From Natrinema hispanicum (GTDB taxonomy: Archaea > Halobacteriota > Halobacteria > Halobacteriales > Natrialbaceae), in the NCBI RefSeq assembly GCF_004217335.1, contig NZ_SHMP01000004.1, forward strand, positions 186,001-250,000: 64,000 bases of DNA, given 5' to 3'. Made by a program: the position numbers and the translations under genes. The notes under the pieces were generated by a model. It was not told the origin of the DNA. It saw only the letters and a list, made by a program, of their open reading frames with translations, and searched no databases. Shown here piece after piece: positions 1-64,000 of the stretch (its first letter is position 1; the number at the start of each line of letters is the position of its first letter).

Positions 1-2215
<2,215 letters not shown>

Positions 2216-2447
2216 GTTCATCGGATCGGCGTTGCGACAGAGTCGCAACGTTGAGTGACCCGGGAACGGGTCCAGTGGACGCCTGGACTACACGTACACA
2301 CGGTCTCATCTGCACGCCAGTAGACAGCTGGCCTGCATTAACCCTTCCCAGCCACACTTACGCGGGCTGGTGCATCGGTTCGGTCGTACTCAATCGAAGT
2401 TCCGTCTCCCACTTAAGGGCACGGATTCGGCGATCAAGTACGAAGCA
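2216..2447 (-). other. rRNA internal transcribed spacer 2 (tRNA-Ala to 23S)
   Basis: Spacer between tRNA-Ala and 23S rRNA. It has a perfect 9-bp hairpin (arms CGTTGCGAC at 2230-2238 and 2242-2250) immediately before the 23S 5' end. It should also hold the 5' arm of the 23S processing stem, whose partner lies outside the window. No gene is seen. Confidence 0.7.
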
Positions 2448-2519
2448 TGGACCCACAGGGATTCGAACCCTGGGCATCCTCCTTGCAAAGGAGGCACTCT
2501 CCCACTGAGCTATGGGCCC
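2448..2519 (-). tRNA. tRNA-Ala (anticodon UGC)
   Basis: A 72-nt tRNA on the minus strand. The acceptor stem pairs GGGCCCA with TGGGTCC (one G-T pair), the discriminator is A, the anticodon loop is flanked by CTCCT and AGGAG with anticodon TGC, and the T arm is CAGGG-TTCGAAT-CCCTG. It has no intron and no encoded CCA. Its place between 16S and 23S is the standard euryarchaeal arrangement. Confidence 0.98.
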
Positions 2520-2555
2520 ACGTCCACCCCTAAGAGAGGGTGGACAGAGAGATTG

Positions 2556-2589
2556 TGTTAGCCTTGGTAGTTCAAAGGTGCCCGATCGG
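2556..2589 (-). repeat. 16S pre-rRNA processing stem, 3' arm (bulge-helix-bulge)
   Basis: This 34-nt arm pairs with 4227-4260 on the other side of 16S. In the transcript the two arms form two long helices joined by a 3-nt bulge, a 4-bp helix (GGTG/CACC) and a 3-nt bulge (TTT). That is the canonical archaeal bulge-helix-bulge substrate of the splicing endonuclease, which frees the pre-16S. Confidence 0.93.
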
Positions 2590-2659
2590 CCAAACGGCGC
2601 GATCGAACGTGCGGAATACCGCTAAGGTGGGCTGGGGCAACGCCCCAGTCCCGGTCTGT

Positions 2660-4132
<1,473 letters not shown>

Positions 4133-4226
4133 GAAATGCTCTTCCCCAGCAAGGCTGGGGGAGTTGGCGGTGAATGTAAATACACTCACACATGGGTCCA
4201 CACGTTCGCTGACGCAGATCGAACGA

Positions 4227-4260
4227 CCGATCGGGCGTCACCGAACTACCAAGGCTAACA
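4227..4260 (-). repeat. 16S pre-rRNA processing stem, 5' arm (bulge-helix-bulge)
   Basis: Partner of 2556-2589. It pairs through TGTTAGCCTTGGTAGTTC with its exact complement and through CCCGATCGG with its complement, leaving the ACG bulge on this arm. It lies in the 5' leader, about 95 nt upstream of the mature 16S. Confidence 0.93.
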
Positions 4261-4299
4261 TCAGAACCCGTCTGTACGGCGGACCGCAGGGGCGGGGTC

Positions 4300-4425
4300 C
4301 TCATCTTCGTCGTACTAAATCAGAATCGCCGAACACTACTTAAGGCCTACGGACCCCACCCTTCAAAGGTAGTTAATACCACACGGCCTGTCAGATAGGG
4401 ATACGACTATAAATTTCGTTCTTGT
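4300..4425 (-). promoter_or_regulatory. rRNA operon promoter region (two TATA-like boxes)
   Basis: Reading the minus strand, two archaeal TATA-like boxes precede the leader: TTTATA inside CGAAATTTATAGTCG at about 4404-4419, and CCTTAAGTA at about 4338-4346. Tandem rRNA promoters are common in haloarchaea. Start sites about 25 nt downstream of each box are inferred. The rest of 4261-4632 is an AT-rich spacer with no gene. Confidence 0.5.
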
Positions 4426-4632
4426 GAAGCAGATTGTTATTGAATCATAGAATTAATCGAGCGGTTTGTTCGAAAATACTCAAACGAGATATCCAAACAA
4501 CGTTCAGAAATCAATAATGTGCTACACAGAAGAGAATGGTCTAAATTGATAGCGTCCGTATATATCGTAATCTACTGACATTCACAAGACCAGTTTACCA
4601 TTGGTAGATAATCAGATTGAGAATAAAAGCTA

Positions 4633-6145
4633 TCAGCCATTACTTATCTCAACCTCGTCATCTAGCTGAAGTTGTAACCGTTGTGATCCATTTGTCTCTT
4701 CACCATACGAATCCCGATACTGAATCCCACAGTTTTTAAGGGTCAACGTTTCACCATTCTGCTCAAATTTCTCGATCATGCGCTTTTGAGCGGCAGTTGC
4801 ATCATAGAGATTCAGATCGACGAGTCCACGACCATCCCAATCAAACGTAGCGAAGTTTTTACTATTTTTCGCGATGACACGCCCACTGAGGGACTTGCGG
4901 ATTTCTCTATTAGTTTCAATTTCGTTTAACTCGGCTTGTGGGAGCGGCCTAAGATGCTCACAGTGTGAGTCAGGAAGTTCGTTGATGAAGACAGACTCTG
5001 CTCCCTGAACGGTCAACACATCCAATCGCGACTTTGATCGTGTGAGAGCGACATAGAATAAGCGGCGTTCTTCTTCCAATTGGTAACTAGCTTTGTGTTC
5101 CTCATAGATTTCGGGTGGCTGTTTGACTGGGTCAACCCACTTATCCCCCTGAAGGCTAGGATATCCGTGGTTTTGAACGACCTTCGGGATGAGAACATGT
5201 TCTGCTTCAGACCCTTTTGAATCGTGAGCAGTACGTATGTCAACACTATCTGGAAGTGATTTTTTGAGGGAGTAGTAGAAGGATGGGTCACCATCTTTCT
5301 GTCGGAGAAGCACCTGAGTTTCTTCAGGTGAATACGGGGATTCCCGAATTAACGATTTTATCTTACGCTCCATCGACTGATTAAGTTTGTGCTCAAATGT
5401 GTCACAACCCAAGTGGTGGATCTGAACGGGATCACCACCCGGTAGACCGGATGGTTCTTTTTCAGTTCGGATCTCGTTATTCTCGATCAAGGCGTTGCTC
5501 GCATTGACAACTGATTCAGGACACCGATAATTATTTTCGAGTCGAGTATCTTCGAAAGCGTCAAAATCCGCTAATAGTGGGTTGTCATCTGTAAAGATTT
5601 CTTCAGGTGCTGTGTCAATCTCATCGTATTCATCGGCATCGAGCTCGTCTCCGAAGTTGATGAATAGATCCGGCCGAGCACCTTGGAACCCGAAGATACT
5701 CTGCCAGTCGTCGCCAACGCCGAAAGTCCTTACATCCTGTCGCTGTTTGGCGAGTTCCTTGACTACGCCGAACTGCACTCGGTTCAAATCCTGCATCTCG
5801 TCGACGAAGAGATACGAATACAAGTTGTTCTCGTCAACATCCCCCTCTCGAATGAGGTCTCTAGTAAGTACTACTGACCCATGGAAATCAGTCTTTGTCC
5901 TATTATCAAACACTTCATTGAATTCCCTGTAGGCTGCAATCGAGAGTCGCGCAAATTCCTCAACACCCTCATCCAAATCTTCGCCTTCTTTGAGATGTGA
6001 TTCAACCTCATTTTTTGTCTGAACGGGGTTCCACTCACGAACGCGAGCTTGGTTGATGAACTCAGAGACCTTCTCTACAATATCGGTACTTCCCGAGCGT
6101 CGCTTCGTGAGCTGTGCTGAGTCTCGGATGATCGGAGTGAACGCT
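4633..6145 (-). pseudogene. UvrD/Rep-family helicase, C-terminal fragment
   Basis: C-terminal half of a superfamily 1A DNA helicase. Visible motifs are the Walker B FVDEMQDLN, motif III GVGDDWQSIFGFQG, motif V RTAHDSKGSEAEH and motif VI YVALTRSKSRL. The frame has no native start here. It stays open up to the duplicated 6-bp target AACGCT at 6140-6145 and matches, in frame, the fragment ending at 7481. Rejoining the two at the duplicated target gives one frame of roughly 1000 codons. The gene is therefore broken by the insertion sequence at 6146-7480 and is probably not functional unless the element excises. Confidence 0.9.
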
Positions 6146-7480
6146 GGTGTGGTAGCTGAGTGTAGGAGAAACAGAGTCCACAGATGGAGAGAACCGAACT
6201 GAGAAAGCTGAGATACGCCGTTTTAGACGAATGCTGTTGCTCGTCAGGTGCCTGCCCAAGGCCGCGGGCTGGCGTCAGCCCGCGGCCGATGCATACGTTT
6301 CTGGCACACCGACGCCGTTCATCTTGATCTCCCAGCGCCGTTCTAGCTCTTCTTCCAATGCATGTCTAATCCAGTCAGAGAAGGTCTTGAACGTGAATTC
6401 CTGGGGGAGGTCGCGCCCGCCCCGACGTGGGCGGGCGACGACCGCCCACCGAAGCACGAGCCAGAGGTTCTCCAGCAAGAACCCGACCAAGACGAATGCA
6501 AAGCGGACGACTGGATCTTGTGTCGTCGTTACCACTCGTGCTTGGCGAAACACCCGGTAGCTTGTTTCAATCGCTGATCGTTTCCGGTACAGCTGTTCGA
6601 CCTGCTTGGGCGTGCGATCAGCCATATCGCACGCCACATACCCTCGCACAACCTCCCCGCTTTTCCCTCGATCTCCAGCGTGATAGGACACAGCGACCGC
6701 GAGCGGGAATTCTAGTTCCCGCTCGCGGTCTTTGTACATCCGATAGGTTGTCATGTACGAACGGTGCGTGTCCAACTTTTCCTTCATGCGTTCTCCCTTC
6801 TTTTGGACGGGAACGACAGTCGCAGCAATCTCCTGAGAACGACGCAGGATACGTTCGTTGTAGAAGCCACGATCAGCCAACAGAAGCTCTATCTCGAAGG
6901 GATAGGCCTCGACGCGGTCGAGGACGCGCTCGACCGCGTCGGCCTCTTTCTCATCGCTACGGACGTACGTCATCGCCAACGTCACTGGCTTTCCGTTCGA
7001 GACGAGATACGCCGTGCAGTACCGGTGGCACGTCGTTGTTCCGTCTTTCGCGTGCATGCGGCAGAGTTCACCTTCTTTATCGGCGTACGTTCCGTGGTAG
7101 GGGTTATCGACGAAGTCAATGGAGACGATCCTCGACCGATCAGGGTCGAGGATCGTCATCGCTAACTCCCAGAGAAAGCGGTTAGCAACCCGCTCAAGCC
7201 ACTCTCGGTTGAGCGTATGGAGCCAGTCCATGACAGTATCATCACAGGCAGCGTTGTCGTTGTCCTTGCACGTCTCCCAGACGGACGTCTGATTGACTGC
7301 TGCAAGAATGACAACAGCCCAGATATCGCCGGGATCGAGGGGCGAGCCCTCGATCCCTGGCAAGGGGAGCTGGCAGATGACGTCTTCCGCTAAATCTTTC
7401 ACGTCCGAATCCGAAAGAACACCGTCTGGCTGAGGGATACTGAACACATTCACTCAACCAGACATCTTCCTCATGAGACC
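6146..7480 (-). mobile_element. ISH3-family insertion sequence (about 1335 bp) with 6-bp target duplication
   Basis: The boundaries were found by reconstructing the interrupted helicase gene. AACGCT occurs at 6140-6145 and 7481-7486, and the GCG codon inside it is in the same frame in both helicase fragments. Between these copies lies one transposase gene. The termini both begin GGT (left GGTGTGG, right reverse complement GGTCTCATG), so the terminal inverted repeats are weak. A GC-rich palindrome (CCGCGGGCTGG-CGTC-AGCCCGCGG, about 6261-6284) overlaps the transposase 3' end and may act as a terminator. Confidence 0.85.
6275..7453 (-). CDS. ISH3-family transposase
   Basis: A 392-residue DDE transposase. 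It has the family's hallmark C-terminal block (IETSYRVFRQA, then TTQDPVVRF, then ARPRRGG) and a DRGFYNERIL block holding the second catalytic Asp. The first Asp is probably in SIDFVDNPYHGTY, and the Glu of IETSYR is the third. The length is normal for this family (about 390 aa), so the element may still be active. It lies in the same orientation as the helicase gene it interrupts. The start at 7453 follows the IS edge by 27 nt. Confidence 0.9.
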   Translation of the reverse strand: MNVFSIPQPDGVLSDSDVKDLAEDVICQLPLPGIEGSPLDPGDIWAVVILAAVNQTSVWETCKDNDNAACDDTVMDWLHTLNREWLERVANRFLWELAMTILDPDRSRIVSIDFVDNPYHGTYADKEGELCRMHAKDGTTTCHRYCTAYLVSNGKPVTLAMTYVRSDEKEADAVERVLDRVEAYPFEIELLLADRGFYNERILRRSQEIAATVVPVQKKGERMKEKLDTHRSYMTTYRMYKDRERELEFPLAVAVSYHAGDRGKSGEVVRGYVACDMADRTPKQVEQLYRKRSAIETSYRVFRQARVVTTTQDPVVRFAFVLVGFLLENLWLVLRWAVVARPRRGGRDLPQEFTFKTFSDWIRHALEEELERRWEIKMNGVGVPETYASAAG

Positions 7481-8955
7481 AACGCTTTAGCTCCAGCTCT
7501 TACACCAGTCGGGAAGTACCGAATATCGTGGTAGAGAACCTTCCTGTCGTATACGTAGTCTTTGAGATCGCGGCCACTCAAGCGATTGGAAAGGTCGATA
7601 CCCACCTGTTGAAGTTCATTTTCGAGGGTTGTCTGGACAGCATTAGCAAACCGAACCTTGGTTTGTTTTCGCTTCCAATTTAAGTCATCGCTCGGGCGAT
7701 CAAGAAGGTTCTCGCCGTCAAGAACAATGACTGTCTTGCCTTCAGGATCATTCTCCAGTTTCGGATTCGAGGTGAAGAGTCGGCGTATCGTCTCGGGTCG
7801 TTCACTGTGAATATTCCGATACTGAGGTCGATCTTCACGGGTCTCTTCAGAAGTGCAGTACTGAATATAGAGGCGCTCTCCCTGCACAGGTTCGACGAGC
7901 TCAAAATCTAAAATGGATCCATCAGATGGAGATGAGGCCCATTCAATATGCGTTTGATAATCGTACTCTAATCCGAGCGTCGTAAGAAGTTGTGCAATCG
8001 ACTTGTGGGCAATTCCTTCCTCAGGAATGGCGTCTAACTGAACCTCTTCTCCTTGTATCGTTACCGTCGATTTCGCCGCATGTGACTCATAGACTCCGTC
8101 CACAACATCGATGTCGTTCGGATCATACCGATCATCCTTCCACGTACTCATGAAGGATTCGTAGGTTGCTTCGAGTTCCTCGTCGTCTTGTATATCTCGC
8201 CATATCCGGGCAATTTCAGTAGTTTTGGCTTCGCCAACGATAAATTCCAAATCGCTGTACTGTTTCTCAGCTATCGACTTGCTGTATGAGTTGATAGTCC
8301 TAACATCGACACCCGTAATATCGAACGTCTCCTCAAGTTCCTTCTGCATCTCGTCACGTCCATTGCGAGTGAAAGTGAACGCTAATAGGTCACTCGCAGC
8401 TACGTCGTCAAATTCAGAGAGAATAAAGTGGACTCGGCGGCCGAATGTGGTTGTCTTCCCGGTCCCTGCAGCCGCATTCACTCGATTAAAGTTATCATTT
8501 GCGAAGATTGCCCGAAACTGTTGATGTGTATGGGTGTGGTCCGGATCATCGAAGAAGTCATTGAGTTCAGACCCGTGCTTCTTTTTCATGTGATCAATCC
8601 ACGCTGCATTGTACGTGGAACGACGCTCTATGAACTCCAATACCGCTTGAAGATCCTCCTCCAATGTCTTTGCTGCATCAAGAACCTGTTCTTCGTAGCT
8701 GCCACTTTCATCCAACAACGGTTCCAATCGCGCTAATGCTTCAGACGCAGTCTCGTATTTGTTCAAAGCTTCGTAGATCGTGAGGTAGTCCGTATACTCC
8801 TCAGTGTATTGTTTCTTCCATTTGATCAGCTTATTTGTCGTTTCAATGACTCCTGTTTCCCTATCAGTACCCTGAAGAACTACTTCTGGATCGAGTGATC
8901 CAGTCGTAGAACTTGAAGAGAACAACCCACGGATAAACGCCAAGACCCGGTTCAT
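7481..8955 (-). pseudogene. UvrD/Rep-family helicase, N-terminal fragment
   Basis: N-terminal half of the helicase whose C-terminal half is at 4633-6145. It has an N-terminal coiled region, then a Walker A NAAAGTGKTTTFGRRV near residue 165 and motif Ia LLAFTFTRNGRDEMQ. A 1A-type insertion with nuclease-like charged residues follows. The likely start is ATG at 8953-8955 (MNRVLAFIRG); the frame is open to 8985. After codon GCG at 7483-7485 the reading enters the IS and stops four codons later. It is a long haloarchaeal member of the family. Its cellular role, repair or defence, is not decided by sequence. Confidence 0.88.
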
Positions 8956-9287
8956 CGATACGCTGCCCGACGAACCTTCAAACAATAAGTATTTTCAAAC
9001 CAGAATATATTCGAGAAGGGGGCTATTCTATTCACCAAATTGTTATTTATTTATATTAATTATAAGTAAACTAAATAGACAACAGCACTAGCGGATGCAA
9101 CACTGCTGCAGCACACTCGAGCAGCGCCTAGCAGGGGAATTGGAGGATAGCGAGCTTATACAGGAGATAGTAACCTGTCGCTATCAGAACGAGCCGACGA
9201 TGATAAGCGAGGTTTATTTCACACCGTGATAGATAATCTAAGTGGTGATAGGATAGTTTAGCCGGGAGATAGATCGGAAATGAAGAA
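8956..9287. other. AT-rich intergenic region
   Basis: About 330 bp between the helicase start and the tRNA fragment. 9030-9085 is strongly AT-rich (TTATTTATTTATATTAATTA) and may hold the minus-strand promoter of the helicase. CTATC/GATAG motifs recur around 9147-9275. I see no coding frame. Confidence 0.4.
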
Positions 9288-9330
9288 TGCTCCGACAGGG
9301 ATTCGAACCCTGGTCATTGCCGTGAGAGGG
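9288..9330 (-). pseudogene. tRNA-Glu(CUC) 3' half, probable attachment site
   Basis: The minus strand reads the anticodon loop CTCTCAC, the 3' anticodon stem GGCAA, a perfect T arm CAGGG-TTCGAAT-CCCTG, the acceptor strand TCGGAGC and discriminator A. Upstream of the loop the sequence stops resembling a tRNA: there is no GCTCCGA 5' acceptor strand in the next 300 bases, so this is not an intron-containing gene. A 3' half of a tRNA gene is the product left when an element integrates into a tRNA gene. In that geometry the element would lie on the higher-coordinate side. Confidence 0.8.
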
Positions 9331-10037
9331 TATACTTCCCCTCACTGATAATTATCCGCTCACTCAATTACCCGTTCGCTGAGACCATGGTTTTCGACCG
9401 TGTGAGCGATACTATGGTCTGGAGGTTAAAAAGACACCCAGTTAATTGCCTTAGCGGGACACCCGACCTATCCTAACGATTTGCGACTCGATTAAGCGTA
9501 CCCAGGTGAGTGCTCGTTGTGGGCAAATAGAGGCACCAAACCGGGATCGCCAATTTCGAGATTCTTTAAGTCAACCATGGTTCTATTCATCCAGAACCCT
9601 CATTCCGAGAAAGATTGCCTCATTCTCTTTATAAGCGAAGAGAGAATTCACCAAACCGGTATTATTTCACCACTCTAGAATCGATATAATTGGCTGGCTG
9701 TAGCCATGACCCTGGAATATAGCTTGGGACACTCACGTCTGCACCGTACTGTATTGAGGCCAGTTCCGATGGGACTGTAACGGGTACCAGTACCGTGATA
9801 CCGTACCATCGGACAGAACCAGATCAGCAGACCAAGATACTGTACCGCGTTACAAAACCATGATTCTGTATCACGTCTGTGTTCCACGGACCGGATACAC
9901 AGTAGCGTTCCACGTCAGTGTACCATGGGACTGTGCTATGTGTCCGAACGGAGCGTAGATATGTTCCTCCTCTACCGGAGTTGTTGACAGAATCTCGTTG
10001 AATAGACAGTGCGTATTTCGCCCCGCTGCTCCATTGA
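9331..10037. other. Non-coding decayed region with repeats
   Basis: About 700 bp without a convincing gene. It holds two short CACCAAACCGG copies (about 9535 and 9650) and, from about 9740, runs of degenerate TGTACCRYGG-like decamers that become the approximately 95-bp repeat at 9831-9935. Frames seen on the minus strand here have no recognisable protein features. Confidence 0.4.
9831..9935. repeat. ~95-bp dispersed repeat, copy 1
   Basis: Aligns by eye at roughly three bases in four with 10922-11015 in the same orientation (shared blocks CTGTACCG, GATTCTGTA, GTTCCACGTCA). It is itself built from degenerate decamers such as CTGTACCGCG, CTGTATCACG and TGTTCCACGG. A partial third copy is at about 10755-10815. 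Confidence 0.6.
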
Positions 10038-10208
10038 TTAGCTGGCAATAATCCGGGCGATCCAAACGATCGGGATCACCGGAATGGCCAATCCGGTGAG
10101 CAAAAGTACGATGGCGATCACGGCTTTCTCGGCACGACTCGACCCATGCCATATCGACTGCCACATATCATCGATCGCCTGTGCCGTTCGCTGGATCAAT
10201 CCAGCCAT
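10038..10208 (-). CDS. Small membrane protein (56 aa)
   Basis: A 56-residue frame starting at ATG 10206-10208 (MAGLIQRTAQ). An amphipathic N-terminal half with Trp residues is followed by one hydrophobic segment (AVIAIVLLLTGLAIPVIPIV) and a short basic-hydrophobic tail. It is probably a single-pass or hairpin membrane protein. No family was recognised. The longer upstream frame to 10424 looks like chance. Small haloarchaeal membrane proteins of this kind are common, and the neighbourhood of decayed DNA leaves some doubt that it is expressed. Confidence 0.5.
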   Translation of the reverse strand: MAGLIQRTAQAIDDMWQSIWHGSSRAEKAVIAIVLLLTGLAIPVIPIVWIARIIAS

Positions 10209-10385
10209 AGATGGTGCTGAGGTATAGAGACGGAAAATCCCACGGCATGCAAAGGATTGGGGTCCCGTTTCACAGCGTCTGGGACATTCGCCTTCAACTC
10301 CTCTCCCTATAGAAGAAATCACACGTTTGGAAATCGTGATTTCTGAAATCGAGAATTCCATTTGGCCGGAGATGCTACTGGCTGT

Positions 10386-10750
10386 ATGGAGCAATTCGTT
10401 GATCGAGACATCGAACTCGATCAACTCACGGACTGCTATGAGTCCGAGATGGGGGATTTCGTCGTAATCTACGGCCGCCGTCGCCTCGGTAAGAGTGAGC
10501 TCGTTCGCCAGTCCATCGCTGATCAGGACGACGCTATCTACTACTAAGCGGTTGAGTCCACGGCACAGAACCAGCTCGAACAGTTCGTCGACACCTCAAT
10601 CGCACAGTTCTCGTCGCTGCGGAACGTCCGCCGTGACTGGGAAACACTTCTTGAAGCACTCGGCGAGGAAGACGCAATCGTCGTCATCGACGAGTTTCCG
10701 TTCCTCGTTGAGGAGGACGAGTCGTTGCCTTCCCGAATTCAGCGCGTCTA
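10386..10750 (+). pseudogene. Archaeal ATPase (MJ-type/DUF234-linked AAA), broken
   Basis: The N-terminal part of the archaea-specific AAA ATPase family: FVDRDIELDQL, Walker A YGRRRLGKSELV, then after an in-frame TAA at 10546-10548 the same frame continues with NQLEQFVD, WETLLEAL and the Walker B IVVIDEFPFLVE, and ends at TAG 10748-10750. The family is normally about 450 aa, so both the internal stop and the missing C-terminal two thirds show that it is dead. The break at its 3' end coincides with a copy of the dispersed repeat. Confidence 0.85.
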
Positions 10751-10754
10751 GGAT

Positions 10755-10815
10755 ACCACGTTGGTGTATCGCATCTGTGTTTCACGGTAGCGGTTCACGA
10801 CAGCGTCCCATGGAC
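10755..10815. repeat. ~95-bp dispersed repeat, partial copy
   Basis: Partial copy of the repeat at 9831-9935. Blocks TACCACG, TATCGCATCTGTGTT, TCACGG and GCGTCCCATGG line up with the 3' half of the full copies. It begins directly where the ATPase pseudogene ends. Confidence 0.45.
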
Positions 10816-10921
10816 TACTATTTTTCCATTCATCACCTCAATTTGGGGCTCTAACGGGTGAAGACGTGCTTACGGTCTACTTATAGGAACACTAGAATGA
10901 AACGTGGAGGACTCGATCACC

Positions 10922-11015
10922 GTACTAAGACACTGTACCGTGTTCCAGTACCGCGATTCTGTACCATGGTTGTGTACCATGAACCGGTTACACGGTAGTG
11001 TTCCACGTCACCGTC
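10922..11015. repeat. ~95-bp dispersed repeat, copy 2
   Basis: Direct-orientation partner of 9831-9935. Shared blocks include AAGACACTGTACCG, GATTCTGTACCA, ACCGGTTACAC and GTAGTGTTCCACGTCA. The two copies bracket the ATPase pseudogene and the 56-aa frame. Confidence 0.6.
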
Positions 11016-11070
11016 CAGAGAACCGTCTTTTTTCGCCTGAGAATCGCGCACACCACTCATCACAGAGTAA

Positions 11071-11103
11071 TCCACGGGAAGCCACGGGCCACCGCGCCCG
11101 TGG
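11071..11103 (+). ncRNA. Orphan IS605-type right-end / omega-RNA-like hairpin
   Basis: Contains CCACGGGAAGCCACGGGC followed by CACCGC and GCCCGTGG, a 7- to 8-bp hairpin. The same CCACGGGAAGCCACGGGC is found on the minus strand just after the TnpB remnant at 24944, and the shorter CGGGAAGCC follows the full tnpB at 26944. No tnpB frame precedes this copy, so it is a solitary transposon end. Bases 11104-11366 downstream show nothing recognisable. Confidence 0.5.
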
Positions 11104-11366
11104 CAGTTCACTCAAATAGTAGATCAGAATCCAATGAAATCTGGATGGTGCGACCCTGTAGCACAAGTGTACTGAATCAGATCGACGAAACTGACCGGGA
11201 GTCACTGACGCCAGAATCTCGTTGATGGCCGATCTTCCAAGTACCGTCGTCGCTGCTCCATTTTTGTCTCTTGCACATGGAGTACTTTCGGCTAACATTC
11301 ATTCTGTTGCTTACGATCTCAGTTGGGACATTTTGGGTAAGATGGTTCCTTGACCGCATATGATGG

Positions 11367-12239
11367 TTAATTGTCGAGCCCGTACAGATCAGGCCGGTCA
11401 TCGAAGCACCGATTGATAGTGCGGTGTGAAGTGTCCAGACGCCGCGCCGCTTTCCCCTTCGAGATCCCTACATCATTAGACTCCGCTTCGACGCGTTCCT
11501 TAACGAGTTCCAACGTCGAGCACACGCGAGAGTACCGATCCGAGGTTACGAGTTCACCATCTCGCCATTCGAAACCCAGCGGAGCTCGCCCACCCGAGGG
11601 CAGGTCCACGCCGCGCGCACGAAGGTCCGAAACAGTCGCCTCGCGCTGTATTTCGAGCCCGGCACGATCGACCGCAGCAAGCGTTCGGATGTGCGCTCGC
11701 GCTGCCTCGCTCTCCGCTTCGAGGCGGAGTCCTGATTCGAGAAGGACCAAGTCGCAACCATTCGAATCGAGGATCCGCGACGCTCGTTCCTCCATGTCCG
11801 CCGCAGTCGCCCCGAGACTCTCGATCTTGTCAACAACCACCACTGCGAAGCCCTCCATGTCATCAAGCAACTCAAGCCCAGCATCAACCGCGGACCTATC
11901 TGGGCGAACGCTCCAGGTAACGATTCCACCGGGGGCAGCAACGGGCGCGGACTGGCTCGTGCCAGTTGTGACGTCGGTAACGAACTCGGTTCGATCCCTG
12001 GAATCTATCGCTGACCCCTCCCGCTCCGCGGCGTATTTGAGGACTGCTCGGATCGGATCCGCGAGCGACGTACGAGCCTTTGCGGTCGCTACCGCGAGGA
12101 ACCGAGGAACGGTCTCGTTATCGGATCGGACTCCGGTATCTGCCTCTGTTTCGGACGCGGACTCCCTGCCGTCGGTCGCTGTCGCAGTCTCAGAGGATTC
12201 TCCGATCGAATCGAGATTCTCAAACGTTATCTGTTCCAT
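11367..12239 (-). CDS. Serine-recombinase-like protein lacking a clear catalytic domain
   Basis: A 290-aa protein. The first 45 residues are acidic and low in complexity. Residues about 130-200 (VVVVDKIESLGATAADMEE... AARAHIRTLAAVDRAGLEIQRE, broken here) resemble the end of a resolvase catalytic domain and its long helix E. Residues about 210-290 resemble the DNA-binding recombinase domain: GGRAPLGFEW, a strand, then an HTH (SKGKAARRLDTSHRTINRCF). I do not see the active-site Ser of serine recombinases near the N terminus. It may be a DNA-binding or regulatory derivative. The repeated CCCTGCGAAA sites just upstream of the start are plausible targets. The family call is by eye and tentative. 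Confidence 0.5.
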   Translation of the reverse strand: MEQITFENLDSIGESSETATATDGRESASETEADTGVRSDNETVPRFLAVATAKARTSLADPIRAVLKYAAEREGSAIDSRDRTEFVTDVTTGTSQSAPVAAPGGIVTWSVRPDRSAVDAGLELLDDMEGFAVVVVDKIESLGATAADMEERASRILDSNGCDLVLLESGLRLEAESEAARAHIRTLAAVDRAGLEIQREATVSDLRARGVDLPSGGRAPLGFEWRDGELVTSDRYSRVCSTLELVKERVEAESNDVGISKGKAARRLDTSHRTINRCFDDRPDLYGLDN

Positions 12240-12275
12240 GTTTCATTTCCAACGATAGATGGGTTACGTAAATGC

Positions 12276-12446
12276 TTTCGCAGGGGCCTTCGCGGGGGGA
12301 GCGGAAATCCTTGCGGAACTTGTAGAGTTTCAATCTCTTTCTCCCACACCCCCTGCGAAAAACAACTGGCCCGCGCATTACCCCAGCGGAAAACCCTGCG
12401 AAAGGGAGAGACCGTCATTACCACCCTGGCGGAACACCCTGCGAAA
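12276..12446. repeat. Iteron-like sites: three direct CCCTGCGAAA copies 43 bp apart plus one inverted
   Basis: CCCTGCGAAA occurs at 12351-12360, 12394-12403 and 12437-12446, a spacing of exactly 43 bp each time. An inverted copy TTTCGCAGGG is at 12276-12285, next to the start of the recombinase-like gene. The 43-bp units also share CATTACC and GCGGAA. 43 bp is about four helical turns, so proteins bound at each copy would lie on one face of the DNA. It may be an operator, a resolution site or a plasmid iteron array. Confidence 0.7.
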
Positions 12447-13203
12447 GCACGAACGGACTCCTAAGAACCCATTCCAGAATCCAATTAGAAACGAAGAGAA
12501 CAACTAGAAATGCCGCACATCACCCCCGCGCCGTCTTGCAATTTTCACTCCACCGTTCCAAATTTAATTTGACCGGTTAAACACCGCCGTTTCAGATTTC
12601 AATTACCACGATTGAACACCTCTCAAATTCACCCGAAAATCGGATCGCCACCCCCGCAACGCCATGCGATTTCCACACTACCATTCCAAATTCCAATAGA
12701 AAAATCGTAGATCACTTATATAATTCTCCAAACAATTATTTTCTTCTCCGTGTTTCTGAGGCATTTAGAGAGGCTATAGAGGGCTTTAACTAGTTAACTT
12801 CCAATTCTCCTGGTTCTATACCCACGCTAATTTTCCGCAAACGTGTTGCGGTATAGACGGCATTCAACCACACTATGTAAGATTTCAGAGATACACTCAC
12901 GCGCCGCTGGGCTTCGATCAGTCAGCTCCATGGATGGCCTGCTTCCGAGCCTTCGCATAGGGATCAGCGTAAATATTCGGAGACCCTCATGAGGAAAACA
13001 GCTTACTGGGAAAACCGCATGACGAGAGAGACTCAGAACTAGTCTGCTGATCGCTATCAGTCGCTAACTGATGCCACGCCGAGAGATCAGCCACCGCGGT
13101 CGTCAGCGGAACTCAGATCGAAGTCACGACTGCGAACGTTACAGCGAATCCGACCATAGTCTGCCACCCTCCCTGAAACGTGAGTCGGTCCTCAGTCATC
13201 GCG
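12447..13203. other. Intergenic region with imperfect ~50-bp repeats
   Basis: No gene is seen. Two diverged direct copies of about 50 bp begin CACCCCCGC at 12521 and 12649 and share CTACCATTCCAAATT-like 3' parts. 12715-12760 is AT-rich. 13060-13200 is the 3' flank of the P450 gene. Confidence 0.4.
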
Positions 13204-14544
13204 TCACCCCTCAGCGTCGTCTCGTTCGTGGAGTTTGATTTCGATTGGCTCGTCGGGCTTGAGATTCGTACTGGCGATCAGATCCGGGTCCGGGTCAGAC
13301 ACGAGGTTGAACGTGTACTCGCGGAGGATCGTCGCCAGTACGGTCTTCATCTCCATACGCGCGAACCGCATCCCGATGCAGTGACGAGGCCCGCCACCGA
13401 ACGGGAAATACGCGTATTCCGGACGATCGACGTCGCCTACGAACCGATCCGGACGGAACGCTTCGGGATCGTCCCACCACGCCGGGTCGCGGTGGACGGC
13501 CCACTGCGGCAAGACCAGGGTCGTGCCCGCAGGTATTTTGTATCCCTGTAGCTCCACGTCTCGCGTCGCTTCGCGGAAAAACATGTACACGGGTGGATAG
13601 AGACGCAGCGCCTCGTCGATGACGTGCTCCGTTCGTTCGAGTTCCGGGAGGTCCTCGGCGGTCACCGCCCCGTCGCAGACAGCATCAACTTCCGTCTGGA
13701 GTTTCGCCTGTTCGTCAGGGTGTTGGGCGAGACAGAGTAACGTGTACGTCAGCCCGAGGGCTGTCGTCTCGTGCCCGGCGAAGAGGAACGTGACCATATT
13801 ATCGCGGAGTTCCTCCTGTGTGAGGTCACTCGCTTCGACGAACCCCACGAGAATCGACAGCAGGTCGTCGCCGCGGTTCTCAGGCTGCTGCTCTCGCCGC
13901 TGTTGGGCCAGTTCATCCACGAATGTTTGGAGTGCATCGAGTTTTCGTCTGTACCGCCGATTCGTCGGTGTCGGGAGACTGTCCGGCAGGAACGACCAGA
14001 ATCGACTCGTATCGAACCGTGTGAGAATTGCGTCCGACGCCTCCGAGACGACCGGGTTCTCTGTCACGTCTACGCCGAACAGCGTCCGACCGAGCACGTC
14101 CATTGTCGTTTCGGCCATCCGTTCGTTCACGTCGACGACCGCCCCGTCACGCCACTTTTCGACTGTCTCTTCCGCAGTCGCACGCATCTCGGGAACGTAC
14201 GTGTTCAATCGGTTCCGGTAGAACGCCGGTTGCACCTGCGTCCGCTGGTCCTGCCATTGATCACCGTCCGTGACGAACAGTCCCTCGCCCATCGCGTCGG
14301 CGAGATTCCGTGTCAGCACCTCACCTTTCTCGTAGGCCTCGTGGTCGTCGAGGAGCACCTGCTGGATCGCGTCCGGATGAGCGACCATACACGCATCTGT
14401 CCCGAACACTTGGTAGCTTGCGACGCGGCTGTACTCGTCCCGCAACTCCTCGAAAAACGCGAAGATATCGCGGCTCAAATCGACCGTGTTACCGATGACT
14501 GGCAGTCCACGCGGACCGGGCGGGTAGCTCACTTCTGAGCTCAT
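13204..14544 (-). CDS. Cytochrome P450
   Basis: A soluble haem-thiolate monooxygenase of about 446 aa, which would insert one oxygen atom into an unknown organic substrate using electrons from a ferredoxin partner. Seen: the proline-rich N terminus YPPGPRGLPVIGN, the I-helix oxygen-binding motif AGHETT, the K-helix ExxR (EALR), the PERF-like motif (FRPDRF) and the haem loop FGGGPRHCIG with the axial Cys near residue 391. The ATG at 14544 (MSSEVSYPPG) is preferred over the one two codons upstream. No redox partner gene is adjacent. The divergently transcribed HTH regulator at 14631 is a likely controller. Confidence 0.95.
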   Translation of the reverse strand: MSSEVSYPPGPRGLPVIGNTVDLSRDIFAFFEELRDEYSRVASYQVFGTDACMVAHPDAIQQVLLDDHEAYEKGEVLTRNLADAMGEGLFVTDGDQWQDQRTQVQPAFYRNRLNTYVPEMRATAEETVEKWRDGAVVDVNERMAETTMDVLGRTLFGVDVTENPVVSEASDAILTRFDTSRFWSFLPDSLPTPTNRRYRRKLDALQTFVDELAQQRREQQPENRGDDLLSILVGFVEASDLTQEELRDNMVTFLFAGHETTALGLTYTLLCLAQHPDEQAKLQTEVDAVCDGAVTAEDLPELERTEHVIDEALRLYPPVYMFFREATRDVELQGYKIPAGTTLVLPQWAVHRDPAWWDDPEAFRPDRFVGDVDRPEYAYFPFGGGPRHCIGMRFARMEMKTVLATILREYTFNLVSDPDPDLIASTNLKPDEPIEIKLHERDDAEG

Positions 14545-14630
14545 ATGCACTCATTTTCGACACGCGGACTCCGGTGTTCTGTCGGACAGGTCCACTCCTT
14601 TTTACCAGTCCTGGACGACTGTTCCCGATA

Positions 14631-15311
14631 ATGCGGTACCTCCAGTTGCAGATCCGCTTCCCGCCTGAGGCACGACATCCGATGCATCAGTTCCTCGTTG
14701 AGCAGGATTCGATTCAACGAGCATACCTCCGCCACTGGAACTTCTCGAACCCCGAGTACGTCACCACCTTACTCCACGTCGTCGGGGATATTGAGAATGG
14801 GCGTGAGGCGTACCTCTCGGCGATTGACGCCGCGGAATCCATCCAAGAATACGATGTGACGCCGGTCGATAGCCGCAGCTTCTACATCTACATTCGGGAG
14901 TCTGCACAGGGGTTCGCCAGTCGTCTTCGCGCTCTACTCGCCGATACAGAACTGCTCATCGTCCCGCCGATCGAGTACGGCACTGACGGTGAGATGCTCT
15001 TCGAAGTCGCGGGCGAACAAGACGCCCTCCAAGGGTTAGTCGCCAACCTCCCCGATCACCTCTCTGTATCGGTTAACCGGCTCGGTGAGTACGATGCATA
15101 CCGAGAATCGCACGTAACAGCGTTGACCGACCGGCAAGAAGAGGTACTTGAAATCGCACATGAGAACGGGTACTACGACATTCCGCGGCAGACAAGCGTT
15201 CGAGAAATCGCTGATGAAGCAGGCTGTTCAAAAAGTACTGCCGCAAATCATCTCCGGAAAGCAGAGGCACGACTTGTAGCGCTCTACGAAGAGCGTTCTG
15301 TGACAAACTGA
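14631..15311 (+). CDS. HTH-10 (bacterio-opsin activator family) transcription regulator
   Basis: A 226-aa regulator. The N-terminal two thirds are the variable sensor-like domain typical of haloarchaeal Bat-like proteins. The C-terminal HTH-10 domain reads LTDRQEEVLEIAHENGYYDIP, shortened here to its start, followed by REIADEAGCSKSTAANHLRKAE. The start at ATG 14631-14633 begins the conserved MRYLQLQIRFP; the frame is open further upstream without a conserved sequence. It is divergent from the P450 gene and convergent with an alpha/beta hydrolase, and is paralogous to 16221-16907. Confidence 0.9.
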   Translation: MRYLQLQIRFPPEARHPMHQFLVEQDSIQRAYLRHWNFSNPEYVTTLLHVVGDIENGREAYLSAIDAAESIQEYDVTPVDSRSFYIYIRESAQGFASRLRALLADTELLIVPPIEYGTDGEMLFEVAGEQDALQGLVANLPDHLSVSVNRLGEYDAYRESHVTALTDRQEEVLEIAHENGYYDIPRQTSVREIADEAGCSKSTAANHLRKAEARLVALYEERSVTN

Positions 15312-15323
15312 TCCGGGCGAGTT

Positions 15324-16130
15324 CTAGTTGCGACCCTCCAGGATGGGAGTTTTCTTCTCGTCGATGAATGTACGTACCTCAGCTATGACGCGATCGGGTG
15401 CTTCTGTCGGGCCGCCGTGACCTACGCCCTCGAACTCGGTGAATTGGCTGTCTGAGAGGGCTTCGTTAACCGCACGAATGCCGTCTCGGAGATGGGGCGG
15501 CCCCTCAGTTCCAGTCAGCAGGAGCACTGGAGCATCAATCTCTAGTGAGTCAGGAAGGTGGTACTGTTCAATAGCGCGGTTGATTCGAGCAATGTTTTCC
15601 GTCAGACCGACGATGTCGGGCCAGGGCGGCCACTCAGCGAGCCAGCCGTCTAGATCATCGATGTCGCCACCGTGCATGACCTCTCGAATGTAGAATTTCA
15701 TCGCCTGACGCCGATTCCCGTCGTTGATTCGCGCCTGCATCTGGGACGCGAGGCTGGCTTGCTCTCTGTACTCGCCGACGAGGACTGCCGGTTCATACGC
15801 AACGAGTTTCTCGACCGATGCAGTTCGGGCAGTCTCAATTGCTAAGAGACCACCGAACGAGTGCCCGAACAAGATCGGGGTTCCATCGACTGCATCGATA
15901 ACCGCACGAACGTCTTCGACTCCTCGATCAAGGCTGTATTCGGTGGAGTTGCCGCTCTCTCCCACACCCCGTCGATGAGGGATAATAACCGTGTAGTCTT
16001 CGACGAATCGAGGAATAATCGGCTTCCAGTACTCGGGAGAGGACCCTCCATGAAGAAGAATTAGTGGCGGTCCCTCTCCGTGTTGCTCGAAAGCGATACT
16101 GGTACCATCTGCGGACGTAACTCTCTGCAT
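15324..16130 (-). CDS. Alpha/beta hydrolase
   Basis: A 268-aa alpha/beta-fold hydrolase. The oxyanion region is LILLHGGSS, the nucleophile elbow GHSFGG (Ser near 93), and the catalytic His is in GVGHGGP near residue 243. The acid residue is probably in the TGTEGP strand-turn region. The substrate is not known; esterase, lactonase or epoxide-hydrolase-like chemistry is possible. It is a clear paralog of 18006-18797 (shared GDG/GEG-PLILLHGG, DGxPILFGHS, LAYEPAVL and WLAEWPxWPD blocks). It shares its strand with the regulator at 16221-16907, 90 bp upstream. Confidence 0.9.
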   Translation of the reverse strand: MQRVTSADGTSIAFEQHGEGPPLILLHGGSSPEYWKPIIPRFVEDYTVIIPHRRGVGESGNSTEYSLDRGVEDVRAVIDAVDGTPILFGHSFGGLLAIETARTASVEKLVAYEPAVLVGEYREQASLASQMQARINDGNRRQAMKFYIREVMHGGDIDDLDGWLAEWPPWPDIVGLTENIARINRAIEQYHLPDSLEIDAPVLLLTGTEGPPHLRDGIRAVNEALSDSQFTEFEGVGHGGPTEAPDRVIAEVRTFIDEKKTPILEGRN

Positions 16131-16220
16131 TGTACATCTATTGGTTCGTGCGAGATCGAGGAATCCTTCTCTCTCAGCTCTTCGGCCATTTAAGTACGAA
16201 GTGGTCCCAGCGTGTAGTCC

Positions 16221-16907
16221 TCAGTTGGGGAGAGGCGGCCACGTCGTTGCTACTGTCTCCTCGATAAGTTGAGTCTCGGCGCGACGCAACCGCTCAGAGA
16301 GCGACGACGCTGAAATGTCTAACTCTGCAGCGACTTCTTCCAGTGACGCCTGACGCGGGATGTCAAAATAACCCCGTTCGTAGGCCGTCCGGAGAGCCTC
16401 CTGCTGATGGTCGGTTAGTCCCTCGCCAGGCGGTTCGGACTCACCATCACGAGTGAGCCGGGACAACCGAAAGCCGGCGTTCTGCTGCCAAAACGATGAG
16501 AACCTCTTGAACGCTTCCCGGGTGGCAAACCATCCTGTCTGTCGCCACCCGTCCGGTAATACCTCGATCCGTTCGATGATCGCGTCCGCCGTAGCAAGCG
16601 CCTCAAGGCTGGTGAGGTCGTCGATGTGATCTCCGAGTTGTTCTTCGAAGCTGAGAGCAGGCATCACTTGATAACGGCGTGTATCGCCAGCCTGTCCGAT
16701 GAGGGTCCATTCACGGACATCGTAGGCGTCAGTAAAGGCATCCGCAACCGCTTGGTGTGAACTGCCGGTCACAGTGACGAGGAACAGCGGTCGTTTCCCA
16801 TGATTGTACTGCAGGTCAAGGATCAGCGTTGCCTCGGGCACTGTCGCTGCTACGTTAACAAGCGGTAGGGCGTCGCAATCAATCTCGAACTCAGCGACAA
16901 GCCTCAT
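16221..16907 (-). CDS. HTH-10 (bacterio-opsin activator family) transcription regulator
   Basis: A 228-aa regulator with a variable N-terminal sensor domain and a C-terminal HTH-10 domain (LTDHQQEALRTAYERGYFDI, then LEEVAAELDISASSLSERLRRAE). It is paralogous to the protein at 14631 and, with the two paralogous hydrolases, makes a regulator-hydrolase neighbourhood. The start ATG at 16905-16907 opens the conserved MRLVAEFEI. It may control the hydrolase directly downstream. Confidence 0.9.
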   Translation of the reverse strand: MRLVAEFEIDCDALPLVNVAATVPEATLILDLQYNHGKRPLFLVTVTGSSHQAVADAFTDAYDVREWTLIGQAGDTRRYQVMPALSFEEQLGDHIDDLTSLEALATADAIIERIEVLPDGWRQTGWFATREAFKRFSSFWQQNAGFRLSRLTRDGESEPPGEGLTDHQQEALRTAYERGYFDIPRQASLEEVAAELDISASSLSERLRRAETQLIEETVATTWPPLPN

Positions 16908-17105
16908 ACGCTATAGTTTCTGTCACTGGTAATGGTGGTGTCGAAAGACTCAGTTGAAAAGGAAGAGGGATGTCATAGAATCGGTCACAGACCTATTCGA
17001 CTCCGTAGTGTGCGGTCAGTACAGGTCAACTAGTTACCCTTCAGATCCGATTCTAATTTTATGCTTCACTAGGCTCCGCAGCAAAGCACTTAAGAGGATG
17101 GAATA

Positions 17106-17132
17106 GGTTACTTCCAATATGGAAAGGATACC
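17106..17132. promoter_or_regulatory. Palindromic operator at the start of the DUF2178-HTH operon
   Basis: A perfect inner palindrome (arms TTCCA at 17112-17116 and TGGAA at 17120-17124) lies inside looser outer arms GGTTAC and GGATACC. A CTTAAG TATA-like element is about 25 bp upstream near 17086, so the palindrome should cover the transcription start. That suits negative control, most simply by the XRE-type protein coded at 17616. Confidence 0.55.
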
Positions 17133-17139
17133 TTCCATA

Positions 17140-17220
17140 ATGTCTGCTGATCCGGACGAATTTGAGAAGGGCGCTACTCAAGAAGTGAACTCAAAGCAAG
17201 ATGCACCAGTGATACTATGA
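17140..17220 (+). CDS. Small ORF (26 aa), translationally coupled leader
   Basis: An ATG at 17140 opens 26 codons (MSADPDEFEKGATQ...) that end at TGA 17218-17220, overlapping the ATG of the next gene as ATGA. The overlap and the position right after the operator suggest a real, coupled leader peptide or a short first gene. It is too short to recognise, and an in-frame ATG 21 bp earlier is possible. Confidence 0.45.
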   Translation: MSADPDEFEKGATQEVNSKQDAPVIL

Positions 17221-17612
17221 GCGAACTCCCTGAGAACATCCAGCGCCAGAAACGCAATGGATACCTGATGCTCGTCAGAGCCGTGTTCACACTTGGCGTA
17301 ACTGTTGCAACAGTTCAGTACTACGAACTCTCACCAATCAGCTATCTTGGTGGACTCGTTCCAGTCGGAATTCTCGTATTCTTCGGTTATCGAGCAATAT
17401 CTGCGGGCCGGGAAGAAAAGGCACTGGGCGACGAACGAACCCAGCAGTTGTATGGCAAAGTCGGTATCAACTCATTTTGGTTTTTGATGTCTGTACTAAT
17501 AGTTGATATGGCGTTCAGCATCTTCCCGGAAGACAGTGCAACCAGTATCTACGTGTGGGTTGGACTGGCATGTTACGGTCTATACTTCGTCTACTACAGA
17601 TACGTGGAGTGA
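17217..17612 (+). CDS. DUF2178-type membrane protein
   Basis: A 131-aa membrane protein with four likely transmembrane segments (about residues 17-35, 42-60, 87-103 and 111-128). A charged cytoplasmic loop between the second and third carries the family-like GDERTQQLYGKVG. It is followed after 3 bp by an XRE-type HTH gene; this pairing is widespread in archaea and bacteria. It is probably co-transcribed and co-regulated. Its molecular function is not known. Confidence 0.8.
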   Translation: MSELPENIQRQKRNGYLMLVRAVFTLGVTVATVQYYELSPISYLGGLVPVGILVFFGYRAISAGREEKALGDERTQQLYGKVGINSFWFLMSVLIVDMAFSIFPEDSATSIYVWVGLACYGLYFVYYRYVE

Positions 17613-17615
17613 GTC

Positions 17616-17813
17616 ATGGAGAACGAATTAAAGGTTTATCGGGCGAAGCACGACCTAACGCAAGAGGACCTTGCGAAAGAGGTCGGAGTTACTCGACAGA
17701 CCATTAACGCACTTGAAGCAGAGAGATATGACCCATCTCTTGAACTTGCGTTCAAACTCGCAATATACTTCGACTGTTCGATAGAAGATATTTTTTCCTA
17801 CGATAGTGATTGA
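17616..17813 (+). CDS. XRE/Cro-type HTH transcription regulator
   Basis: A 65-aa single-domain HTH: YRAKHDLTQEDLAKEVGVTR, QTINALEAERYDPSLELAFK and a C-terminal FDCSIEDIF tail, as in the YozG/YgzD group. It follows the membrane protein by 3 bp. It likely represses its own operon through the palindrome at 17106-17132. Confidence 0.92.
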   Translation: MENELKVYRAKHDLTQEDLAKEVGVTRQTINALEAERYDPSLELAFKLAIYFDCSIEDIFSYDSD

Positions 17814-18005
17814 GCCGTTCAGTATGCACATCCACTTACCGGCTGATTCAATCGAAGGGAGTTGAAACAAATCATCTTCGAGTCGTTCTATGACACGCCT
17901 TACCCCCGGTACCACGCTTCGGCGGGCATCCTCTTGTTCTCCCTTTTAATTGGCCGAATGGCTGAGAGAACGGCTTAGCGCCGTTCCCCTTGAACGCAGA
18001 GATGC

Positions 18006-18797
18006 ATGGTGACGACCCTGTCCGCAGATGGTATAGAATTGGCCTACGAACGACATGGCGACGGTCAGCCATTGATCCTCCTCCACGGCGGTATGGCTCC
18101 CCGGCAGTACTGGAATCCAGTCCTGCCGCACTTTGAGGGGTATTCCACTGTAATCCCGCAGCGACCGGGATTCGGCACATGTCTCGATGATTCAGAGACG
18201 ACAAGCGCCGACGAGGTACTGGATCATGAGGTTCAATACGTGCACACGCTTGCTAATACCGTTGATGGCGAGCCGATTCTGTTCGGCCACTCGTACGGCG
18301 CGTTGACGGCAATCGAGGCCGCGACGGATGCAGCGGTCGAAGCGGTCCTCGCGTACGAACCAGCTGTTCTCCCCGATGAATTCCGCGCAGAGGCGGATCT
18401 CGCCGACCGGATGGCGGTACTCATCGAGAAGGGTGAACGCCGGGAAGCTGTGAAACGCTACATCGAGCAGGTCCTCCACCCCGACGGAATTGACCACCTC
18501 GATGCGTGGTTGGCCGAGTGGCCAGTGTGGCCGGACTGCGTGAAGCTCACTGAAGAAGTTGTCCGGATGAATCGTGCCGTCGAACAGTACCAGCTATCCG
18601 TTACTCTCGATGTCACAGCGCCCGTGCTCATAATGACGGGCACTAACGGACCAGACTTCCTCCGCAAAAGCGCTCGTGACGTTCACGAGGCGCTTCCGCA
18701 CAGCCGTCTCGTCGAATTCGATGGTGTCAGTCACAGCGGGCCGAGTGAAGCTCCGGAACGCATCGCAATGGAAGTCGATACCTTCCTCTCTGGGTAG
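18006..18797 (+). CDS. Alpha/beta hydrolase
   Basis: A 263-aa alpha/beta hydrolase paralogous to 15324-16130. Seen: LILLHGGMA, the nucleophile elbow GHSYGA (Ser near 97) and the likely catalytic His in GVSHSGP near residue 241. The substrate is unknown. It is a lone gene between the DUF2178-HTH pair and a convergent membrane-protein gene. A GTG-or-ATG choice exists at 18006; the ATG gives the conserved MVTTLSADGIELAYE. Confidence 0.9.
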   Translation: MVTTLSADGIELAYERHGDGQPLILLHGGMAPRQYWNPVLPHFEGYSTVIPQRPGFGTCLDDSETTSADEVLDHEVQYVHTLANTVDGEPILFGHSYGALTAIEAATDAAVEAVLAYEPAVLPDEFRAEADLADRMAVLIEKGERREAVKRYIEQVLHPDGIDHLDAWLAEWPVWPDCVKLTEEVVRMNRAVEQYQLSVTLDVTAPVLIMTGTNGPDFLRKSARDVHEALPHSRLVEFDGVSHSGPSEAPERIAMEVDTFLSG

Positions 18798-18850
18798 TCA
18801 CTAACGACTCGACGCTGCTCCTGCGGATCTTTGATACGATCGGTTAGGAC

Positions 18851-19252
18851 TCACAATGCCAGGAATCCGAGTGTCGAGAGTTGCCAGCTGAATGCGAGTC
18901 CTAGCAGTGCCAGCATCGTCTGGTGGATGCGTGTGGTCAGTGACCAGTAGCGGTACCGCCATGCCAGCAGGGCACCCGCAGTCGTCCCGAGCGAAAGTGC
19001 TCCGATGAGATACGGGAACGCGAGTGCGATCTGCATCGGGAGTGGTCGCGTGATAAGCGTGAGCTCACCGCCGGTCTCTAAGATGAATATGAAGAGCGCT
19101 ATGAACCCGATCGAGACACCGCTTAGCCCGATACCTGCTGCCCGAGCAAGCCACGAGGGGCTCGTCAGTCGGCGTTTGACGCCGTAAGTAAACCTTCGGT
19201 CGTCGGACTCGTGCTGTTCAGTTCGCTGTTGAGAGGCGTGCTGATCTGTCAT
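18851..19252 (-). CDS. Multi-pass membrane protein
   Basis: A 133-aa protein starting at ATG 19250-19252, which overlaps the stop of the preceding serine hydrolase gene (ATGA). The N-terminal 35 residues are hydrophilic. Three to four hydrophobic segments follow (about 41-63, 74-98 and 113-131). It is probably a partner of the upstream hydrolase, since the genes are translationally coupled. No family was recognised. Confidence 0.7.
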   Translation of the reverse strand: MTDQHASQQRTEQHESDDRRFTYGVKRRLTSPSWLARAAGIGLSGVSIGFIALFIFILETGGELTLITRPLPMQIALAFPYLIGALSLGTTAGALLAWRYRYWSLTTRIHQTMLALLGLAFSWQLSTLGFLAL

Positions 19253-20925
19253 TCGTGGTCCTCCATACCGGGTTCGTTGTCGGTGCGATGTTGCTTCCAT
19301 TGCTGCCAGGCGCTGTGGCCGCCCCACCCAGCCAGCGAGAGGCCGAAGCCCGACAGTGCTGTCCCGAGAACACCGCCGGTGACGAGTTGTCGTTCGTGGA
19401 ACGGGACTGGCTGGTAGACGCCAGTCGGTTCACTACTCATATTCAGCACTTCCACACCACCATCCGTTACCTCGAAGGCAAGAACATCGTGACCGCCGAT
19501 CTCCTGGTACACGTATGGTTCGGTCTCGACCCATTCCCGAGCGTCTCCTTCGAGAGTTGTCGTGCGCAGACGCCCGTTGTCGGCGGGTTCGACAGTTACG
19601 TGTTCGAGTAGATCGACGACTTGGAGGGGACCGCTCTGCGGGAGATATGAGAGGCTGTACTCGCCAGCGACAGTTTCAGCACGCTCCTGACCACCCGGCC
19701 TCGAAGTCGGTGTCGGCGTAGTCGGAGTTGGTTGGAGATCGTACTCCGCGACGATCTCATCAACGACAGCCTTCGGATGTTCACCCGGGTTGCTGTTGTA
19801 CGCGACGAAGATCCCGACGTCGTCATCCGGGGCGAGCAGCAGGTAGCTCGTGAAGTTAACCGTCGCTCCTGAATGCGCGATGAGATTAGCGTCTGGATCA
19901 CCGTACTCGTGGAAGCCGTACCGCCAATTCGTGACTGCTGGGTGGCGAACATGGTGGCGACTGTGCATCGTGTCGACGGTCTCCGAATCGAGAATCCTCG
20001 TGCCGCGGACCGCGCCGCCACCGAGGTATGCGCTCATGAACGCCGTCATGTCTGTCGCCGTCGCACTCAGTGAACCTGCTGGGCGCATATTGATGTACAC
20101 GTTGTCGGTCGCCGTGAACGACGCACCGTCGCGGACATGAGGTACAGCGAGGTTACCAGGCTGGTCATCTGGAACAGGCTGGTCGAACGTGCTGTGAGTC
20201 ATGCCGAGCGGGTCGAAGATCTCCGACTGAACGTACTCCTCAAACGTCGTGTTGTGGGCCTCGGCGACAACATGACCGGCGAGTGCCGCCCCGTAGTTGG
20301 AGTACCCGACGAGCTCGCCGGGCGGACGGATGCGCGAGCGCTGCTGGTCAGTGAGTACCGTCTCCAACGAGTTGAGAGCAGCTGGGTCGGCGACGATGTC
20401 AGGGTCGAGCGTGGATTCGAACCCAGCGGTGTGCGTCCCGAGATGTCGGAGCGTCACGGGATCGTCGTACGTGCCCGGGACAGTGACGATGGAATCGTCA
20501 AGGTACGTGTTAACGTCGGCGTCGAGGTCGAGTACGTCCCGTTCGACGCCTTGCATAACAGCGGTGTAGGTCACGAGTTTCCCGACCGATCCAACCCGGA
20601 ACACTGTCTCGTCGGCTCGAACCGGATCGTCGGCATCGACATTAGCAGCGCCGTACCCTTTGGTGAGAACGGGATTGTCTCCCGAGACGATAGCGACGGT
20701 TGCGCCGGGAGTTGTCGTCTCGATTCGACCGGACATCACCTCGTCGACGAACGCTTCGAGTTCGTCTGGGTTCGTGAACGGGTCGTCACCAGACCGTGAG
20801 TCGGTAGCCTGAGAGACGGTCGTGGCGCTCGTTCGACCGGCTGCGGTTCCAAGACTGACGAATCCGAGACTACCGAGACACCCGAGGAACGACCGTCTCG
20901 TGGTTCCATTGGCGCTCGTGTTCAT
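19249..20925 (-). CDS. Secreted serine hydrolase (class C beta-lactamase-like), Tat signal
   Basis: A 558-aa penicillin-binding-protein-like hydrolase. The N terminus has a twin-arginine motif TTRRSFLG and a hydrophobic stretch (Tat export). The class C motifs are SVGK (SxxK, Ser 113) and YSN in GYSNYGAALAGH; the third motif is probably HSGATVN. A Pro/Thr linker near residue 410 leads to a beta-rich domain and a C-terminal hydrophobic segment (LGTALSGFGLSLAGW), so the enzyme is probably membrane-anchored outside the cell. It is the middle gene of a coupled operon: methyltransferase, hydrolase, membrane protein. Confidence 0.9.
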   Translation of the reverse strand: MNTSANGTTRRSFLGCLGSLGFVSLGTAAGRTSATTVSQATDSRSGDDPFTNPDELEAFVDEVMSGRIETTTPGATVAIVSGDNPVLTKGYGAANVDADDPVRADETVFRVGSVGKLVTYTAVMQGVERDVLDLDADVNTYLDDSIVTVPGTYDDPVTLRHLGTHTAGFESTLDPDIVADPAALNSLETVLTDQQRSRIRPPGELVGYSNYGAALAGHVVAEAHNTTFEEYVQSEIFDPLGMTHSTFDQPVPDDQPGNLAVPHVRDGASFTATDNVYINMRPAGSLSATATDMTAFMSAYLGGGAVRGTRILDSETVDTMHSRHHVRHPAVTNWRYGFHEYGDPDANLIAHSGATVNFTSYLLLAPDDDVGIFVAYNSNPGEHPKAVVDEIVAEYDLQPTPTTPTPTSRPGGQERAETVAGEYSLSYLPQSGPLQVVDLLEHVTVEPADNGRLRTTTLEGDAREWVETEPYVYQEIGGHDVLAFEVTDGGVEVLNMSSEPTGVYQPVPFHERQLVTGGVLGTALSGFGLSLAGWGGHSAWQQWKQHRTDNEPGMEDHE

Positions 20926-21650
20926 CGTGATGGGATGGCTACGATGGTTGTGACGAGACCGAGGAACGCGGTCGAGGCGGTGTCAACTGTAAGACCAGCC
21001 TGTTCGACAGTCTTCAACGGGTCATGGTTCAGTCGGCAGCCGTTCTTCTCGTAGTGAGACTCGGCGCGCCAGTCTTGGAACCAGGCAAGCGGCGCGGCGT
21101 CGCTGCGACTGTGTTCGAGCAGCAGGATCTCGCCGTCAGGCGTGCAGACCCGCTCCATTTCGTGAAGCGCCGCGATAGGGTCAGGGAACGTGCACGTCGA
21201 GAACGACGAAATAACGGTGTCAAAGCTATTCTCGGAGAAGTCGAGTGCCTGGGCGTCCATCTGGCGGACAGTCCCGTCCAGACCGAGCCTGTCGAGTTCA
21301 TCGCGGGCGTGGCCGAGCATTTCATTACTGATGTCGATGCCGACGACCTCGCTCGACCGTGAGAGGTAGCGGAAGTTCCTCCCGGTGCCACAGGCGACAT
21401 CAAGCACTCGACCGTTCGCGTGCTCAAACTGGCGACGGCGATACTGACCGGCGAAGAGCCGATCGAGTTGCCGCCACCGAGCGAGCTTGTCAGCCACGTC
21501 TGCGTACGCGTCAGCGATCTCTTCGGCCGACTTCGATCGTCTCTGACTAGGTTGCTGTCTCTCAGTCTTTTCACTCTGTGTTCGATCCTGCTGGCTTGTC
21601 GGTTCGTGGGGATTGCTTGATGGCATGGGTTGGGCCTCCGTTGACTGCAA
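20922..21650 (-). CDS. Class I SAM-dependent methyltransferase
   Basis: A 242-aa methyltransferase. Its first 45 residues are polar and disordered. The SAM-binding motif I is VLDVACGTGRNFRYL, motif II VVGIDISNEML, and the conserved Asp-Ala motif reads QMDAQALDFSENSFDTV. It resembles the UbiE/PhcB-like and phospholipid methyltransferase group. It starts the operon and overlaps the next gene by ATGA. ATG at 21626 is an alternative start. Confidence 0.9.
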   Translation of the reverse strand: MQSTEAQPMPSSNPHEPTSQQDRTQSEKTERQQPSQRRSKSAEEIADAYADVADKLARWRQLDRLFAGQYRRRQFEHANGRVLDVACGTGRNFRYLSRSSEVVGIDISNEMLGHARDELDRLGLDGTVRQMDAQALDFSENSFDTVISSFSTCTFPDPIAALHEMERVCTPDGEILLLEHSRSDAAPLAWFQDWRAESHYEKNGCRLNHDPLKTVEQAGLTVDTASTAFLGLVTTIVAIPSR

Positions 21651-21825
21651 TTACGGGTCGGGCCAGCAACACCAATAAAGCTATTTGAGATCTGATAATT
21701 TATCAGATTCGCTCCAAAACTGGAGTTGAGCCGACAACCGAGAGATAACACTTCTAACACCGATAAGCAGAGAACCACCCGATCAGCACTGCGATCCGCT
21801 CAACGCCACTTTCGTAATGCTACTG

Positions 21826-22749
21826 TTAGGAACGGCGGAACTCACCGCTCTCGCGTCGCACGCGCTCCGTCTGCACTACCGTCGCAGTCGAATCAAGATG
21901 GAGCCTCACTGCATCGTCCCCGTGACGCAACACGACCTCGTACTCGTCAGGATCAGACGCAACCTGTTCGGATGTCCAACGACCCTTATAGACGTATTCG
22001 TGGAACTCCCAGATGCCCTGTGCCGTCACATCAACTCCGCGATCCCAATGGAATGCGATCGACGCCGGGTGATAGACGACACTGTAGGTCAACGGGCTGT
22101 TGTACTCCCGAAGACACTCCTCACAGGTACTCACCACAACGAACGAATCAGCATCAGGCAACGCACTCCCAGGTACTTCGACCACGTCAGCGGAGAGTTG
22201 CGCCCCACACTCCGGGCACATGCCTCGTCGAATCTGCTTGGCAACCTCCGCACTTCGTAGCTTGACACTCTGAACGAGAGCGTCGCCGTCCCATGTCTCA
22301 ACCTGGGCGGGCGTTATCGGTTGCCCCGTAACCTGCTGCTCGCATGCCATACAGTCGATCCGGAAGAACTGGTGCGAGAGACTCGCTTCAAGTTCGTCCT
22401 CACCACAGAAGACACATACTCCATCAACCGGTTCAGGACCAAACGACTCTGGCTGCTCGTAATTCCTAGACAGGATGAATCGAACAATACGCTCGCCAGC
22501 GTGAGAAAGCGAGTACCCGTCGTCGCTTTTTCGTAGATACGTCCCGGTGAGCTCGCCCAGATGGTACGACAACTTCGACGTATTCTCCACGTCAACGTGG
22601 TCATAGATCTCAGAAAACGCGAGTTCAGCAGCCCCTGACCCGACCTGTTCAAGTTCGTACTGGGCAATAGCGACAGCGCGAAGAATATCAACCCGAGTGT
22701 CGTCAGCAAGAAGGCGAAAAATATCCGTCGCCGAACGATCCCCTGTCAT
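21826..22749 (-). CDS. ArsR-like HTH regulator with zinc-ribbon domains
   Basis: A 307-aa protein. The N-terminal winged HTH (FRLLADDTRVDILRAV... KLSYHLGELTGTYL) is the haloarchaeal ArsR-like domain. Two zinc-binding modules follow: CVFCGEDE with a later CMACE, and CPECGAQ with a later CEECL. The C-terminal part is beta-rich. Such proteins are common transcription regulators in Halobacteria. It is convergent with nothing nearby and sits beside candidate origin A. Confidence 0.85.
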   Translation of the reverse strand: MTGDRSATDIFRLLADDTRVDILRAVAIAQYELEQVGSGAAELAFSEIYDHVDVENTSKLSYHLGELTGTYLRKSDDGYSLSHAGERIVRFILSRNYEQPESFGPEPVDGVCVFCGEDELEASLSHQFFRIDCMACEQQVTGQPITPAQVETWDGDALVQSVKLRSAEVAKQIRRGMCPECGAQLSADVVEVPGSALPDADSFVVVSTCEECLREYNSPLTYSVVYHPASIAFHWDRGVDVTAQGIWEFHEYVYKGRWTSEQVASDPDEYEVVLRHGDDAVRLHLDSTATVVQTERVRRESGEFRRS

Positions 22750-22900
22750 TGTCTTCCGTATCTACACCCAGTTCAGCAGCAATATTGAAACCCCGGTCGT
22801 CCTCATCGGAAAACACCGGGGAACGTCCACGTGAGGGGAGATCGCCGCACACCACGTTTGGTGTGTGTCAGTGGGTTTTGTTTGAATCGTAACATCACCA

Positions 22901-23338
22901 CCCACACCCCTCATTTCGAACGTAACCCCGTCCAAGCGGGAGGGGGAAGGTTACTGAATCAGTGAAAATTAGCATGCAGCCACGGCACCCTATTTAAACA
23001 GATGATATTTCAGAGGAGCTATTCACTAGAATGTACTTACACGTCTTCTAGGGCGTATTGTTGGCGTGCGTTTTTCCTTAACCAAAAAGTTTATATTAAT
23101 ATTATATAGTTGTAGTAGTATAGTAGTGTAGTAGTCTAGTTAGTGAGAGTGATCAAGATCACTTGCCAATAGCCAATTTGTTTCCGTCAGTCAAAAGCCA
23201 ATCTGAGGGCAAGCTGGAGCGGTTCTAATCCTATTTCGTGACAATTCTCACAACAAACAATCACTCTAATTTTGTCTGTTCGTTGGAGACCATGCTCTCT
23301 CAGAAGAGAAACGTTCGAAATGAGGGGTGTGTGTCCCC
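22901..23338. other. Candidate replication origin A (inverted ORB-like repeats around an AT-rich tract)
   Basis: CACACCCCTCATTTCGAACGT at about 22903-22923 (first 20 bases compared) is the reverse complement of ACGTTCGAAATGAGGGGTGT at 23311-23330, giving an inverted pair about 400 bp apart. Between them lies a very AT-rich stretch, 23060-23140, with TATTAATATTATATAG and low-complexity TAGTAG repeats. The right copy extends into GTGTGTCCCC. orc1/cdc6 begins at 23464, which is the usual haloarchaeal arrangement for an origin. Confidence 0.8.
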
Positions 23339-23463
23339 ACTCAAAACAGCCCAACGTCAGAGACGATCTCATGCTGAGGGCTTACTCCTTTATATGGCAG
23401 GTTACTACACAGTCTTACCGACCGACCGTTGAACACGTCTTCCAAAACATCCACTACTCACAA

Positions 23464-24696
23464 ATGGATATCTTCGAAACAAGGCGACCATTCCGGGATG
23501 ATTACAACCCTGGCAGAGTCGTTGCACGTGACGAGACAATCGACAAAATGGGAAGTGCCTTCCAAGATTTCGTGGATGGGTATCGTCCACCCGACGTTTG
23601 TATCTGCGGAGACTCCGGAATCGGAAAGCGAACAATCATCAAACACCTCCTCAAGGTACTCCAAACAAAGGTCGAGACGGAACTCGTCGTTACCACTGTA
23701 GACTGTGCCGAGCACAATACTATTTATAAAATTTACCTCGCACTCGCCAACAAAGTGTGTCCAGACCGATACCCGAACGGTACGAACCCGCTCCTCCTCC
23801 AAGAATCGATATTTCAGGAGATGAATGACCCTGATCGCACCCACTTCATCATTCTCGAACATTTAGAAGCACTGGGGCTAGAAGGCCCGCCGTTTAACGA
23901 CTTGCAACAGGCCAGATCCACTTACAGCGTCGAGAATACTGAATGTGGGTTCATCGGGATCAGCAATGAATCACGTATTCTTGGATATCTCCCAAAGGAC
24001 GTGGTACACAAATCACGGATGCACACGATTGAGACGTATCCGTACGACGCTCACCAGCTTCGAAGCATCTTGGAACTTCACGCGGAAATAGCGTTTGCCG
24101 ACGGTGTACTTTCGGAGAGCGTTATTCCGAAGTGCGCAGCAATAATCGCTCAAGAAACTGGTCAAGCGACAGAAGCGTTACAACTACTCGAACTTTCTGG
24201 CTATTTGGCGCTTCAATCGGAAGCCGAGCAAGTAACGGAAGATCATGTCTCGAAGGCGAGAAACTCCTTGATACAATTACAGGCGTATAATAAGTTCACT
24301 AAAGAACTAACAGCAAAAGAACAGCTCACTTGTGTAATAATAACCGCATACAATTTAGTGAACGGGACAGCAATAACTCCTGACGATATTTCCAGGCATT
24401 ACAGAGAAAGATGCAGATCGTTCAATCTTAATCAGGTTAAAATACGGCAGGTTCGAAACTACATTCAAGATCTCGATAACAAAGGGCTACTCGACTGCGA
24501 GGGATACAACGCAGGTCGTGGAGGCGGGATCCAGACGAAATACAAACTTTCAGTTCCACCAGAACCGATCATTCAAGGAGCCATCGCAACATCTGGGAGA
24601 TTCAAGAGACTGCTGCAACAACAAGACGTGTCGATTAACAAATTCACAGAGACAGAGGAAGGCATTGATTTCACCGCATTCTCATCTCGTCAATAG
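23464..24696 (+). CDS. Orc1/Cdc6-family replication initiator, diverged ATPase motifs
   Basis: A 410-aa protein of the archaeal Orc1/Cdc6 family, which binds ORB sites and opens the origin. It has the N-terminal block RPFRDDYNPGRVVARDETI. The Walker A is CGDSGIGKRT near residue 49-57 (canonical form GxxGTGKT). The Walker B region reads HFIILEHLEALG, without the usual acidic pair. A C-terminal winged-helix region follows (KQVRNYIQDLDNKGLL-like, near 330). The start at ATG 23464 places the ORB copy upstream of the gene; an open frame to 23272 would put the ORB inside it and is not used. ATP hydrolysis may be weak or lost. Confidence 0.88.
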   Translation: MDIFETRRPFRDDYNPGRVVARDETIDKMGSAFQDFVDGYRPPDVCICGDSGIGKRTIIKHLLKVLQTKVETELVVTTVDCAEHNTIYKIYLALANKVCPDRYPNGTNPLLLQESIFQEMNDPDRTHFIILEHLEALGLEGPPFNDLQQARSTYSVENTECGFIGISNESRILGYLPKDVVHKSRMHTIETYPYDAHQLRSILELHAEIAFADGVLSESVIPKCAAIIAQETGQATEALQLLELSGYLALQSEAEQVTEDHVSKARNSLIQLQAYNKFTKELTAKEQLTCVIITAYNLVNGTAITPDDISRHYRERCRSFNLNQVKIRQVRNYIQDLDNKGLLDCEGYNAGRGGGIQTKYKLSVPPEPIIQGAIATSGRFKRLLQQQDVSINKFTETEEGIDFTAFSSRQ

Positions 24697-24913
24697 ACCT
24701 GACGAAAGAAACTCTAAATGCCACACCGTCAAACCACAATCCGAACCACCAACTCGTTCGGCCGTGTCCTTCCTATCCTCGAATCGTGACTCCCAATTAA
24801 GCCGGGAGACAAGTACAACGTGCAACTACTCACCAACGCTGACGAACACCGTCTCAACGAACTACAAACGTCATAGTGGGACGTCCTCCAGAACCGTTCT
24901 CTGTGAACCGTCA

Positions 24914-24946
24914 CGGGCCACCGCGCCCGTGGCTTCCCGTGGATTA
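24914..24946 (-). ncRNA. Right-end / omega-RNA-like hairpin of the TnpB remnant
   Basis: On the minus strand directly after the TnpB remnant: CCACGGGAAGCCACGGGC, then a hairpin with CACGGGC/GCCCGTG arms. The same block forms the orphan end at 11071. It matches the position of the omega-RNA scaffold at the 3' end of IS605-type tnpB genes. Confidence 0.5.
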
Positions 24947-25492
24947 GTCGGACACACCCGCGACACCATCGGCGTGGTGACCTCTGGCGGTGTCGTGGGT
25001 CACAGTCGGCTGGTTCACACAGCCCGATGCCTGCCGTCGCAGCTTCCGCACATCGGGAAGCGTCTTGAGAGCAGGCACATGCCTCTCCAGTTTCGCCAAT
25101 CCCTTCTTGGCGATGTTGATAGCCGCGTTCCGGTCAGCGTGGTCTTGCCGCCCACAATCCACGCACTTGAATCGCTTCTTGTTCCGGTTTGCACGAGTTG
25201 TCTGCTCACACTCAGTGAGTGAACATGCCTGACTCGTGTATTCCGGGTTGATTTCGTCGGACGGAACCCCTTGGAACGCGGCTTTGTACGTGATGAACTT
25301 CTCCGTCTCTTCTATCCGGAACGTCACATGGGGTTTGTTCGACGGGGGGACGGGGGGTGTCCGCAACTCTCTGCCGGGGGTTGTGCTGCCACGTTTCCAG
25401 ATAGGAAGCTCGACTAGAAGCGATCCTCCGTGGAGCACATCATGAGGAAAGAGTGACTGAACGGTGAACTGCCACGTAAGATTCCTCATCAA
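24944..25492 (-). pseudogene. TnpB (IS1341-type) C-terminal remnant
   Basis: The C-terminal part of a TnpB/OrfB nuclease: EETEKFITYKAAFQGVPSDE, the zinc ribbon pair CSLTECEQ and CVDCGRQDH, then the RuvC-III motif ADRNAAINIAKKGLAKLE and a tail. The RuvC-I and RuvC-II parts are absent. The region upstream of about 25410 looks unrelated to the family. It is a truncated element on the opposite strand to the full-length tnpB that follows. Confidence 0.85.
25344..25369. repeat. G-rich inverted repeat flanking the tnpB element, left copy
   Basis: GGGGGTGTCCGCAACTC and its G-rich 5' extension correspond, in inverted orientation, to 27075-27099. The two copies bracket the full-length tnpB element. 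They could be remains of one inverted duplication or further origin-type sites (compare GGGGTGTGTGTCCCC at the ORBs). Confidence 0.55.
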
Positions 25493-25550
25493 GAACAGGA
25501 CTGGCTGCAGGTGCGTTTCCCTTCTATCTATCTTTGAACAGCGAGAGAAT

Positions 25551-25568
25551 CCCGGCGTTTACGCCGGG
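25551..25568. repeat. Hairpin at the left end of the tnpB element
   Basis: A perfect 7-bp stem CCCGGCG/CGCCGGG with loop TTTA, in the context GAGAATCCCGGCG. Such subterminal hairpins are typical of IS200/IS605 ends recognised by TnpA. It lies 100 bp before the tnpB start. Confidence 0.45.
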
Positions 25569-25669
25569 CGTGAATCGCGTCACTCGGGTACACAATCCAC
25601 AGTCGATGGCAGGCTGGATATTCAACGTGAATCCACACCACTAAGTTAGATTGTCTATATAGGCTATGT

Positions 25670-26920
25670 ATGGCGATTCAGGTTACTCGCACCTATGTTG
25701 GTTCCATTCAGAACCAGCGACAGGTCTGCGATGCCCTGGATTTGCTCGGAGACGCCGCCTCGAAGATCTGGAACGTTGCACGCTGGACCGCCGACCGCAT
25801 CTGGGATGAAATCGGCGAGGTACCCGATGAAGGGGCGCTGAAGGCATACATGAAGAATCAAGCGTGCTGGAAAGACCTGAACGCACAATCCAGTCAGAAA
25901 GTCATCGAAGAACTCTCTGACGCTTTCCAGTCGTGGTTCGATCTACGACAGAACGACGAGACGGCGAATCCGCCCGGCTACCGCAAACACGGTGGCGAAC
26001 GACCGCGCAGTACGGTCACGTTCAAAGCAGACGGCTTCAAACACGATCCCGAGAACAACCGTATCCGACTTTCGAAAGGGTCGAACCTGAAAGAGAATTG
26101 GTCGGACTTCATCCTCTGTGAGTACCAGACCCGGCCAGATGTCAACCTCTCAGAAGTCGCCCGAGTGCAGAACGTTCGCGCCGTCTGGAACGGTGACGAG
26201 TGGGAACTGCACTTCGTCTGTAAAGTCGACCTCGAAACCAGCGACTCGGCAGGCGACGGGGTAGCAGGCATCGACCTCGGCATCACGAATATCGCCACAG
26301 TCGCATTCCCCGACGAATACGTCCTGTACCCCGGCAACTCGCTCAAACAGGACAAGCACTACTTCACCCGAGCCGAGTACGACACCGAAGGTGAGAACGG
26401 CCCGTCAGAGAAGTCGATGTGGGCGCGTCGGAAACTCGCAGACCGCGAGACGCATTTTTACCACGTTCTCACGGACACCATCATCACCGAATGTGTCGAA
26501 CGCGGTGTTGGCACGCTCGCAGTGAGTTGGCCCGAAGACGTTCGAGAGTCCGACTGGGGGAAGACGGGGAACAAGAAGTTGCACTCGTGGGCGTTTGACC
26601 GCATCTACCAGTACCTCGCATACAAAGGCGAGATTCGTGGCGTCGAGGTGCTGAAGGAGAACGAGTGGGAGACGTCGAAGACCTGCTCGCACTGTGGCGA
26701 TGCGACGAAGTCGAACCGTGTCGAACGTGGCCTGTACGTCTGTGAGTCGTGTGAGTTGGTAGCCAACGCGGATTGTAACGGGGCGGAGAACATGCGCCAG
26801 AAGATAACTCCGAGTCCTCACGGTGAGGATAGGAGTAACGGCTGTGTGGCACAGCCATCGGTACACCTGTTCGACCGCGAGAGCGGGACGTTCCGCACGA
26901 GAGAACAGGTCGTGTCGTAG
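25670..26920 (+). CDS. tnpB: TnpB RNA-guided nuclease (IS1341-type)
   Basis: A 416-aa TnpB, normal length, so likely intact. RuvC-I Asp is in GIDLGITN (D202). RuvC-II is LAVSWPEDV with the candidate Glu at 289, a less common context for it. The zinc ribbon has CSHC (339-342) and CESC (358-361). RuvC-III Asp is in ANADCNGAEN (D368). In this family the protein uses an omega-RNA from the element's right end to cut DNA. No tnpA is present, so the element would be immobile alone or moved in trans. A structured RNA candidate follows directly at 26935-27040. Confidence 0.93.
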   Translation: MAIQVTRTYVGSIQNQRQVCDALDLLGDAASKIWNVARWTADRIWDEIGEVPDEGALKAYMKNQACWKDLNAQSSQKVIEELSDAFQSWFDLRQNDETANPPGYRKHGGERPRSTVTFKADGFKHDPENNRIRLSKGSNLKENWSDFILCEYQTRPDVNLSEVARVQNVRAVWNGDEWELHFVCKVDLETSDSAGDGVAGIDLGITNIATVAFPDEYVLYPGNSLKQDKHYFTRAEYDTEGENGPSEKSMWARRKLADRETHFYHVLTDTIITECVERGVGTLAVSWPEDVRESDWGKTGNKKLHSWAFDRIYQYLAYKGEIRGVEVLKENEWETSKTCSHCGDATKSNRVERGLYVCESCELVANADCNGAENMRQKITPSPHGEDRSNGCVAQPSVHLFDRESGTFRTREQVVS

Positions 26921-26934
26921 ACCAGCAAATATCC

Positions 26935-27040
26935 CACCCGCGGTACGGGAAGCCGCGCCGTCGTCGGGCGTAGCCCGACTGCCTGAGGGATCTTCGATCC
27001 CTCTCCGTTTACGGCGCGGAGGATGTCACTTTGGGAACTA
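26935..27040 (+). ncRNA. Omega-RNA (right-end RNA) of the tnpB element
   Basis: Immediately after tnpB the sequence folds into a closed three-way structure. A 9-bp outer stem pairs CCGCGCCGT (26953-26961) with ACGGCGCGG (27011-27019). Inside are two hairpins, TCGGGC-GTA-GCCCGA (26964-26978) and GAGGGATC-TTC-GATCCCTC (26985-27003). The short block CGGGAAGCC before the stem is shared with the other two ends in the window. The guide would be the flanking bases after about 27020-27040. Confidence 0.75.
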
Positions 27041-27074
27041 TTCCACTACTTGCTTTCCCTCAATACATGGTGAG

Positions 27075-27099
27075 GAATTGCGGACACCCCCTGTCCCCC
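27075..27099. repeat. G-rich inverted repeat flanking the tnpB element, right copy
   Basis: GCGGACACCCCCTGTCCCCC matches the reverse complement of the left copy at 25344-25369 with two differences. Both copies are followed, in their own orientation, by AAAYCCC. Confidence 0.55.
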
Positions 27100-27252
27100 T
27101 CCACCAAATCCCGCTCAAGAAGAGACTCCTCCCTTTGAAACCCTAAGTGTTTAGGTGACTTTGACAGCGAAGGAGTCTCCGTCTTGCCCGTGAGTGACGA
27201 GTGTACCGACACTAGACGGATGCCGCAAGGTTTGACCAAAGGTGGTTCAGAT

Positions 27253-27701
27253 GAGACACACACCCCACGTTTCCGCTCCAAACATCTTTGAGAGTCCCCC
27301 TACCGCGAGAGAACAAGAGAGTGGAAAAATATTGCCGATCAGGGTTCCTGTCTGATTAAGAGATATTGTTTTGGAACTTTATTATATATTTTATGGTATA
27401 GGTAATAAATGCGCGTATTATATAATAATAGAAAGACGTTGTAAACACCCTTAGATGGGATAATAATAGAAGAATTAGTATAGGGAGGGATGGGACAATC
27501 TCCCATCAATTATGTCTTATTTATACTCTCTTCTGAAAGTCATCTTCAAAAGACACTCTCTGTAGATGAACAAGGCGAATATCTCGGGGCTTGCCCCGTG
27601 GCGATCTACAAAGAGAAGTGGTGATCTGAGGTTGATTTCTCTCTTCAGCCAGCTCCACCGCTCTTGTGAACTTTTGGAGCGGAAACGCGGTGTGTGTCCC
27701 C
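27253..27701. other. Candidate replication origin B (inverted ORB-like repeats around an AT-rich tract)
   Basis: ACACACCCCACGTTTCCGCT (within 27257-27282) is an inverted match of TTTGGAGCGGAAACGCGGTG (27673-27692), differing at one base of the overlap. Each copy continues into GTGTGTCYC. Between them, 27310-27540, the DNA is extremely AT-rich (TTATTATATATTTTATGG, TATTATATAATAATAG). The core GGAAAC-G-GGTGTGTGTCCCC resembles the right ORB of origin A. The rest of 26921-27936 holds the omega-RNA, the G-rich repeat and no gene. Confidence 0.78.
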
Positions 27702-27936
27702 TTGATACCAGGACAATATGTAAAGAAAGAATACTGTAGTTCAATTGGGACGTCATCCATCCATCGCAGTGCGTCAAGAATCAACACGGGATCGCCGAGT
27801 CGCTGCTCAAACACGGTGATCGGATGCGAATTAAGAACGCATCCTCTTCTCGCTGTACCGTCTCGTCCCAACAATCGATTCGAAAGTTGAATTCACGATT
27901 AAAAATATATGACCTATCACTCCATTAGTCACAGCA

Positions 27937-29193
27937 ATGCCTTTCATCGCGGTTGATCCCGTTGATAATCGTCCGCGAATCCCGATTGGCGTCGGTGACG
28001 ACGAAGAGGTTCAATGCCCTGTCTGTGACGATCCCCTTCGTGTTCGTGAAGGACCTTCTACTGCCCGTCATTTCTACCACCCACCGGACCACTCTTGCAG
28101 TGGTGAATCCGCTCTCCATCTCCGAATGAAATCGATCGCTGTTGAGAAACTCACAGACAAGTACCCTGACGCATCGGTCCACGTTGAGTTCGTCACTGAC
28201 GAAGTACCGCGTCGTGCTGATGTCTTCGTAGAATTCGATCAGCCACAATTCCCTTCCGGGAAGGGAATCGCGGTTGAGGTACAGTACCAGAATGAACAGA
28301 AGGATCTCACGGAGACGACTGCCAGCTACCTTAGCGGCGACATCAGTGTGATCTGGCTCTTTGAGGAGAATTACGTCGGCACCCGTCCTGAGTACGACGA
28401 CGTCAAACTCCCTGACCCGATCCCGGTCTGGCCGTACAGCATCTCTCACGGTGAGGCGTCATCGCCAGACTCGTCAGCTGGGGACTACCTGGGTATCACT
28501 GAAGCCGACCTGATTGCAACTCTCCCGAATCACGTCGACGATCAAGTTTCGCTGGCAGAATTCCCGGGTGCGTCGGATACAGACGAGGAGTCCGAAGACC
28601 TCCCAGAGTGGACCCGTGAGAAAGAACTCCATTTCAACCTCTCAATAGAGTCTCCAGGTGTTCGAGAAGTCTACAAATCATGGTTAGACGGCAAAATCCA
28701 GAGCAAAGGCAGTGAACACCAAGACGAAATCGAGGAGCGCCGAGCAATAGTGAAGTTAGAAGACCGGCTCACCTATTTCGCCGAGCGCTTTAGCAAAGGG
28801 CCTGGAGAGACATTTGAATTCAGTATCGGTGTCCGCCACTCTAGCAGTGGTCAGTTCACTGCCCGAAAGTTCGTGGACGGTGTGGAACGGGAACTCATGT
28901 TCCCTATCGGCGACGATGAGGTTGACTCGTTCACCGAGTTCGTGCTGGAATTGTGCTATACATTAGAGTGTACGCGCGCCTCGACGTCGAAAGAACAAGC
29001 AGTGAATCAGCCAGCCGAATCCAACCTCAGCACGCTCTCATACGCAATTTCCCACACAGGAACCGAGACGGTTACCGTCGAGCTGAGCAGTACCACAGAA
29101 ACCATGACTCTAAAATTCTGCCCGCAACAGATCCAACCGCTTGTCGATCTCTGTGCCAAAGTCCGACTCTGGTACGACTACTTGAGATTATAG
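27937..29193 (+). CDS. CoiA-like zinc-finger PD-(D/E)XK nuclease
   Basis: A 418-aa protein with a CoiA-family N terminus: zinc motif CPVCDDPL, then ARHFYHPPDHSC, ESALHLRMKSIAVEKL, and the nuclease core RADVFVEF followed by GIAVEVQYQNE and the TASYLSGDISVIWLF strand-helix. D and E-x-Q match the PD-(D/E)XK active site of the family. The C-terminal 200 residues, about 215 on, are acidic and unrelated to known CoiA. It is the first gene of a plus-strand cluster with a 61-aa protein and an SMC-like ATPase. A TATA-like AAAATATATG lies about 30 bp upstream of the ATG. It probably acts as the DNA-cutting effector of a defence module; that role is inferred. Confidence 0.75.
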   Translation: MPFIAVDPVDNRPRIPIGVGDDEEVQCPVCDDPLRVREGPSTARHFYHPPDHSCSGESALHLRMKSIAVEKLTDKYPDASVHVEFVTDEVPRRADVFVEFDQPQFPSGKGIAVEVQYQNEQKDLTETTASYLSGDISVIWLFEENYVGTRPEYDDVKLPDPIPVWPYSISHGEASSPDSSAGDYLGITEADLIATLPNHVDDQVSLAEFPGASDTDEESEDLPEWTREKELHFNLSIESPGVREVYKSWLDGKIQSKGSEHQDEIEERRAIVKLEDRLTYFAERFSKGPGETFEFSIGVRHSSSGQFTARKFVDGVERELMFPIGDDEVDSFTEFVLELCYTLECTRASTSKEQAVNQPAESNLSTLSYAISHTGTETVTVELSSTTETMTLKFCPQQIQPLVDLCAKVRLWYDYLRL

Positions 29194-29239
29194 AATATTA
29201 TAGTAATCTCTTTGATGATGGCTTTTTGTATTAGCCAAT

Positions 29240-29425
29240 ATGTCAGACGAACTTCTCAATGTCCACGAGGAGGTCAAGGAGACGTTCCGGGATAGGATTC
29301 AAGACAACGACAGTATTTCTGACCCCGTGACGGATTCTATTATTAGTTTAACTGATGAGGAAATGACAGATTCCGGGGCTATTCAGAGCGTTGTTGAGGA
29401 GGCATTAGCAGATGAGGATTCATAA
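29240..29425 (+). CDS. Small acidic protein (61 aa) between nuclease and SMC-like ATPase
   Basis: A 61-residue acidic protein (MSDELLNVHEEVKETFRDRI...) predicted mostly helical. Its stop codon lies 14 bp inside the following SMC-like gene, so the two are translationally coupled. No family was recognised. Its position and size suggest an adaptor between ATPase and effector, as in three-component ABC/SMC defence systems; this is inference. Confidence 0.75.
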   Translation: MSDELLNVHEEVKETFRDRIQDNDSISDPVTDSIISLTDEEMTDSGAIQSVVEEALADEDS

Positions 29426-31898
29426 GATCCATATCCGAAACTTCCGTGGGATCCGTGACTTCGAGACAGAATTCCGACGAAGTGGGGCTCTGTTTTACGG
29501 ACCAAACGGGGCAGGGAAGAGTAGCGTTCTACAGTCAATCGAATTCCTACTGACAGGGTGTGTACGTGACTTAGAAGGATCTGGCACAGGGCGGCAGGAT
29601 CCGGAGAAGCATATACGTCACAGAGGTGTTGATCCAAGCGAGAGTTGGGTGACTGCCACGTTTTTGGATGGTGGTGAAGAGATCAAGATAAAACGTACTG
29701 TGGGTAATTCAGACCAGTTGGAAATCGTTTCGGACCATTCTACACTCCCGTCGAAATTGAAGACGCAGCAGACTGCGATGCGTCTCTCTCAGAATCGCCT
29801 ATCACGCGACGAGGTTCTGGATTTTGTTACGACTTCACCAGGTTCGCGTGGAGATGCTCTAAATGAGATTCTCAGGGTGCAGAACACAGAGGACAAACGG
29901 AAAGCGTTCGCAAAGGCCGTTAGTGACCAAAAAAGCCAGATAGACTCGTTACAGGATGATTTGAAGAAGCAGCGTGATGATTTCTATGATGCTCTTGAGG
30001 ACACGGTGTCAAACAAAACTGATAACCAGGTGATGGTTGATGCGGACTCTGATGCATTAGAGGTTATCAATACTCTACGCTCCGAATACGAGGTTAGTTC
30101 GTTATCCGAATTGGACGAAAAGGAGTTTACGGCAGGGATTACCAAACCGACCAGTTATTCGCGTACCCATCCGCTGGATCGAGGAGATCTTCGCTCAGAG
30201 TTTGAAGTACTTGAGGAATGGTTTAGCTGGGAAGGTGAGATGGCTCTTGCAGATCGTCAGAAGTTGCGGGATAAACTGGAGGAATTTGAACAGAATAGCG
30301 AACTTCGTCGGGATGTCCGAGCGCAGAATCTTTTGGAGCAAGGGGAAGAGCTTCTCACAGAATTTGAACCAGATTGTCCACTCTGCTTGTACACATGGGA
30401 CGATGCTACAGAACTGAGAGAACGAATTGAGAAACGGCAAGACAGTGCCAGCCACGCAGAAGAACTTCGGGGAGAGATCGACGATCTGAGGGATGAACAG
30501 CTTGAACGGATAAAAGAGGTACAGAACGCAGCCAACACATTGATCAAAGTATTCGAGGATGAAGATCCTGAGTCATACCCTCAGCCGATTGCACAATGGA
30601 CGCGAGAGTTGGGAACGATTGAGGCTGAGCTACGTGAGTATCGGAAACAGTTAGAGGCGGGTGATGTTTTGGAAGTCCCGTTTCCTTCGCTTGGGAGGGA
30701 GGAGTTAACTGCCAAACTGTTGACTGCCGACCTCGAAGAAGCTGTGGTAGAAATGAAGGCACAGTGGGAGAGTGAACAAGAGGGTAACGAGGGAATGAGC
30801 TCGTATCGTGTTTTGGCTGTCGCTTACGACCGATTCTCCCGCTATTCGGAAATTCAAGAAGACATCAAAAAAGCAGAGGAAGTTCTATCGACGCTAGAAA
30901 CGGTCAATAATGAATTCCGAACCGCGAGACAACGTCATTATGACAGGACTTTAGAGAAAATTCGAGAACGGTTCGAAGAAATCTACTGCGATCTTCACAC
31001 CGATGAAGAAGTGAAAGATTTCTCTGCGGATCTGAAGTCAACGGATCACGGAGTAAAATTCAGGACATCATTCCGAGACTCAGACACCCACCGCCCGAAT
31101 CTCGTCTACAGCGAAGGGCATCAGGATAGTATGGGGTTGGCGCTCTTCTTAGCGATGTGTGAGGTGGTAGGAGGTGAGGAACTTGAATTCCTCTTGCTTG
31201 ACGACGTTGTCACGTCGATTGATGCGGCACATCGCTCGGCTATCGCCAATCTCCTTGGGAACGATATTGGGGGAGATTTCCAATTGATAATGACGACGCA
31301 TGATAAGGTCTGGGCTCGACGTCTACGGACGACGAAATACATTCAGAACACCATTCACTTTGCCGATTGTAAGTTTCAGGCTGGCGTTCACCACAGCGAA
31401 GATATCGCTAACCCGTGGGGAATGATTGACTATTACTTAGATCGAAATGAGATTACTGCTGCGGCAGCTTGGGGACGAAAAACTGCTGAGTGGTTCTGTA
31501 GTAAGGGTTGCGAGCAGTTCGGCGCAGAACTGCCTTACGGAAATCGAGAGAATTTAGGATTACAGGACTACTTTGATGGGATTGTTGGCGAGCTAGAGTT
31601 TCTGTTAGAGCGTGGAGACGTGGATGATGAGACCATCTTCGGCGAGTCGGAACTTAGCGATACTGACGAAATGGTCGGTAATCTACGACGACTAAAAAAC
31701 GAACATATCTGGGGTCTAAACGAGAATATTCACTATAACGAAGAGTTCGAAGCAAGCTACTCTCCTGACGATCTCAGGGAAGACATAGCGGTATTTGATC
31801 AACTTTATAATGTCCTCCACTGTCCAAACTGTAATAATTGGCGTCAGCATGGACGAGATGGTGTCTACTGCTCGTGTGGCACAATCTGGAAAACATAG
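29412..31898 (+). CDS. SMC/Rad50-like ABC ATPase with C-terminal zinc ribbon
   Basis: An 828-aa ATPase. It has the N-terminal MRIHKIHIRNFRGI, Walker A YGPNGAGKSSVLQSIEF, coiled-coil arms (about 165-260 and 285-430), and a CPLC motif at the apex like a Rad50 zinc hook. A second coiled coil follows, then the ABC signature SEGHQDSMGLALFLAM, Walker B FLLLDDVVTSIDAAHR and an H-loop MTTHDK. After the ATPase core there is an additional 170-aa domain ending in a zinc ribbon (CPNC...CSC). The closest architecture is SMC-like subunits of defence systems such as Lamassu. It overlaps the 61-aa gene and is convergent with the HRAMP operon. Confidence 0.85.
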   Translation: MRIHKIHIRNFRGIRDFETEFRRSGALFYGPNGAGKSSVLQSIEFLLTGCVRDLEGSGTGRQDPEKHIRHRGVDPSESWVTATFLDGGEEIKIKRTVGNSDQLEIVSDHSTLPSKLKTQQTAMRLSQNRLSRDEVLDFVTTSPGSRGDALNEILRVQNTEDKRKAFAKAVSDQKSQIDSLQDDLKKQRDDFYDALEDTVSNKTDNQVMVDADSDALEVINTLRSEYEVSSLSELDEKEFTAGITKPTSYSRTHPLDRGDLRSEFEVLEEWFSWEGEMALADRQKLRDKLEEFEQNSELRRDVRAQNLLEQGEELLTEFEPDCPLCLYTWDDATELRERIEKRQDSASHAEELRGEIDDLRDEQLERIKEVQNAANTLIKVFEDEDPESYPQPIAQWTRELGTIEAELREYRKQLEAGDVLEVPFPSLGREELTAKLLTADLEEAVVEMKAQWESEQEGNEGMSSYRVLAVAYDRFSRYSEIQEDIKKAEEVLSTLETVNNEFRTARQRHYDRTLEKIRERFEEIYCDLHTDEEVKDFSADLKSTDHGVKFRTSFRDSDTHRPNLVYSEGHQDSMGLALFLAMCEVVGGEELEFLLLDDVVTSIDAAHRSAIANLLGNDIGGDFQLIMTTHDKVWARRLRTTKYIQNTIHFADCKFQAGVHHSEDIANPWGMIDYYLDRNEITAAAAWGRKTAEWFCSKGCEQFGAELPYGNRENLGLQDYFDGIVGELEFLLERGDVDDETIFGESELSDTDEMVGNLRRLKNEHIWGLNENIHYNEEFEASYSPDDLREDIAVFDQLYNVLHCPNCNNWRQHGRDGVYCSCGTIWKT

Positions 31899-31991
31899 TT
31901 TGTGTGTTTGCTGGTCTGCGGATGCTGAGCCAGCCTAACGATTATCGATCATATACTAAACAAATAACTGAGATCAATCCGCTTGCTTCAC

Positions 31992-33056
31992 CTACAACGC
32001 TTCGTCTACTTCCTGTAACGCGTCAATTGCTTGTTGGAGATGCTCTCGTAGCTCGTTGCTGACGCCCCCATCACTTGCTGCTTGGTCTGGACGATGACCG
32101 TCTGCACCACCAGACTGCACCTCAGACTCTGATTCAGGTGTGCCCCACGTTTCACTCCTGCCAAGTGATTCATCGTCTTGCCCAGTGACTGTATCGTGTG
32201 ATTGCTGTTCGTCACCCTCGCTCGTCGACGGTTCCTCTGCGGGTACTTTCTGTTCTGTTCGCGTGTCTTCCGCTGGTCGGCCACCGCGACTGAACGCGCC
32301 TAATGGGAAGTCGTACGCGTACGCTCGCTTGACCTTGTTGAACGTCGTGCGCCGCGAGATCCCGAGGACGTCCGTCACGGCACTCCGATCACAGCCACGT
32401 TCCAGTGCTTGCCTGACTTGCTCGTCTTCCATGCGTTGCAGCAACAGCTGCTGATCGTCCGGGATGTGGCCGCGCGCCGAGTTCTCGATCTGTTCAGTCA
32501 ACCCCCACTCTCCGGTTTCGACGTCTTTATCGACGATCTGCTGGTCGCGTGATTCGACCCGGTTGTCGAGCCCCATTAACACCCACAGCCGCTCACGAAT
32601 CGCTGACACGGACAATTCTAACGTCAACCCGGATGCGATCTCCCCGGTTCGCAGCGGCCCGTTTGCTGCGAGGAACTGCAGAACCTCGATGTCCTGCGGT
32701 AACAGGACACTTCGATCTTCGTCCGTGATCTCGACCGGCGAGTCAGCCGGCGTGGACTGCTGGTGCAGCCAACTGTGACACGGCCGGCACAGCACCGTCA
32801 AATTCTCCTTGTCGTGCTCGCCCATCCCGTCCGGATCTCTCTCAATGTGATGTACGTGCAGCGTCGCTAACCCGCCTTTCTTAGGTCCGCACCGGCCGCA
32901 CGCCTGGCAGCGATGCGAATAGTCATTCAACACGTCCTCACGTGTCTCCGGATCCACCGTCTCGTGACACTCACAGTGCCCATTCTTCTCGGCTGCATTC
33001 TTCTTCGTTGATTTGGTACTCGCTTCGTCGTGAGATCGTGACTCCGAGTCTGTCAT
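31992..33056 (-). CDS. HNH endonuclease with HTH segments (HRAMP-linked)
   Basis: A 354-aa protein. A polar N terminus carries CECHETV; the HNH core reads CQACGRCGPKKGG, then LHVHHIERDPDG, then NLTVLCRPCHSWLH, with all metal and catalytic His residues in place. A winged-helix-like region (LQFLAANGPLRTGEIASGL) and a second HTH (CDRSAVTDVLGISRRTTFNK) follow. The C-terminal 100 residues are acidic and disordered. It is the last gene on the minus strand of the HRAMP-like cluster, 120 bp after the DnaQ-like gene, and could be the cleavage subunit or an added module. Confidence 0.88.
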   Translation of the reverse strand: MTDSESRSHDEASTKSTKKNAAEKNGHCECHETVDPETREDVLNDYSHRCQACGRCGPKKGGLATLHVHHIERDPDGMGEHDKENLTVLCRPCHSWLHQQSTPADSPVEITDEDRSVLLPQDIEVLQFLAANGPLRTGEIASGLTLELSVSAIRERLWVLMGLDNRVESRDQQIVDKDVETGEWGLTEQIENSARGHIPDDQQLLLQRMEDEQVRQALERGCDRSAVTDVLGISRRTTFNKVKRAYAYDFPLGAFSRGGRPAEDTRTEQKVPAEEPSTSEGDEQQSHDTVTGQDDESLGRSETWGTPESESEVQSGGADGHRPDQAASDGGVSNELREHLQQAIDALQEVDEAL

Positions 33057-33175
33057 TCGTTGCTCTTGGAACCGCTCACTCGTCGAATTTCGATACGTCG
33101 CCGCGGTTCTGCCTGGGATATCGCTTCAATCTACAACCGCGTCCTGACTCGCGTGACTCGTGCGCTCGAATTCCG

Positions 33176-33844
33176 TCACCCCTCCGTCGTCGGCGTCAAT
33201 GACTTCACGTTGAAATCGGACTTACTGCAGTACCGTTCCGCAAGCCGGCCAAGCGATCGTGTCCGCAACACGTCCGCGACGTTATGCACCACGAGCTCCG
33301 CGAACCGGGCGTTCTCGTACGCCGTGACCGCCTCACTACTCTCCACGAACGGATCCACATCACCGTACCTCCCGTCGCACAACGCCTCGTACACGCCCGC
33401 CAAGTCGCCTCGCGGCTTATCCTCGTCACTAACGGTCGTGTTGAACCGCGACGTGACAAGCGGCATCACGTCCGCGTACGGCACGTCCGTGAACGGCCAG
33501 TCGATATCGTGGTGTGCGTACCGCGTCCGGAGAAACGGGACATCGAACCCGCCTTTCCACCGCTCCCCATTGTACGCGACCAGCAACACATCCTCATCAC
33601 GGAACCGCTCCTCGACGAACCCACTCACCGCCTCGAACAACGCTCGTTCAGACTCGTGCGTCGAGACTTTCACGTGCGACTCGACGCGATCCCGCACCGC
33701 AGCCTCCACGTCCGGCGCGGCCCGCCCGTCCGTCTGGACGAACACACGCACCCCAAGCGGCACCGCGAACCCGACTGTCGTCACCACATCATCCACGGCG
33801 AACCCTGTCGTCTCAATATCAAACGTCACCTGCTCCAACGCCAC
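33176..33844 (-). CDS. DnaQ-like DEDD 3'-5' exonuclease (HRAMP-linked)
   Basis: A 222-aa protein with a DEDD nuclease fold. ExoI is FDIETTG (D-x-E), ExoII is LVAYNGERWKGGFDVPFLRTR in part (N...D), and ExoIII is VVHNVADVLRTRSL (Asp). The GTG start at 33842-33844 overlaps the TAG of the upstream Cas5-like gene by one base. It should degrade DNA or RNA from a 3' end. HRAMP loci are reported with varied nucleases, which fits this position. Confidence 0.82.
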   Translation of the reverse strand: MALEQVTFDIETTGFAVDDVVTTVGFAVPLGVRVFVQTDGRAAPDVEAAVRDRVESHVKVSTHESERALFEAVSGFVEERFRDEDVLLVAYNGERWKGGFDVPFLRTRYAHHDIDWPFTDVPYADVMPLVTSRFNTTVSDEDKPRGDLAGVYEALCDGRYGDVDPFVESSEAVTAYENARFAELVVHNVADVLRTRSLGRLAERYCSKSDFNVKSLTPTTEG

Positions 33845-34869
33845 TACGCATCACCTCCAGCCTGTGCGGCAACACGCTCTGGAACCCGATCCGTGCCGGG
33901 CGGCCACACGCGCAACTCACCGAACCCGAACCTGGAGTGCGTCCCGACACGGGACACGCCGTTCACCGCCGTTCGAACCGGATCCGACCCGGCGTACGGC
34001 ACGAGCTGCCCGTGATCAACCACCGTCACGGCGTACGTCTCCCCTCCGTCGACGAACCGGGTCTCCCGGCACCGCAACTCGTCCTCGTCGACACCCCACC
34101 ACCACGGGATCGATTGGGAATCCCCACTCGGGTGCTCAGTCTTCAACACGTACGGCGTCACCAACTCAATCCAGCACGTCTCGCCAGTACCCTGCGCTGC
34201 TTCCAACCGTGAGAAATCCAGCGTCTCTACATCCACGAGCCGCGTCTCCGCAACCGACAGTTCCCCGAACCCGTAATTCCGAGCGCCACCAACCTGCACC
34301 CCGTCGAGAACCTCTTCAGACACTGGGAGGACGTCATCGCCAGGCCCGGCGTGCACGTAGCAATGCAGGAACCACGACACGGATCGCCGGTGATCCCGCA
34401 TCTCCTCCGGACGACCGAACCAGCACGTCGAATCGAACGCTACGCGACCGCCGTGGATCTGCAGGTCGTGCGTGTTATGCGCATCCCGCGGCCGCGAGTC
34501 CAACAACCACCGGTGCGCCGGGTCACGGAACATGAACAAATCCGCGTACGACTCCACCTCCGGGAGCGACTGGCCCAGCTTCCCCGCGTACCCGTCTTGG
34601 GATGCAGTCGGCGGGTACTCACCGTACTCACCAGGCACGAACACGCCGTGGCTTACACGCAACGCTCGAGCGGTCTGATCATCCACGCGGCGTGCGATCG
34701 CATTGAACAACGCGTTCCCAGTTACGAAGTATGGGTGCCCCAAGTACTGCCCGTCCAGTTCGAACAGCACTTGCTGCAGTCGCGTCACACCCACCACCTC
34801 TTCGTTTGAAACCACGGCCAGGCACACCGCTGCCCCCACACCCTGTTTCGAGTGCCATCGTATCGACAC
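33844..34869 (-). CDS. HRAMP Cas5-like RAMP protein
   Basis: A protein of up to 341 aa with two glycine-rich loops of RAMP type, GGARNYGFGEL (about residue 206) and THSRFGFGELRVW (about 310), consistent with two RRM-like domains. It is assigned as the diverged Cas5 of the haloarchaeal HRAMP system; Cas5 versus Cas6-like is not settled by eye. The start is uncertain: the frame opens at GTG 34869, but its first codons lie in the repeat at 34835-34860, and GTG at 34815 or 34797 just before the conserved TRLQQVLFELDG is more likely. The next gene overlaps by one base. Confidence 0.72.
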   Translation of the reverse strand: MSIRWHSKQGVGAAVCLAVVSNEEVVGVTRLQQVLFELDGQYLGHPYFVTGNALFNAIARRVDDQTARALRVSHGVFVPGEYGEYPPTASQDGYAGKLGQSLPEVESYADLFMFRDPAHRWLLDSRPRDAHNTHDLQIHGGRVAFDSTCWFGRPEEMRDHRRSVSWFLHCYVHAGPGDDVLPVSEEVLDGVQVGGARNYGFGELSVAETRLVDVETLDFSRLEAAQGTGETCWIELVTPYVLKTEHPSGDSQSIPWWWGVDEDELRCRETRFVDGGETYAVTVVDHGQLVPYAGSDPVRTAVNGVSRVGTHSRFGFGELRVWPPGTDRVPERVAAQAGGDA

Positions 34870-35105
34870 AGGCTCTTGCGCCAGAATCCCGGCACTTCAC
34901 TCGCAGCACCGGCTCGCCAATCACAAGACGACACCCACACCCTGTTTCGAGTGCCATCACCACGACAGCCCCGCTCATCACGAAATCCAGGCAGCAGGTC
35001 AGGATCACGCCAACCGTCACGCTGGACCGGCACCCACACCCTGTTTCGAGTGTCTTTCCAACGCCGCCGCGTCCAGTCTCGACACACCCCGTTTCCAGTG
35101 CCACG
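34835..35105 (-). CRISPR. CRISPR-like mini-array inside the HRAMP operon (4 repeats)
   Basis: On the minus strand four copies of a ~24-nt repeat with core CTCGAAACAGGGTGTGGG occur at 35081-35105 (diverged: CTGGAAACGGGGTGTG), 35033-35057, 34934-34958 and 34835-34859. The three best copies are exactly 99 bp apart; the diverged one is 48 bp away. The intervening sequences (about 74, 74 and 23 nt) are unrelated to each other. The array fills the only long gap (about 340 bp) in an otherwise overlapping operon. Unit length is not that of a normal haloarchaeal CRISPR, so this is CRISPR-like rather than a typical array. The 99-bp period also keeps one reading frame (MALETGCG), but no credible protein results. 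Confidence 0.6.
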
Positions 35106-35211
35106 ACCGGCACACTGGCTCACCCGCCATTCTTCAGGCGGCCGCGGCGTACACGACCAGCCACGGCACACCGCCGTCGCACCGACACGACCCGACACGT
35201 CGCCGCGACGC

Positions 35212-36048
35212 CTACTCACGACGACCACCTCCCGACCCAGCAACGCCACGTCCAATCTGTGAGTTCGGCGCTGGGTCGAACTCTGTGGTGAACTCCTCGA
35301 TGAACTGCAGCGCCGACGACCACGACCGCACCCGGCGAAGCTGCGCATCCAGCACGCGCCATAACCGCGACGCATCCACATCGAACGGGTGTTCCGGCAG
35401 CCGCGCCCACGTATCAGCGAACGACCTAGCCGGCACGTCACCAAGTCGCGCCGCCGGCCGCCCATCCGGGTTACCCGTTACATGCAGCGCGAACGTCGGC
35501 GTCGCCAACACCGTCCTGTGCGGTACGATCTCCGGCGCACAGTCACGAGGCGTCACCGCGAGGAACAGTTCGTCGAACTCGAACCCAGCTCGGTAATTAT
35601 CGAGCAGCGCCGCCGCAAGCAACGTATGGTACTTCAACGACGTGTACGGGTAGTACGGCGACTCGCTGAACACCGCCGGCACATCACTCGACAACCACGC
35701 CGCGTGCAGTACTTCTGCATCATCACTCCCGACCAGCTCGTGTAACGCAGCATCGACATCGTCCACTGCCCCGGTCGTCGACGCGGCCTGTCCAGTCAGC
35801 AGCGACAAGCGGAACCACGACTGGTGTGCGTCCATCGTCTGCTCAGGCTCACCGCGCGGCCGACTCAACAACGCCGCGCCCGCATCCGCGCCTTGAGGAA
35901 CCGGCTCGTTCACCCGGACACCACGGAACATCTCCTCCGCGTGCTCGTGCGACCGCGACCGCGCCTTATGCACATCATGCCGATACACTGCCACCATCGG
36001 ATCCACACCCGACTCCGCAGCGTCACTCGACACAGACGCGTCACTCAT
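35212..36048 (-). CDS. HRAMP conserved uncharacterised protein
   Basis: A 278-aa protein starting at ATG 36046-36048 (MSDASVSSDAAE). It overlaps the end of the upstream 87-aa gene by 8 bp. It is alpha-helical in the middle (about 95-180, with SLKYHTLLAAALLDNY) and has a YRHDVHKARSRSHEH segment near residue 22 with clustered His and Arg. I see no metal or nuclease motif. Its place between the Cas7-like and Cas5-like genes fits the uncharacterised conserved subunit reported for HRAMP. A longer frame to 36144 has no conserved start and is not used. Confidence 0.7.
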   Translation of the reverse strand: MSDASVSSDAAESGVDPMVAVYRHDVHKARSRSHEHAEEMFRGVRVNEPVPQGADAGAALLSRPRGEPEQTMDAHQSWFRLSLLTGQAASTTGAVDDVDAALHELVGSDDAEVLHAAWLSSDVPAVFSESPYYPYTSLKYHTLLAAALLDNYRAGFEFDELFLAVTPRDCAPEIVPHRTVLATPTFALHVTGNPDGRPAARLGDVPARSFADTWARLPEHPFDVDASRLWRVLDAQLRRVRSWSSALQFIEEFTTEFDPAPNSQIGRGVAGSGGGRRE

Positions 36049-36304
36049 CCCGATCACCCGGATCAGCATCGTGATCGTCAGCCGCCTCTTGTTCCGTTGC
36101 TGTTCGCAACTCTGTCGCCGGTGGTTGCAACTCATCCAACACACCCGACTCAGACTCTATCTCACCAGCCACCGCGTCCTCATCATCAACTTCTTGCGCC
36201 TCCAATTCAGTAGCCGTCCGCAATTCCGTTGCTGGCGGCTGCAACTCGTCGAGTCCATCACACGCGTCTTCACGCTCATCATCACCGCCATCAGGATCCG
36301 TCAC
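36041..36304 (-). CDS. Acidic 87-aa protein with an internal 16-residue repeat
   Basis: An 87-aa very acidic protein containing LDELQPPATELRTATE twice, about 36 residues apart, separated by acidic linkers. Start ATG 36302-36304 overlaps the stop of the Cas7-like gene, and its own stop overlaps the next start. The overlaps support real translation. The repeated motif looks like a short linear binding peptide; a role in assembling the complex is a guess. Confidence 0.65.
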   Translation of the reverse strand: MTDPDGGDDEREDACDGLDELQPPATELRTATELEAQEVDDEDAVAGEIESESGVLDELQPPATELRTATEQEAADDHDADPGDRDE

Positions 36305-37284
36305 GCCGACTCACCTCCCAACACTGCATCCGAATCATCGCCAGGCACCGGCACGTCCACATCACGAGCCGCCACACGCGCCTGCAACGCCGTCACGAAC
36401 GCCGGGCGACACTCCGACGCCCACACCTCATCCTTCTCATCCATCGCCGACGTCGCCGCCTGCGCCCGGTTAAACACGCGCCGCACTTCCTGCTCGGTGT
36501 ACAGTGGATTGATCACCCACACGTCAGCGATCCCAGCACCAAAATTCCGAGCACCCCCGAGCTGGAACGCAAACTCATCACTGTGCGCATCTAGGAACGA
36601 CACTGCTTCCAGCAGTAGCCCGACGAACTCCGGCTTCAACTCGCGGAACGTCAACTTCCACGTCCCCTCAACGTTCCCGAGCACGTCTCGATCCGCCTGC
36701 CGAAGCGGCTTCCCGCCGTCCTCATCGTTCCGCGACCGGACCTGATTCGACACTTGCCGGTAATGCGCCTCCGCCTCACCATCAAGGACATCCACGTTCC
36801 GACGAATCGGAGAAAACGACACCGGACGACGCAGCAGTTTCCCCGGCTGATCACCGAACCCGCCGAACACGTCGTACACCACGCACCCGTCGTCGTGATC
36901 GTCGAGACAGGTACCTTTCTCATGGTACCCAGACTCCAAGTCCCGCTCGTACACGTTCGCACGCATGTAATCCGCATTCGACTCCCCCGGATGGCACGCC
37001 GTCGCGCCAGCAGCTTGGAGGACCTGTTCACAGCCATGGCGCAACCAGCCGCTCAACGTGAACGGCGAAATCTGCCCCTCGATCTGATTCATCGGATCAT
37101 CCGCCTCGTACCGATCCGACGACGCATGGTGTCTATCCGTCACGATGCCGTCCCCAGGGGACAACAGATCGATTTCGAGTCCAACGTACACGTCCGGCAA
37201 CAGCATCTCCTCAAGCGATCGCGGGAGGTTCAACTCGATGTCCAAATGCGACGCATCCAGCTCCGGCTTATCGCTCGACGTCAT
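36301..37284 (-). CDS. HRAMP Cas7-like RAMP protein
   Basis: A 327-aa protein. The N-terminal EIDLLSPGDGI strand leads to FTLSGWLRHGCEQVL, which corresponds to the GSSLKGALR-type helix of Cas7/Csm3 proteins. The C-terminal part has the glycine-rich GGARNFGAGIADVWVI, typical of RAMPs. A thumb-like insertion between them holds FGGFGDQPGKLLRRPVSF and charged segments. It overlaps its neighbours at ATGA on both sides. Assigned as diverged Cas7 of HRAMP, expected to coat a guide RNA. Assignment rests on these motifs and gene order. Confidence 0.75.
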   Translation of the reverse strand: MTSSDKPELDASHLDIELNLPRSLEEMLLPDVYVGLEIDLLSPGDGIVTDRHHASSDRYEADDPMNQIEGQISPFTLSGWLRHGCEQVLQAAGATACHPGESNADYMRANVYERDLESGYHEKGTCLDDHDDGCVVYDVFGGFGDQPGKLLRRPVSFSPIRRNVDVLDGEAEAHYRQVSNQVRSRNDEDGGKPLRQADRDVLGNVEGTWKLTFRELKPEFVGLLLEAVSFLDAHSDEFAFQLGGARNFGAGIADVWVINPLYTEQEVRRVFNRAQAATSAMDEKDEVWASECRPAFVTALQARVAARDVDVPVPGDDSDAVLGGESA

Positions 37285-37721
37285 CGTCCCACCTCGTGCT
37301 CCGCGTTCAGAACGTCTGGTTTCACTTGGCCGTCAGCAGTCGCACACCACCGAATCGACTTCGTCGCCGCCGCGCTCACCCCAAGCACCTCAGGAGCAAG
37401 CAAAACCGGCCATGATGATTGTGTTGCTCCGTCAGAGCACCATCCAACACGGCCCTCGACGAGCAATTCGCGCACGCCGAGTGTGAACACCGACGAGTAC
37501 TCGTCCCGATCGGCACCGCACAGGACGTGTCCGATCTGAAACACTACTTCGCCAGCCGGCCGAAAAACGTACGCTACAACCGTCTCGCCCTCACGAAGAA
37601 AAGAGCCGCACACCAAACATGTCGCGGCCCCTTCCCCGAGCGAAACACATTCTATTTGTGATATTTCTTCAGTTAGCTGGGCACCGACAGTCTCTTGATT
37701 TATCGGGTTTGATTCTTCCAT
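37281..37721 (-). CDS. First gene of HRAMP operon, Cys-containing 146-aa protein
   Basis: A 146-aa protein with CLVCGSFLREGE and a later IGHVLCGADRDEYSS, giving a possible zinc site (C-x2-C and H-x2-C) as in treble-clef-like proteins. The C-terminal third is mixed beta/alpha. It ends in ATGA overlapping the Cas7-like gene. No family was recognised. As the first gene behind the operator region it is transcribed with the HRAMP operon. Confidence 0.7.
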   Translation of the reverse strand: MEESNPINQETVGAQLTEEISQIECVSLGEGAATCLVCGSFLREGETVVAYVFRPAGEVVFQIGHVLCGADRDEYSSVFTLGVRELLVEGRVGWCSDGATQSSWPVLLAPEVLGVSAAATKSIRWCATADGQVKPDVLNAEHEVGR

Positions 37722-37917
37722 GGGTTCTCACGTCCCGTGGGAAACCCAGTCCGAGTGTCCCTAGCACTCGGGCGTTTTCGCTGAATCCACGCCCTCCGGG
37801 ACCAGGCTTCCACACCATCTCCTATATTGTGTAATGGTATAAACGTTCCCCATCTCCTTCGAAGGAGATGGGTAGTAACCCATCACCTACATAGGTGATG
37901 TCTACAAATCGATTACT
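37722..37917. promoter_or_regulatory. Divergent HRAMP/HTH control region with paired palindromes
   Basis: Two palindromes with 9-bp arms, CCCATCTCC (37849-37872) and CATCACCTA (37881-37900), have centres exactly 30 bp apart and share the half-site CCATCNCCT. A third half-site CCATCTCCT is at 37814-37822. The minus-strand TATA-like box CGTTTATACC is at about 37836-37845, so the palindromes sit just upstream of it. The transcribed leader of about 90 nt has a 7-bp hairpin (CCGAGTG/CACTCGG, 37751-37771) and a GGGTT/AACCC stem next to the start codon. The winged HTH protein coded at 37918 is the natural candidate to bind here. Confidence 0.65.
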
Positions 37918-38151
37918 GTGACGGGGAAAGATCGGGAAGAAGAATCTGGTAGATACACGACGAGCTACCCAGATTCCGATTTCATAAATGCCATCCAAAC
38001 ACTTGGTGGGATGGCGGGGACCTCTGAGATAGCCGAAAGCGTCGGCTGTACACGTCGGACAGCATACACGCGTCTCCAGTCACTTGAATCCGAAGATCAA
38101 GTTGCCAGTAGAAAAGTGGGAAACTCTCTACTTTGGAGTGTCTCCGACTAA
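37918..38151 (+). CDS. Winged-HTH regulator (77 aa), likely HRAMP controller
   Basis: A 77-aa protein with one winged helix: FINAIQTLGGMAGTSEIAES, VGCTRRTAYTRLQSLESEDQ, then a wing VASRKVGNSLLWSVS. The start is GTG 37918-37920. It is divergent from the HRAMP operon with the palindromes between them, so autoregulation and control of HRAMP are likely. It could also serve the methyltransferase 160 bp downstream on the same strand. Confidence 0.82.
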   Translation: MTGKDREEESGRYTTSYPDSDFINAIQTLGGMAGTSEIAESVGCTRRTAYTRLQSLESEDQVASRKVGNSLLWSVSD

Positions 38152-38310
38152 GGCTGGCATTTTCCTCTCAGAGGAGACCTATTCAATTCTCACACTTGTC
38201 CCAAACTCAGTGAGGCGAGAGTCTCAAATCAACTTTTAAGACATGAGACTGAACATAGTGCTGTATGTCCATTTGCTTCGAAGAAAGCGCCCCCTCCAAA
38301 TTCGATATCC

Positions 38311-41300
38311 ATGACTGACGAGCAAACCAAAGAGATTCGGCGGCGTTTAGATGAGGAACTCTCCCTGGATGAGTTTGAACGCGATTACCGATCCACTGGG
38401 GAGGCAGCGACACAGTTCTTTCAGGACCTCTTCGTTCAGGTGCTCAACTTCGAAGAAACGACTTCGCCACTGGGTGACGCAACTTGGCAGGATATTCCTG
38501 TTCACGAGTGGCCGAACACAGCCCGGGCAAACGCTGCTCGGCTCTTCGCCAAATCGGGGAACTTCCGCGTCATCTACGTCGAACTGGAGAAGCTGACTCG
38601 GACAGCTGAACGGAACGCTGTCCAGAGCCTCACGCGGTCGGACAGAACAAGCGGATGGGCCATTGACGGCTCCTTCCTGACTGTATTTCACGCGCCGGAC
38701 GAGGACATCTGGCACCTCGTCACTCCCTATGAGGAAGGCACGGACGACATCACTACTGGTCGCCCTGTGCTGCGCAGGTACACGCTCGGTGAAGGCGAGA
38801 CCCACCGCACCGTTGCAAATGCGCTGTCGAGTATGGACGCTAGCAAGGGTCGGCTGGCAGAGCGCATCGACGAGGCGTTCCGAGTCAAGCCCGTTACCGA
38901 GGACTTCTACGAGAACTACAAGAACGCCTTCGACACGCTCAGTAAGGAACTTCGCCGGAAAGGTCTAGAGATCGAGGATGCAGACCGGTACGCGCATACG
39001 ACGCTCAATCGGTTGATGTTCTTCTACTACCTCCAGAAGAAGGGCTGGATCGGTGACCGGAAGGACTTCGTCCGCTGGTTCCACGAGCAGTACGAGAAAT
39101 CCGACGAGGAGGATGTATTCCACGAAAAGTGGCTCTCGGCGCTGTTCTTCGAGGGTATGAACAGCCCGAAAGGTGGAAATATCAACGTGGATCTTCCGTC
39201 CGATGTCAGGTCTGCCATTGCTGGACTCCCATATATGAACGGTGGGCTCTTCCAGCCGACTGAGGAGGACGAACGCGACACGTTCCTGTCTGACTCCGCG
39301 CTAAAGTCGGTGATCGAAGAGTTCCTCGAACAGTACAACTTCACGGTTACCGAGGAGAGCCCCTACGACATCGATGTCGCCGTCGATCCGGCGATGCTCG
39401 GGAAGATTTACGAGTCCCTGATTGCCGAGCAGGAACGCGGTGAGGCAGGCATCTTCTACACGCCTCGTGTCGAGGTTGATCTGATGTGTCGCATGGCTCT
39501 GTACGAGCAGTTCTGCGACCATGCCAATGATCTCGATGCTGAAGGGAAACAGCGGATTGTCGAGTTCATTTTCAGCGAGCCACAGGACTGGGACGCAGAG
39601 AGTGCCGGTGAAACAGAGCAACTGGAGAACATCCTCCACAAACTGCGTATCGTTGATCCCGCCTGTGGTAGTGGTGCGTTCCTGGTGGGAATGAAGCAAG
39701 TGGTCACCGAACTGTACCGGAAGCTCGGTACGACCCCGGACTATCACCTCAAAGAGCAGATAATCAACGAGAACCTGTACGGCGTCGATATCAAAGACTG
39801 GGCGGTCCGGGTTGCTGAGTTCCGGCTTTGGCTTTCGCTCGTTGAGGGCGAGGAGCAACTCCCAGACCAGCGCCCAGTGCTACCGAATTTCTCCTTCAAG
39901 CTCAAGGTTGGTGACAGCCTGATTCAGAAGCTCGATGGAGAATTCGTTTCACTGGATACGCTCACGCGAACGCTCGATGGAGATACTGCTGGCCTCCTCA
40001 CGGAACTGAAAGAGCTGAAGCGTGAACACTTCGAAGGTGAGACTGACCGAACTCAAGAGATCGAAGAGAAGCAGGTGGAACTCCTCAAAAACCATGTCGA
40101 CGGTCTCATCGACAATCTCTCAAAGGACGGTTCTCAACAGACTCTCTTCGGAGACACAAAGGACGACCAAATCGATGACGACGTCCAAGAGCGTATCGAA
40201 GAGCTCAAAGAAACTCGTGACGCGATTGATGAGGCTGGGGCGGCTGGGTTCTTCATGTGGGACATCGACTTCTCCGACGTGATGGTCGAGGGTGGATTCG
40301 ACATTGTCATAGGAAATCCACCATACGTCCGTCAGGAAGACATCATTGACCAAGGAATTCATCCAGAACGTCTTGATGAGATGGATGGTGGAGAGGTCAA
40401 GAAGTTGAAAAAGGAATACAAGAATGACCTCGTCCAGTATGTCGAGGAAACATTTGACATCAGCGCTTACAAGCGAAGCGACATTTATGTCTATTTCTAT
40501 TTCAAAGGTCTGGAAGTTCTCCGAGAGAATGGAACACTCTCATACATCACCTCTAATTCCTGGCTTGACATCGGGTACGGAAAGCGCCTTCAACAGGCTC
40601 TATTAGAGAAAGCAAGTCTCTCGACGGTGATGGGAAATATCAGCGAGAAAGCATTCGAAGATGCTGACGTAAATGCCTACATCACGATGGCAAATAAGAG
40701 CCAGAATGGCATTCTTGCTGGTGAGACAAAGTTCACGAGAATCAATTGTCCCTATGTGGACCTCAATTACGCGTCTGCCTTCAAGTCGATCTTCACTACG
40801 AACGAAGCAGATACTGAAGAGTTACTGTTCAATGAAGAGCCAGCAAGGGTCTATGAAGAGGGAGATATCCGAACACTCACGTTTTCCCATGCAGGCCTGT
40901 GGCGACTCGGGGGTGGTTCTACCCGAGATCTAGATGACGATTCTGGGCCTGTTTATTCGGAAGAATCCGGTTTTGGGCCAACCAAAGTTATAGCAAACCA
41001 CGATCTATCTCAAAATCTTCAACTACCGACCGGTTCCTATAGCATGGGTCTATGGGGACGGTTTGTTGATGCGCCAACTCTCTACTTTGAAATCTGGCGG
41101 GACGCTGGCGATCAGTTCACGACCATCCGCGATCTCACAGACGATGGGGGCGATCTAACTCGCGGAGTCACGAGTGGTGCGAACAAGTATTTCTTTGTTC
41201 CACGACCCGGAGAGGACAACAAGTACTTTACAGCAGACTATAACGGTGATACCGGGGAGCTTGTTCTCACGCACAAGGACAGTAATCGAACAGCTCGGAT

Positions 41301-42198
41301 TGAGCCAGAATACTGGATGCGGCCGCTAAAAGAGATTCCGGAGGACTACCAGGACCAGTTTGATTGCCGTTATGAAACAGATGATGGGACTGAGATGGTC
41401 CCCAATCTCGTGCTAGTAAAGAATCGAGAAATCAAAACTAGCCCGATTGAGCCAGCCCACCTGAGTAGTGTTTGGATTCGGATTGACGATGACAAAGCAA
41501 CGCTTGAGCAAGACGGAAGGAATGCGCTAGACTACGTTGAGCTTGGAGAGGCCGAAATCTGGGGGCGGGATTCTGACAAGAGTCTCTCCTCCCGGACTAC
41601 ATTCAATAGTCGAGATCCGTGGTATATGCAGCCCACCGTGTCCGACCCCTATATCCTACTAACTCGCTACGTGAACGCAAAGTACCAGTTCCATTTCAAT
41701 CCGTGTGCATTCCCAGTAGCAGATAACTTCTACTATCTCTCCACCTCTGAGGAGTTCGATCCAGCCTACCTTGCCGGTTACCTCAACTCGACGCTTGGCT
41801 GGTTTATGGCTGAAATTTCGAGTCGAAGCTGGACCAACGCTCTCAAATTCGATAAGACGGAGTTCATGGAACTTCCAGTCGTGGACGCCAAGGAACAAAC
41901 ACAGTCTACTGCCGGTGAGGCCGTTGAGAATCTAATGGAGCGCGATCTTGAGGACGTCTTTGTAGAGTTAGGTGGGTACAACCCAAGTGACGTGACGATT
42001 GAGAGTGTGAAGGAGGATCGAGTTGATCTCGACACCCCCATCTTTAATGAGTTAGATCTTACCGACAAGCAGCGGGAACGTCTCTACAAAGAGATGGTGA
42101 CTCTTGTCCGAGATCGACTTATGCGACAGCCCGATGAGAATCCATCGTTGTGTGAGACAATCACTGAACACAACTCGCAATACGACTACTCCCGCTGA
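38311..42198 (+). CDS. Eco57I-type adenine-specific DNA methyltransferase / type IIG-like
   Basis: A 1295-aa protein. The N-terminal 250 residues include FRVIYVELEKLTRTAERN, a possible but unproven nuclease-like segment. The methyltransferase core has motif I DPACGSGAFLVG (near 450) and the catalytic motif IV IGNPPYVRQED (near 670), as in N6-adenine enzymes. The C-terminal half contains a target-recognition-like region (LWRLGGGSTRDL... YLAGYLNSTLGWFMAE). It is followed on the same strand by a PLD-SNF2 helicase, with a TBP gene in reverse between. The pairing recalls methylase-helicase pairs in DISARM and BREX, but drmA, drmB, pglZ and brxC are absent here. Confidence 0.88.
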   Translation: MTDEQTKEIRRRLDEELSLDEFERDYRSTGEAATQFFQDLFVQVLNFEETTSPLGDATWQDIPVHEWPNTARANAARLFAKSGNFRVIYVELEKLTRTAERNAVQSLTRSDRTSGWAIDGSFLTVFHAPDEDIWHLVTPYEEGTDDITTGRPVLRRYTLGEGETHRTVANALSSMDASKGRLAERIDEAFRVKPVTEDFYENYKNAFDTLSKELRRKGLEIEDADRYAHTTLNRLMFFYYLQKKGWIGDRKDFVRWFHEQYEKSDEEDVFHEKWLSALFFEGMNSPKGGNINVDLPSDVRSAIAGLPYMNGGLFQPTEEDERDTFLSDSALKSVIEEFLEQYNFTVTEESPYDIDVAVDPAMLGKIYESLIAEQERGEAGIFYTPRVEVDLMCRMALYEQFCDHANDLDAEGKQRIVEFIFSEPQDWDAESAGETEQLENILHKLRIVDPACGSGAFLVGMKQVVTELYRKLGTTPDYHLKEQIINENLYGVDIKDWAVRVAEFRLWLSLVEGEEQLPDQRPVLPNFSFKLKVGDSLIQKLDGEFVSLDTLTRTLDGDTAGLLTELKELKREHFEGETDRTQEIEEKQVELLKNHVDGLIDNLSKDGSQQTLFGDTKDDQIDDDVQERIEELKETRDAIDEAGAAGFFMWDIDFSDVMVEGGFDIVIGNPPYVRQEDIIDQGIHPERLDEMDGGEVKKLKKEYKNDLVQYVEETFDISAYKRSDIYVYFYFKGLEVLRENGTLSYITSNSWLDIGYGKRLQQALLEKASLSTVMGNISEKAFEDADVNAYITMANKSQNGILAGETKFTRINCPYVDLNYASAFKSIFTTNEADTEELLFNEEPARVYEEGDIRTLTFSHAGLWRLGGGSTRDLDDDSGPVYSEESGFGPTKVIANHDLSQNLQLPTGSYSMGLWGRFVDAPTLYFEIWRDAGDQFTTIRDLTDDGGDLTRGVTSGANKYFFVPRPGEDNKYFTADYNGDTGELVLTHKDSNRTARIEPEYWMRPLKEIPEDYQDQFDCRYETDDGTEMVPNLVLVKNREIKTSPIEPAHLSSVWIRIDDDKATLEQDGRNALDYVELGEAEIWGRDSDKSLSSRTTFNSRDPWYMQPTVSDPYILLTRYVNAKYQFHFNPCAFPVADNFYYLSTSEEFDPAYLAGYLNSTLGWFMAEISSRSWTNALKFDKTEFMELPVVDAKEQTQSTAGEAVENLMERDLEDVFVELGGYNPSDVTIESVKEDRVDLDTPIFNELDLTDKQRERLYKEMVTLVRDRLMRQPDENPSLCETITEHNSQYDYSR

Positions 42199-42203
42199 TC
42201 GGT

Positions 42204-42746
42204 TTAGAAACTATTTTCGAGAATATCGCGCAAGGATTGGAGGACTGAACAAGCGACTTCTTGTTTGGCTGTACCGACAACTAACACCTTTCCGCTTGAG
42301 AAAATCAGAAGAGTTGCCTCATACTCCGGGGATCGGTATACAAGTCCCGGAAATTGTTCAGGCTCATACTCTGTGTACTCTAAACCAAGACGAACAGCGA
42401 GTGTTTCCAGCTCCAATCCTTGGTTCACTTCATCCATAAAAACAGCCGTCTTCTCCTCAAATTCAACGTCACCAGTCTCAAAGCCGATGTCATCAAATAT
42501 TTGGAGCAGTTGGTTCACTGCCTCGGTCAATTCTTCGTGTCCTAGTGCTCCACGAATTTGAAACGACCCAGTCCGATAAATACTGAAGGCGGGACTATTC
42601 TCCCCGAATTTTACGGTTACAATCCCTGTGCTTTGAAAATTTACGTCTAGACTCTCCCCGACTTCATTTCTAATCTCATCAACAAGAGTTTCCAAGTCTA
42701 TCTCCTTGCCTAAGGAGCCACTTCCCATTATACTTACAATCTTCAT
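42204..42746 (-). CDS. Divergent TATA-binding protein (TFIID-like)
   Basis: A 180-aa protein with the archaeal TBP C-terminal repeat: LAVRLGLEYTEYEPEQFPGL, VYRSPEYEATLLIFSSGKVL, then VVGTAKQE. The N-terminal repeat is strongly diverged (SIMGSGSLGKEIDLETLVDE, then FSIYRTGSFQIRGA) and lacks EPEQFPGLVYR. General TBPs are about 185 aa with two matched repeats, so the size fits. It lies convergent to the methyltransferase (5-bp gap) and divergent from the helicase gene. It may be a promoter-selective TBP for the island; haloarchaea often have several TBPs. Confidence 0.85.
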   Translation of the reverse strand: MKIVSIMGSGSLGKEIDLETLVDEIRNEVGESLDVNFQSTGIVTVKFGENSPAFSIYRTGSFQIRGALGHEELTEAVNQLLQIFDDIGFETGDVEFEEKTAVFMDEVNQGLELETLAVRLGLEYTEYEPEQFPGLVYRSPEYEATLLIFSSGKVLVVGTAKQEVACSVLQSLRDILENSF

Positions 42747-42905
42747 TACTTTTGAATCCTACTGGCTAAGACAAATGCTCGTCGTGCTACTATGAAACAT
42801 TTTTGAGGTGGCTAGTTCCAGTGTAGTGTATGTCTCCGTCACTCTCACTCACAGTTTATGATACCAAGCGTATAAACGGTGCCTTCTCCCGAGAAATTCT
42901 GAACC

Positions 42906-45900
42906 ATGAGTAACGACAATTCAATCGGGATCATCGACAACCGTCGCTACTCCCACCTTGATGAGGTCCTAAAGTCAGGGCTCGAAAGCCAGGGTGTTGA
43001 CCGGATTCGAATTGCTGTCGGATACCTCTACATGAGCGGCTTGAAGCGACTCCGCCCGGAGCTGGATAAATTCCTTGACAACGGGGGGACACTCCAAGTT
43101 CTAATGGGGAATCCAGACCAGCAAGGGTTGGACGAACTCATAGAGGCTCACCAGAATCTCCGTCTCACCGGCACGAAATTCAAGCAGTCACAGAACGTCA
43201 AGTGGAGTGAGCGACCGGAAATTCGTGCCGAAACTGCGAACAATTACTCGAATCAACTGCTCTACGAAAACCCCACTGCGGAGAATCAGGCCTTCTTCAC
43301 GAAGCTGATTGACTGGCTGGAACAGGGACGTATCCAGCCTAAGTTGTACCTTCAGGAGCGGTTCCACGCGAAGGCGTACCTCTTCGAGAAAGACGAAGGA
43401 GACATCTTTACGCCCAAGGATGTCGGCGTCGTCGGTTCGTCGAACCTCAGCCTCAGCGGCCTCCACAGCAATACGGAACTCAACGCGCCGGTCTACAACG
43501 AGAAAGTCACGCAACTGAAGGAGTGGTTCGATGACTTGTGGGACGACGCCGTTGAGTTTGACGCGGATCTGCTGGAAGCGTTCGAAGACTCCTGGGTCTC
43601 GAACAACCCCGGACACATCTCAACGGACGACGAACCACCTGCACTTCCGGGTGATTCACTCCCAGACGACACGACTGAGACACTCCGAGAGGTCAGCAGT
43701 GGTACTGGTCTCCCTGCACCGTATCTAGTGTACGCGAAGATTCTCTATGAGCTCTACAAGGAGACGCTGGAGACTGCTGAGGACTATCTTCAGTCATTTG
43801 ACGTGTACGATGACCTCTACGAGTTCCAGAAGTGGGCAGTAAACCGTGGGATCAGAATCGCCAACAAGTACGATGGTGTCCTCGTTTCCGACGTCGTCGG
43901 GATGGGGAAGACGTTCGTCGGCCTCGGCCTCCTCGAACACTTCCATGCCCGAAATCGCCTCCGTGGCAACAAGGGGAAGATGCTGATCATCTCTCCGAAA
44001 CATCTCAAGCCGATGTGGGAGCGGATGGTCAACAAGCAGTACAACTTCAACGCGGAGGTTATCAGTCTGGGGATGGTGTCGAAGGAGGATTTCCACGAGA
44101 CGCTCTTGGAAGAGCACGACGACACGACGGTGTGTCTCGTAGATGAGGCGCATCACTTCCGGAATGATGATACGCATCGTTACGACAATCTGCAGTCGTT
44201 CCTTCCGACGGTTAATCAGACGATTCTCCTGACTGCGACGCCGTATACGAAGAGCGCGTGGGACGTCTACAATCAGATCAAGTTGTTCCACATCGAGGAT
44301 ATCACGCCGATTCCGATTACGCCGCCGAACCTCTATGACTTCACGCAAATGGCAGAGAACGATGAGACGGATCTCTCAAACCTTCTGAGCCACGTGATGG
44401 TGCGTCGGACTCGCCAGGACATCATCGACCAATATGGTGAGGAGGATGAGGATGGCCGGCTCTACCTCCAGATGGCTGGTGAATGTCGGTACCTCCCAGA
44501 TCGGCACTTACAGACGGTGGATTACAATCTGCACGAAACGTATTCGACGGCTGACGGCGTCAATAATTCACTCTATGACGCGATTGTGGAGACGTTAGAG
44601 GACCTCACGTTCGCTCGGTACTCGCTAGGTCAAGAGGAGTACCTGAAAATAGAGTACGCGAATCAGGACCCGTATCAGAATCTCTCCTCGATGGGGAAGA
44701 GCATTCGTGGGTTGATGAAGTCCAACCTTCTGAAACGGTTGGAAAGCAGTGTTCACGCCTTCTACACATCGCTCACCCGGATGCTTCGGAGTTACCGGAT
44801 GTTCCGGGATCTCCTCGACGAAGGAACGGTTGCTGTCGGGAGCGATGTATCTGAACTCATCAACAGTGGAGAGCAGATCGACTACATCCTTGATGAGATC
44901 GACGAAATGGTCGAGGAGGGGGAGTATGCGGCGTATCAAACGGAGGCCTTCCATCTTGATGAGCTGAAACGCGATCTTGAGACTGATATCCAACTCCTGG
45001 CAGATCTACAAGCCACGCTGGAACCGTTCCATCAGGACATCCAGCATGACTACACGATGGATGATAAGGTCGAACAGCTTCGGCAGCTTCTCGGGAATCT
45101 CCGTGTGGGATCCCATGATCTTCTTCAGCGCGGCGACCGTGCTGAGAAGTTGATCGTCTTCACGCAGTTTACTGACACGGTGGAGTATCTGGAAGCTGCG
45201 TTTGAGCAGTTCCAAGATCGGGGACTACTCTCCGATGACGTTCGGTTTGCCAGTGCCACAAGTGACACTTCGAACGTGGAGAGTATCATCCAACGCTTCG
45301 CTCCTGAGGCAAATGATGCACGGGACGAAATCGACCCGAGTGACGAGATAGATGTCCTATTTGCGACCGACGTGGCAGGGGAGGGGGTCAATCTTCAGGA
45401 TGCGAATTTAGTCATCAACTACGACCTGCACTGGAATCCCCTGCGTCTAATTCAGCGAATCGGTCGTGTTGACCGCCTCGGAAGTGGGCACGACGACATC
45501 TACGCGCTCAACTTCCTACCGGAAACGGAACTTGAAGAGGAACTCGGTATCGTTGACCGCGTCGAGTCACGTGTCCAAGAGATCAGTAGTGTTCTCGGTG
45601 AAGACGGGGAGATACTGAGTCCGGAAGATAACGTGAACCGGTCGTACATGGAGGATATCTACGCTGAAGAGGATATCGAGAAAGTCGAAGATGACGTGAA
45701 TGAGATCATTGGGAGCGACGATCTTATTGGTCCAGCAAGTAGTCTTCAGGACCTCAAACAGAAGTCTCCGGATCTACTCGACTGGTTGGATGACCGCGAC
45801 GGAATTCGAAGTGCGATGGAGTGGGATCGAGAGTACGACGGCATCGTCATTGTCTATCGGCAAGGAGACTACACGACCCCGTACCTCGTTACGTTCCCAA

Positions 45901-46412
45901 GCGAGGGGGGACAGGATCTCGCCTCACAAGAGAAGGACACCATCGTCGAAACCATCACGTGCCCTGTTGATGAACCAGTTGCGTCCGTTGACGCAGAGAC
46001 ATTCGATAGTCGATACGAACGTGCTGTACAGGTGGCGCGGACAGAGTTCGGCGATGACATGGGCAAGCGCCGTCAGTTCCAGCGAGAGGCCCGACAAGGA
46101 GCGAGTATCGACCGAGACTATGTGATTGACGAACTTGGGGAGGTCGCATCGTCCGTAGAAAATACCGATCAACAACAGACACTGGCACAGTTCCAAGACA
46201 TCGTTGAGACCGTGTCGGCAGATCAGATCCTCGATGAGTTCAGAGACCTCCGTAACGAGGAAGTCACGGGTGAAGAGCTGGTGACGGCTGTCCGGGAGGT
46301 CATCTCTCGATACAATCTGAAAGAAAAATACGAAGAGCGGCAAGAATGGGCGGAGGAGCAGGAAGAGCCTCCGCATGTCGTCGCGGGGATGTACTTGAAG
46401 GGACAGGAGTAA
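42906..46412 (+). CDS. PLD-domain SNF2-type helicase
   Basis: A 1168-aa protein. The N-terminal phospholipase-D-like domain has one HKD-type motif, QERFHAKAYLFEKD with GVVGSSNLSLSGLHSNTELN after it. The SF2/SNF2 motor has Walker A VGMGKTFVGLG, DEAH box CLVDEAHHFRN, motif III LLTATPYTKS and motif VI IQRIGRVDRLGSG. A charged C terminus follows. It would use ATP to translocate on DNA, with the PLD part as a nuclease or structural domain. It pairs with the methyltransferase at 38311 as a probable restriction-type defence unit. Its own promoter (TATA-like near 42865) follows the divergent TBP gene. Confidence 0.88.
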   Translation: MSNDNSIGIIDNRRYSHLDEVLKSGLESQGVDRIRIAVGYLYMSGLKRLRPELDKFLDNGGTLQVLMGNPDQQGLDELIEAHQNLRLTGTKFKQSQNVKWSERPEIRAETANNYSNQLLYENPTAENQAFFTKLIDWLEQGRIQPKLYLQERFHAKAYLFEKDEGDIFTPKDVGVVGSSNLSLSGLHSNTELNAPVYNEKVTQLKEWFDDLWDDAVEFDADLLEAFEDSWVSNNPGHISTDDEPPALPGDSLPDDTTETLREVSSGTGLPAPYLVYAKILYELYKETLETAEDYLQSFDVYDDLYEFQKWAVNRGIRIANKYDGVLVSDVVGMGKTFVGLGLLEHFHARNRLRGNKGKMLIISPKHLKPMWERMVNKQYNFNAEVISLGMVSKEDFHETLLEEHDDTTVCLVDEAHHFRNDDTHRYDNLQSFLPTVNQTILLTATPYTKSAWDVYNQIKLFHIEDITPIPITPPNLYDFTQMAENDETDLSNLLSHVMVRRTRQDIIDQYGEEDEDGRLYLQMAGECRYLPDRHLQTVDYNLHETYSTADGVNNSLYDAIVETLEDLTFARYSLGQEEYLKIEYANQDPYQNLSSMGKSIRGLMKSNLLKRLESSVHAFYTSLTRMLRSYRMFRDLLDEGTVAVGSDVSELINSGEQIDYILDEIDEMVEEGEYAAYQTEAFHLDELKRDLETDIQLLADLQATLEPFHQDIQHDYTMDDKVEQLRQLLGNLRVGSHDLLQRGDRAEKLIVFTQFTDTVEYLEAAFEQFQDRGLLSDDVRFASATSDTSNVESIIQRFAPEANDARDEIDPSDEIDVLFATDVAGEGVNLQDANLVINYDLHWNPLRLIQRIGRVDRLGSGHDDIYALNFLPETELEEELGIVDRVESRVQEISSVLGEDGEILSPEDNVNRSYMEDIYAEEDIEKVEDDVNEIIGSDDLIGPASSLQDLKQKSPDLLDWLDDRDGIRSAMEWDREYDGIVIVYRQGDYTTPYLVTFPSEGGQDLASQEKDTIVETITCPVDEPVASVDAETFDSRYERAVQVARTEFGDDMGKRRQFQREARQGASIDRDYVIDELGEVASSVENTDQQQTLAQFQDIVETVSADQILDEFRDLRNEEVTGEELVTAVREVISRYNLKEKYEERQEWAEEQEEPPHVVAGMYLKGQE

Positions 46413-46463
46413 GCAGGCAGGAGCGCGCTGAACTTCAAATATCATCACGCGCAATTCGGAGGT

Positions 46464-46814
46464 GTGACTCAGTTGGAACAGCTTCCCACGACAGACTCTG
46501 GGCACGTTGTGAAACGTCATGCAACCGACTGGTTGGAAGGCCTCGACGAAGCCACTGAACAGAAAATTCGAGAATCAGTAGTCGCAAAGCCCAACGGTTT
46601 CTCTGGGAGTAAATACGCAACCGAGATTTCCGACATCCGCGTCACGGGCTCACCCGAGTTTGTGGAGGCAGTCGGAAGTCTATTCAAACCGCTCTTGCAG
46701 TTTGAAGGGGAAGAAACAAGATTAGAGATCAACCTTCAGCGAACCGAAGACCGGGACATGGGGGAACTGACCGATAACTACGCGCTTTATTTGTCTGTAG
46801 CCGAACGAGGGTAG
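46464..46814 (+). CDS. Uncharacterised 116-aa protein
   Basis: A small alpha/beta protein (LEQLPTTDSGHVVKRHATDW, then FVEAVGSLFKPLLQFEGEET) with no recognised family. The reading frame opens at GTG 46464, but the Shine-Dalgarno-like GGAGGTG at 46458-46464 suits the TTG at 46473 better. It is on the same strand as the helicase, 51 bp downstream, so probably part of that unit. Bases 46815-47108 downstream show no gene. Confidence 0.6.
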   Translation: MTQLEQLPTTDSGHVVKRHATDWLEGLDEATEQKIRESVVAKPNGFSGSKYATEISDIRVTGSPEFVEAVGSLFKPLLQFEGEETRLEINLQRTEDRDMGELTDNYALYLSVAERG

Positions 46815-47108
46815 GAGACAGTATTTTCGTTAGATTGGTGGCTCTGTTGACACTCTCTATTATTTATATGAAGAATAGCCTCTTTTCCGGTTGTGTTCGT
46901 AGATCTTCTCAGAATCTAGTGCATTCGAAACTCGCAAAACATAGAAATGGTTTCAACAAAGTCATTTCAGTAATTTCTAAAACGAACCGCACCGCAATCG
47001 TTCGCCACCTACGCAGATCACGACCGCAGAACAGCGCCGCTGCTCACGACTCAGCGTTTACGAGGAGGATCCACCGTGTCAGTTAATCAGGTTGGGTCTG
47101 TAGCGGTG

Positions 47109-48551
47109 CTATTCGTCCGGTTCTGGTTCCTGTTGTTCTCCGGGGAACACAGGATTGTTGTCCGCCTGTCCAGCCGCTTCGATCAATTCGGCACTGACAG
47201 CCCCAGCGATGTCTGCCAGCATCTCTCTGTGGAGTAGCTCGCCTCCATGCGCGAACGCAACAATGTCTAACAGACTGCAAAGAAACGATTGTGTGTCGTA
47301 GGTTAAAATATCTCTGTGAACGATAATCAACTCATCGTCGTGTTCGCAGGTTACCATCCTTGATGAATCGGTTGTCCGCAGCGACTCCGAAACTTTTGCT
47401 TCCCACCCCTCACCCGGCAATGCAACCCACGAGAACACATCGTGCCGCAACTCCCACATCTCCAATTCCTCGTCCGTAAGATCGTCCTCGTCGACAAACT
47501 CGTAGCTGAACGATTCTCTGAACTCCTCACGATATTCTTCAGTTCCACGAATTTGGTCGCCGTTGACGTCAGTGGTGTCCTCGATGTCCGGCTTAATTCG
47601 GTCCGGGATAGTAACGATCTCATAGCCGTCTGAGCGAGCATTGTCGAACAAGTTTTGACTGCGATTCTGCTCATCGTGTGTCGCCACCACGACGTCCCGT
47701 TCCGCGTTCAGGATCTTGACCGCGTGGACCTGCACCGGCTTCCAGTCTAACTCGTCGTGCGTCTCCCCAGTCACGAACTCGTTCAGATCATCGACTAATC
47801 GGGATGCCACGGTCTCCGACTCACAGGCTTGCAGGATTTTCTTCACTCGCGTTGAGTACGCTGTCCGCCCCACGTTTGACCGCTCACGATTCAGCGCGTC
47901 GTTGATTTTCTTCGTCGTGTTCGTGATATCGTAGCTAAACAGGAAATTCGGCTCTGAAGCCACACGAAGCCCGCTCACGAACACTGACGCACCCTCATTC
48001 TCAGGAACTTCGTACACATCACCGAATCGGGTCTGTTCCAGTAATTCTGCGTCAGTGTAATCAATGAAGTTCTGCTTTGCCGCCTCAATATCCTCGTCCG
48101 TGATCCCGTCCAGTATGACCTCTGTGCCTTTGATGTCTTTCTCCGGCGGGTGGATCTCCACATGAAGAGTCTCGATTTCTTCGAATCCGTGTTTCGGGGC
48201 CTCCTTTACCGTGAACGTGTTGTGTGGTGAATAAATCGTAATGTCGATCCCATGCCGGTGACAAGTTGCAATTGCGTCCTTGATCCCGACACCGAACTTC
48301 CCGATTACCTTGTCAGGGTTGTTTAGCTTCTCTTCGTCTTCGGCCTGGGTGAGATGCTCGTACCGGAATCCGCGTCCATAATCCCGGATATGCCACATGC
48401 CGTCGTCGCTATAGATATCAGGATCATCCGTGTCCGTGAGGGCAGCCTCGTCCAGGGCGTTCGCAATGATTTCGCGTGCTGCGTCTGCTGGCCCCCACGC
48501 CTCTAGAACTTCCTCCATATTCAAGTCAAATTCTCGTGTTGACGTTGACAT
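47109..48551 (-). CDS. GHKL-type ATPase (Hsp90/MORC-like)
   Basis: A 480-aa protein with a complete GHKL ATP-binding domain. The N box is REIIANALDEA, G1 DYGRGFR (D-x-G-x-G), and G2 GKFGVGIKDAI. The C-terminal part (about 250-400) is alpha/beta with KILNAERDVVVATHDEQNRS. Stand-alone GHKL ATPases recur in prokaryotic defence islands. The partner is not adjacent. Start ATG 48549-48551. A distant resemblance to MORC or type II topoisomerase B subunits is expected from the family. Confidence 0.85.
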   Translation of the reverse strand: MSTSTREFDLNMEEVLEAWGPADAAREIIANALDEAALTDTDDPDIYSDDGMWHIRDYGRGFRYEHLTQAEDEEKLNNPDKVIGKFGVGIKDAIATCHRHGIDITIYSPHNTFTVKEAPKHGFEEIETLHVEIHPPEKDIKGTEVILDGITDEDIEAAKQNFIDYTDAELLEQTRFGDVYEVPENEGASVFVSGLRVASEPNFLFSYDITNTTKKINDALNRERSNVGRTAYSTRVKKILQACESETVASRLVDDLNEFVTGETHDELDWKPVQVHAVKILNAERDVVVATHDEQNRSQNLFDNARSDGYEIVTIPDRIKPDIEDTTDVNGDQIRGTEEYREEFRESFSYEFVDEDDLTDEELEMWELRHDVFSWVALPGEGWEAKVSESLRTTDSSRMVTCEHDDELIIVHRDILTYDTQSFLCSLLDIVAFAHGGELLHREMLADIAGAVSAELIEAAGQADNNPVFPGEQQEPEPDE

Positions 48552-48915
48552 ACAGATCTGGTTGCTATACAGTCAAATAATACTGATTATAGGCACGTAC
48601 GTCTGAATCGTATTGTTCTGAAACGGCTTTATTGAATCTCTCTTCATATCTGGCGATTTGCTGGAAGTCAGTTTCTCACAGGATTCGCAAAACCTCGCGT
48701 GAAGAGCCGCTCTTCTGCATATCAACGCTAGAGGATTTCAACAAAGCCAGAATTGTCGTTCTGATTGATTGGTCAGCCGTACCAGGACCATGACGTGTTC
48801 GTGACAGAACTCTCAATCTCTGATGCGGGGGTGACAACAACACGGCATCCGGTATGACTACGAGCGTTCGTGGATACCCAAGTCCTGATAACAATCACTG
48901 CCGTCTCATCTGATA
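48552..48915. other. Intergenic region
   Basis: About 360 bp between the GHKL gene and the 83-aa gene. I see probable divergent promoter sequences (AT-rich at 48570-48650) and no coding frame with protein-like features. Confidence 0.4.
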
Positions 48916-49167
48916 ATGCAGTGCTTCTCCAAGGGAGACCGCGTCCGAATCGATATTCCTGATGAGACAGATCCCGATCATCAGAAGTATCACGGGGAAC
49001 ACGGACAGGTCGTTGCAGTGCTGAGTGATGATGCGGATTCGGTCACTGCTGACGAGCGAGATGCTCAGCTCTACCGGGTTGTTTTTGATTCAGGTGAGAC
49101 AGCCGATTTCCGGTGGCGTGACTTGCGGCCACCAATCGAACCAATCGACGACTCCTCACAAGCATAG
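48916..49167 (+). CDS. Small SH3/KOW-like protein (83 aa)
   Basis: An 83-aa acidic protein with a KOW/SH3-like beta-barrel pattern: CFSKGDRVRIDIPDE, HGEHGQVVAVLSDD, YRVVFDSGETADFRWRDLRP in part. The last block FRWRDLRPPI is repeated as a broken copy at 52262-52321. It precedes a broken HNH gene in the same order in which the second copy precedes an intact HNH gene. The function is unknown; a nucleic-acid or protein-binding fold is likely. Confidence 0.7.
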   Translation: MQCFSKGDRVRIDIPDETDPDHQKYHGEHGQVVAVLSDDADSVTADERDAQLYRVVFDSGETADFRWRDLRPPIEPIDDSSQA

Positions 49168-49246
49168 TCCCAGGCAGCTCACGTCCAGCTTCGGAGTTGA
49201 TCTCTCCCGGGGAAGGATCATCATCCAGCTCTGTTACGGTTTCTAC

Positions 49247-49564
49247 ATGCCAACTGATCGGCTCCGTAGTATTGTCCCGATGTTCGGTGGTGGGACGCGG
49301 TATGTTGAGATGTTGGATGCGGTTCTTGAGTTCGTGGAGGTGCATCATCCGACGACGGATGAGTTTGTTGGGTGGCATCGTGGGTCGTTTTTGAACGTGT
49401 CGAGTCGGGAGTCGATTATGCGGCGGGTGGGTTATTTACAGTAGGTTGGCTTTCTTCAGCAGGTAGAACCGACCCCTTCGGCGGATGTGCCTGGATATAT
49501 CCGTAGTGGCAATGAAAATTACGGCGAGTACGACGCGTTTGATCTGTTTGTATTCGCCAAATGA
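49247..49564 (+). pseudogene. HNH endonuclease, truncated N-terminal copy
   Basis: The first 65 codons (MPTDRLRSIVPMFGGG, then TRYVEMLDAVLEFVE, then WHRGSFLNVSSRESIMRRV) match the start of the intact gene at 52402. An in-frame TAG at 49442-49444 interrupts YLQ-VGFLQQV, then the match ends and the frame stops at 49562-49564. It is a degraded partial duplicate of 52402-53388. Confidence 0.88.
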
Positions 49565-49692
49565 TCACGAATTAATGCGGGAAGTGGCGCGAGGATATCG
49601 ACAGTCATGTTTCATTCTAGTGTATTCACACCACCTTCACTTTACAAAACAGAATAATTAAACAGCTGCCAACATCAGTAATATTCATCAAT

Positions 49693-52167
49693 ATGACTAA
49701 CACGTCAAATATCGCTTCCTCTCGGGTGATTGCATATTTAGACGAATCAGCAGGCGGATCCGATGACCTACGGTTTGATAGTGAAATCCCATTTGGGAAC
49801 CTCTCTGCCTTTGGTGAATCAATCAAGGATAAAATGGAGATTGATCGGAAGGATTTACATGAAGTTTTACTTGATAACCATTTTGTCATTCCGCCGTATC
49901 AACGGCTCTATTCATGGAAACACAAACAACTCAAGGAATTCTGGGAAGTGATTACTGATTTCGTTCATATGCCGGCAGAACAGTCTGGGGAGCAAGTCTT
50001 TGGATTGTACTTTGGTAGTATCTATATCGCCGAAGATGGGAGCGGATCACGGCTTGAAATCATCGATGGACAACAGAGACTGACAACCACCTCCATATTC
50101 CTGTTCGCGCTTAAACAAAAGCTGGAAGAACGAACGGATGATCTATATCCGGATTTAGCCTCATTCGTCAATAGTACACTCGACCAACTGAAGGACGTAC
50201 TGTATGATACTGGGGAATTTACAGCCACAACAACATCAATTCGACTCAATAAACACGACACTGACTTCTATAACAAATTCCTCTTACAACCGGCTCGTCG
50301 GCAGGAGTATCTTGAAGACAGACAAGAGAAGGACCGGGGCAGATACGATGCGCGTTTCAAAGAGGCTATTCAGGTGGGTGAACTGATTAATAGAATTGGA
50401 GATTCGTCTCTCAAAAGTGAATTTGAAGACGCTGAGCAGAATGAGTATATTTATTTCGCCGAATCGCACAAGCGGCTCATACACGCCTACAATTTCTTTG
50501 ATAATCATCTCGATGCCCTTCTAGAAGAGATTGATGACCAGGAACGACAGGTTATCCTATTAATTAATCTCAAAAATTACGTGCTCCGGTCATTTGTGGT
50601 CTCACTTTGTTCAATTGAGTCAGAAGAGGCGACACTCCGGATGAATATTTTCGAGTCGCTCAATGACAAGGGTCTAGATTTAGCCGAAATAGACCTGATT
50701 CGAGCGCGAATTCTCAATCGGTTTGCTGGGGAAGCTGATGCTGATAAGTACACTGAGATCTGGGAAGACGTAATCAAGTCCTTCGGCGCTGATAGCCGGG
50801 AGATCAAGCGGTTCCTGACGTATTTTATTGCTGCTACTGATGAGTCCATCTCGAAACTCTCTGATGTAAACAAAGCACTGCTTGACGTCTTCCGGACGAA
50901 AGAGGGTGAATCTGGCGCGGACCCACGGATGGAGACCGCTGATGAAGCGAGAGAGCTTTTGACGGAAATTGGGACATTCAAACAGTACTATTTAGATATC
51001 AAACGTGGCGAACTCACGAGTGCGCAATCAGATATCAGTGACATCAAGCGAGAATGTGAAGAGATACTTGCTCGGTTAGATGGTCTTCGAACGATTCAGT
51101 GGCGTCCACTCGTTACATATGTCTACCAGTCTGTGGACCAATCACCAGGTGGGGACCAGCTATTGCTCAAAGTCATGCGAGCGGTCGAGAATATTAGCTT
51201 CCGACGGGTGTTCGTTGAGACACCAGCAAATACCGTTGAGCCACTATATGTCAAGGCAACACATGAATTTCGGCGGCTTGAAGGCGAGGATGAATTTACT
51301 GCTTCGGATTTAGAGAACTTCATGGTCCGAGAGGCCCGCGAAGCGGCACCACAAATGTTTGGATCGGGATTCGTAACAACGCTTGTACAAAAAACTGAGT
51401 GGGGGAATAAGAATCTCAAGAATTTGCTTTGGAAACTCTCCTCAGAGATGCACTACGAGCAAAGTGGTGCATCTTCAATCTCTGTTGAGCTGAATTTAGA
51501 TAGTATCCATTTAGAGCATGTTCTCCCGGTGAATATGCTTCGTGAGGACGCCCATGACCCATATGCGTGGCTAAAATCATTCTTCAAAACCAACGACGTT
51601 GACACTCAGATTGCGAATCAAGTTGCAGAGCTTGAACAGCTAGACGCTGTCAATCTGAATGATGATAGTCAGGCTGCGCAACGAGCGGAAGATATCATTT
51701 CCGGCATTCGAGACCGATTTGTCCGCGATTTAGGGAATGTGATTCTCCTCCGCGAAGACATCAACAAGTCAATTCAAAATCGTCTCTTCTCCCGAAAACT
51801 CTACCGTTACTTGGATGATGATTTCCGTGAAATTGGAGCCAATGAATATCTTACTGAAAATGGTGATCTGGACAGAAGTAAGCTTGATGAGCTCCAGTCG
51901 TCCGAGATTGACTTTACGATTGATGAATCTAACGAAGCTAACCTCAGCGAGATTGAAAAGTATTTCAACTATTATTGGAATTATCAAAATTCTGCTTCCC
52001 GGAAGGCCGACCTCATCGAAGACACGTTAGATTCACTCACATTCTCGACACAACCCGATGAATTCGAAACTGCTAAAAACGATATCGAAGATCTCGTGAA
52101 ACGAGATATGCGGAACCGGTTAGAAGACCGGCGGCTTGGCGGGCTGCAATCCCAAGTCACAGACTAA
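49693..52167 (+). CDS. GmrSD-type restriction protein (DUF262 + DUF1524)
   Basis: An 824-aa protein with an N-terminal DUF262 (ParB/Srx-like nucleotide-binding) domain, FVIPPYQRLYSWKHKQLKEF and IIDGQQRLTTTSIFLFAL, with DGQQR the catalytic block, and a C-terminal DUF1524 HNH nuclease: DSIHLEHVLPVNML and LGNVILLREDINKSIQNRLF. GmrSD enzymes are nucleotide-dependent type IV restriction systems that cut modified phage DNA. Composition is noticeably more AT-rich than the neighbours. It lies between duplicated HNH/SH3 loci and so looks like a cassette inserted there. Confidence 0.9.
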   Translation: MTNTSNIASSRVIAYLDESAGGSDDLRFDSEIPFGNLSAFGESIKDKMEIDRKDLHEVLLDNHFVIPPYQRLYSWKHKQLKEFWEVITDFVHMPAEQSGEQVFGLYFGSIYIAEDGSGSRLEIIDGQQRLTTTSIFLFALKQKLEERTDDLYPDLASFVNSTLDQLKDVLYDTGEFTATTTSIRLNKHDTDFYNKFLLQPARRQEYLEDRQEKDRGRYDARFKEAIQVGELINRIGDSSLKSEFEDAEQNEYIYFAESHKRLIHAYNFFDNHLDALLEEIDDQERQVILLINLKNYVLRSFVVSLCSIESEEATLRMNIFESLNDKGLDLAEIDLIRARILNRFAGEADADKYTEIWEDVIKSFGADSREIKRFLTYFIAATDESISKLSDVNKALLDVFRTKEGESGADPRMETADEARELLTEIGTFKQYYLDIKRGELTSAQSDISDIKRECEEILARLDGLRTIQWRPLVTYVYQSVDQSPGGDQLLLKVMRAVENISFRRVFVETPANTVEPLYVKATHEFRRLEGEDEFTASDLENFMVREAREAAPQMFGSGFVTTLVQKTEWGNKNLKNLLWKLSSEMHYEQSGASSISVELNLDSIHLEHVLPVNMLREDAHDPYAWLKSFFKTNDVDTQIANQVAELEQLDAVNLNDDSQAAQRAEDIISGIRDRFVRDLGNVILLREDINKSIQNRLFSRKLYRYLDDDFREIGANEYLTENGDLDRSKLDELQSSEIDFTIDESNEANLSEIEKYFNYYWNYQNSASRKADLIEDTLDSLTFSTQPDEFETAKNDIEDLVKRDMRNRLEDRRLGGLQSQVTD

Positions 52168-52261
52168 TTGTCCAAAATGACCCGTCACAGGGTGATATCG
52201 CTGCCAGATCGGTTCAGTAACCGGTTAGCATCGATCTACATTGAAATCGATGGCAAAGAGA

Positions 52262-52321
52262 TTCAACAGAACTCGCTGGCGAAACCTGCGGCCACCGATT
52301 GACGTGCCTCCAAAGTTGTAA
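52262..52321 (+). pseudogene. Remnant of the 83-aa SH3-like gene (copy 2)
   Basis: One frame reads FNRTRWRNLRPPIDVPPKL and a stop, matching the end (FRWRDLRPPIEP) of the protein coded at 48916. Only the last 20 codons survive. With the intact HNH gene that follows it forms the second copy of the duplicated unit. Confidence 0.7.
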
Positions 52322-52401
52322 CCAACGTCCGTTCCCCGACAACATCCTACTGTTGATTTAATGGGGAAAGGATCATCATCTGCTACTGTCACTGTTTCTG
52401 T

Positions 52402-53388
52402 ATGGCTCCGGATCGGCTGCGCAGCATTGTCCCCATGTTTGGCGGTGGGACACGTTACGTTGAGACGTTGGATGCGGTGCTTGAGTTCGTGGAGGCGCAT
52501 CACCCGTCGACGGATGGGCTCGTGGGGTGGCATCGCGGGTCGTTTGCGAACGTGTCGAGCCGGGAGTCGATTATGCGTCGAGTCAGCTATTTACAGCAGG
52601 TCGGTTTCCTCCAACAAGTAGACGAGCGGTGGGTGCTGGGGGATGCTGGCAGGGAGTACGTTGAGCAGGGTGATGTGGCGACGTTGCTTCGCATCATGTG
52701 TGATCGGAACGTCGGGTTGCGGAGTCTCCTGTATGCGTTGTCTGCGGGGCCGATGACGCTCGCGGAAGTGAGTGAGCAGCAGTTGGACACGCATCCGGAG
52801 TTAGGGTGGAGTCGTGGCCAGACGGATATGGCGAGACAGCGCGTGAATTGGTTGCGGAGTATGGGTCTCGTCAAGGAGCGAGGTGACGCGTACGTGTTGA
52901 CGGACGAGGGTCGATTGTTCGTCGAGAACGCTGTTGCAGAGTGGAGTGACTCTGACTGGACGCCGGCGACGAGTGACGACGGGATGAGTGCTGGGACGTA
53001 CGCGACGACGGTCCACGCTCGTGCGGTTGATCCTGAGTTCCGTGCGACGGTGATTTCACGGCACGACCGCGAGTGCCCAATCTCGGGTGTTGATCACCCT
53101 GGGCTTCTGGACGTGGCGCACGTGCTGTCGTGGAGTGACTACCCGGAGTACAGAGCGGACTTGGCGAACGTGCTGCCGTTGAGTAAGACACATCACGCTG
53201 CGTTCGACCGGGAACTGTTCACGATCGACCGGGATTACCGATTGCACGTGAATCCGTCCTTCGAGACGCAAAGCGAGTTATTGCAGCGAACGATTCTCGA
53301 TCGAGACGGTGAGCGAGTCGCGCTTCCTGAAGAGAGCTTGAACCCGGAGTATCTCGAAAAGCATAACGCGGCGCTTGCGTGGGTGTGA
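52402..53388 (+). CDS. HNH endonuclease
   Basis: A 328-aa protein. Two winged-helix-like regions come first (about 10-90 and 100-175, with LTDEGRLFVE at the end). The C-terminal HNH nuclease of HNH_2 type reads CPISGVDHPGLLDVAHVLSW, then LSKTHHAAFDRELFTIDRDY, with the H-N-H residues in AHVLSW, ANVLPL and HHAAFD. It would cut DNA under control of its N-terminal domains. Haloarchaeal genomes often carry such genes as defence or restriction genes. ATG 52402 matches the start of the degraded copy at 49247. Confidence 0.88.
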   Translation: MAPDRLRSIVPMFGGGTRYVETLDAVLEFVEAHHPSTDGLVGWHRGSFANVSSRESIMRRVSYLQQVGFLQQVDERWVLGDAGREYVEQGDVATLLRIMCDRNVGLRSLLYALSAGPMTLAEVSEQQLDTHPELGWSRGQTDMARQRVNWLRSMGLVKERGDAYVLTDEGRLFVENAVAEWSDSDWTPATSDDGMSAGTYATTVHARAVDPEFRATVISRHDRECPISGVDHPGLLDVAHVLSWSDYPEYRADLANVLPLSKTHHAAFDRELFTIDRDYRLHVNPSFETQSELLQRTILDRDGERVALPEESLNPEYLEKHNAALAWV

Positions 53389-53646
53389 GTGAGGCGTACA
53401 GGTGGAACAGCGAGGCTGTAGTTTATTCCGTCTCAGGGAAAGTGTTTATAAGAAACCTGGTTATATTACCGATTAAGCGACGCCCGAGATCACTCTCGCA
53501 TCTGTAAACTGACGATGCATAAATATCTCTGGCAGACCTACGAGATACCCCAAACCCTGGTATCATAGAACTTTGCCGGCGCGGTGCCAGCGCGTCATCG
53601 GACGTCGCATGCTCGCTGTGCGGACAGCGGCCAGCATGTGATATCA

Positions 53647-54378
53647 ATGACGCGAGAACACTCAGCGGAAGATGACGAGTGCACAGTGCAGGACAAGGAC
53701 AGTCAGCAGTTCAAAACGGTAGAGGATAAAGCGAGAGAAGCGCTAACGCACGATGATCCCGTGAAGAGTTGTGCTGTTACCGTTCGCGCTCATAACCGGC
53801 ACTACGACGCCGACAAGGGAGTGACGCACCATCTCATCAGGACTGAGGAAGAGTGGATGGCGATTCGAACGTGGGCAGAGGATGGCGGCGACACCGGGAT
53901 CGCGGTCAACAGTCACGGCGAGACGCTGACGTTGGACGTGTTGGAGCTTAACCAAGACTGTGTTGCAGACCGGATCTGTAACGAAGGGCTTGACGCCATT
54001 GACAGTCACGACGCAGTCGCGCGACCCGTGGAACCGTTTACCGCACTTGTTCGGCACGCCGAGGATATCGCGGAAATCCTCGTGACGGAGTGGGAAACCG
54101 GGGCAGACCATGTCGTCAGAGAACGGCTATACGAAGGGATGGCCGGGTGGATTGGCCGCACCGCGTGGACCGCATATGAAGAGGAGGCCATGTACATTGA
54201 GGCAGAACGGGCAACAACGCAGTTCATCGAGAACCATGTCAGGTGCGAGGTAAGTGATGACGTGGAAGCGACCATCCAAGACATTTCTAAAACGGCGTTA
54301 TATGACGCGGTCGCCGAACATCGCGGCCGTCAAACCCCGCACTTGGACTACGCAGCGGAGGTGACGCTCACAGACTAA
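53647..54378 (+). CDS. Uncharacterised 243-aa protein
   Basis: An acidic, mostly alpha-helical protein (MTREHSAEDDECTVQDKDSQ at the start). It has a beta-rich middle (KSCAVTVRAHNRHYDADKGV) and a long helical C terminus. No family was recognised. Start ATG 53647; the frame to 53584 has no conserved start. Upstream, 53389-53646, is a spacer with an AT-rich TTTATA near 53447. Confidence 0.6.
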   Translation: MTREHSAEDDECTVQDKDSQQFKTVEDKAREALTHDDPVKSCAVTVRAHNRHYDADKGVTHHLIRTEEEWMAIRTWAEDGGDTGIAVNSHGETLTLDVLELNQDCVADRICNEGLDAIDSHDAVARPVEPFTALVRHAEDIAEILVTEWETGADHVVRERLYEGMAGWIGRTAWTAYEEEAMYIEAERATTQFIENHVRCEVSDDVEATIQDISKTALYDAVAEHRGRQTPHLDYAAEVTLTD

Positions 54379-54492
54379 CTTTTGTTAGTGAACTGGGCTT
54401 CGGTGACAGCGTAGTGGTCTGGGATCGAATACATTCACGTCCCATGAGCGTGAGCTATTTATGTGAACTACGCTAACCTCTAACTTGATTCG

Positions 54493-55014
54493 ATGTCATC
54501 GTCACGTGTCTCGGTCTCCATGAACACTATTCGCCCTCCCGACAACAACGAGTACACGCAGGCGGACTTCCAGATTGACGACTTGGAAATCGGTGTAAAC
54601 AAGTTCGATGATCGGTATGACTGCTTCTGGCATACAGCCACTGGTATCAAGCTGTTCGACGAGGCCGTAACCAGACAGTTTGAGGCATCCGATACCACCG
54701 ATGTAGAACCGTATCACCGCGAGAAAGGGCTGCTGGGTGATGGTATGACCTACGGCCAACTACAAGAGGAGTACTCGTTGGACGAACTGGAGAGACTAAA
54801 GTTCAAACTCAACTCGTTTGACGTAACTTGGGAGGAAGAGTGCGATCCGGTAAACGAAGCTTCAGACCTCCTCCCTAACGTGATCGTGGTCAACAGCCGT
54901 GAATTTGATCCCGGACCTGTTTGCAACCTCTACGAGCACACCGAAGGCACACGACGGCACGAAGAGACAGTCGCCCCATTACTTGAAGAGGTAGAGGACT
55001 ACATCTTAGAATAA
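54493..55014 (+). CDS. Uncharacterised 173-aa protein, first of a three-gene operon
   Basis: An acidic soluble protein of 173 aa (MSSSRVSVSMNTIRPPDN...). It contains an EYSLDELERLKFKLNSF helix and a FDPGPVCNLYEHTEGTRR segment. No family was recognised. It is 15 bp from the next gene, so co-transcribed with it. Confidence 0.6.
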   Translation: MSSSRVSVSMNTIRPPDNNEYTQADFQIDDLEIGVNKFDDRYDCFWHTATGIKLFDEAVTRQFEASDTTDVEPYHREKGLLGDGMTYGQLQEEYSLDELERLKFKLNSFDVTWEEECDPVNEASDLLPNVIVVNSREFDPGPVCNLYEHTEGTRRHEETVAPLLEEVEDYILE

Positions 55015-55029
55015 TCACCAATCTGGAGA

Positions 55030-55470
55030 ATGGTGTCCTCAGATTCAATCATCGATGACCTCTCTTCCAGCACTAAACAGCTTGACTGTTGCGACTGGGA
55101 TAAAAACACCAAGTTCGAAGTAACCGCGGTCATCGACTGTCCTACCAACGACTGCGAAATCACCTCTAATGAGGACGCCGATCTTGAAATCGAAATCTGG
55201 AACAAGAGAGACTACCCACAATTCCTCTTCATCGATGTCAACAACACTTCTGACTCCAACCTGCCAAAATCTGAAGAAACATGTGAGCACATCGGTTCAG
55301 GGAATACGAGAACGTTCAATTTCACTGTCGAACACAACACCAACAGTACCCCTGTCACCGAGACCTTGACAGTGAACTTGGAGTACGTTGACAAACAAAA
55401 TAGCTGCAACAACGATAATAAACACCGATCACCGAACTTCGATGTGAACCCAAAATTGGAACTCTGCTAA
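55030..55470 (+). CDS. Ig-like beta-sandwich protein (146 aa)
   Basis: A 146-aa protein with a CARDB/Ig-like pattern: alternating strands FEVTAVIDC, DLEIEIWNKRDYP, FNFTVEHNT and LTVNLEYVDK, and several Cys residues. It lacks an obvious signal peptide. It is the second gene of the three-gene operon, 14 bp before the membrane-protein gene. Confidence 0.6.
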   Translation: MVSSDSIIDDLSSSTKQLDCCDWDKNTKFEVTAVIDCPTNDCEITSNEDADLEIEIWNKRDYPQFLFIDVNNTSDSNLPKSEETCEHIGSGNTRTFNFTVEHNTNSTPVTETLTVNLEYVDKQNSCNNDNKHRSPNFDVNPKLELC

Positions 55471-55484
55471 TCCCTCCTCTTGGA

Positions 55485-56066
55485 ATGGTTGACTGGCTTC
55501 TACTCATGAATATTGTCCCTTTCTTAGCCATAATATTCATCGAATACTTCTCCCAGTCTATTCCCTCCTATTACGAAGACATCTTCAGAAATCATTTTGA
55601 CTCATCTGAGTACGTTTCAGGGGACTGGCAAACCACCCTAGAACAGACTGGTATTGAAACAGATATCGAAAATGTCGCGGGTGAACTCGAAGAGGAGGCA
55701 GACACCATGCCTGACAAAATCCGGCCAGATACCCGTGATTACCTGACCTACGCCACTGACCGAATTCAGACCAGAACCAACCTCGCAATAACCGCAATAT
55801 CTGTTATTATCATAATCACCCTTCGACTCATCTCGCTCAATAACCCCTCAGAACTGGTTGTGGATACACTGGCATTTCTTCTGGCTGGGATCGGCATAGC
55901 CTCAATTATCGCGGGAGTGTTTTTAGAACGGAGATTCCAAGAAATAGATCCGCACGAATACTCAAGGACAAATTGGAGAGGCAGCATCTTTTCAATCGGC
56001 ACAGCTTACGTTATCGGAATAAACCTAGCGGCCGTCATAGTGATTGCAGCAGTTGCATTCCTTTAG
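55485..56066 (+). CDS. Membrane protein with internal soluble domain (193 aa)
   Basis: A 193-aa protein with an N-terminal hydrophobic segment (WLLLMNIVPFLAIIFIEYF), a charged domain (about 20-100), and three hydrophobic segments (about 104-117, 123-143 and 171-192). It is the third gene of an operon with two soluble proteins. The arrangement soluble, Ig-like, membrane is unusual and not recognised as a named system. Confidence 0.65.
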   Translation: MVDWLLLMNIVPFLAIIFIEYFSQSIPSYYEDIFRNHFDSSEYVSGDWQTTLEQTGIETDIENVAGELEEEADTMPDKIRPDTRDYLTYATDRIQTRTNLAITAISVIIIITLRLISLNNPSELVVDTLAFLLAGIGIASIIAGVFLERRFQEIDPHEYSRTNWRGSIFSIGTAYVIGINLAAVIVIAAVAFL

Positions 56067-56230
56067 CCTTGGAAAGCTGTAGATCAAATAGATGCTACCT
56101 CGTACGACGAGTGCCTCTGAGATAGAAGGATCGAAACTTGGCTGTGAGAGGTGCTCGATTATCTCTTTTGAAGGTTTAGTGGAAAAGTAGGTCTATGCTT
56201 GTGTAGTACTGAATCAGATTGATCGATGAG

Positions 56231-58969
56231 TTAGGAGTAGAAGATGACGGGGCGGCGGTCGCCGCCGTGTTTGTCGTCGGGGAGGTGTTCGGCGAGGTCG
56301 TCGCGGGTGTCGTCGCCGAGGAGTTGGTTGAGGACATCGATGGCGGAGGCGCGGAGGAGGGGTTTGTTGTCGTTGCCGCAGTTTTCGTCGAAGGTGCAAG
56401 CGGGGCAGCCGTTGGGTTGGCCGCAGTTGCAGTCTCGGAGTTGGTCACGGGCGCGTTCGGCGAGTACTTCGAAGTTCTCGTAGATGGCGCGGGCGAAGCC
56501 GAGGCCGCCGTCGACGCCGTCGTAGATGAACCAACCGGAGGCGGTGCGGCCAGTGAGTTGTTGGGTGCGTTGTTCGAGAGCGTGGGTGGCTGCTTCGAAG
56601 GAGTCGCCGATGGAGTCGGTGATGTCGTCGTAGTTGGGGTGGGCGTAGTGGGTGTCCATGACGAGCGTGGCGAGGCCGCCGAGGTCGTTCTTGTCGACGC
56701 GGAGTTCGAGCGGGGCGGTTTGGATAGTGGCGTGTTCGGCGGCGTGAAGCCCAGCGATGTACCCGAGATGGGCGCTACCAGTGTTTTCGGGGTCCACGCC
56801 GGTTTCGATGCCGTAGTCCTGGTACTTGTGGGTGAGGGCGGTTTCGACGTCTTCGGGGACTTCGACCCAGCAGAGCTGTGTGTCCATCAGGATCGGCGGG
56901 GTTTCCGTCGGGATTGCCTGTTGTTTCGGGTCGCTGTTGGCGATATAAAGCTGGTCGTAGGAGTGGTGGTGGACGAGAACTGTGCCGCGGCCAAAGTGGA
57001 GTGTGAATCCGTTGACCTCGCGGGATTCTTCGGATTCGGCGTCGAGGACGTTGACCTTGTTGCGGGTGCGGGTGTAGTACTCGCAATCGACTGGTTTGAG
57101 TTCGATGATGGGTTGCGGGCGGTCCTCGTCCATGTTGACAACTTCGAACTGCTGGCCGTTCTGGAGGCGGACTGCGCCTTCGTGGTAGTCGCGGTAGGCG
57201 CGGTTCTGCTCGATAGGTTCTAAGTCCAGATCGTCTGGGAGGCCCCACTTGTCGCGGTCGACGTCGTCTGCGAGTTGGAGGCGGTAGTCCGTGCCGGTGG
57301 TGCCGTACAGGTTGACGCGTGTCTGTGGGCGGCTCGGGCCAGCGTAGTGGACGGCGGCGTCGAGGTAGCCGTCTACGAACCCGGCTTCGCGCCACATTTT
57401 CACGGCGGCGCGGAGCCGGTCTTCATCGGCGAACATACCAATATCTGATTCGTCGAGGGCGATTTCGTCGGCGGCGGCGAGAACGTGGGTTGCGAAGACG
57501 GAGTTGTTTGAGGTGTCGACGACGGCGTCTTCGACGTCATTTTCGAGGAGGTACTCGGGGTGAGTGAGGATGTACTGGTCGAGGGTGCGGTGGTCGCCGA
57601 CGAGGACAGCGAGGCTGCGGCTGGCTTCGCGGCCGGCGCGACCGATGCGTTGCCAGAAGGATTGGCGCTGGCCGGGGTAACCCATGAGAACGGTTGCATC
57701 AAGGCTTCCGATGTCGATGCCGAGTTCGAGCGCAGAGGTCGTGGCGAGCCCGGTGAGAACCCCGGTTTTGAACTGGTGTTCGCGGGAGTGACGCGTGCGG
57801 CGACCGAGCCCGGCGTTGTATGCTTCTCTCCCGACGGTGGTCGAACGGTCGTATTCCCGGGGGTTGGTCTGGCGGTGTTCATCTGCGCGCTGGATGCTGA
57901 GCTCGGTGAGTTTACGGCTCTCACAGAATAGTAACGTGCGGATGTCGCGTGAGGTCAGGTGATTGAATACTTTCGGTGCTTCGACGCTGGCCGGGACGCG
58001 CTCGGCGACGAACTCCTCGCCCTCGTCTTCCCCTTCTGAGTCGGTTCCGTCGTCGATGTTGATATCGAACGATTCCTCCTCTGGTGTGGGATCCTGCGTT
58101 TTGTCTCGCGGCGGTGGGTTCCAGAGGATGACGTCGCGGGGGCCGTGTGGTGAGCCGTCGTCGTCGATGACGGTCACGGGGGCGTTGATGAGTTCCTCGG
58201 AATGGTCACGCGGATTGCCGATTGTGGCGGAGGTGAGGATGTACTGCGGGTTGCCGCCCCAGTAGTCGGCGACGCGTTGCATCCGGCGGAGGATCCACGC
58301 GACGTGGATTCCTTCGAGGCCGGTGTACGTGTGGGATTCGTCGATGGCGATGAGGTCGAGCGCGCTGTAGAAGCGACTCCACTTGTCGTGGTGTTCGAGG
58401 TAGATGTTGAGCCCGGCGAAGTTAGTGAGGATGACGTCAGCTTGCTCACGGATGGCGCGCCGCCCGTCTGTGACGTCCCCGTCGTAGATCTCGACGCGGA
58501 TGTCTAATCCGAGTTGCTCGTACAGGTCGTCGAGGGCTTCCTGCTGGTCTTTGGTGAGCGCCTTCATCGGGTACACGCACAGCGCGGTTGACGCGTCGTT
58601 CTGTTCGGTGGCTCTCGTCCCGTCGGGGTTGAGGACGCCGGCGTCGAGGAGGTTCCGTGCGATTTGCAGGCCGTAAATGTGGGTTTTCCCGCTGGAGGTG
58701 GAGGTCGTGACGGCGACGTTGTCGCCTGTTTCGAGCGCGTTGAGGGCGTCGGCCTGGTGGCTGAACAGGTCGTACGGGTACGGGTCGGCGAGTTCCGAGC
58801 GGAGGACCTCCACGGTCGGGGTGGTGTCCGCGGGTTCCGCCGGGAGTTCGATGGTTTCGATGTACTCCGAGTCCGGGGTGAGGCTGACGCGCGGGAACGT
58901 GTCGATGATGGTGTCGGCGTCAACGTCGTTGCGAGCGGTCGCGTCAGTCGAGGTGCTGTGGTCACTCAT
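56231..58969 (-). CDS. MrfA/YprA-like DEAD/DEAH helicase with DUF1998-type zinc domain
   Basis: A 912-aa superfamily 2 helicase. Q-motif region HQADALNAL, Walker A TTSTSSGKTHIYGLQ, DESH box AIDESHTYTG, motif III LTSATIGNPRDH and motif VI QRIGRAGREAS. The C-terminal MrfA-zinc-binding (MZB, DUF1998-type) domain is CNCGQPNGCPACTFDENCGN. The bacterial homolog MrfA works with MrfB in DNA repair. The gene starts 2 bp after the stop of the MrfB-like gene and closes the Argonaute operon. Confidence 0.88.
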   Translation of the reverse strand: MSDHSTSTDATARNDVDADTIIDTFPRVSLTPDSEYIETIELPAEPADTTPTVEVLRSELADPYPYDLFSHQADALNALETGDNVAVTTSTSSGKTHIYGLQIARNLLDAGVLNPDGTRATEQNDASTALCVYPMKALTKDQQEALDDLYEQLGLDIRVEIYDGDVTDGRRAIREQADVILTNFAGLNIYLEHHDKWSRFYSALDLIAIDESHTYTGLEGIHVAWILRRMQRVADYWGGNPQYILTSATIGNPRDHSEELINAPVTVIDDDGSPHGPRDVILWNPPPRDKTQDPTPEEESFDINIDDGTDSEGEDEGEEFVAERVPASVEAPKVFNHLTSRDIRTLLFCESRKLTELSIQRADEHRQTNPREYDRSTTVGREAYNAGLGRRTRHSREHQFKTGVLTGLATTSALELGIDIGSLDATVLMGYPGQRQSFWQRIGRAGREASRSLAVLVGDHRTLDQYILTHPEYLLENDVEDAVVDTSNNSVFATHVLAAADEIALDESDIGMFADEDRLRAAVKMWREAGFVDGYLDAAVHYAGPSRPQTRVNLYGTTGTDYRLQLADDVDRDKWGLPDDLDLEPIEQNRAYRDYHEGAVRLQNGQQFEVVNMDEDRPQPIIELKPVDCEYYTRTRNKVNVLDAESEESREVNGFTLHFGRGTVLVHHHSYDQLYIANSDPKQQAIPTETPPILMDTQLCWVEVPEDVETALTHKYQDYGIETGVDPENTGSAHLGYIAGLHAAEHATIQTAPLELRVDKNDLGGLATLVMDTHYAHPNYDDITDSIGDSFEAATHALEQRTQQLTGRTASGWFIYDGVDGGLGFARAIYENFEVLAERARDQLRDCNCGQPNGCPACTFDENCGNDNKPLLRASAIDVLNQLLGDDTRDDLAEHLPDDKHGGDRRPVIFYS

Positions 58970-58971
58970 TG

Positions 58972-60519
58972 TTAGAAGTCGGTGAGGCCAGCTTGCTGGC
59001 CGGTTGCGCCGCCGGTGCCGCTGTCCGTCATGTCGCGGCGTGTGGCGTTCGTAATGGCTTGGTAGACGTGCCAGAGCGCTCGGCAGTCGTCTTCACAGTA
59101 CGCCTTGTGACGGTCCCAGTCCAGTTCAGCTGCCGGGGAGTCTGGGTTCCGCATGAATTCCTGGTATGCGGCTGCGGTTTGCGCACCGGTTAATCCGGTT
59201 CCGGCCGAGTCGTAGCCGAGCGCGCGAGCGACGTGATCGAGTTTGTTGGTTCGCCCGGGGAGCAGGGCGTTGCCGTCGCGGACGGCCCACTTGTACAGGT
59301 CGTAGGTCCAGATGTCGTCCCAGGCCTCGACGTATTCGGGGAGGTGCTGTTCGAGGAACTGCGTGATGTGTAGGTAATCGAATTTGTACCCGTTCCAGGT
59401 CAGCACGGTTCTGTCTCGGTGGTTGGCGATGAACCACGTGATGAAGGCTTCGAGGACTGGTTTCGGATCCTTCGGGTGTTGCTTCTCGATGAACGCTTGG
59501 TAGTCGTCGGTCGCCGGGTCGTAGACGCCGAACTGCCAGATGATGGTGGGCGACAGGCCGTCGGTTTCGATGTCGAGGCAGAGCGGCGGGCGGTCGTCGC
59601 GGGTCTTGACTGGTGTCTTGTTCGTGAGGACGATTGGTTCGCCTGAGTGGATGACGTCGGCGTGAGCGTGGATCTTTTCTGCCGTGGTCTGCCCGATTCC
59701 GGGGAGGTCGGTGAGGGTACTGACTGCGAGATTTTGGACGTCGCTCGTTGTTTGACAACCCTGTGTGCGGAGTCGCTGGGCAGTAGACTGCCCTACGCCG
59801 TTCAACGCTCTGAGGCCGAACTGGTCGGCGTCGACAGCTTCTGCTGCGATGGTCCCGCGGGCCGTACAGGTGTACTGTGCGAACATAGCACCGCTGTGCT
59901 CTGTTGCACCGAGCCCAGACATCGGGACGTGGACTGACGAGTGGTTGTGCGGCAGCTCCCATTCGTGGTAGTACTCTGCTGGTTGACCGCCAGCGAGGAC
60001 GGTGACTGGTTCAGGCAGGGTAGCGCTGATCGCCGCCAACTGCTCGGCGTGCGGGAGGGTCGTCGAGAGGGTCGTTGTATCCCACTCGACAGTGAGTTTT
60101 GGGACGAAGAGGAGCGTCGCCGCCTCGGAGCCTGTCTGTCGTTCACCTGCTGCCAGTTGCGTCTGGAGGCGAGGGAGGACATCCCCGTTTTGGACGGCGA
60201 GGATGTCTATCGTCTCGGGTGGTGGGGCGGCGTCAGGGGCTTCGTGAACACCGCCGTCGGGGGAGTACCGGTAGTGGTAGACGCGGGTCCCGCCACGACT
60301 GAGTTGTGGGTGCAAGACCGGGATGTCTGGGGCGGCGTCACGGGCGGTGGCCTCTGCGGTCGGGGTTCGGGGTCCCGGGATCGTGATGAGTCCTGGAGTG
60401 AAGTACTGGACGGCGTCCCGGATCGCAGGCTGTGACACGCGGTCGAGGGTCGATGCGGGGAGTGTCAGTAACTCCAGGGGCGTATCGCCGTCCGTGGTCC
60501 AGTCAGTATCGCCTGTCAT
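58972..60519 (-). CDS. MrfB/YprB-like DEDD nuclease with helix-hairpin-helix domain
   Basis: A 515-aa protein. An N-terminal divergent domain has an alpha/beta core. A tandem helix-hairpin-helix region follows (LNGVGQSTAQRLRTQG and LPGIGQTTAEKIHAHAD, about 255-310). The C-terminal RNase H-like DEDD exonuclease has LCLDIETDG, VLTWNGYKFDY and KAYCEDDCRALW. YprB/MrfB are metal-dependent nucleases acting with YprA/MrfA. It sits between the Argonaute and helicase genes with gaps of 9 and 2 bp, so all are one operon. Confidence 0.85.
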   Translation of the reverse strand: MTGDTDWTTDGDTPLELLTLPASTLDRVSQPAIRDAVQYFTPGLITIPGPRTPTAEATARDAAPDIPVLHPQLSRGGTRVYHYRYSPDGGVHEAPDAAPPPETIDILAVQNGDVLPRLQTQLAAGERQTGSEAATLLFVPKLTVEWDTTTLSTTLPHAEQLAAISATLPEPVTVLAGGQPAEYYHEWELPHNHSSVHVPMSGLGATEHSGAMFAQYTCTARGTIAAEAVDADQFGLRALNGVGQSTAQRLRTQGCQTTSDVQNLAVSTLTDLPGIGQTTAEKIHAHADVIHSGEPIVLTNKTPVKTRDDRPPLCLDIETDGLSPTIIWQFGVYDPATDDYQAFIEKQHPKDPKPVLEAFITWFIANHRDRTVLTWNGYKFDYLHITQFLEQHLPEYVEAWDDIWTYDLYKWAVRDGNALLPGRTNKLDHVARALGYDSAGTGLTGAQTAAAYQEFMRNPDSPAAELDWDRHKAYCEDDCRALWHVYQAITNATRRDMTDSGTGGATGQQAGLTDF

Positions 60520-60528
60520 GGGTGTCGG

Positions 60529-63138
60529 TTAAATGAAGCCGATTTTGTCTCGGAGTTTGTTCGTCGGGGGGAGGTGCTTGCGAGCGGCAGCAGCGCTTGC
60601 CAGGTCTGCGTACATCGTCGTGATGGGGAGGCGGGCAGTGGCGTTGGACGCGCCGATGTGGGCTTGTGACAGGAGGTATGTTTGTGCGGCTAACGTCTCG
60701 ATGGGAGTGTCGCCGTGGGCGCGTTCGACGGTGATGGGTTGGGGGAGGCCGGTGCTTTCTCTGCTGGCGAGGGTTTCGGGCTCGCCGAAGGTGGCGACGA
60801 TGGCTTTGGGGAGGTCCTCGTAGATGGCTGCGGTCGCTTTCTGCGGTGTGTCGAAGTGTGCGCCGCTGTATTTCAGGACGCGGGCTGGGGCCTGTTTTCG
60901 GATTTCGACGACGTCGTACGCGACATCGAGTTCGGAGAGGAATGTCTCGACGTCACTGAGGTCTTCGTTGGCGAAGCCATCCCGGTGGATCGTGATGCGG
61001 TTCGGGTACCGGTCGTACCGGGTCCGGAAGCCCATCACGGCCTGTTTGACGATCTCTTTGAGTTCCTTCGGTGGGATTTTCTCCCCGGACTGCGGTCGGG
61101 AGGAGGTGTAGCCGAGGACGGCCCCGTCAGCGTGGATCGCGGTGGTTGCGGCGGCGAGATGGATGTGGTTCCCATCGGCTGACTCGTCGTACTGGTGGGT
61201 GACGTCGATGCCGAGGTGGAGTTCGGAGTCACCGGGCAACGCGCGCTCGATAGTGAATGGGATTCCGCCTGCAGCCGCGACCAGTCCGAGGGCGATGTTG
61301 ATGATCGTGAACCGTTCGTCGAGCGTCGCTTCGTGTGCGAACTGGCTGTTGAGGTCTTTCGTGGCGAGGACCTTCTTCACCTCGTCGTAGACACGCCCCG
61401 GTTCAACCGTGTCGAAGTACCCAGTGTTCTTCGGCGGGAGCGTGCAGAACACGGCGTCGTAGTCGTGATCGTCCGAGATTTCTGCGGCGATCTCCATGCC
61501 GAGTTGGTCAGCCGACATCGTCGCGTCGAAGGTGACCTCTTCGACGTCGTCTGGCGGGGCTCCGATTTGTTCGAGTTTGCTTTCGAGCGTGGACCAGCCC
61601 CGTTGGATCCGGTCGTCTCGTTTTTCCATCCGGATGTGGCACACGTGGAAGGAATCCGGTGCTTCGTACACGTCGAGGCGGGTGACGTCACTCGGGTGTG
61701 TCCCGGTCTGCCCGTCACTGAACTGGAGAACGTCTGCCTCCGGGTCGAAGAGCCCCTGAACGGAGATGTTCTCATCGCCGAGCAGCGGGTCAGATTCGAA
61801 CTCGACGGTGTGCTCGTCGAACTGGAGTGGGCCGAGCTGTTCGACGAAGCTCTCCGCGTTCGAGATGCACTGTTGAGCGGACAGGCGCGTATTGAGCCGC
61901 TGTTTTTCTGCGAAGTCCTGTGCGAATCGAGCGAGGTTTTCAGGGTGGCCTTGGAGCGCGAGGAGTTCTGGTGGGAACGCCATCTCGGTTCCATCGCCGC
62001 GCTGACGGACCGTCCAGACGACTTCTCGGTCTGCGTTCTCTATCTCGTCGACTTTCGCTGGATCGACCCATGGTTCCTCGCGGTGATACTGGACGAGACT
62101 CTTGTTGCCCTCGATGTGAAGCTTGTCGGTGACGGTTTCTGGGCCGACGCCGATGACGTACAACCCTCTGTCTCGGTAGGAGGGTGTCACCCGGAGTCCT
62201 GGATGAATCTCGCCGTCGTCGAGCTGGTCGAGCGTCTGGTCTGAGAGGATCCGGTGGCGGTAATCGACGTGCAGGTAGGCGGCACGCGTGGGGAGCACTT
62301 CGACGGTGAGGTTGTACCGTTCGTGGAGGCGGAATCCTTCGTTCTCGATCACCGGGTCGATCTCCAGGATTTTATCGATGCCGTGGATGTCGTACTGATC
62401 GCGTTTCGCGTCCTTCAGGACTTCACCGAGCATTTCACCCAGGACTTCCCGGTCATCTTCGTCCGCGTAGACGACCGGTCGAGTGCCGACCTCGTTGATC
62501 TCGAAGCGGGGCAGGTCCACGCGTTCGTGCGCGAGTTTCACCAAGGACACGAGTTTGAACGCGCTGCCGACGACGACGGGCGTCACATCGAGTTGTTGCC
62601 GGACTTTTCGACGGGCTTTGTACGTCGCCCGGAGCGTGTTCTGGCCTGAGGGTCGGAACCCTCGCTTCGGAACGAGTTCGTACTCGTAGACGTCGTATTC
62701 CGGCAGGTCATCTGTGGCACGGAACGTCGTGAGGCCGTGGTCTCCACTGGCAGCGGACGTGTCGTGGGTTTCGGCGAGCCCGTCTTCGAGGGCTTCCTCG
62801 GTGGTCGGGGGGGCCTCCATTTCGAGGAGTGTGGCATCGCTCTGGACGGTGAGGTTCTGGTATTCCGTCCCGTCGTTGCCTTCGTCGATATCGTATTCGA
62901 CAGCGGTGATGAGGTAGGTGGCTCCTCTGTCGTAGTCTTCGTTGTAGATCTCCGCTGGTGCGGAGTTCTTCCACATCGTGATGGTCCGGTCGTCGCCGCC
63001 GCCGTCTGTGAATTTCAGGTTGCGGCGTGGGTACTGCCCTTCGTTATCGAAGACTGCGTCGAGGGTGAAGCGAACGGCGTAGGTGTCTCCGACCGGTACG
63101 TCGTTGAGTGAGTTCTCGTCGAGGTTGACTGGTTTCAT
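60529..63138 (-). CDS. ago: Long prokaryotic Argonaute, NgAgo-like, catalytic tetrad intact
   Basis: An 869-aa Argonaute, from ATG 63136-63138, whose start overlaps the stop of the DUF2797 gene (ATGA). The N-terminal OB-like domain (about 1-110, GDTYAVRFTLDAVFDNEGQY) matches the haloarchaeal extension of NgAgo. PAZ-like and MID regions follow. The PIWI domain keeps the DEDD tetrad: GIDVTHQYD (D645), SGEK (E686), IHRDGF (D720) and MYADLA (D845), by counting. The C terminus ends in GFI as in NgAgo (GFL). It should bind small guides and cleave nucleic acid; guide type is not shown by sequence. A start 9 codons earlier (63165) is open but less likely. Confidence 0.96.
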   Translation of the reverse strand: MKPVNLDENSLNDVPVGDTYAVRFTLDAVFDNEGQYPRRNLKFTDGGGDDRTITMWKNSAPAEIYNEDYDRGATYLITAVEYDIDEGNDGTEYQNLTVQSDATLLEMEAPPTTEEALEDGLAETHDTSAASGDHGLTTFRATDDLPEYDVYEYELVPKRGFRPSGQNTLRATYKARRKVRQQLDVTPVVVGSAFKLVSLVKLAHERVDLPRFEINEVGTRPVVYADEDDREVLGEMLGEVLKDAKRDQYDIHGIDKILEIDPVIENEGFRLHERYNLTVEVLPTRAAYLHVDYRHRILSDQTLDQLDDGEIHPGLRVTPSYRDRGLYVIGVGPETVTDKLHIEGNKSLVQYHREEPWVDPAKVDEIENADREVVWTVRQRGDGTEMAFPPELLALQGHPENLARFAQDFAEKQRLNTRLSAQQCISNAESFVEQLGPLQFDEHTVEFESDPLLGDENISVQGLFDPEADVLQFSDGQTGTHPSDVTRLDVYEAPDSFHVCHIRMEKRDDRIQRGWSTLESKLEQIGAPPDDVEEVTFDATMSADQLGMEIAAEISDDHDYDAVFCTLPPKNTGYFDTVEPGRVYDEVKKVLATKDLNSQFAHEATLDERFTIINIALGLVAAAGGIPFTIERALPGDSELHLGIDVTHQYDESADGNHIHLAAATTAIHADGAVLGYTSSRPQSGEKIPPKELKEIVKQAVMGFRTRYDRYPNRITIHRDGFANEDLSDVETFLSELDVAYDVVEIRKQAPARVLKYSGAHFDTPQKATAAIYEDLPKAIVATFGEPETLASRESTGLPQPITVERAHGDTPIETLAAQTYLLSQAHIGASNATARLPITTMYADLASAAAARKHLPPTNKLRDKIGFI

Positions 63139-63941
63139 TGTGCGACCTCCGTTGCTGGGAGACATTCGGCAGGCGCTTCGACTGTAACTTGTTTCCCTTT
63201 CAGATGGTCGAAGTTCACGACGGCGTCCTCGGTCGCTAAGATCTGACCCCGGACGCCGAGAACCTCTGACTGTAGTCCCTCGTCCACGGTGATTCCTGGA
63301 AGGGTGCTGACGGTCGCATCGTCCCCGGCGAAGTGTACCGGAAGTCGAACAATCCGGTCTTCGAGAGCCGTCTCCTCACTGGGAAGCGTCGAGAACGGTT
63401 CCAGAGGTCCTGTTAGGACGTCTCGGCACGAATCGACGGCTTCCATGAGAGCGTGTTTCGGCTCGTCCAGCGGCTTGTACCACTCCTTCGTCGATTCCGT
63501 CGACACGACGGTCTCCAACGCGTCCTCAACGGTGCCGGCGACGCGCCGATTCGGTGTTCGAGCGACGATCATGCCGTGAGTCGCGCCCTGTTCCGCCCAG
63601 CGACTCACAGCGCGATCCGCTTGCGTGATGCCAGCCTTCACGCTGTCTTTGGCGACGAGATAGACAACGAAGTTGTGCGCGCACGACCGTCGTTTGAACG
63701 CTGGGAACGGGCAGTCCTGATACGTACAGGACGTTCCAGGCGTGAAGACGCACTGCTGGAAGGGCGGCTTCGACTGGCACTCCTGGCACGGGGTGTCGTT
63801 CGCTCGATCACCGCAGTGCTGGCAACGAAATCCGGACTGGATGTCGATGCGAATCTCTTCTCCGACGAGACCGGCGAGATCAATCGGGCCGTCCGTGTCA
63901 GCGAGGTACAGTCGGGGTTTACCCCGCGACCAGGAGACCAT
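63135..63941 (-). CDS. DUF2797 zinc-binding protein, first gene of the Argonaute operon
   Basis: A 268-aa protein of the DUF2797 type. The zinc site is CQHCGDRANDTPCQEC in its core, plus CTYQDC, and the GIY-YIG-like segment reads FVVYLVAKDSVKAGITQADR, then AVSRWAEQGATHGMIV. The C-terminal half is beta-rich with an OB-like tail (GLQSEVLGVRGQILATED). ATG 63941 (MVSWSRGK) best matches the family; the frame is open upstream to the window edge, so an earlier start outside is possible. Its stop overlaps the ago start, implying coupled expression. Its role in Argonaute function is unknown. Confidence 0.8.
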   Translation of the reverse strand: MVSWSRGKPRLYLADTDGPIDLAGLVGEEIRIDIQSGFRCQHCGDRANDTPCQECQSKPPFQQCVFTPGTSCTYQDCPFPAFKRRSCAHNFVVYLVAKDSVKAGITQADRAVSRWAEQGATHGMIVARTPNRRVAGTVEDALETVVSTESTKEWYKPLDEPKHALMEAVDSCRDVLTGPLEPFSTLPSEETALEDRIVRLPVHFAGDDATVSTLPGITVDEGLQSEVLGVRGQILATEDAVVNFDHLKGKQVTVEAPAECLPATEVAQ

Positions 63942-64000
63942 CGTCGGGTGACCACTCACGGTCGCACGAGAGTCCAACTCAGTCGGTTGCTGACCGGTCA

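Follow-up and report, generated by a model that had tools for sequence, protein, structure and literature searches.

Two candidate replication origins, A and B, in a 64,000-nucleotide stretch of Natrinema hispanicum contig C2 (the window) are probably Orc1/Cdc6-type modules of different ancestry, joined in a mosaic, plasmid-like element integrated at tRNA-Glu, with B having lost its initiator and the Orc beside A carrying a degenerate ATPase. Of these results, the degenerate-ATPase Orc most deserves further pursuit. In the current understanding, archaeal origins are controlled by Orc1/Cdc6 acting as an ATP-on, ADP-off switch, and a degenerate clade that has retained its cognate ORBs offers a natural test of whether initiation requires that switch or whether certain Orcs act purely as regulators. 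The orphan origin B is a natural test of how an origin behaves after initiator loss, and bears on the collecting of dormant origins by haloarchaea. It is already known that several origins per replicon are normal in these organisms (PMC3528665, PMC3936714, PMC4595724), that Cdc6-ORB pairing is specific and that Cdc6 can act in trans in H. hispanica (PMC3936714), and that H. mediterranei has recently acquired origins that are dormant (PMC4595724).

Table 1. Features of the two candidate origins and of the integrated element, in window coordinates
Feature	Position	Strand	Remarks
Left att copy, 44 bp	9287..9330 (C2:195,287-195,330)		Left edge of the 76.3-kb element; exact match to tRNA-Glu(CTC), 3′ part, C2:271,633-271,676
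Origin A left ORB	22900..22923	minus	Minus-strand sequence ACGTTCGAAATGAGGGGTGTGGGT
Origin A AT-rich tract, candidate unwinding element	23056..23185		AT scan
Origin A right ORB, ACGTTCGAAATGAGGGGTGTGTGT	23311..23334	plus	orc start codon lies ~130 bp downstream
orc1/cdc6-family gene, 410 aa from this ATG	23464..24696	plus	Walker A GDSGIGKR, Walker B IILEHLE
Truncated TnpB remnant, C-terminal part	24944..25492	minus	Profile searches
TnpB RNA-guided endonuclease gene, between A and B	25670..26920	plus	Profile searches
Origin B left ORB	27258..27282	minus	Minus-strand sequence TTTGGAGCGGAAACGTGGGGTGTGT
Origin B AT-rich tract, candidate unwinding element	27310..27488		AT scan
Origin B right ORB, TTTGGAGCGGAAACGCGGTGTGTGT	27673..27697	plus	Inverted-pair search

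Inverted ORBs around two AT-rich tracts

The first-pass annotation had placed an inverted pair of repeats, about 400 bp apart, at each of A and B, and both pairs were found at the positions given, with a spacing of ~390 bp (Table 1). The 24-nt arms of A are paired at 23 of 24 bases (96% complementary) across a spacing of 387 bp, and the 25-nt arms of B at 23 of 25 (92% complementary) across 390 bp. A full ORB has two halves, one specific and the other a G-string with TGTG after it, and at both loci inverted ORBs with the G-string surround an AT-rich tract, consistent with the proposal of two Orc/Cdc6-type candidate origins. To call these tracts extremely AT-rich overstates the case, as the spacers are 59-60% AT overall with cores of ~78%; in the 64-kb window, only these two tracts and positions 8964-9104 reach at least 70% AT over 100 bp.

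We scanned the entire 1.07-Mb contig for inverted pairs that exceeded a set score at a spacing of 120-900 bp, a procedure that sees compact pairs and misses widely spaced or direct ORBs such as those at orc L010. The scan returned 11 pairs, and its mirror-image control returned none. Six of the 11 bear the ORB signature (A, B, C2:263,932, two at ~C2:618 kb, and one at C2:882 kb), and every one save B adjoins an orc with a matching ORB, leaving B as the only compact ORB pair on the contig without an orc of its own. Sites resembling GGGGTGTGTGTCCCC were observed three times against an expectation of 0.12, and no further copy of the A or B repeats occurs within three mismatches elsewhere in the 4.26-Mb genome, which has about 21 orc genes. 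Cumulative GC skew over the full contig does not switch clearly at either locus, a weak indication that contig replication is dominated by neither A nor B; the genome is in 11 contigs, and the replicon structure is therefore not certain.

Origin B and the Orcs that might read it

The specific half of the B ORB, GGAGCGGAAACG, matches the ORBs of a canonical Orc clade (L029/L037), whereas the orc nearest to B belongs to another. Six sites that surround L029 in a congeneric genome differ very little from the B ORB, which also matches sites before L037, on a Halorubrum ezzemoulense plasmid; BLAST with B alone recovered the L037 site and, in Natrarchaeobaculum, one of L004 type, each beside an orc gene. 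In the tree, L029 and L037 form one clade (100/100) with L008 as its sister. No member of the L029/L037 clade was found in the present genome, where the best matches to the L037 Orc, at 48-49% identity, lie at C2:883 kb and C2:618.7 kb. Neither tblastn nor a six-frame profile search detected an orc or orc remnant beside B (24.7-32 kb); the idea of an orc pseudogene there was rejected, the only hits being P-loop cross-matches to a RecF/SMC-like gene at 29.4 kb. Two further leads were set aside: a B-type match in another genome (G012), treated as chance as it lies inside a coding frame with no inverted partner, and a viral source of the origins, as viral contigs contain no exact B-type ORB.

We suggest that the B initiator gene was lost during transposon rearrangement of the region, and its loss through these rearrangements is plausible. 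An origin that has lost its initiator would be dormant, or would work only if a related Orc from elsewhere were to bind in trans, the best candidates being the genes at C2:883,029 (L008) and C2:618,731 (L004). The stronger proposition, that one of these chromosomal Orcs acts in trans on B and makes it a functioning origin, is possible, and we regard it with some doubt. Haloarchaeal Cdc6 proteins can act in this way (PMC3936714), the ORBs at B are those of the sister clade of L008, and the ORBs of L008 and L004 share much of the B sequence. Their specific halves, however, differ from that of B (CAGCGGCACCG and TTTCACCGGAAACACG), and the pairing specificity seen in H. hispanica (PMC3936714) speaks against such an exchange. 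An Orc whose own ORB is not quite the same could still recognize B: of the 21 positions in the B-type consensus, the L008 and L002 sites depart at 3.

It is improbable that B is a sink of ORBs titrating a related Orc rather than an origin. Titration by an ORB-rich region, oriC2D, is known in Haloarcula hispanica (PMC3936714), but oriC2D comprises 11 ORBs in 722 bp beside its own cdc6, whereas B is one inverted pair, and that pair surrounds an AT-rich tract in the layout of an origin. We give very little credence to the proposal of the first-pass annotation that one origin was duplicated or split, leaving A and B as copies with a common ORB family and one Orc for both. The two do have the same architecture and a similar spacer length, and their right ORBs both run into GTGTGTGTCCCC, as had been noticed; yet the architecture and the G-string/TGTG half recur at most orc loci of this genome, and sharing of GTGTGTGTCCCC therefore says little. 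All that the A and B ORBs have in common is the G-string/TGTGTG half, general to haloarchaeal ORBs. Their specific halves are unrelated, each matching ORBs of a different Orc clade, with specificity here inferred from linkage, and A and B are therefore two modules and not copies; the shared ORB family thus falls away. Least credible of all is that the repeats are transposon ends or chance, for although the interval between the two origins contains transposon genes and an unrelated inverted pair (25345-25369/27075-27099), the A and B sequences recur beside orc genes in other genomes and the mirror-image control found no pairs.

We thus favor the reading of B as a module of separate ancestry whose initiator has been lost. 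In being acquired and likely silent in its host, the oriC4-cdc6H origin of Haloferax mediterranei (PMC4595724) would be comparable, but it has an adjacent cdc6 with inverted ORBs and B has no cdc6. The arrangement at A and B had also been thought unusual; two different candidate origins adjoining one orc/cdc6 gene have, however, already been described at the Hla_3512 locus (Wu 2012, PMC3528665, Fig. 3). That locus likewise has two ORB families, separate AT-rich tracts, and one orc, and its second ORB, AACAGCGGAAACAGTGGGGTG, resembles that of B. Its two origins share the intergenic region that adjoins the orc, whereas here B is set apart from the orc by a TnpB element and 2.6 kb, and the Hla_3512 Orc has canonical Walker motifs where those of the A Orc are degenerate. 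A truncated orc (L164:3552-4337, Halorubrum lacusprofundi pHLAC01) lies beside "origin II" of Hla_3512, and no such remnant is present at B. This truncated second orc may account for the two-origin case of Hla_3512 by decay, as proposed for B.

Several features of the surroundings of B are recorded here in their own right. Within the B spacer, ~40 bp at 27558-27603, containing the palindrome CGGGGCTTGCCCCG, has 80-88% matches, mostly intergenic, in several haloarchaeal plasmids, and is perhaps a transposon-end remnant inserted in B. The start of a CoiA-like gene (27937-29193) lies 240 bp from the right ORB; this gene has an 83% relative in the DL31 plasmid phalar01, near which no origin was found. 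Downstream of it is the RecF/SMC-like ATPase gene (29412-31898), with weak matches to LmuB/PtuA-type defence ATPases.

Degenerate Walker motifs in the Orc beside origin A

The protein encoded beside A scores above cut-off with PF22703, PF09079, and TIGR02928, indicating a Cdc6 lid and a C-terminal winged helix, and almost the whole of it can be aligned with 2qby and 2v1u, both DNA-bound structures. Its Walker motifs (Table 1) depart from those of an initiator with intact Walker A and Walker B (DE): Arg replaces the Thr/Ser of GxxGxGK[TS] in Walker A, and the Asp-Glu of LDE[IV]D is lost from Walker B. Six relatives, 35-48% identical, have GKR together with LENL, VENM, or LNNI, whereas the other haloarchaeal Orcs displayed have canonical Walker motifs, except for the divergent L019 (Walker B LDDVN). 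The degenerate Orcs of these seven genomes, from three families of the order, form a single clade in the tree (100/100). Reading frames are intact and dN/dS is 0.11-0.19 among the three closest members of the clade, which is under purifying selection; the degenerate orc gene is therefore maintained. Viral contigs and phages yielded no relatives of the A Orc, and the open-access literature yielded no description of an Orc clade that lacks the Walker residues and has conserved ORBs, which is not proof of novelty.

The ORBs of A travel with this clade. The specific half, ACGTTCGAAATGAG, goes with the adjacent Orc, and the ORB core CGAAATGAGGGG adjoins six of the seven degenerate-clade orcs, including the genes for the closest relatives of the A Orc in G094, G046, G171, G199, and G310, with the variant GCGAAATGGGGG beside the seventh (G260). 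In a search of 392 genomes of the order, the strict form of the A repeat, ACGNNCGAAATGAGGGGTG, occurs with zero mismatches in five, all of which have the degenerate Orc clade, and with one mismatch in the two other carriers of that clade. A-like ORBs one mismatch from the strict form (ACAGACGAAATGAGGGGTG) occur as well around orcs of a canonical, L010-related clade, and the A core is therefore not exclusive to the degenerate clade. Origin A adjoins an orc/cdc6 whose clade carries the same ORB, and the sequence supports its status as a candidate orc/cdc6-adjacent replication origin. In having a lid and winged-helix Orc and inverted G-string ORBs around an AT-rich tract directly upstream of the gene, A resembles the ori-cdc6 modules of haloarchaea; it differs in that its clade lacks the Walker A Thr/Ser and Walker B Asp-Glu, as B differs in having no orc. 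The A Orc would bind the two A ORBs and control A, and the right ORB presumably also sits over the promoter of the A orc itself.

With its degenerate Walker motifs, the A Orc probably does not cycle between ATP and ADP like ordinary archaeal Orcs, and on motif evidence it is about equally likely to be a permanently "on" initiator or a pure ORB-binding regulator. Regulation has a precedent in Orc1-2 of Saccharolobus islandicus, a non-initiator member of the family that regulates genes; in Orc1-2, however, the Walker motifs are retained and both ATP binding and ATP hydrolysis are required (PMC9738581), whereas the A clade has lost those residues. As for initiation, a Saccharolobus Walker B mutant that binds ATP and does not hydrolyse it still recruits MCM (PMC12141716). 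We advance only tentatively the idea that the degenerate clade may still initiate at its own conserved ORBs without ATP hydrolysis and perhaps free of the customary ATP/ADP control. Canonical Orcs are likewise encoded in all six other carrier genomes, and thus none of the genomes seen forces an initiator role on the degenerate Orc. On the draft contigs of G171, G199, G310, and G260, the degenerate orc is the only full-length orc, and G171:C17 and G310:C52 also bear a partial one. A short open frame directly after the degenerate orc in two of these genomes (L165:8307-8816 in G171 and L167:10998-11501 in G310) matches only the Orc C-terminal half.

The element integrated at tRNA-Glu

Copies of a 44-bp att repeat identical to the 3′ part of tRNA-Glu lie 76.3 kb apart as direct repeats, and a tyrosine integrase gene (Phage_integrase PF00589) lies beside the tRNA gene. 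We therefore assign the intervening DNA to a mobile element of 76.3 kb integrated at tRNA-Glu, of which the right edge and the integrase are outside the window. Its GC content is 0.50-0.61 over most of its length, compared with ~0.63 outside, in keeping with the contig profile, which is mostly 62-64% GC and falls to mostly 50-61% in a stretch at ~180-271 kb. The element contains A, B, and, third, a complete orc with inverted ORBs of its own (L018). The earlier statement that only one orc is present, beside A, is accurate within the window and does not extend to the element, as L018 (L031:14335-15687; C2:264,335-265,687) lies 14 kb past the right end of the window. It is next to a resolvase gene, and its inverted ORBs read ACACCGTTTTCGAAATGAAAT.

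The tnpB element that had been noted between A and B is present, and consists of a TnpB gene and a truncated TnpB. The 25-nt arms of the inverted pair that lies there, GGGGGACGGGGGGTGTCCGCAACTC, are 1.7 kb apart and flank the TnpB gene; this pair is unique to this spot in the genome, and its orientation is unlike that of an ORB pair. Besides the resolvase, the 76.3-kb element carries several restriction/defence-type genes and a prokaryotic Argonaute. A defence-type cluster at window positions 38311-52167 includes a Type IIG-like methylase, a PLD/SNF2 helicase, and GmrSD-type genes, and the Argonaute gene (window 56231-63165; pAgo model 1138 bits) lies beside DEAD/MZB helicase and RNase H-like/HhH nuclease genes. 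Elsewhere in the window, at 4633-8985, a UvrD-type helicase gene is split in two by a DDE transposase gene (6275-7453). Elsewhere in the genome, two orc loci on contig C5 (292 kb), L016 and L017, have identical scores and inverted repeats and lie 186,289 bp apart on the same strand. The assembler may have gone twice around a circular plasmid here, which could also inflate the contamination figure of 5.38%.

What the first reader, a model, noticed from the sequence alone, without database searches (positions are those of the whole stretch)
31992..37721. Complete HRAMP-type operon with two nucleases
Seven minus-strand genes with overlapping starts and stops: a Cys-containing 146-aa protein, a Cas7-like RAMP (GGARNFGAGI), an acidic 87-aa repeat protein, an uncharacterised 278-aa protein, a Cas5-like RAMP with two G-loops, a DnaQ-like DEDD nuclease and an HNH nuclease. 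The composition matches HRAMP. Two different nucleases and the added 87-aa protein may define a subtype.
Basis: partly seen in the sequence, partly recalled or inferred. Interest (0 to 1): 0.75.

Follow-up and report, generated by a model that had tools for sequence, protein, structure and literature searches.

The report
CRISPR-like operon with origin-like boxes
This salt-loving archaeon carries a known but poorly understood CRISPR-derived gene cluster, and hidden between two of its genes is a row of short DNA boxes that resemble the start signals of archaeal DNA replication, hinting that the system may watch for or aim at replicating invaders.

Summary
The operon is real and is HRAMP, an already described array-less, type III-derived CRISPR relative of haloarchaea. 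Cas7 is supported by predicted fold, Cas5 by Cmr3 profiles. The "uncharacterised 278-aa protein" folds like a miniature Cas10 (Z 12.8). Two nucleases are the norm (48 of 63 relatives) and the 87-aa protein is sporadic, so neither marks a subtype.

A fast-evolving leader ORF, translationally coupled to Cas5, carries four copies of a 22-nt box. Of 39 deduplicated relatives with such a gap (80 nt or more), 24 carry 67 boxes (0.18 expected), all on the operon strand and in all three reading frames. Codon positions diverge about equally, while box cores change several-fold less than their surroundings. The boxes match the published archaeal origin recognition box (ORB), as does a box at the Cas5 start in most gapped loci.

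Selection thus seems to act on the nucleic acid, not the peptide. Most likely the boxes tie HRAMP to Orc1/Cdc6-type origins; whether as DNA sites or RNA guides is open.

The parts
37281..37721 (-). C146, Cys-containing small protein (zinc-finger-like by eye), present in all 63 complete type A loci
   Evidence: ORF; homologues in 63 of 63 type A loci with Cas7, U310 and Cas5; no Pfam family
36301..37284 (-). Cas7-like RAMP protein
   Evidence: Foldseek top rows all CRISPR Cas7 chains, VIA Z 11.4; Csm3 profile in 10 of 31 relatives
36041..36304 (-). 87-aa acidic ORF with two LDELQPPATELRTA repeats; sporadic
   Evidence: motif in 8 of 63 type A loci
35212..36048 (-). U310, miniature Cas10-like large subunit with RHDxHK motif, no palm GGDD
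   Evidence: AlphaFold model pLDDT 87; VIA Z 12.8 to Csm1; RHDxHK in 33 of 34
34785..35219 (-). Leader ORF (144 aa) overlapping U310's stop and ending in the TGA that overlaps the Cas5 start
   Evidence: coupled frame stop-free in 37 of 39 gapped loci, other frames 3 and 1 of 39; codon positions diverge equally
35081..35102 (-). ORB-like box 1
35033..35054 (-). ORB-like box 2
34934..34955 (-). ORB-like box 3
34835..34856 (-). ORB-like box 4
34796..34815 (-). degenerate terminal box before the Cas5 start (7 mismatches to the common ORB here; 33 of 48 gapped loci have at most 5)
33844..34788 (-). Cas5-like RAMP protein (Cmr3-like), start GTG 34788
   Evidence: Cmr3 profile in 28 of 30 relatives; conserved start
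33176..33844 (-). DEDD/DnaQ-like exonuclease
   Evidence: RNase_H_2 3.6e-6
31992..33056 (-). HNH nuclease, with a weak match to a Fis-type regulator region downstream of the HNH
   Evidence: PF01844 2e-8; IscB HNH part 5e-8 and PrpR part 0.011

Best explanation
The locus is a HRAMP system: a Cas7 backbone, a Cmr3-like Cas5 and a miniature Cas10 form a stripped-down type III-like complex without cyclic-oligoadenylate synthesis, served by a small Cys-containing protein and by DEDD and HNH nucleases. Between the mini-cas10 and cas5 genes sits a leader ORF that must stay open so that ribosomes reach cas5. Its peptide is not visibly constrained, but it carries a row of nucleotide-conserved boxes that match archaeal origin recognition boxes. 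Most likely these boxes work as nucleic acid and tie HRAMP to Orc1/Cdc6-type replication origins, those of invading plasmids and viruses above all. They could be DNA sites bound or titrated by Orc1/Cdc6 proteins (my estimate 0.30) or RNA carried by the complex towards origins (0.20). Shown: gene content, folds, open coupling, box conservation and the ORB match. Inferred: binding, the link to invaders, RNA in the complex, and cleavage.
For: Cas7 fold; Cmr3 and Csm3 profiles; U310 like Csm1 at Z 12.8, next unrelated row Z 3.5. 67 boxes in 24 of 39 gapped loci against 0.18 expected, none on the other strand, frames 43/18/6. Coupled frame open in 37 of 39. Equal codon-position divergence in the leader ORF; box cores 9 of 198 sites changed against 252 of 1403 around them. 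58 of 67 internal boxes within one mismatch of the first half of the published common ORB; 33 of 48 terminal boxes within five of its 20 positions, shuffles average 9.2 (ORB pattern). Close matches elsewhere lie at orc1/cdc6 genes in 15 of 17 chosen clusters.
Against: Boxes all point one way, and orc1/cdc6 lies in only 6 of 100 loci, so this is no origin. 15 of 39 gapped loci have no internal box, and 12 of 60 type A loci have no gap at all. Internal boxes have a shorter spacer before the G-run than the common ORB. The G-run of the terminal box can be a ribosome-binding site. The window's terminal box is poor (7 mismatches). No match between the window's gap and an invader. Foldseek alone gives U310 no significant match (best E 0.65).
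Confidence: 0.5

Rival explanations
1. The boxes are CRISPR-like RNA repeats. CUNGAAAC resembles the 8-nt 5' handle of type III crRNAs (recalled, from no call), so HRAMP would carve guide RNAs from its own messenger, with the variable stretches as spacers. The ORB resemblance would be coincidental.
For: Only on the operon strand, next to genes for an RNA-binding type III-like complex; variable stretches between boxes.
Against: Conservation runs on through RGGGTGTG after GAAAC instead of ending there; spacings are uneven, 24-291 nt; no protospacer for the window's gap; the box tolerates the same substitutions as the published ORB.
Confidence: 0.2
2. The boxes act in translation: they are repeated ribosome-binding or reinitiation signals that help ribosomes through the leader ORF to cas5, or they encode short peptide repeats such as TGNGVC.
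For: Leader ORF is coupled to cas5 in 37 of 39 loci; the terminal box ends 6-12 nt before the start in loci that match well; WIN and L035 share peptide stretches such as PGF and LCR.
Against: Boxes in three frames and equal codon-position change argue against peptides; the first half of the box is not ribosome-binding-like; the gap is dispensable in 12 type A and all 15 type B loci.
Confidence: 0.2
3. Ordinary HRAMP; the boxes are a neutral or selfish micro-repeat that multiplies at this junction and has no role in the system.
For: Gap absent in 12 of 60 type A and all 15 type B loci; recurring unit lengths 33, 48, 99, 142.
Against: Box cores stay conserved while surroundings diverge; 46 of 53 exact copies in 391 genomes are in HRAMP or HRAMP-derived loci; reduced loci keep boxes and a nuclease after losing core genes.
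Confidence: 0.1

Closest known systems
HRAMP, haloarchaeal RAMP (passages of PMC8730458 and PMC12669027 read; the original paper, doi 10.1093/femsle/fnz079, is not held, and is recalled)
   Same: Diverged Cas5 and Cas7 homologues closest to type III, additional nucleases including HNH, no CRISPR array, haloarchaea
   Different: The passages read mention neither a Cas10-like subunit nor boxes in the operon; here both are found
Type III (Csm/Cmr) effector complex
   Same: Cas7, Cmr3-like Cas5 and a Cas10-like fold
   Different: U310 is 278 aa instead of about 700 or more, without a palm GGDD; no Cas11, Cas6, CRISPR array or Cas1 found
Archaeal origin recognition box (PMC4164010 Table 1, PMC4153887, PMC3528665; passages read)
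   Same: Core CA[CG]T[GT]GAAA[CT][AG] followed by a G-run; the same positions vary
   Different: All on one strand inside a coding operon, mostly no orc1/cdc6 nearby, shorter spacer before the G-run in internal boxes

Membership tests
HRAMP | Diverged Cas7 homologue | tested here: met
HRAMP | Diverged Cas5 homologue | tested here: met
   Cmr3 profile in 28 of 30 relatives; fold not predicted
HRAMP | Associated nuclease, often HNH | tested here: met
   HNH and DEDD; both in 48 of 63 type A loci
HRAMP | No CRISPR array or adaptation genes | tested here: met
   no Cas1 in the host genome; no classical array among window repeats; other cas genes not searched genome-wide
HRAMP | Found in haloarchaea | tested here: met
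   103 of 391 genomes of the class; named hits all haloarchaea
Cas10 large subunit (U310) | Cas10/Csm1-like fold | tested here: met
   VIA Z 12.8, 46 of 47 rows type III large subunits; Foldseek E only 0.65
Cas10 large subunit (U310) | HD motif | tested here: met
   RHDxHK in 33 of 34; correspondence to the Cas10 HD motif by position, inferred
Cas10 large subunit (U310) | Palm GGDD | tested here: not met
   one GGDE-like string in 34, at a C-terminal tail
Origin recognition box / replication origin | Match to ORB consensus | tested here: met
   (half motif for internal boxes, 20-mer within five mismatches for 33 of 48 terminal boxes)
Origin recognition box / replication origin | Inverted boxes | tested here: not met
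   67 of 67 on the operon strand, none on the other
Origin recognition box / replication origin | Adjacent orc1/cdc6 gene | tested here: not met
   in 6 of 100 locus sequences, the window among them, about 10 kb away
Origin recognition box / replication origin | Bound by Orc1/Cdc6 | not testable with these tools
   needs gel shift or ChIP
CRISPR array | Near-identical repeats with spacers of near-constant length | tested here: not met
   start-to-start distances 24 to 291 nt, mostly 33, 48, 99, 142
CRISPR array | Spacers matching invaders | tested here: inconclusive
   only the window's gap was searched; no informative match

The most novel reading that the evidence does not exclude
HRAMP is not truly array-less: its own messenger carries built-in guide RNAs that imitate origin recognition boxes, and the Cas7-Cas5-mini-Cas10 complex with its nucleases uses them to find and cut the replication origins of invading plasmids and viruses. 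It would be an innate, origin-directed descendant of CRISPR.
Probability: 0.18. Interest if true: 0.95.

Novelty: new variant of a known kind. Interest (0 to 1): 0.68.

Why it matters
HRAMP has been described as a CRISPR derivative without an array and with an unknown mechanism. A nucleotide-conserved box array inside its operon is a candidate for the missing nucleic-acid partner, and its ORB-like sequence makes one specific question testable: does HRAMP sense or target replication initiation? The mini-Cas10 assignment would name the conserved subunit that the passages I read call uncharacterised, and points to a minimal type III complex.

Tried and rejected
Classical CRISPR array: rejected, because spacing is uneven and the conserved box runs on after GAAAC. 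Protein repeat (TGNGVC): rejected as the main constraint, because boxes lie in three frames and codon positions change equally. RNA hairpin: not supported; 6 boxes carry G at position 5 with G18 unchanged, positions 6 and 17 never pair, and positions 3-20 never vary and so say nothing; no Rfam match up to E 0.5 in 33500-37800. Replication origin: rejected, see membership table. Protospacers for the window's gap: no informative match in plasmids, none in phages. In 391 genomes the best matches outside the window are mostly other HRAMP loci, and the remaining short ones (for instance G233 at E 1.1e-7, G149 at 7e-6) were not followed to a target. The gaps of other loci were not searched this way. 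Five viral-contig hits to the box pattern were isolated matches with no cdc6 or HRAMP relative nearby. Solved-structure searches by sequence gave nothing for Cas5 and nothing useful for Cas7. Avoidance of self ORBs by the boxes was looked at by eye in 19 genomes and shows no clear pattern: some hosts have near matches (G158, one mismatch), others none.

A second repeated motif, CGTGGTGGG, occurs in 11 of 39 gaps; in shuffles the most widespread 9-mer reached 5 to 12 loci, so I make nothing of it.

Rows dropped: three type A loci without a recognised Cas5 start (L041, L063, L165); 18 of the 100 locus sequences removed as duplicates by Cas7 DNA. L149, L152 and L163 stay in the counts although their gaps are nearly identical, so box counts include close relatives. 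The 17 origin clusters were picked from the listing because they formed clusters. Two further stretches scanned in that call (L194, L195) were fetched for another question and hold no box and no cdc6. Of the 63 complete type A loci, 15 lack one nuclease by this tblastn, which can miss diverged ones.
Full report
The operon. The seven minus-strand ORFs exist as described. HNH and RNase H-fold domains are found by Pfam. Relatives of the Cas7-like protein occur in 103 of 391 sampled genomes of the class. With the window that is 100 sequences, 82 after removing duplicates. Two architectures appear: type A (67 loci: C146, Cas7, optional acidic repeat ORF, U310, optional gap, Cas5, DEDD, HNH) and type B (15 loci: Cas7, U310, Cas5, tightly packed; none has a DEDD or HNH match and 2 have a weak C146 match). 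Among 63 type A loci with Cas7, U310 and Cas5, 48 have both nucleases, 10 only DEDD, 5 only HNH, and all have C146; the LDEL..LRTA motif of the 87-aa protein was found in 8. The proposed subtype features are therefore the common state and a sporadic state.

Family assignment. 28 of 30 Cas5 relatives match a Cmr3 profile of PADLOC (best 2e-8) and 10 of 31 Cas7 relatives match a Csm3 profile (best 6e-7). The Cas7 model is of moderate confidence (pLDDT 66), yet the top Foldseek rows are Cas7 chains of types VII, IV and III, with VIA Z up to 11.4. U310 gave a good model (pLDDT 87). Foldseek alone is not significant (best E 0.65), but its eleven top rows are all from type III complexes or Csm1 itself. 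The structural realignment gives Z 12.8 to Csm1 over 226 of 274 residues; 46 of 47 rows are type III large subunits (chain identity partly inferred from the entries) and the next row is Z 3.5. RHDxHK, near the N-terminus like the HDxGK of Cas10 (recalled), is found in 33 of 34 sequences; there is no GGDD in the palm region. I read U310 as a miniature Cas10. Two papers with relevant passages describe HRAMP: one speaks of Cas5 and Cas7 homologues with nucleases and uncharacterized proteins (PMC8730458, passages), the other calls it array-less and type III-derived, most often with HNH or PD-(D/E)xK nucleases (PMC12669027, passages). The host genome has no Cas1 match.

The hidden feature. U310's stop and the conserved Cas5 start are 423 nt apart in the window. 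This stretch holds three direct repeats 99 nt apart and a fourth copy; with up to three mismatches the 20-nt motif occurs only at these four places in the whole genome. A Cas5 start could be assigned in 60 type A and 15 type B loci. In 12 type A and all 15 type B loci U310 and Cas5 overlap by a few bases; 48 type A loci have a gap of 40 nt or more. Among the 39 with 80 nt or more, 24 carry at least one internal box and 67 boxes in all, against 0.18 expected from dinucleotide shuffles, none on the other strand. In those 39 the frame whose TGA overlaps the Cas5 start is free of stops across the gap in 37, the other two frames in 3 and 1. So the gap is a leader ORF coupled to cas5.

What is selected. 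In the leader ORF, substitutions between relatives are about equal at the three codon positions (L152-L154: 20, 17, 11, against 11, 5, 37 in Cas5; the other informative pairs of the 18 compared are similar, with a modest third-position excess in a few such as L157-L068). Boxes sit in all three frames of the ORF (43, 18, 6), with some close relatives among the loci. In five pairs pooled, box cores differ at 9 of 198 sites and the rest of the gap at 252 of 1403 (Fisher 1e-7). The exact pattern CACTNGAAAYRGGGTGTG occurs 53 times in 26 of 391 genomes: 42 in gaps of known loci, 2 in a second, partial HRAMP locus, 2 in reduced HRAMP-derived loci and 7 elsewhere, of which 2 lie near orc1/cdc6. The element is thus close to a signature of HRAMP, conserved as nucleic acid rather than as peptide.

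ORB resemblance. Allowing two mismatches, CACTGGAAACGGGGTGTG hits 232 of 391 genomes, while the reversed pattern hits few. In 15 of 17 hit clusters that I chose, an orc1/cdc6 gene lies alongside and boxes point both ways in most: true origins. The common ORB of Ori-Finder 2 is TCCA[CG]T[TG]GAAA[TC][GA]AAGGGGT (PMC4164010, Table 1, passages), and an archaeal consensus is quoted in PMC4153887 (passage). Internal HRAMP boxes are within one mismatch of its first half in 58 of 67 cases and vary at the same places. In addition a terminal box lies shortly before the Cas5 start in most gapped loci, even in gaps of 40-49 nt: 33 of 48 are within five mismatches of the 20-nt ORB and end 6-12 nt before the start; shuffles average 9.2 mismatches, and loci without a gap average 8.6 (type A) and 10.0 (type B). 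Part of that match, the G-run, can be a ribosome-binding site; the first half is not of that kind. Against an origin: uniform orientation, and orc1/cdc6 in only 6 of 100 loci. The host's own CAC-type ORBs differ from its boxes.

How it may work. Shown: a type III-like protein set, a coupled leader ORF, and conserved ORB-like boxes. Inferred: that Orc1/Cdc6 proteins or origins are the partner. As DNA, boxes before cas5 could be bound by initiator proteins and freed when an invader's origins titrate them, raising Cas5 and the nucleases. As RNA, box-bearing transcripts could guide or anchor the complex. Nothing here separates the two. A search for papers with origin recognition box, CRISPR and archaea found nine; going by titles and opening lines none links ORBs to HRAMP, and of eleven papers with the word HRAMP only two are on this subject by title. 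The original HRAMP paper could not be read, so whether it noted the boxes or the Cas10 kinship is unknown to me.

Noticed in passing
window 56231-63165: Long Argonaute (Piwi domain) with a neighbouring RNase_H_2 plus helix-hairpin-helix protein and a DEAD/MrfA-type helicase.
   Followed up: no
window 29412-31898, 38311-46412, 49693-52167: Dense defence island: SMC/Lamassu-like ATPase, type IIG/PglX-like methylase, SNF2-PLD helicase and a GmrSD enzyme.
   Followed up: no
window 22900-24696: An orc1/cdc6 gene (TIGR02928, 1e-66) with an inverted box pair of ORB look just before it (22900-22923 and 23311-23334).
   Followed up: partly
L198 3350-5426, L203 3595-5177, L142 6384-9496: Reduced HRAMP loci: core genes lost (Cas5 and most of U310; Cas7 kept only in L142) while C146, boxed leader or its DNA and a nuclease-like gene remain. 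Decay or a minimal form.
   Followed up: partly
L143:11226-11966, L196:10450-11169: A gene of about 240 aa takes the place of HNH in some loci; no Pfam match.
   Followed up: no
L070 about 6976-7222: The gap of this locus also holds palindromic GATTGTAACAATC-type repeats with an 84-nt period.
   Followed up: no
window 34946-34973: A 28-nt piece reaching into box 3 recurs at 89-96% in several genomes outside HRAMP loci; cause not worked out.
   Followed up: no
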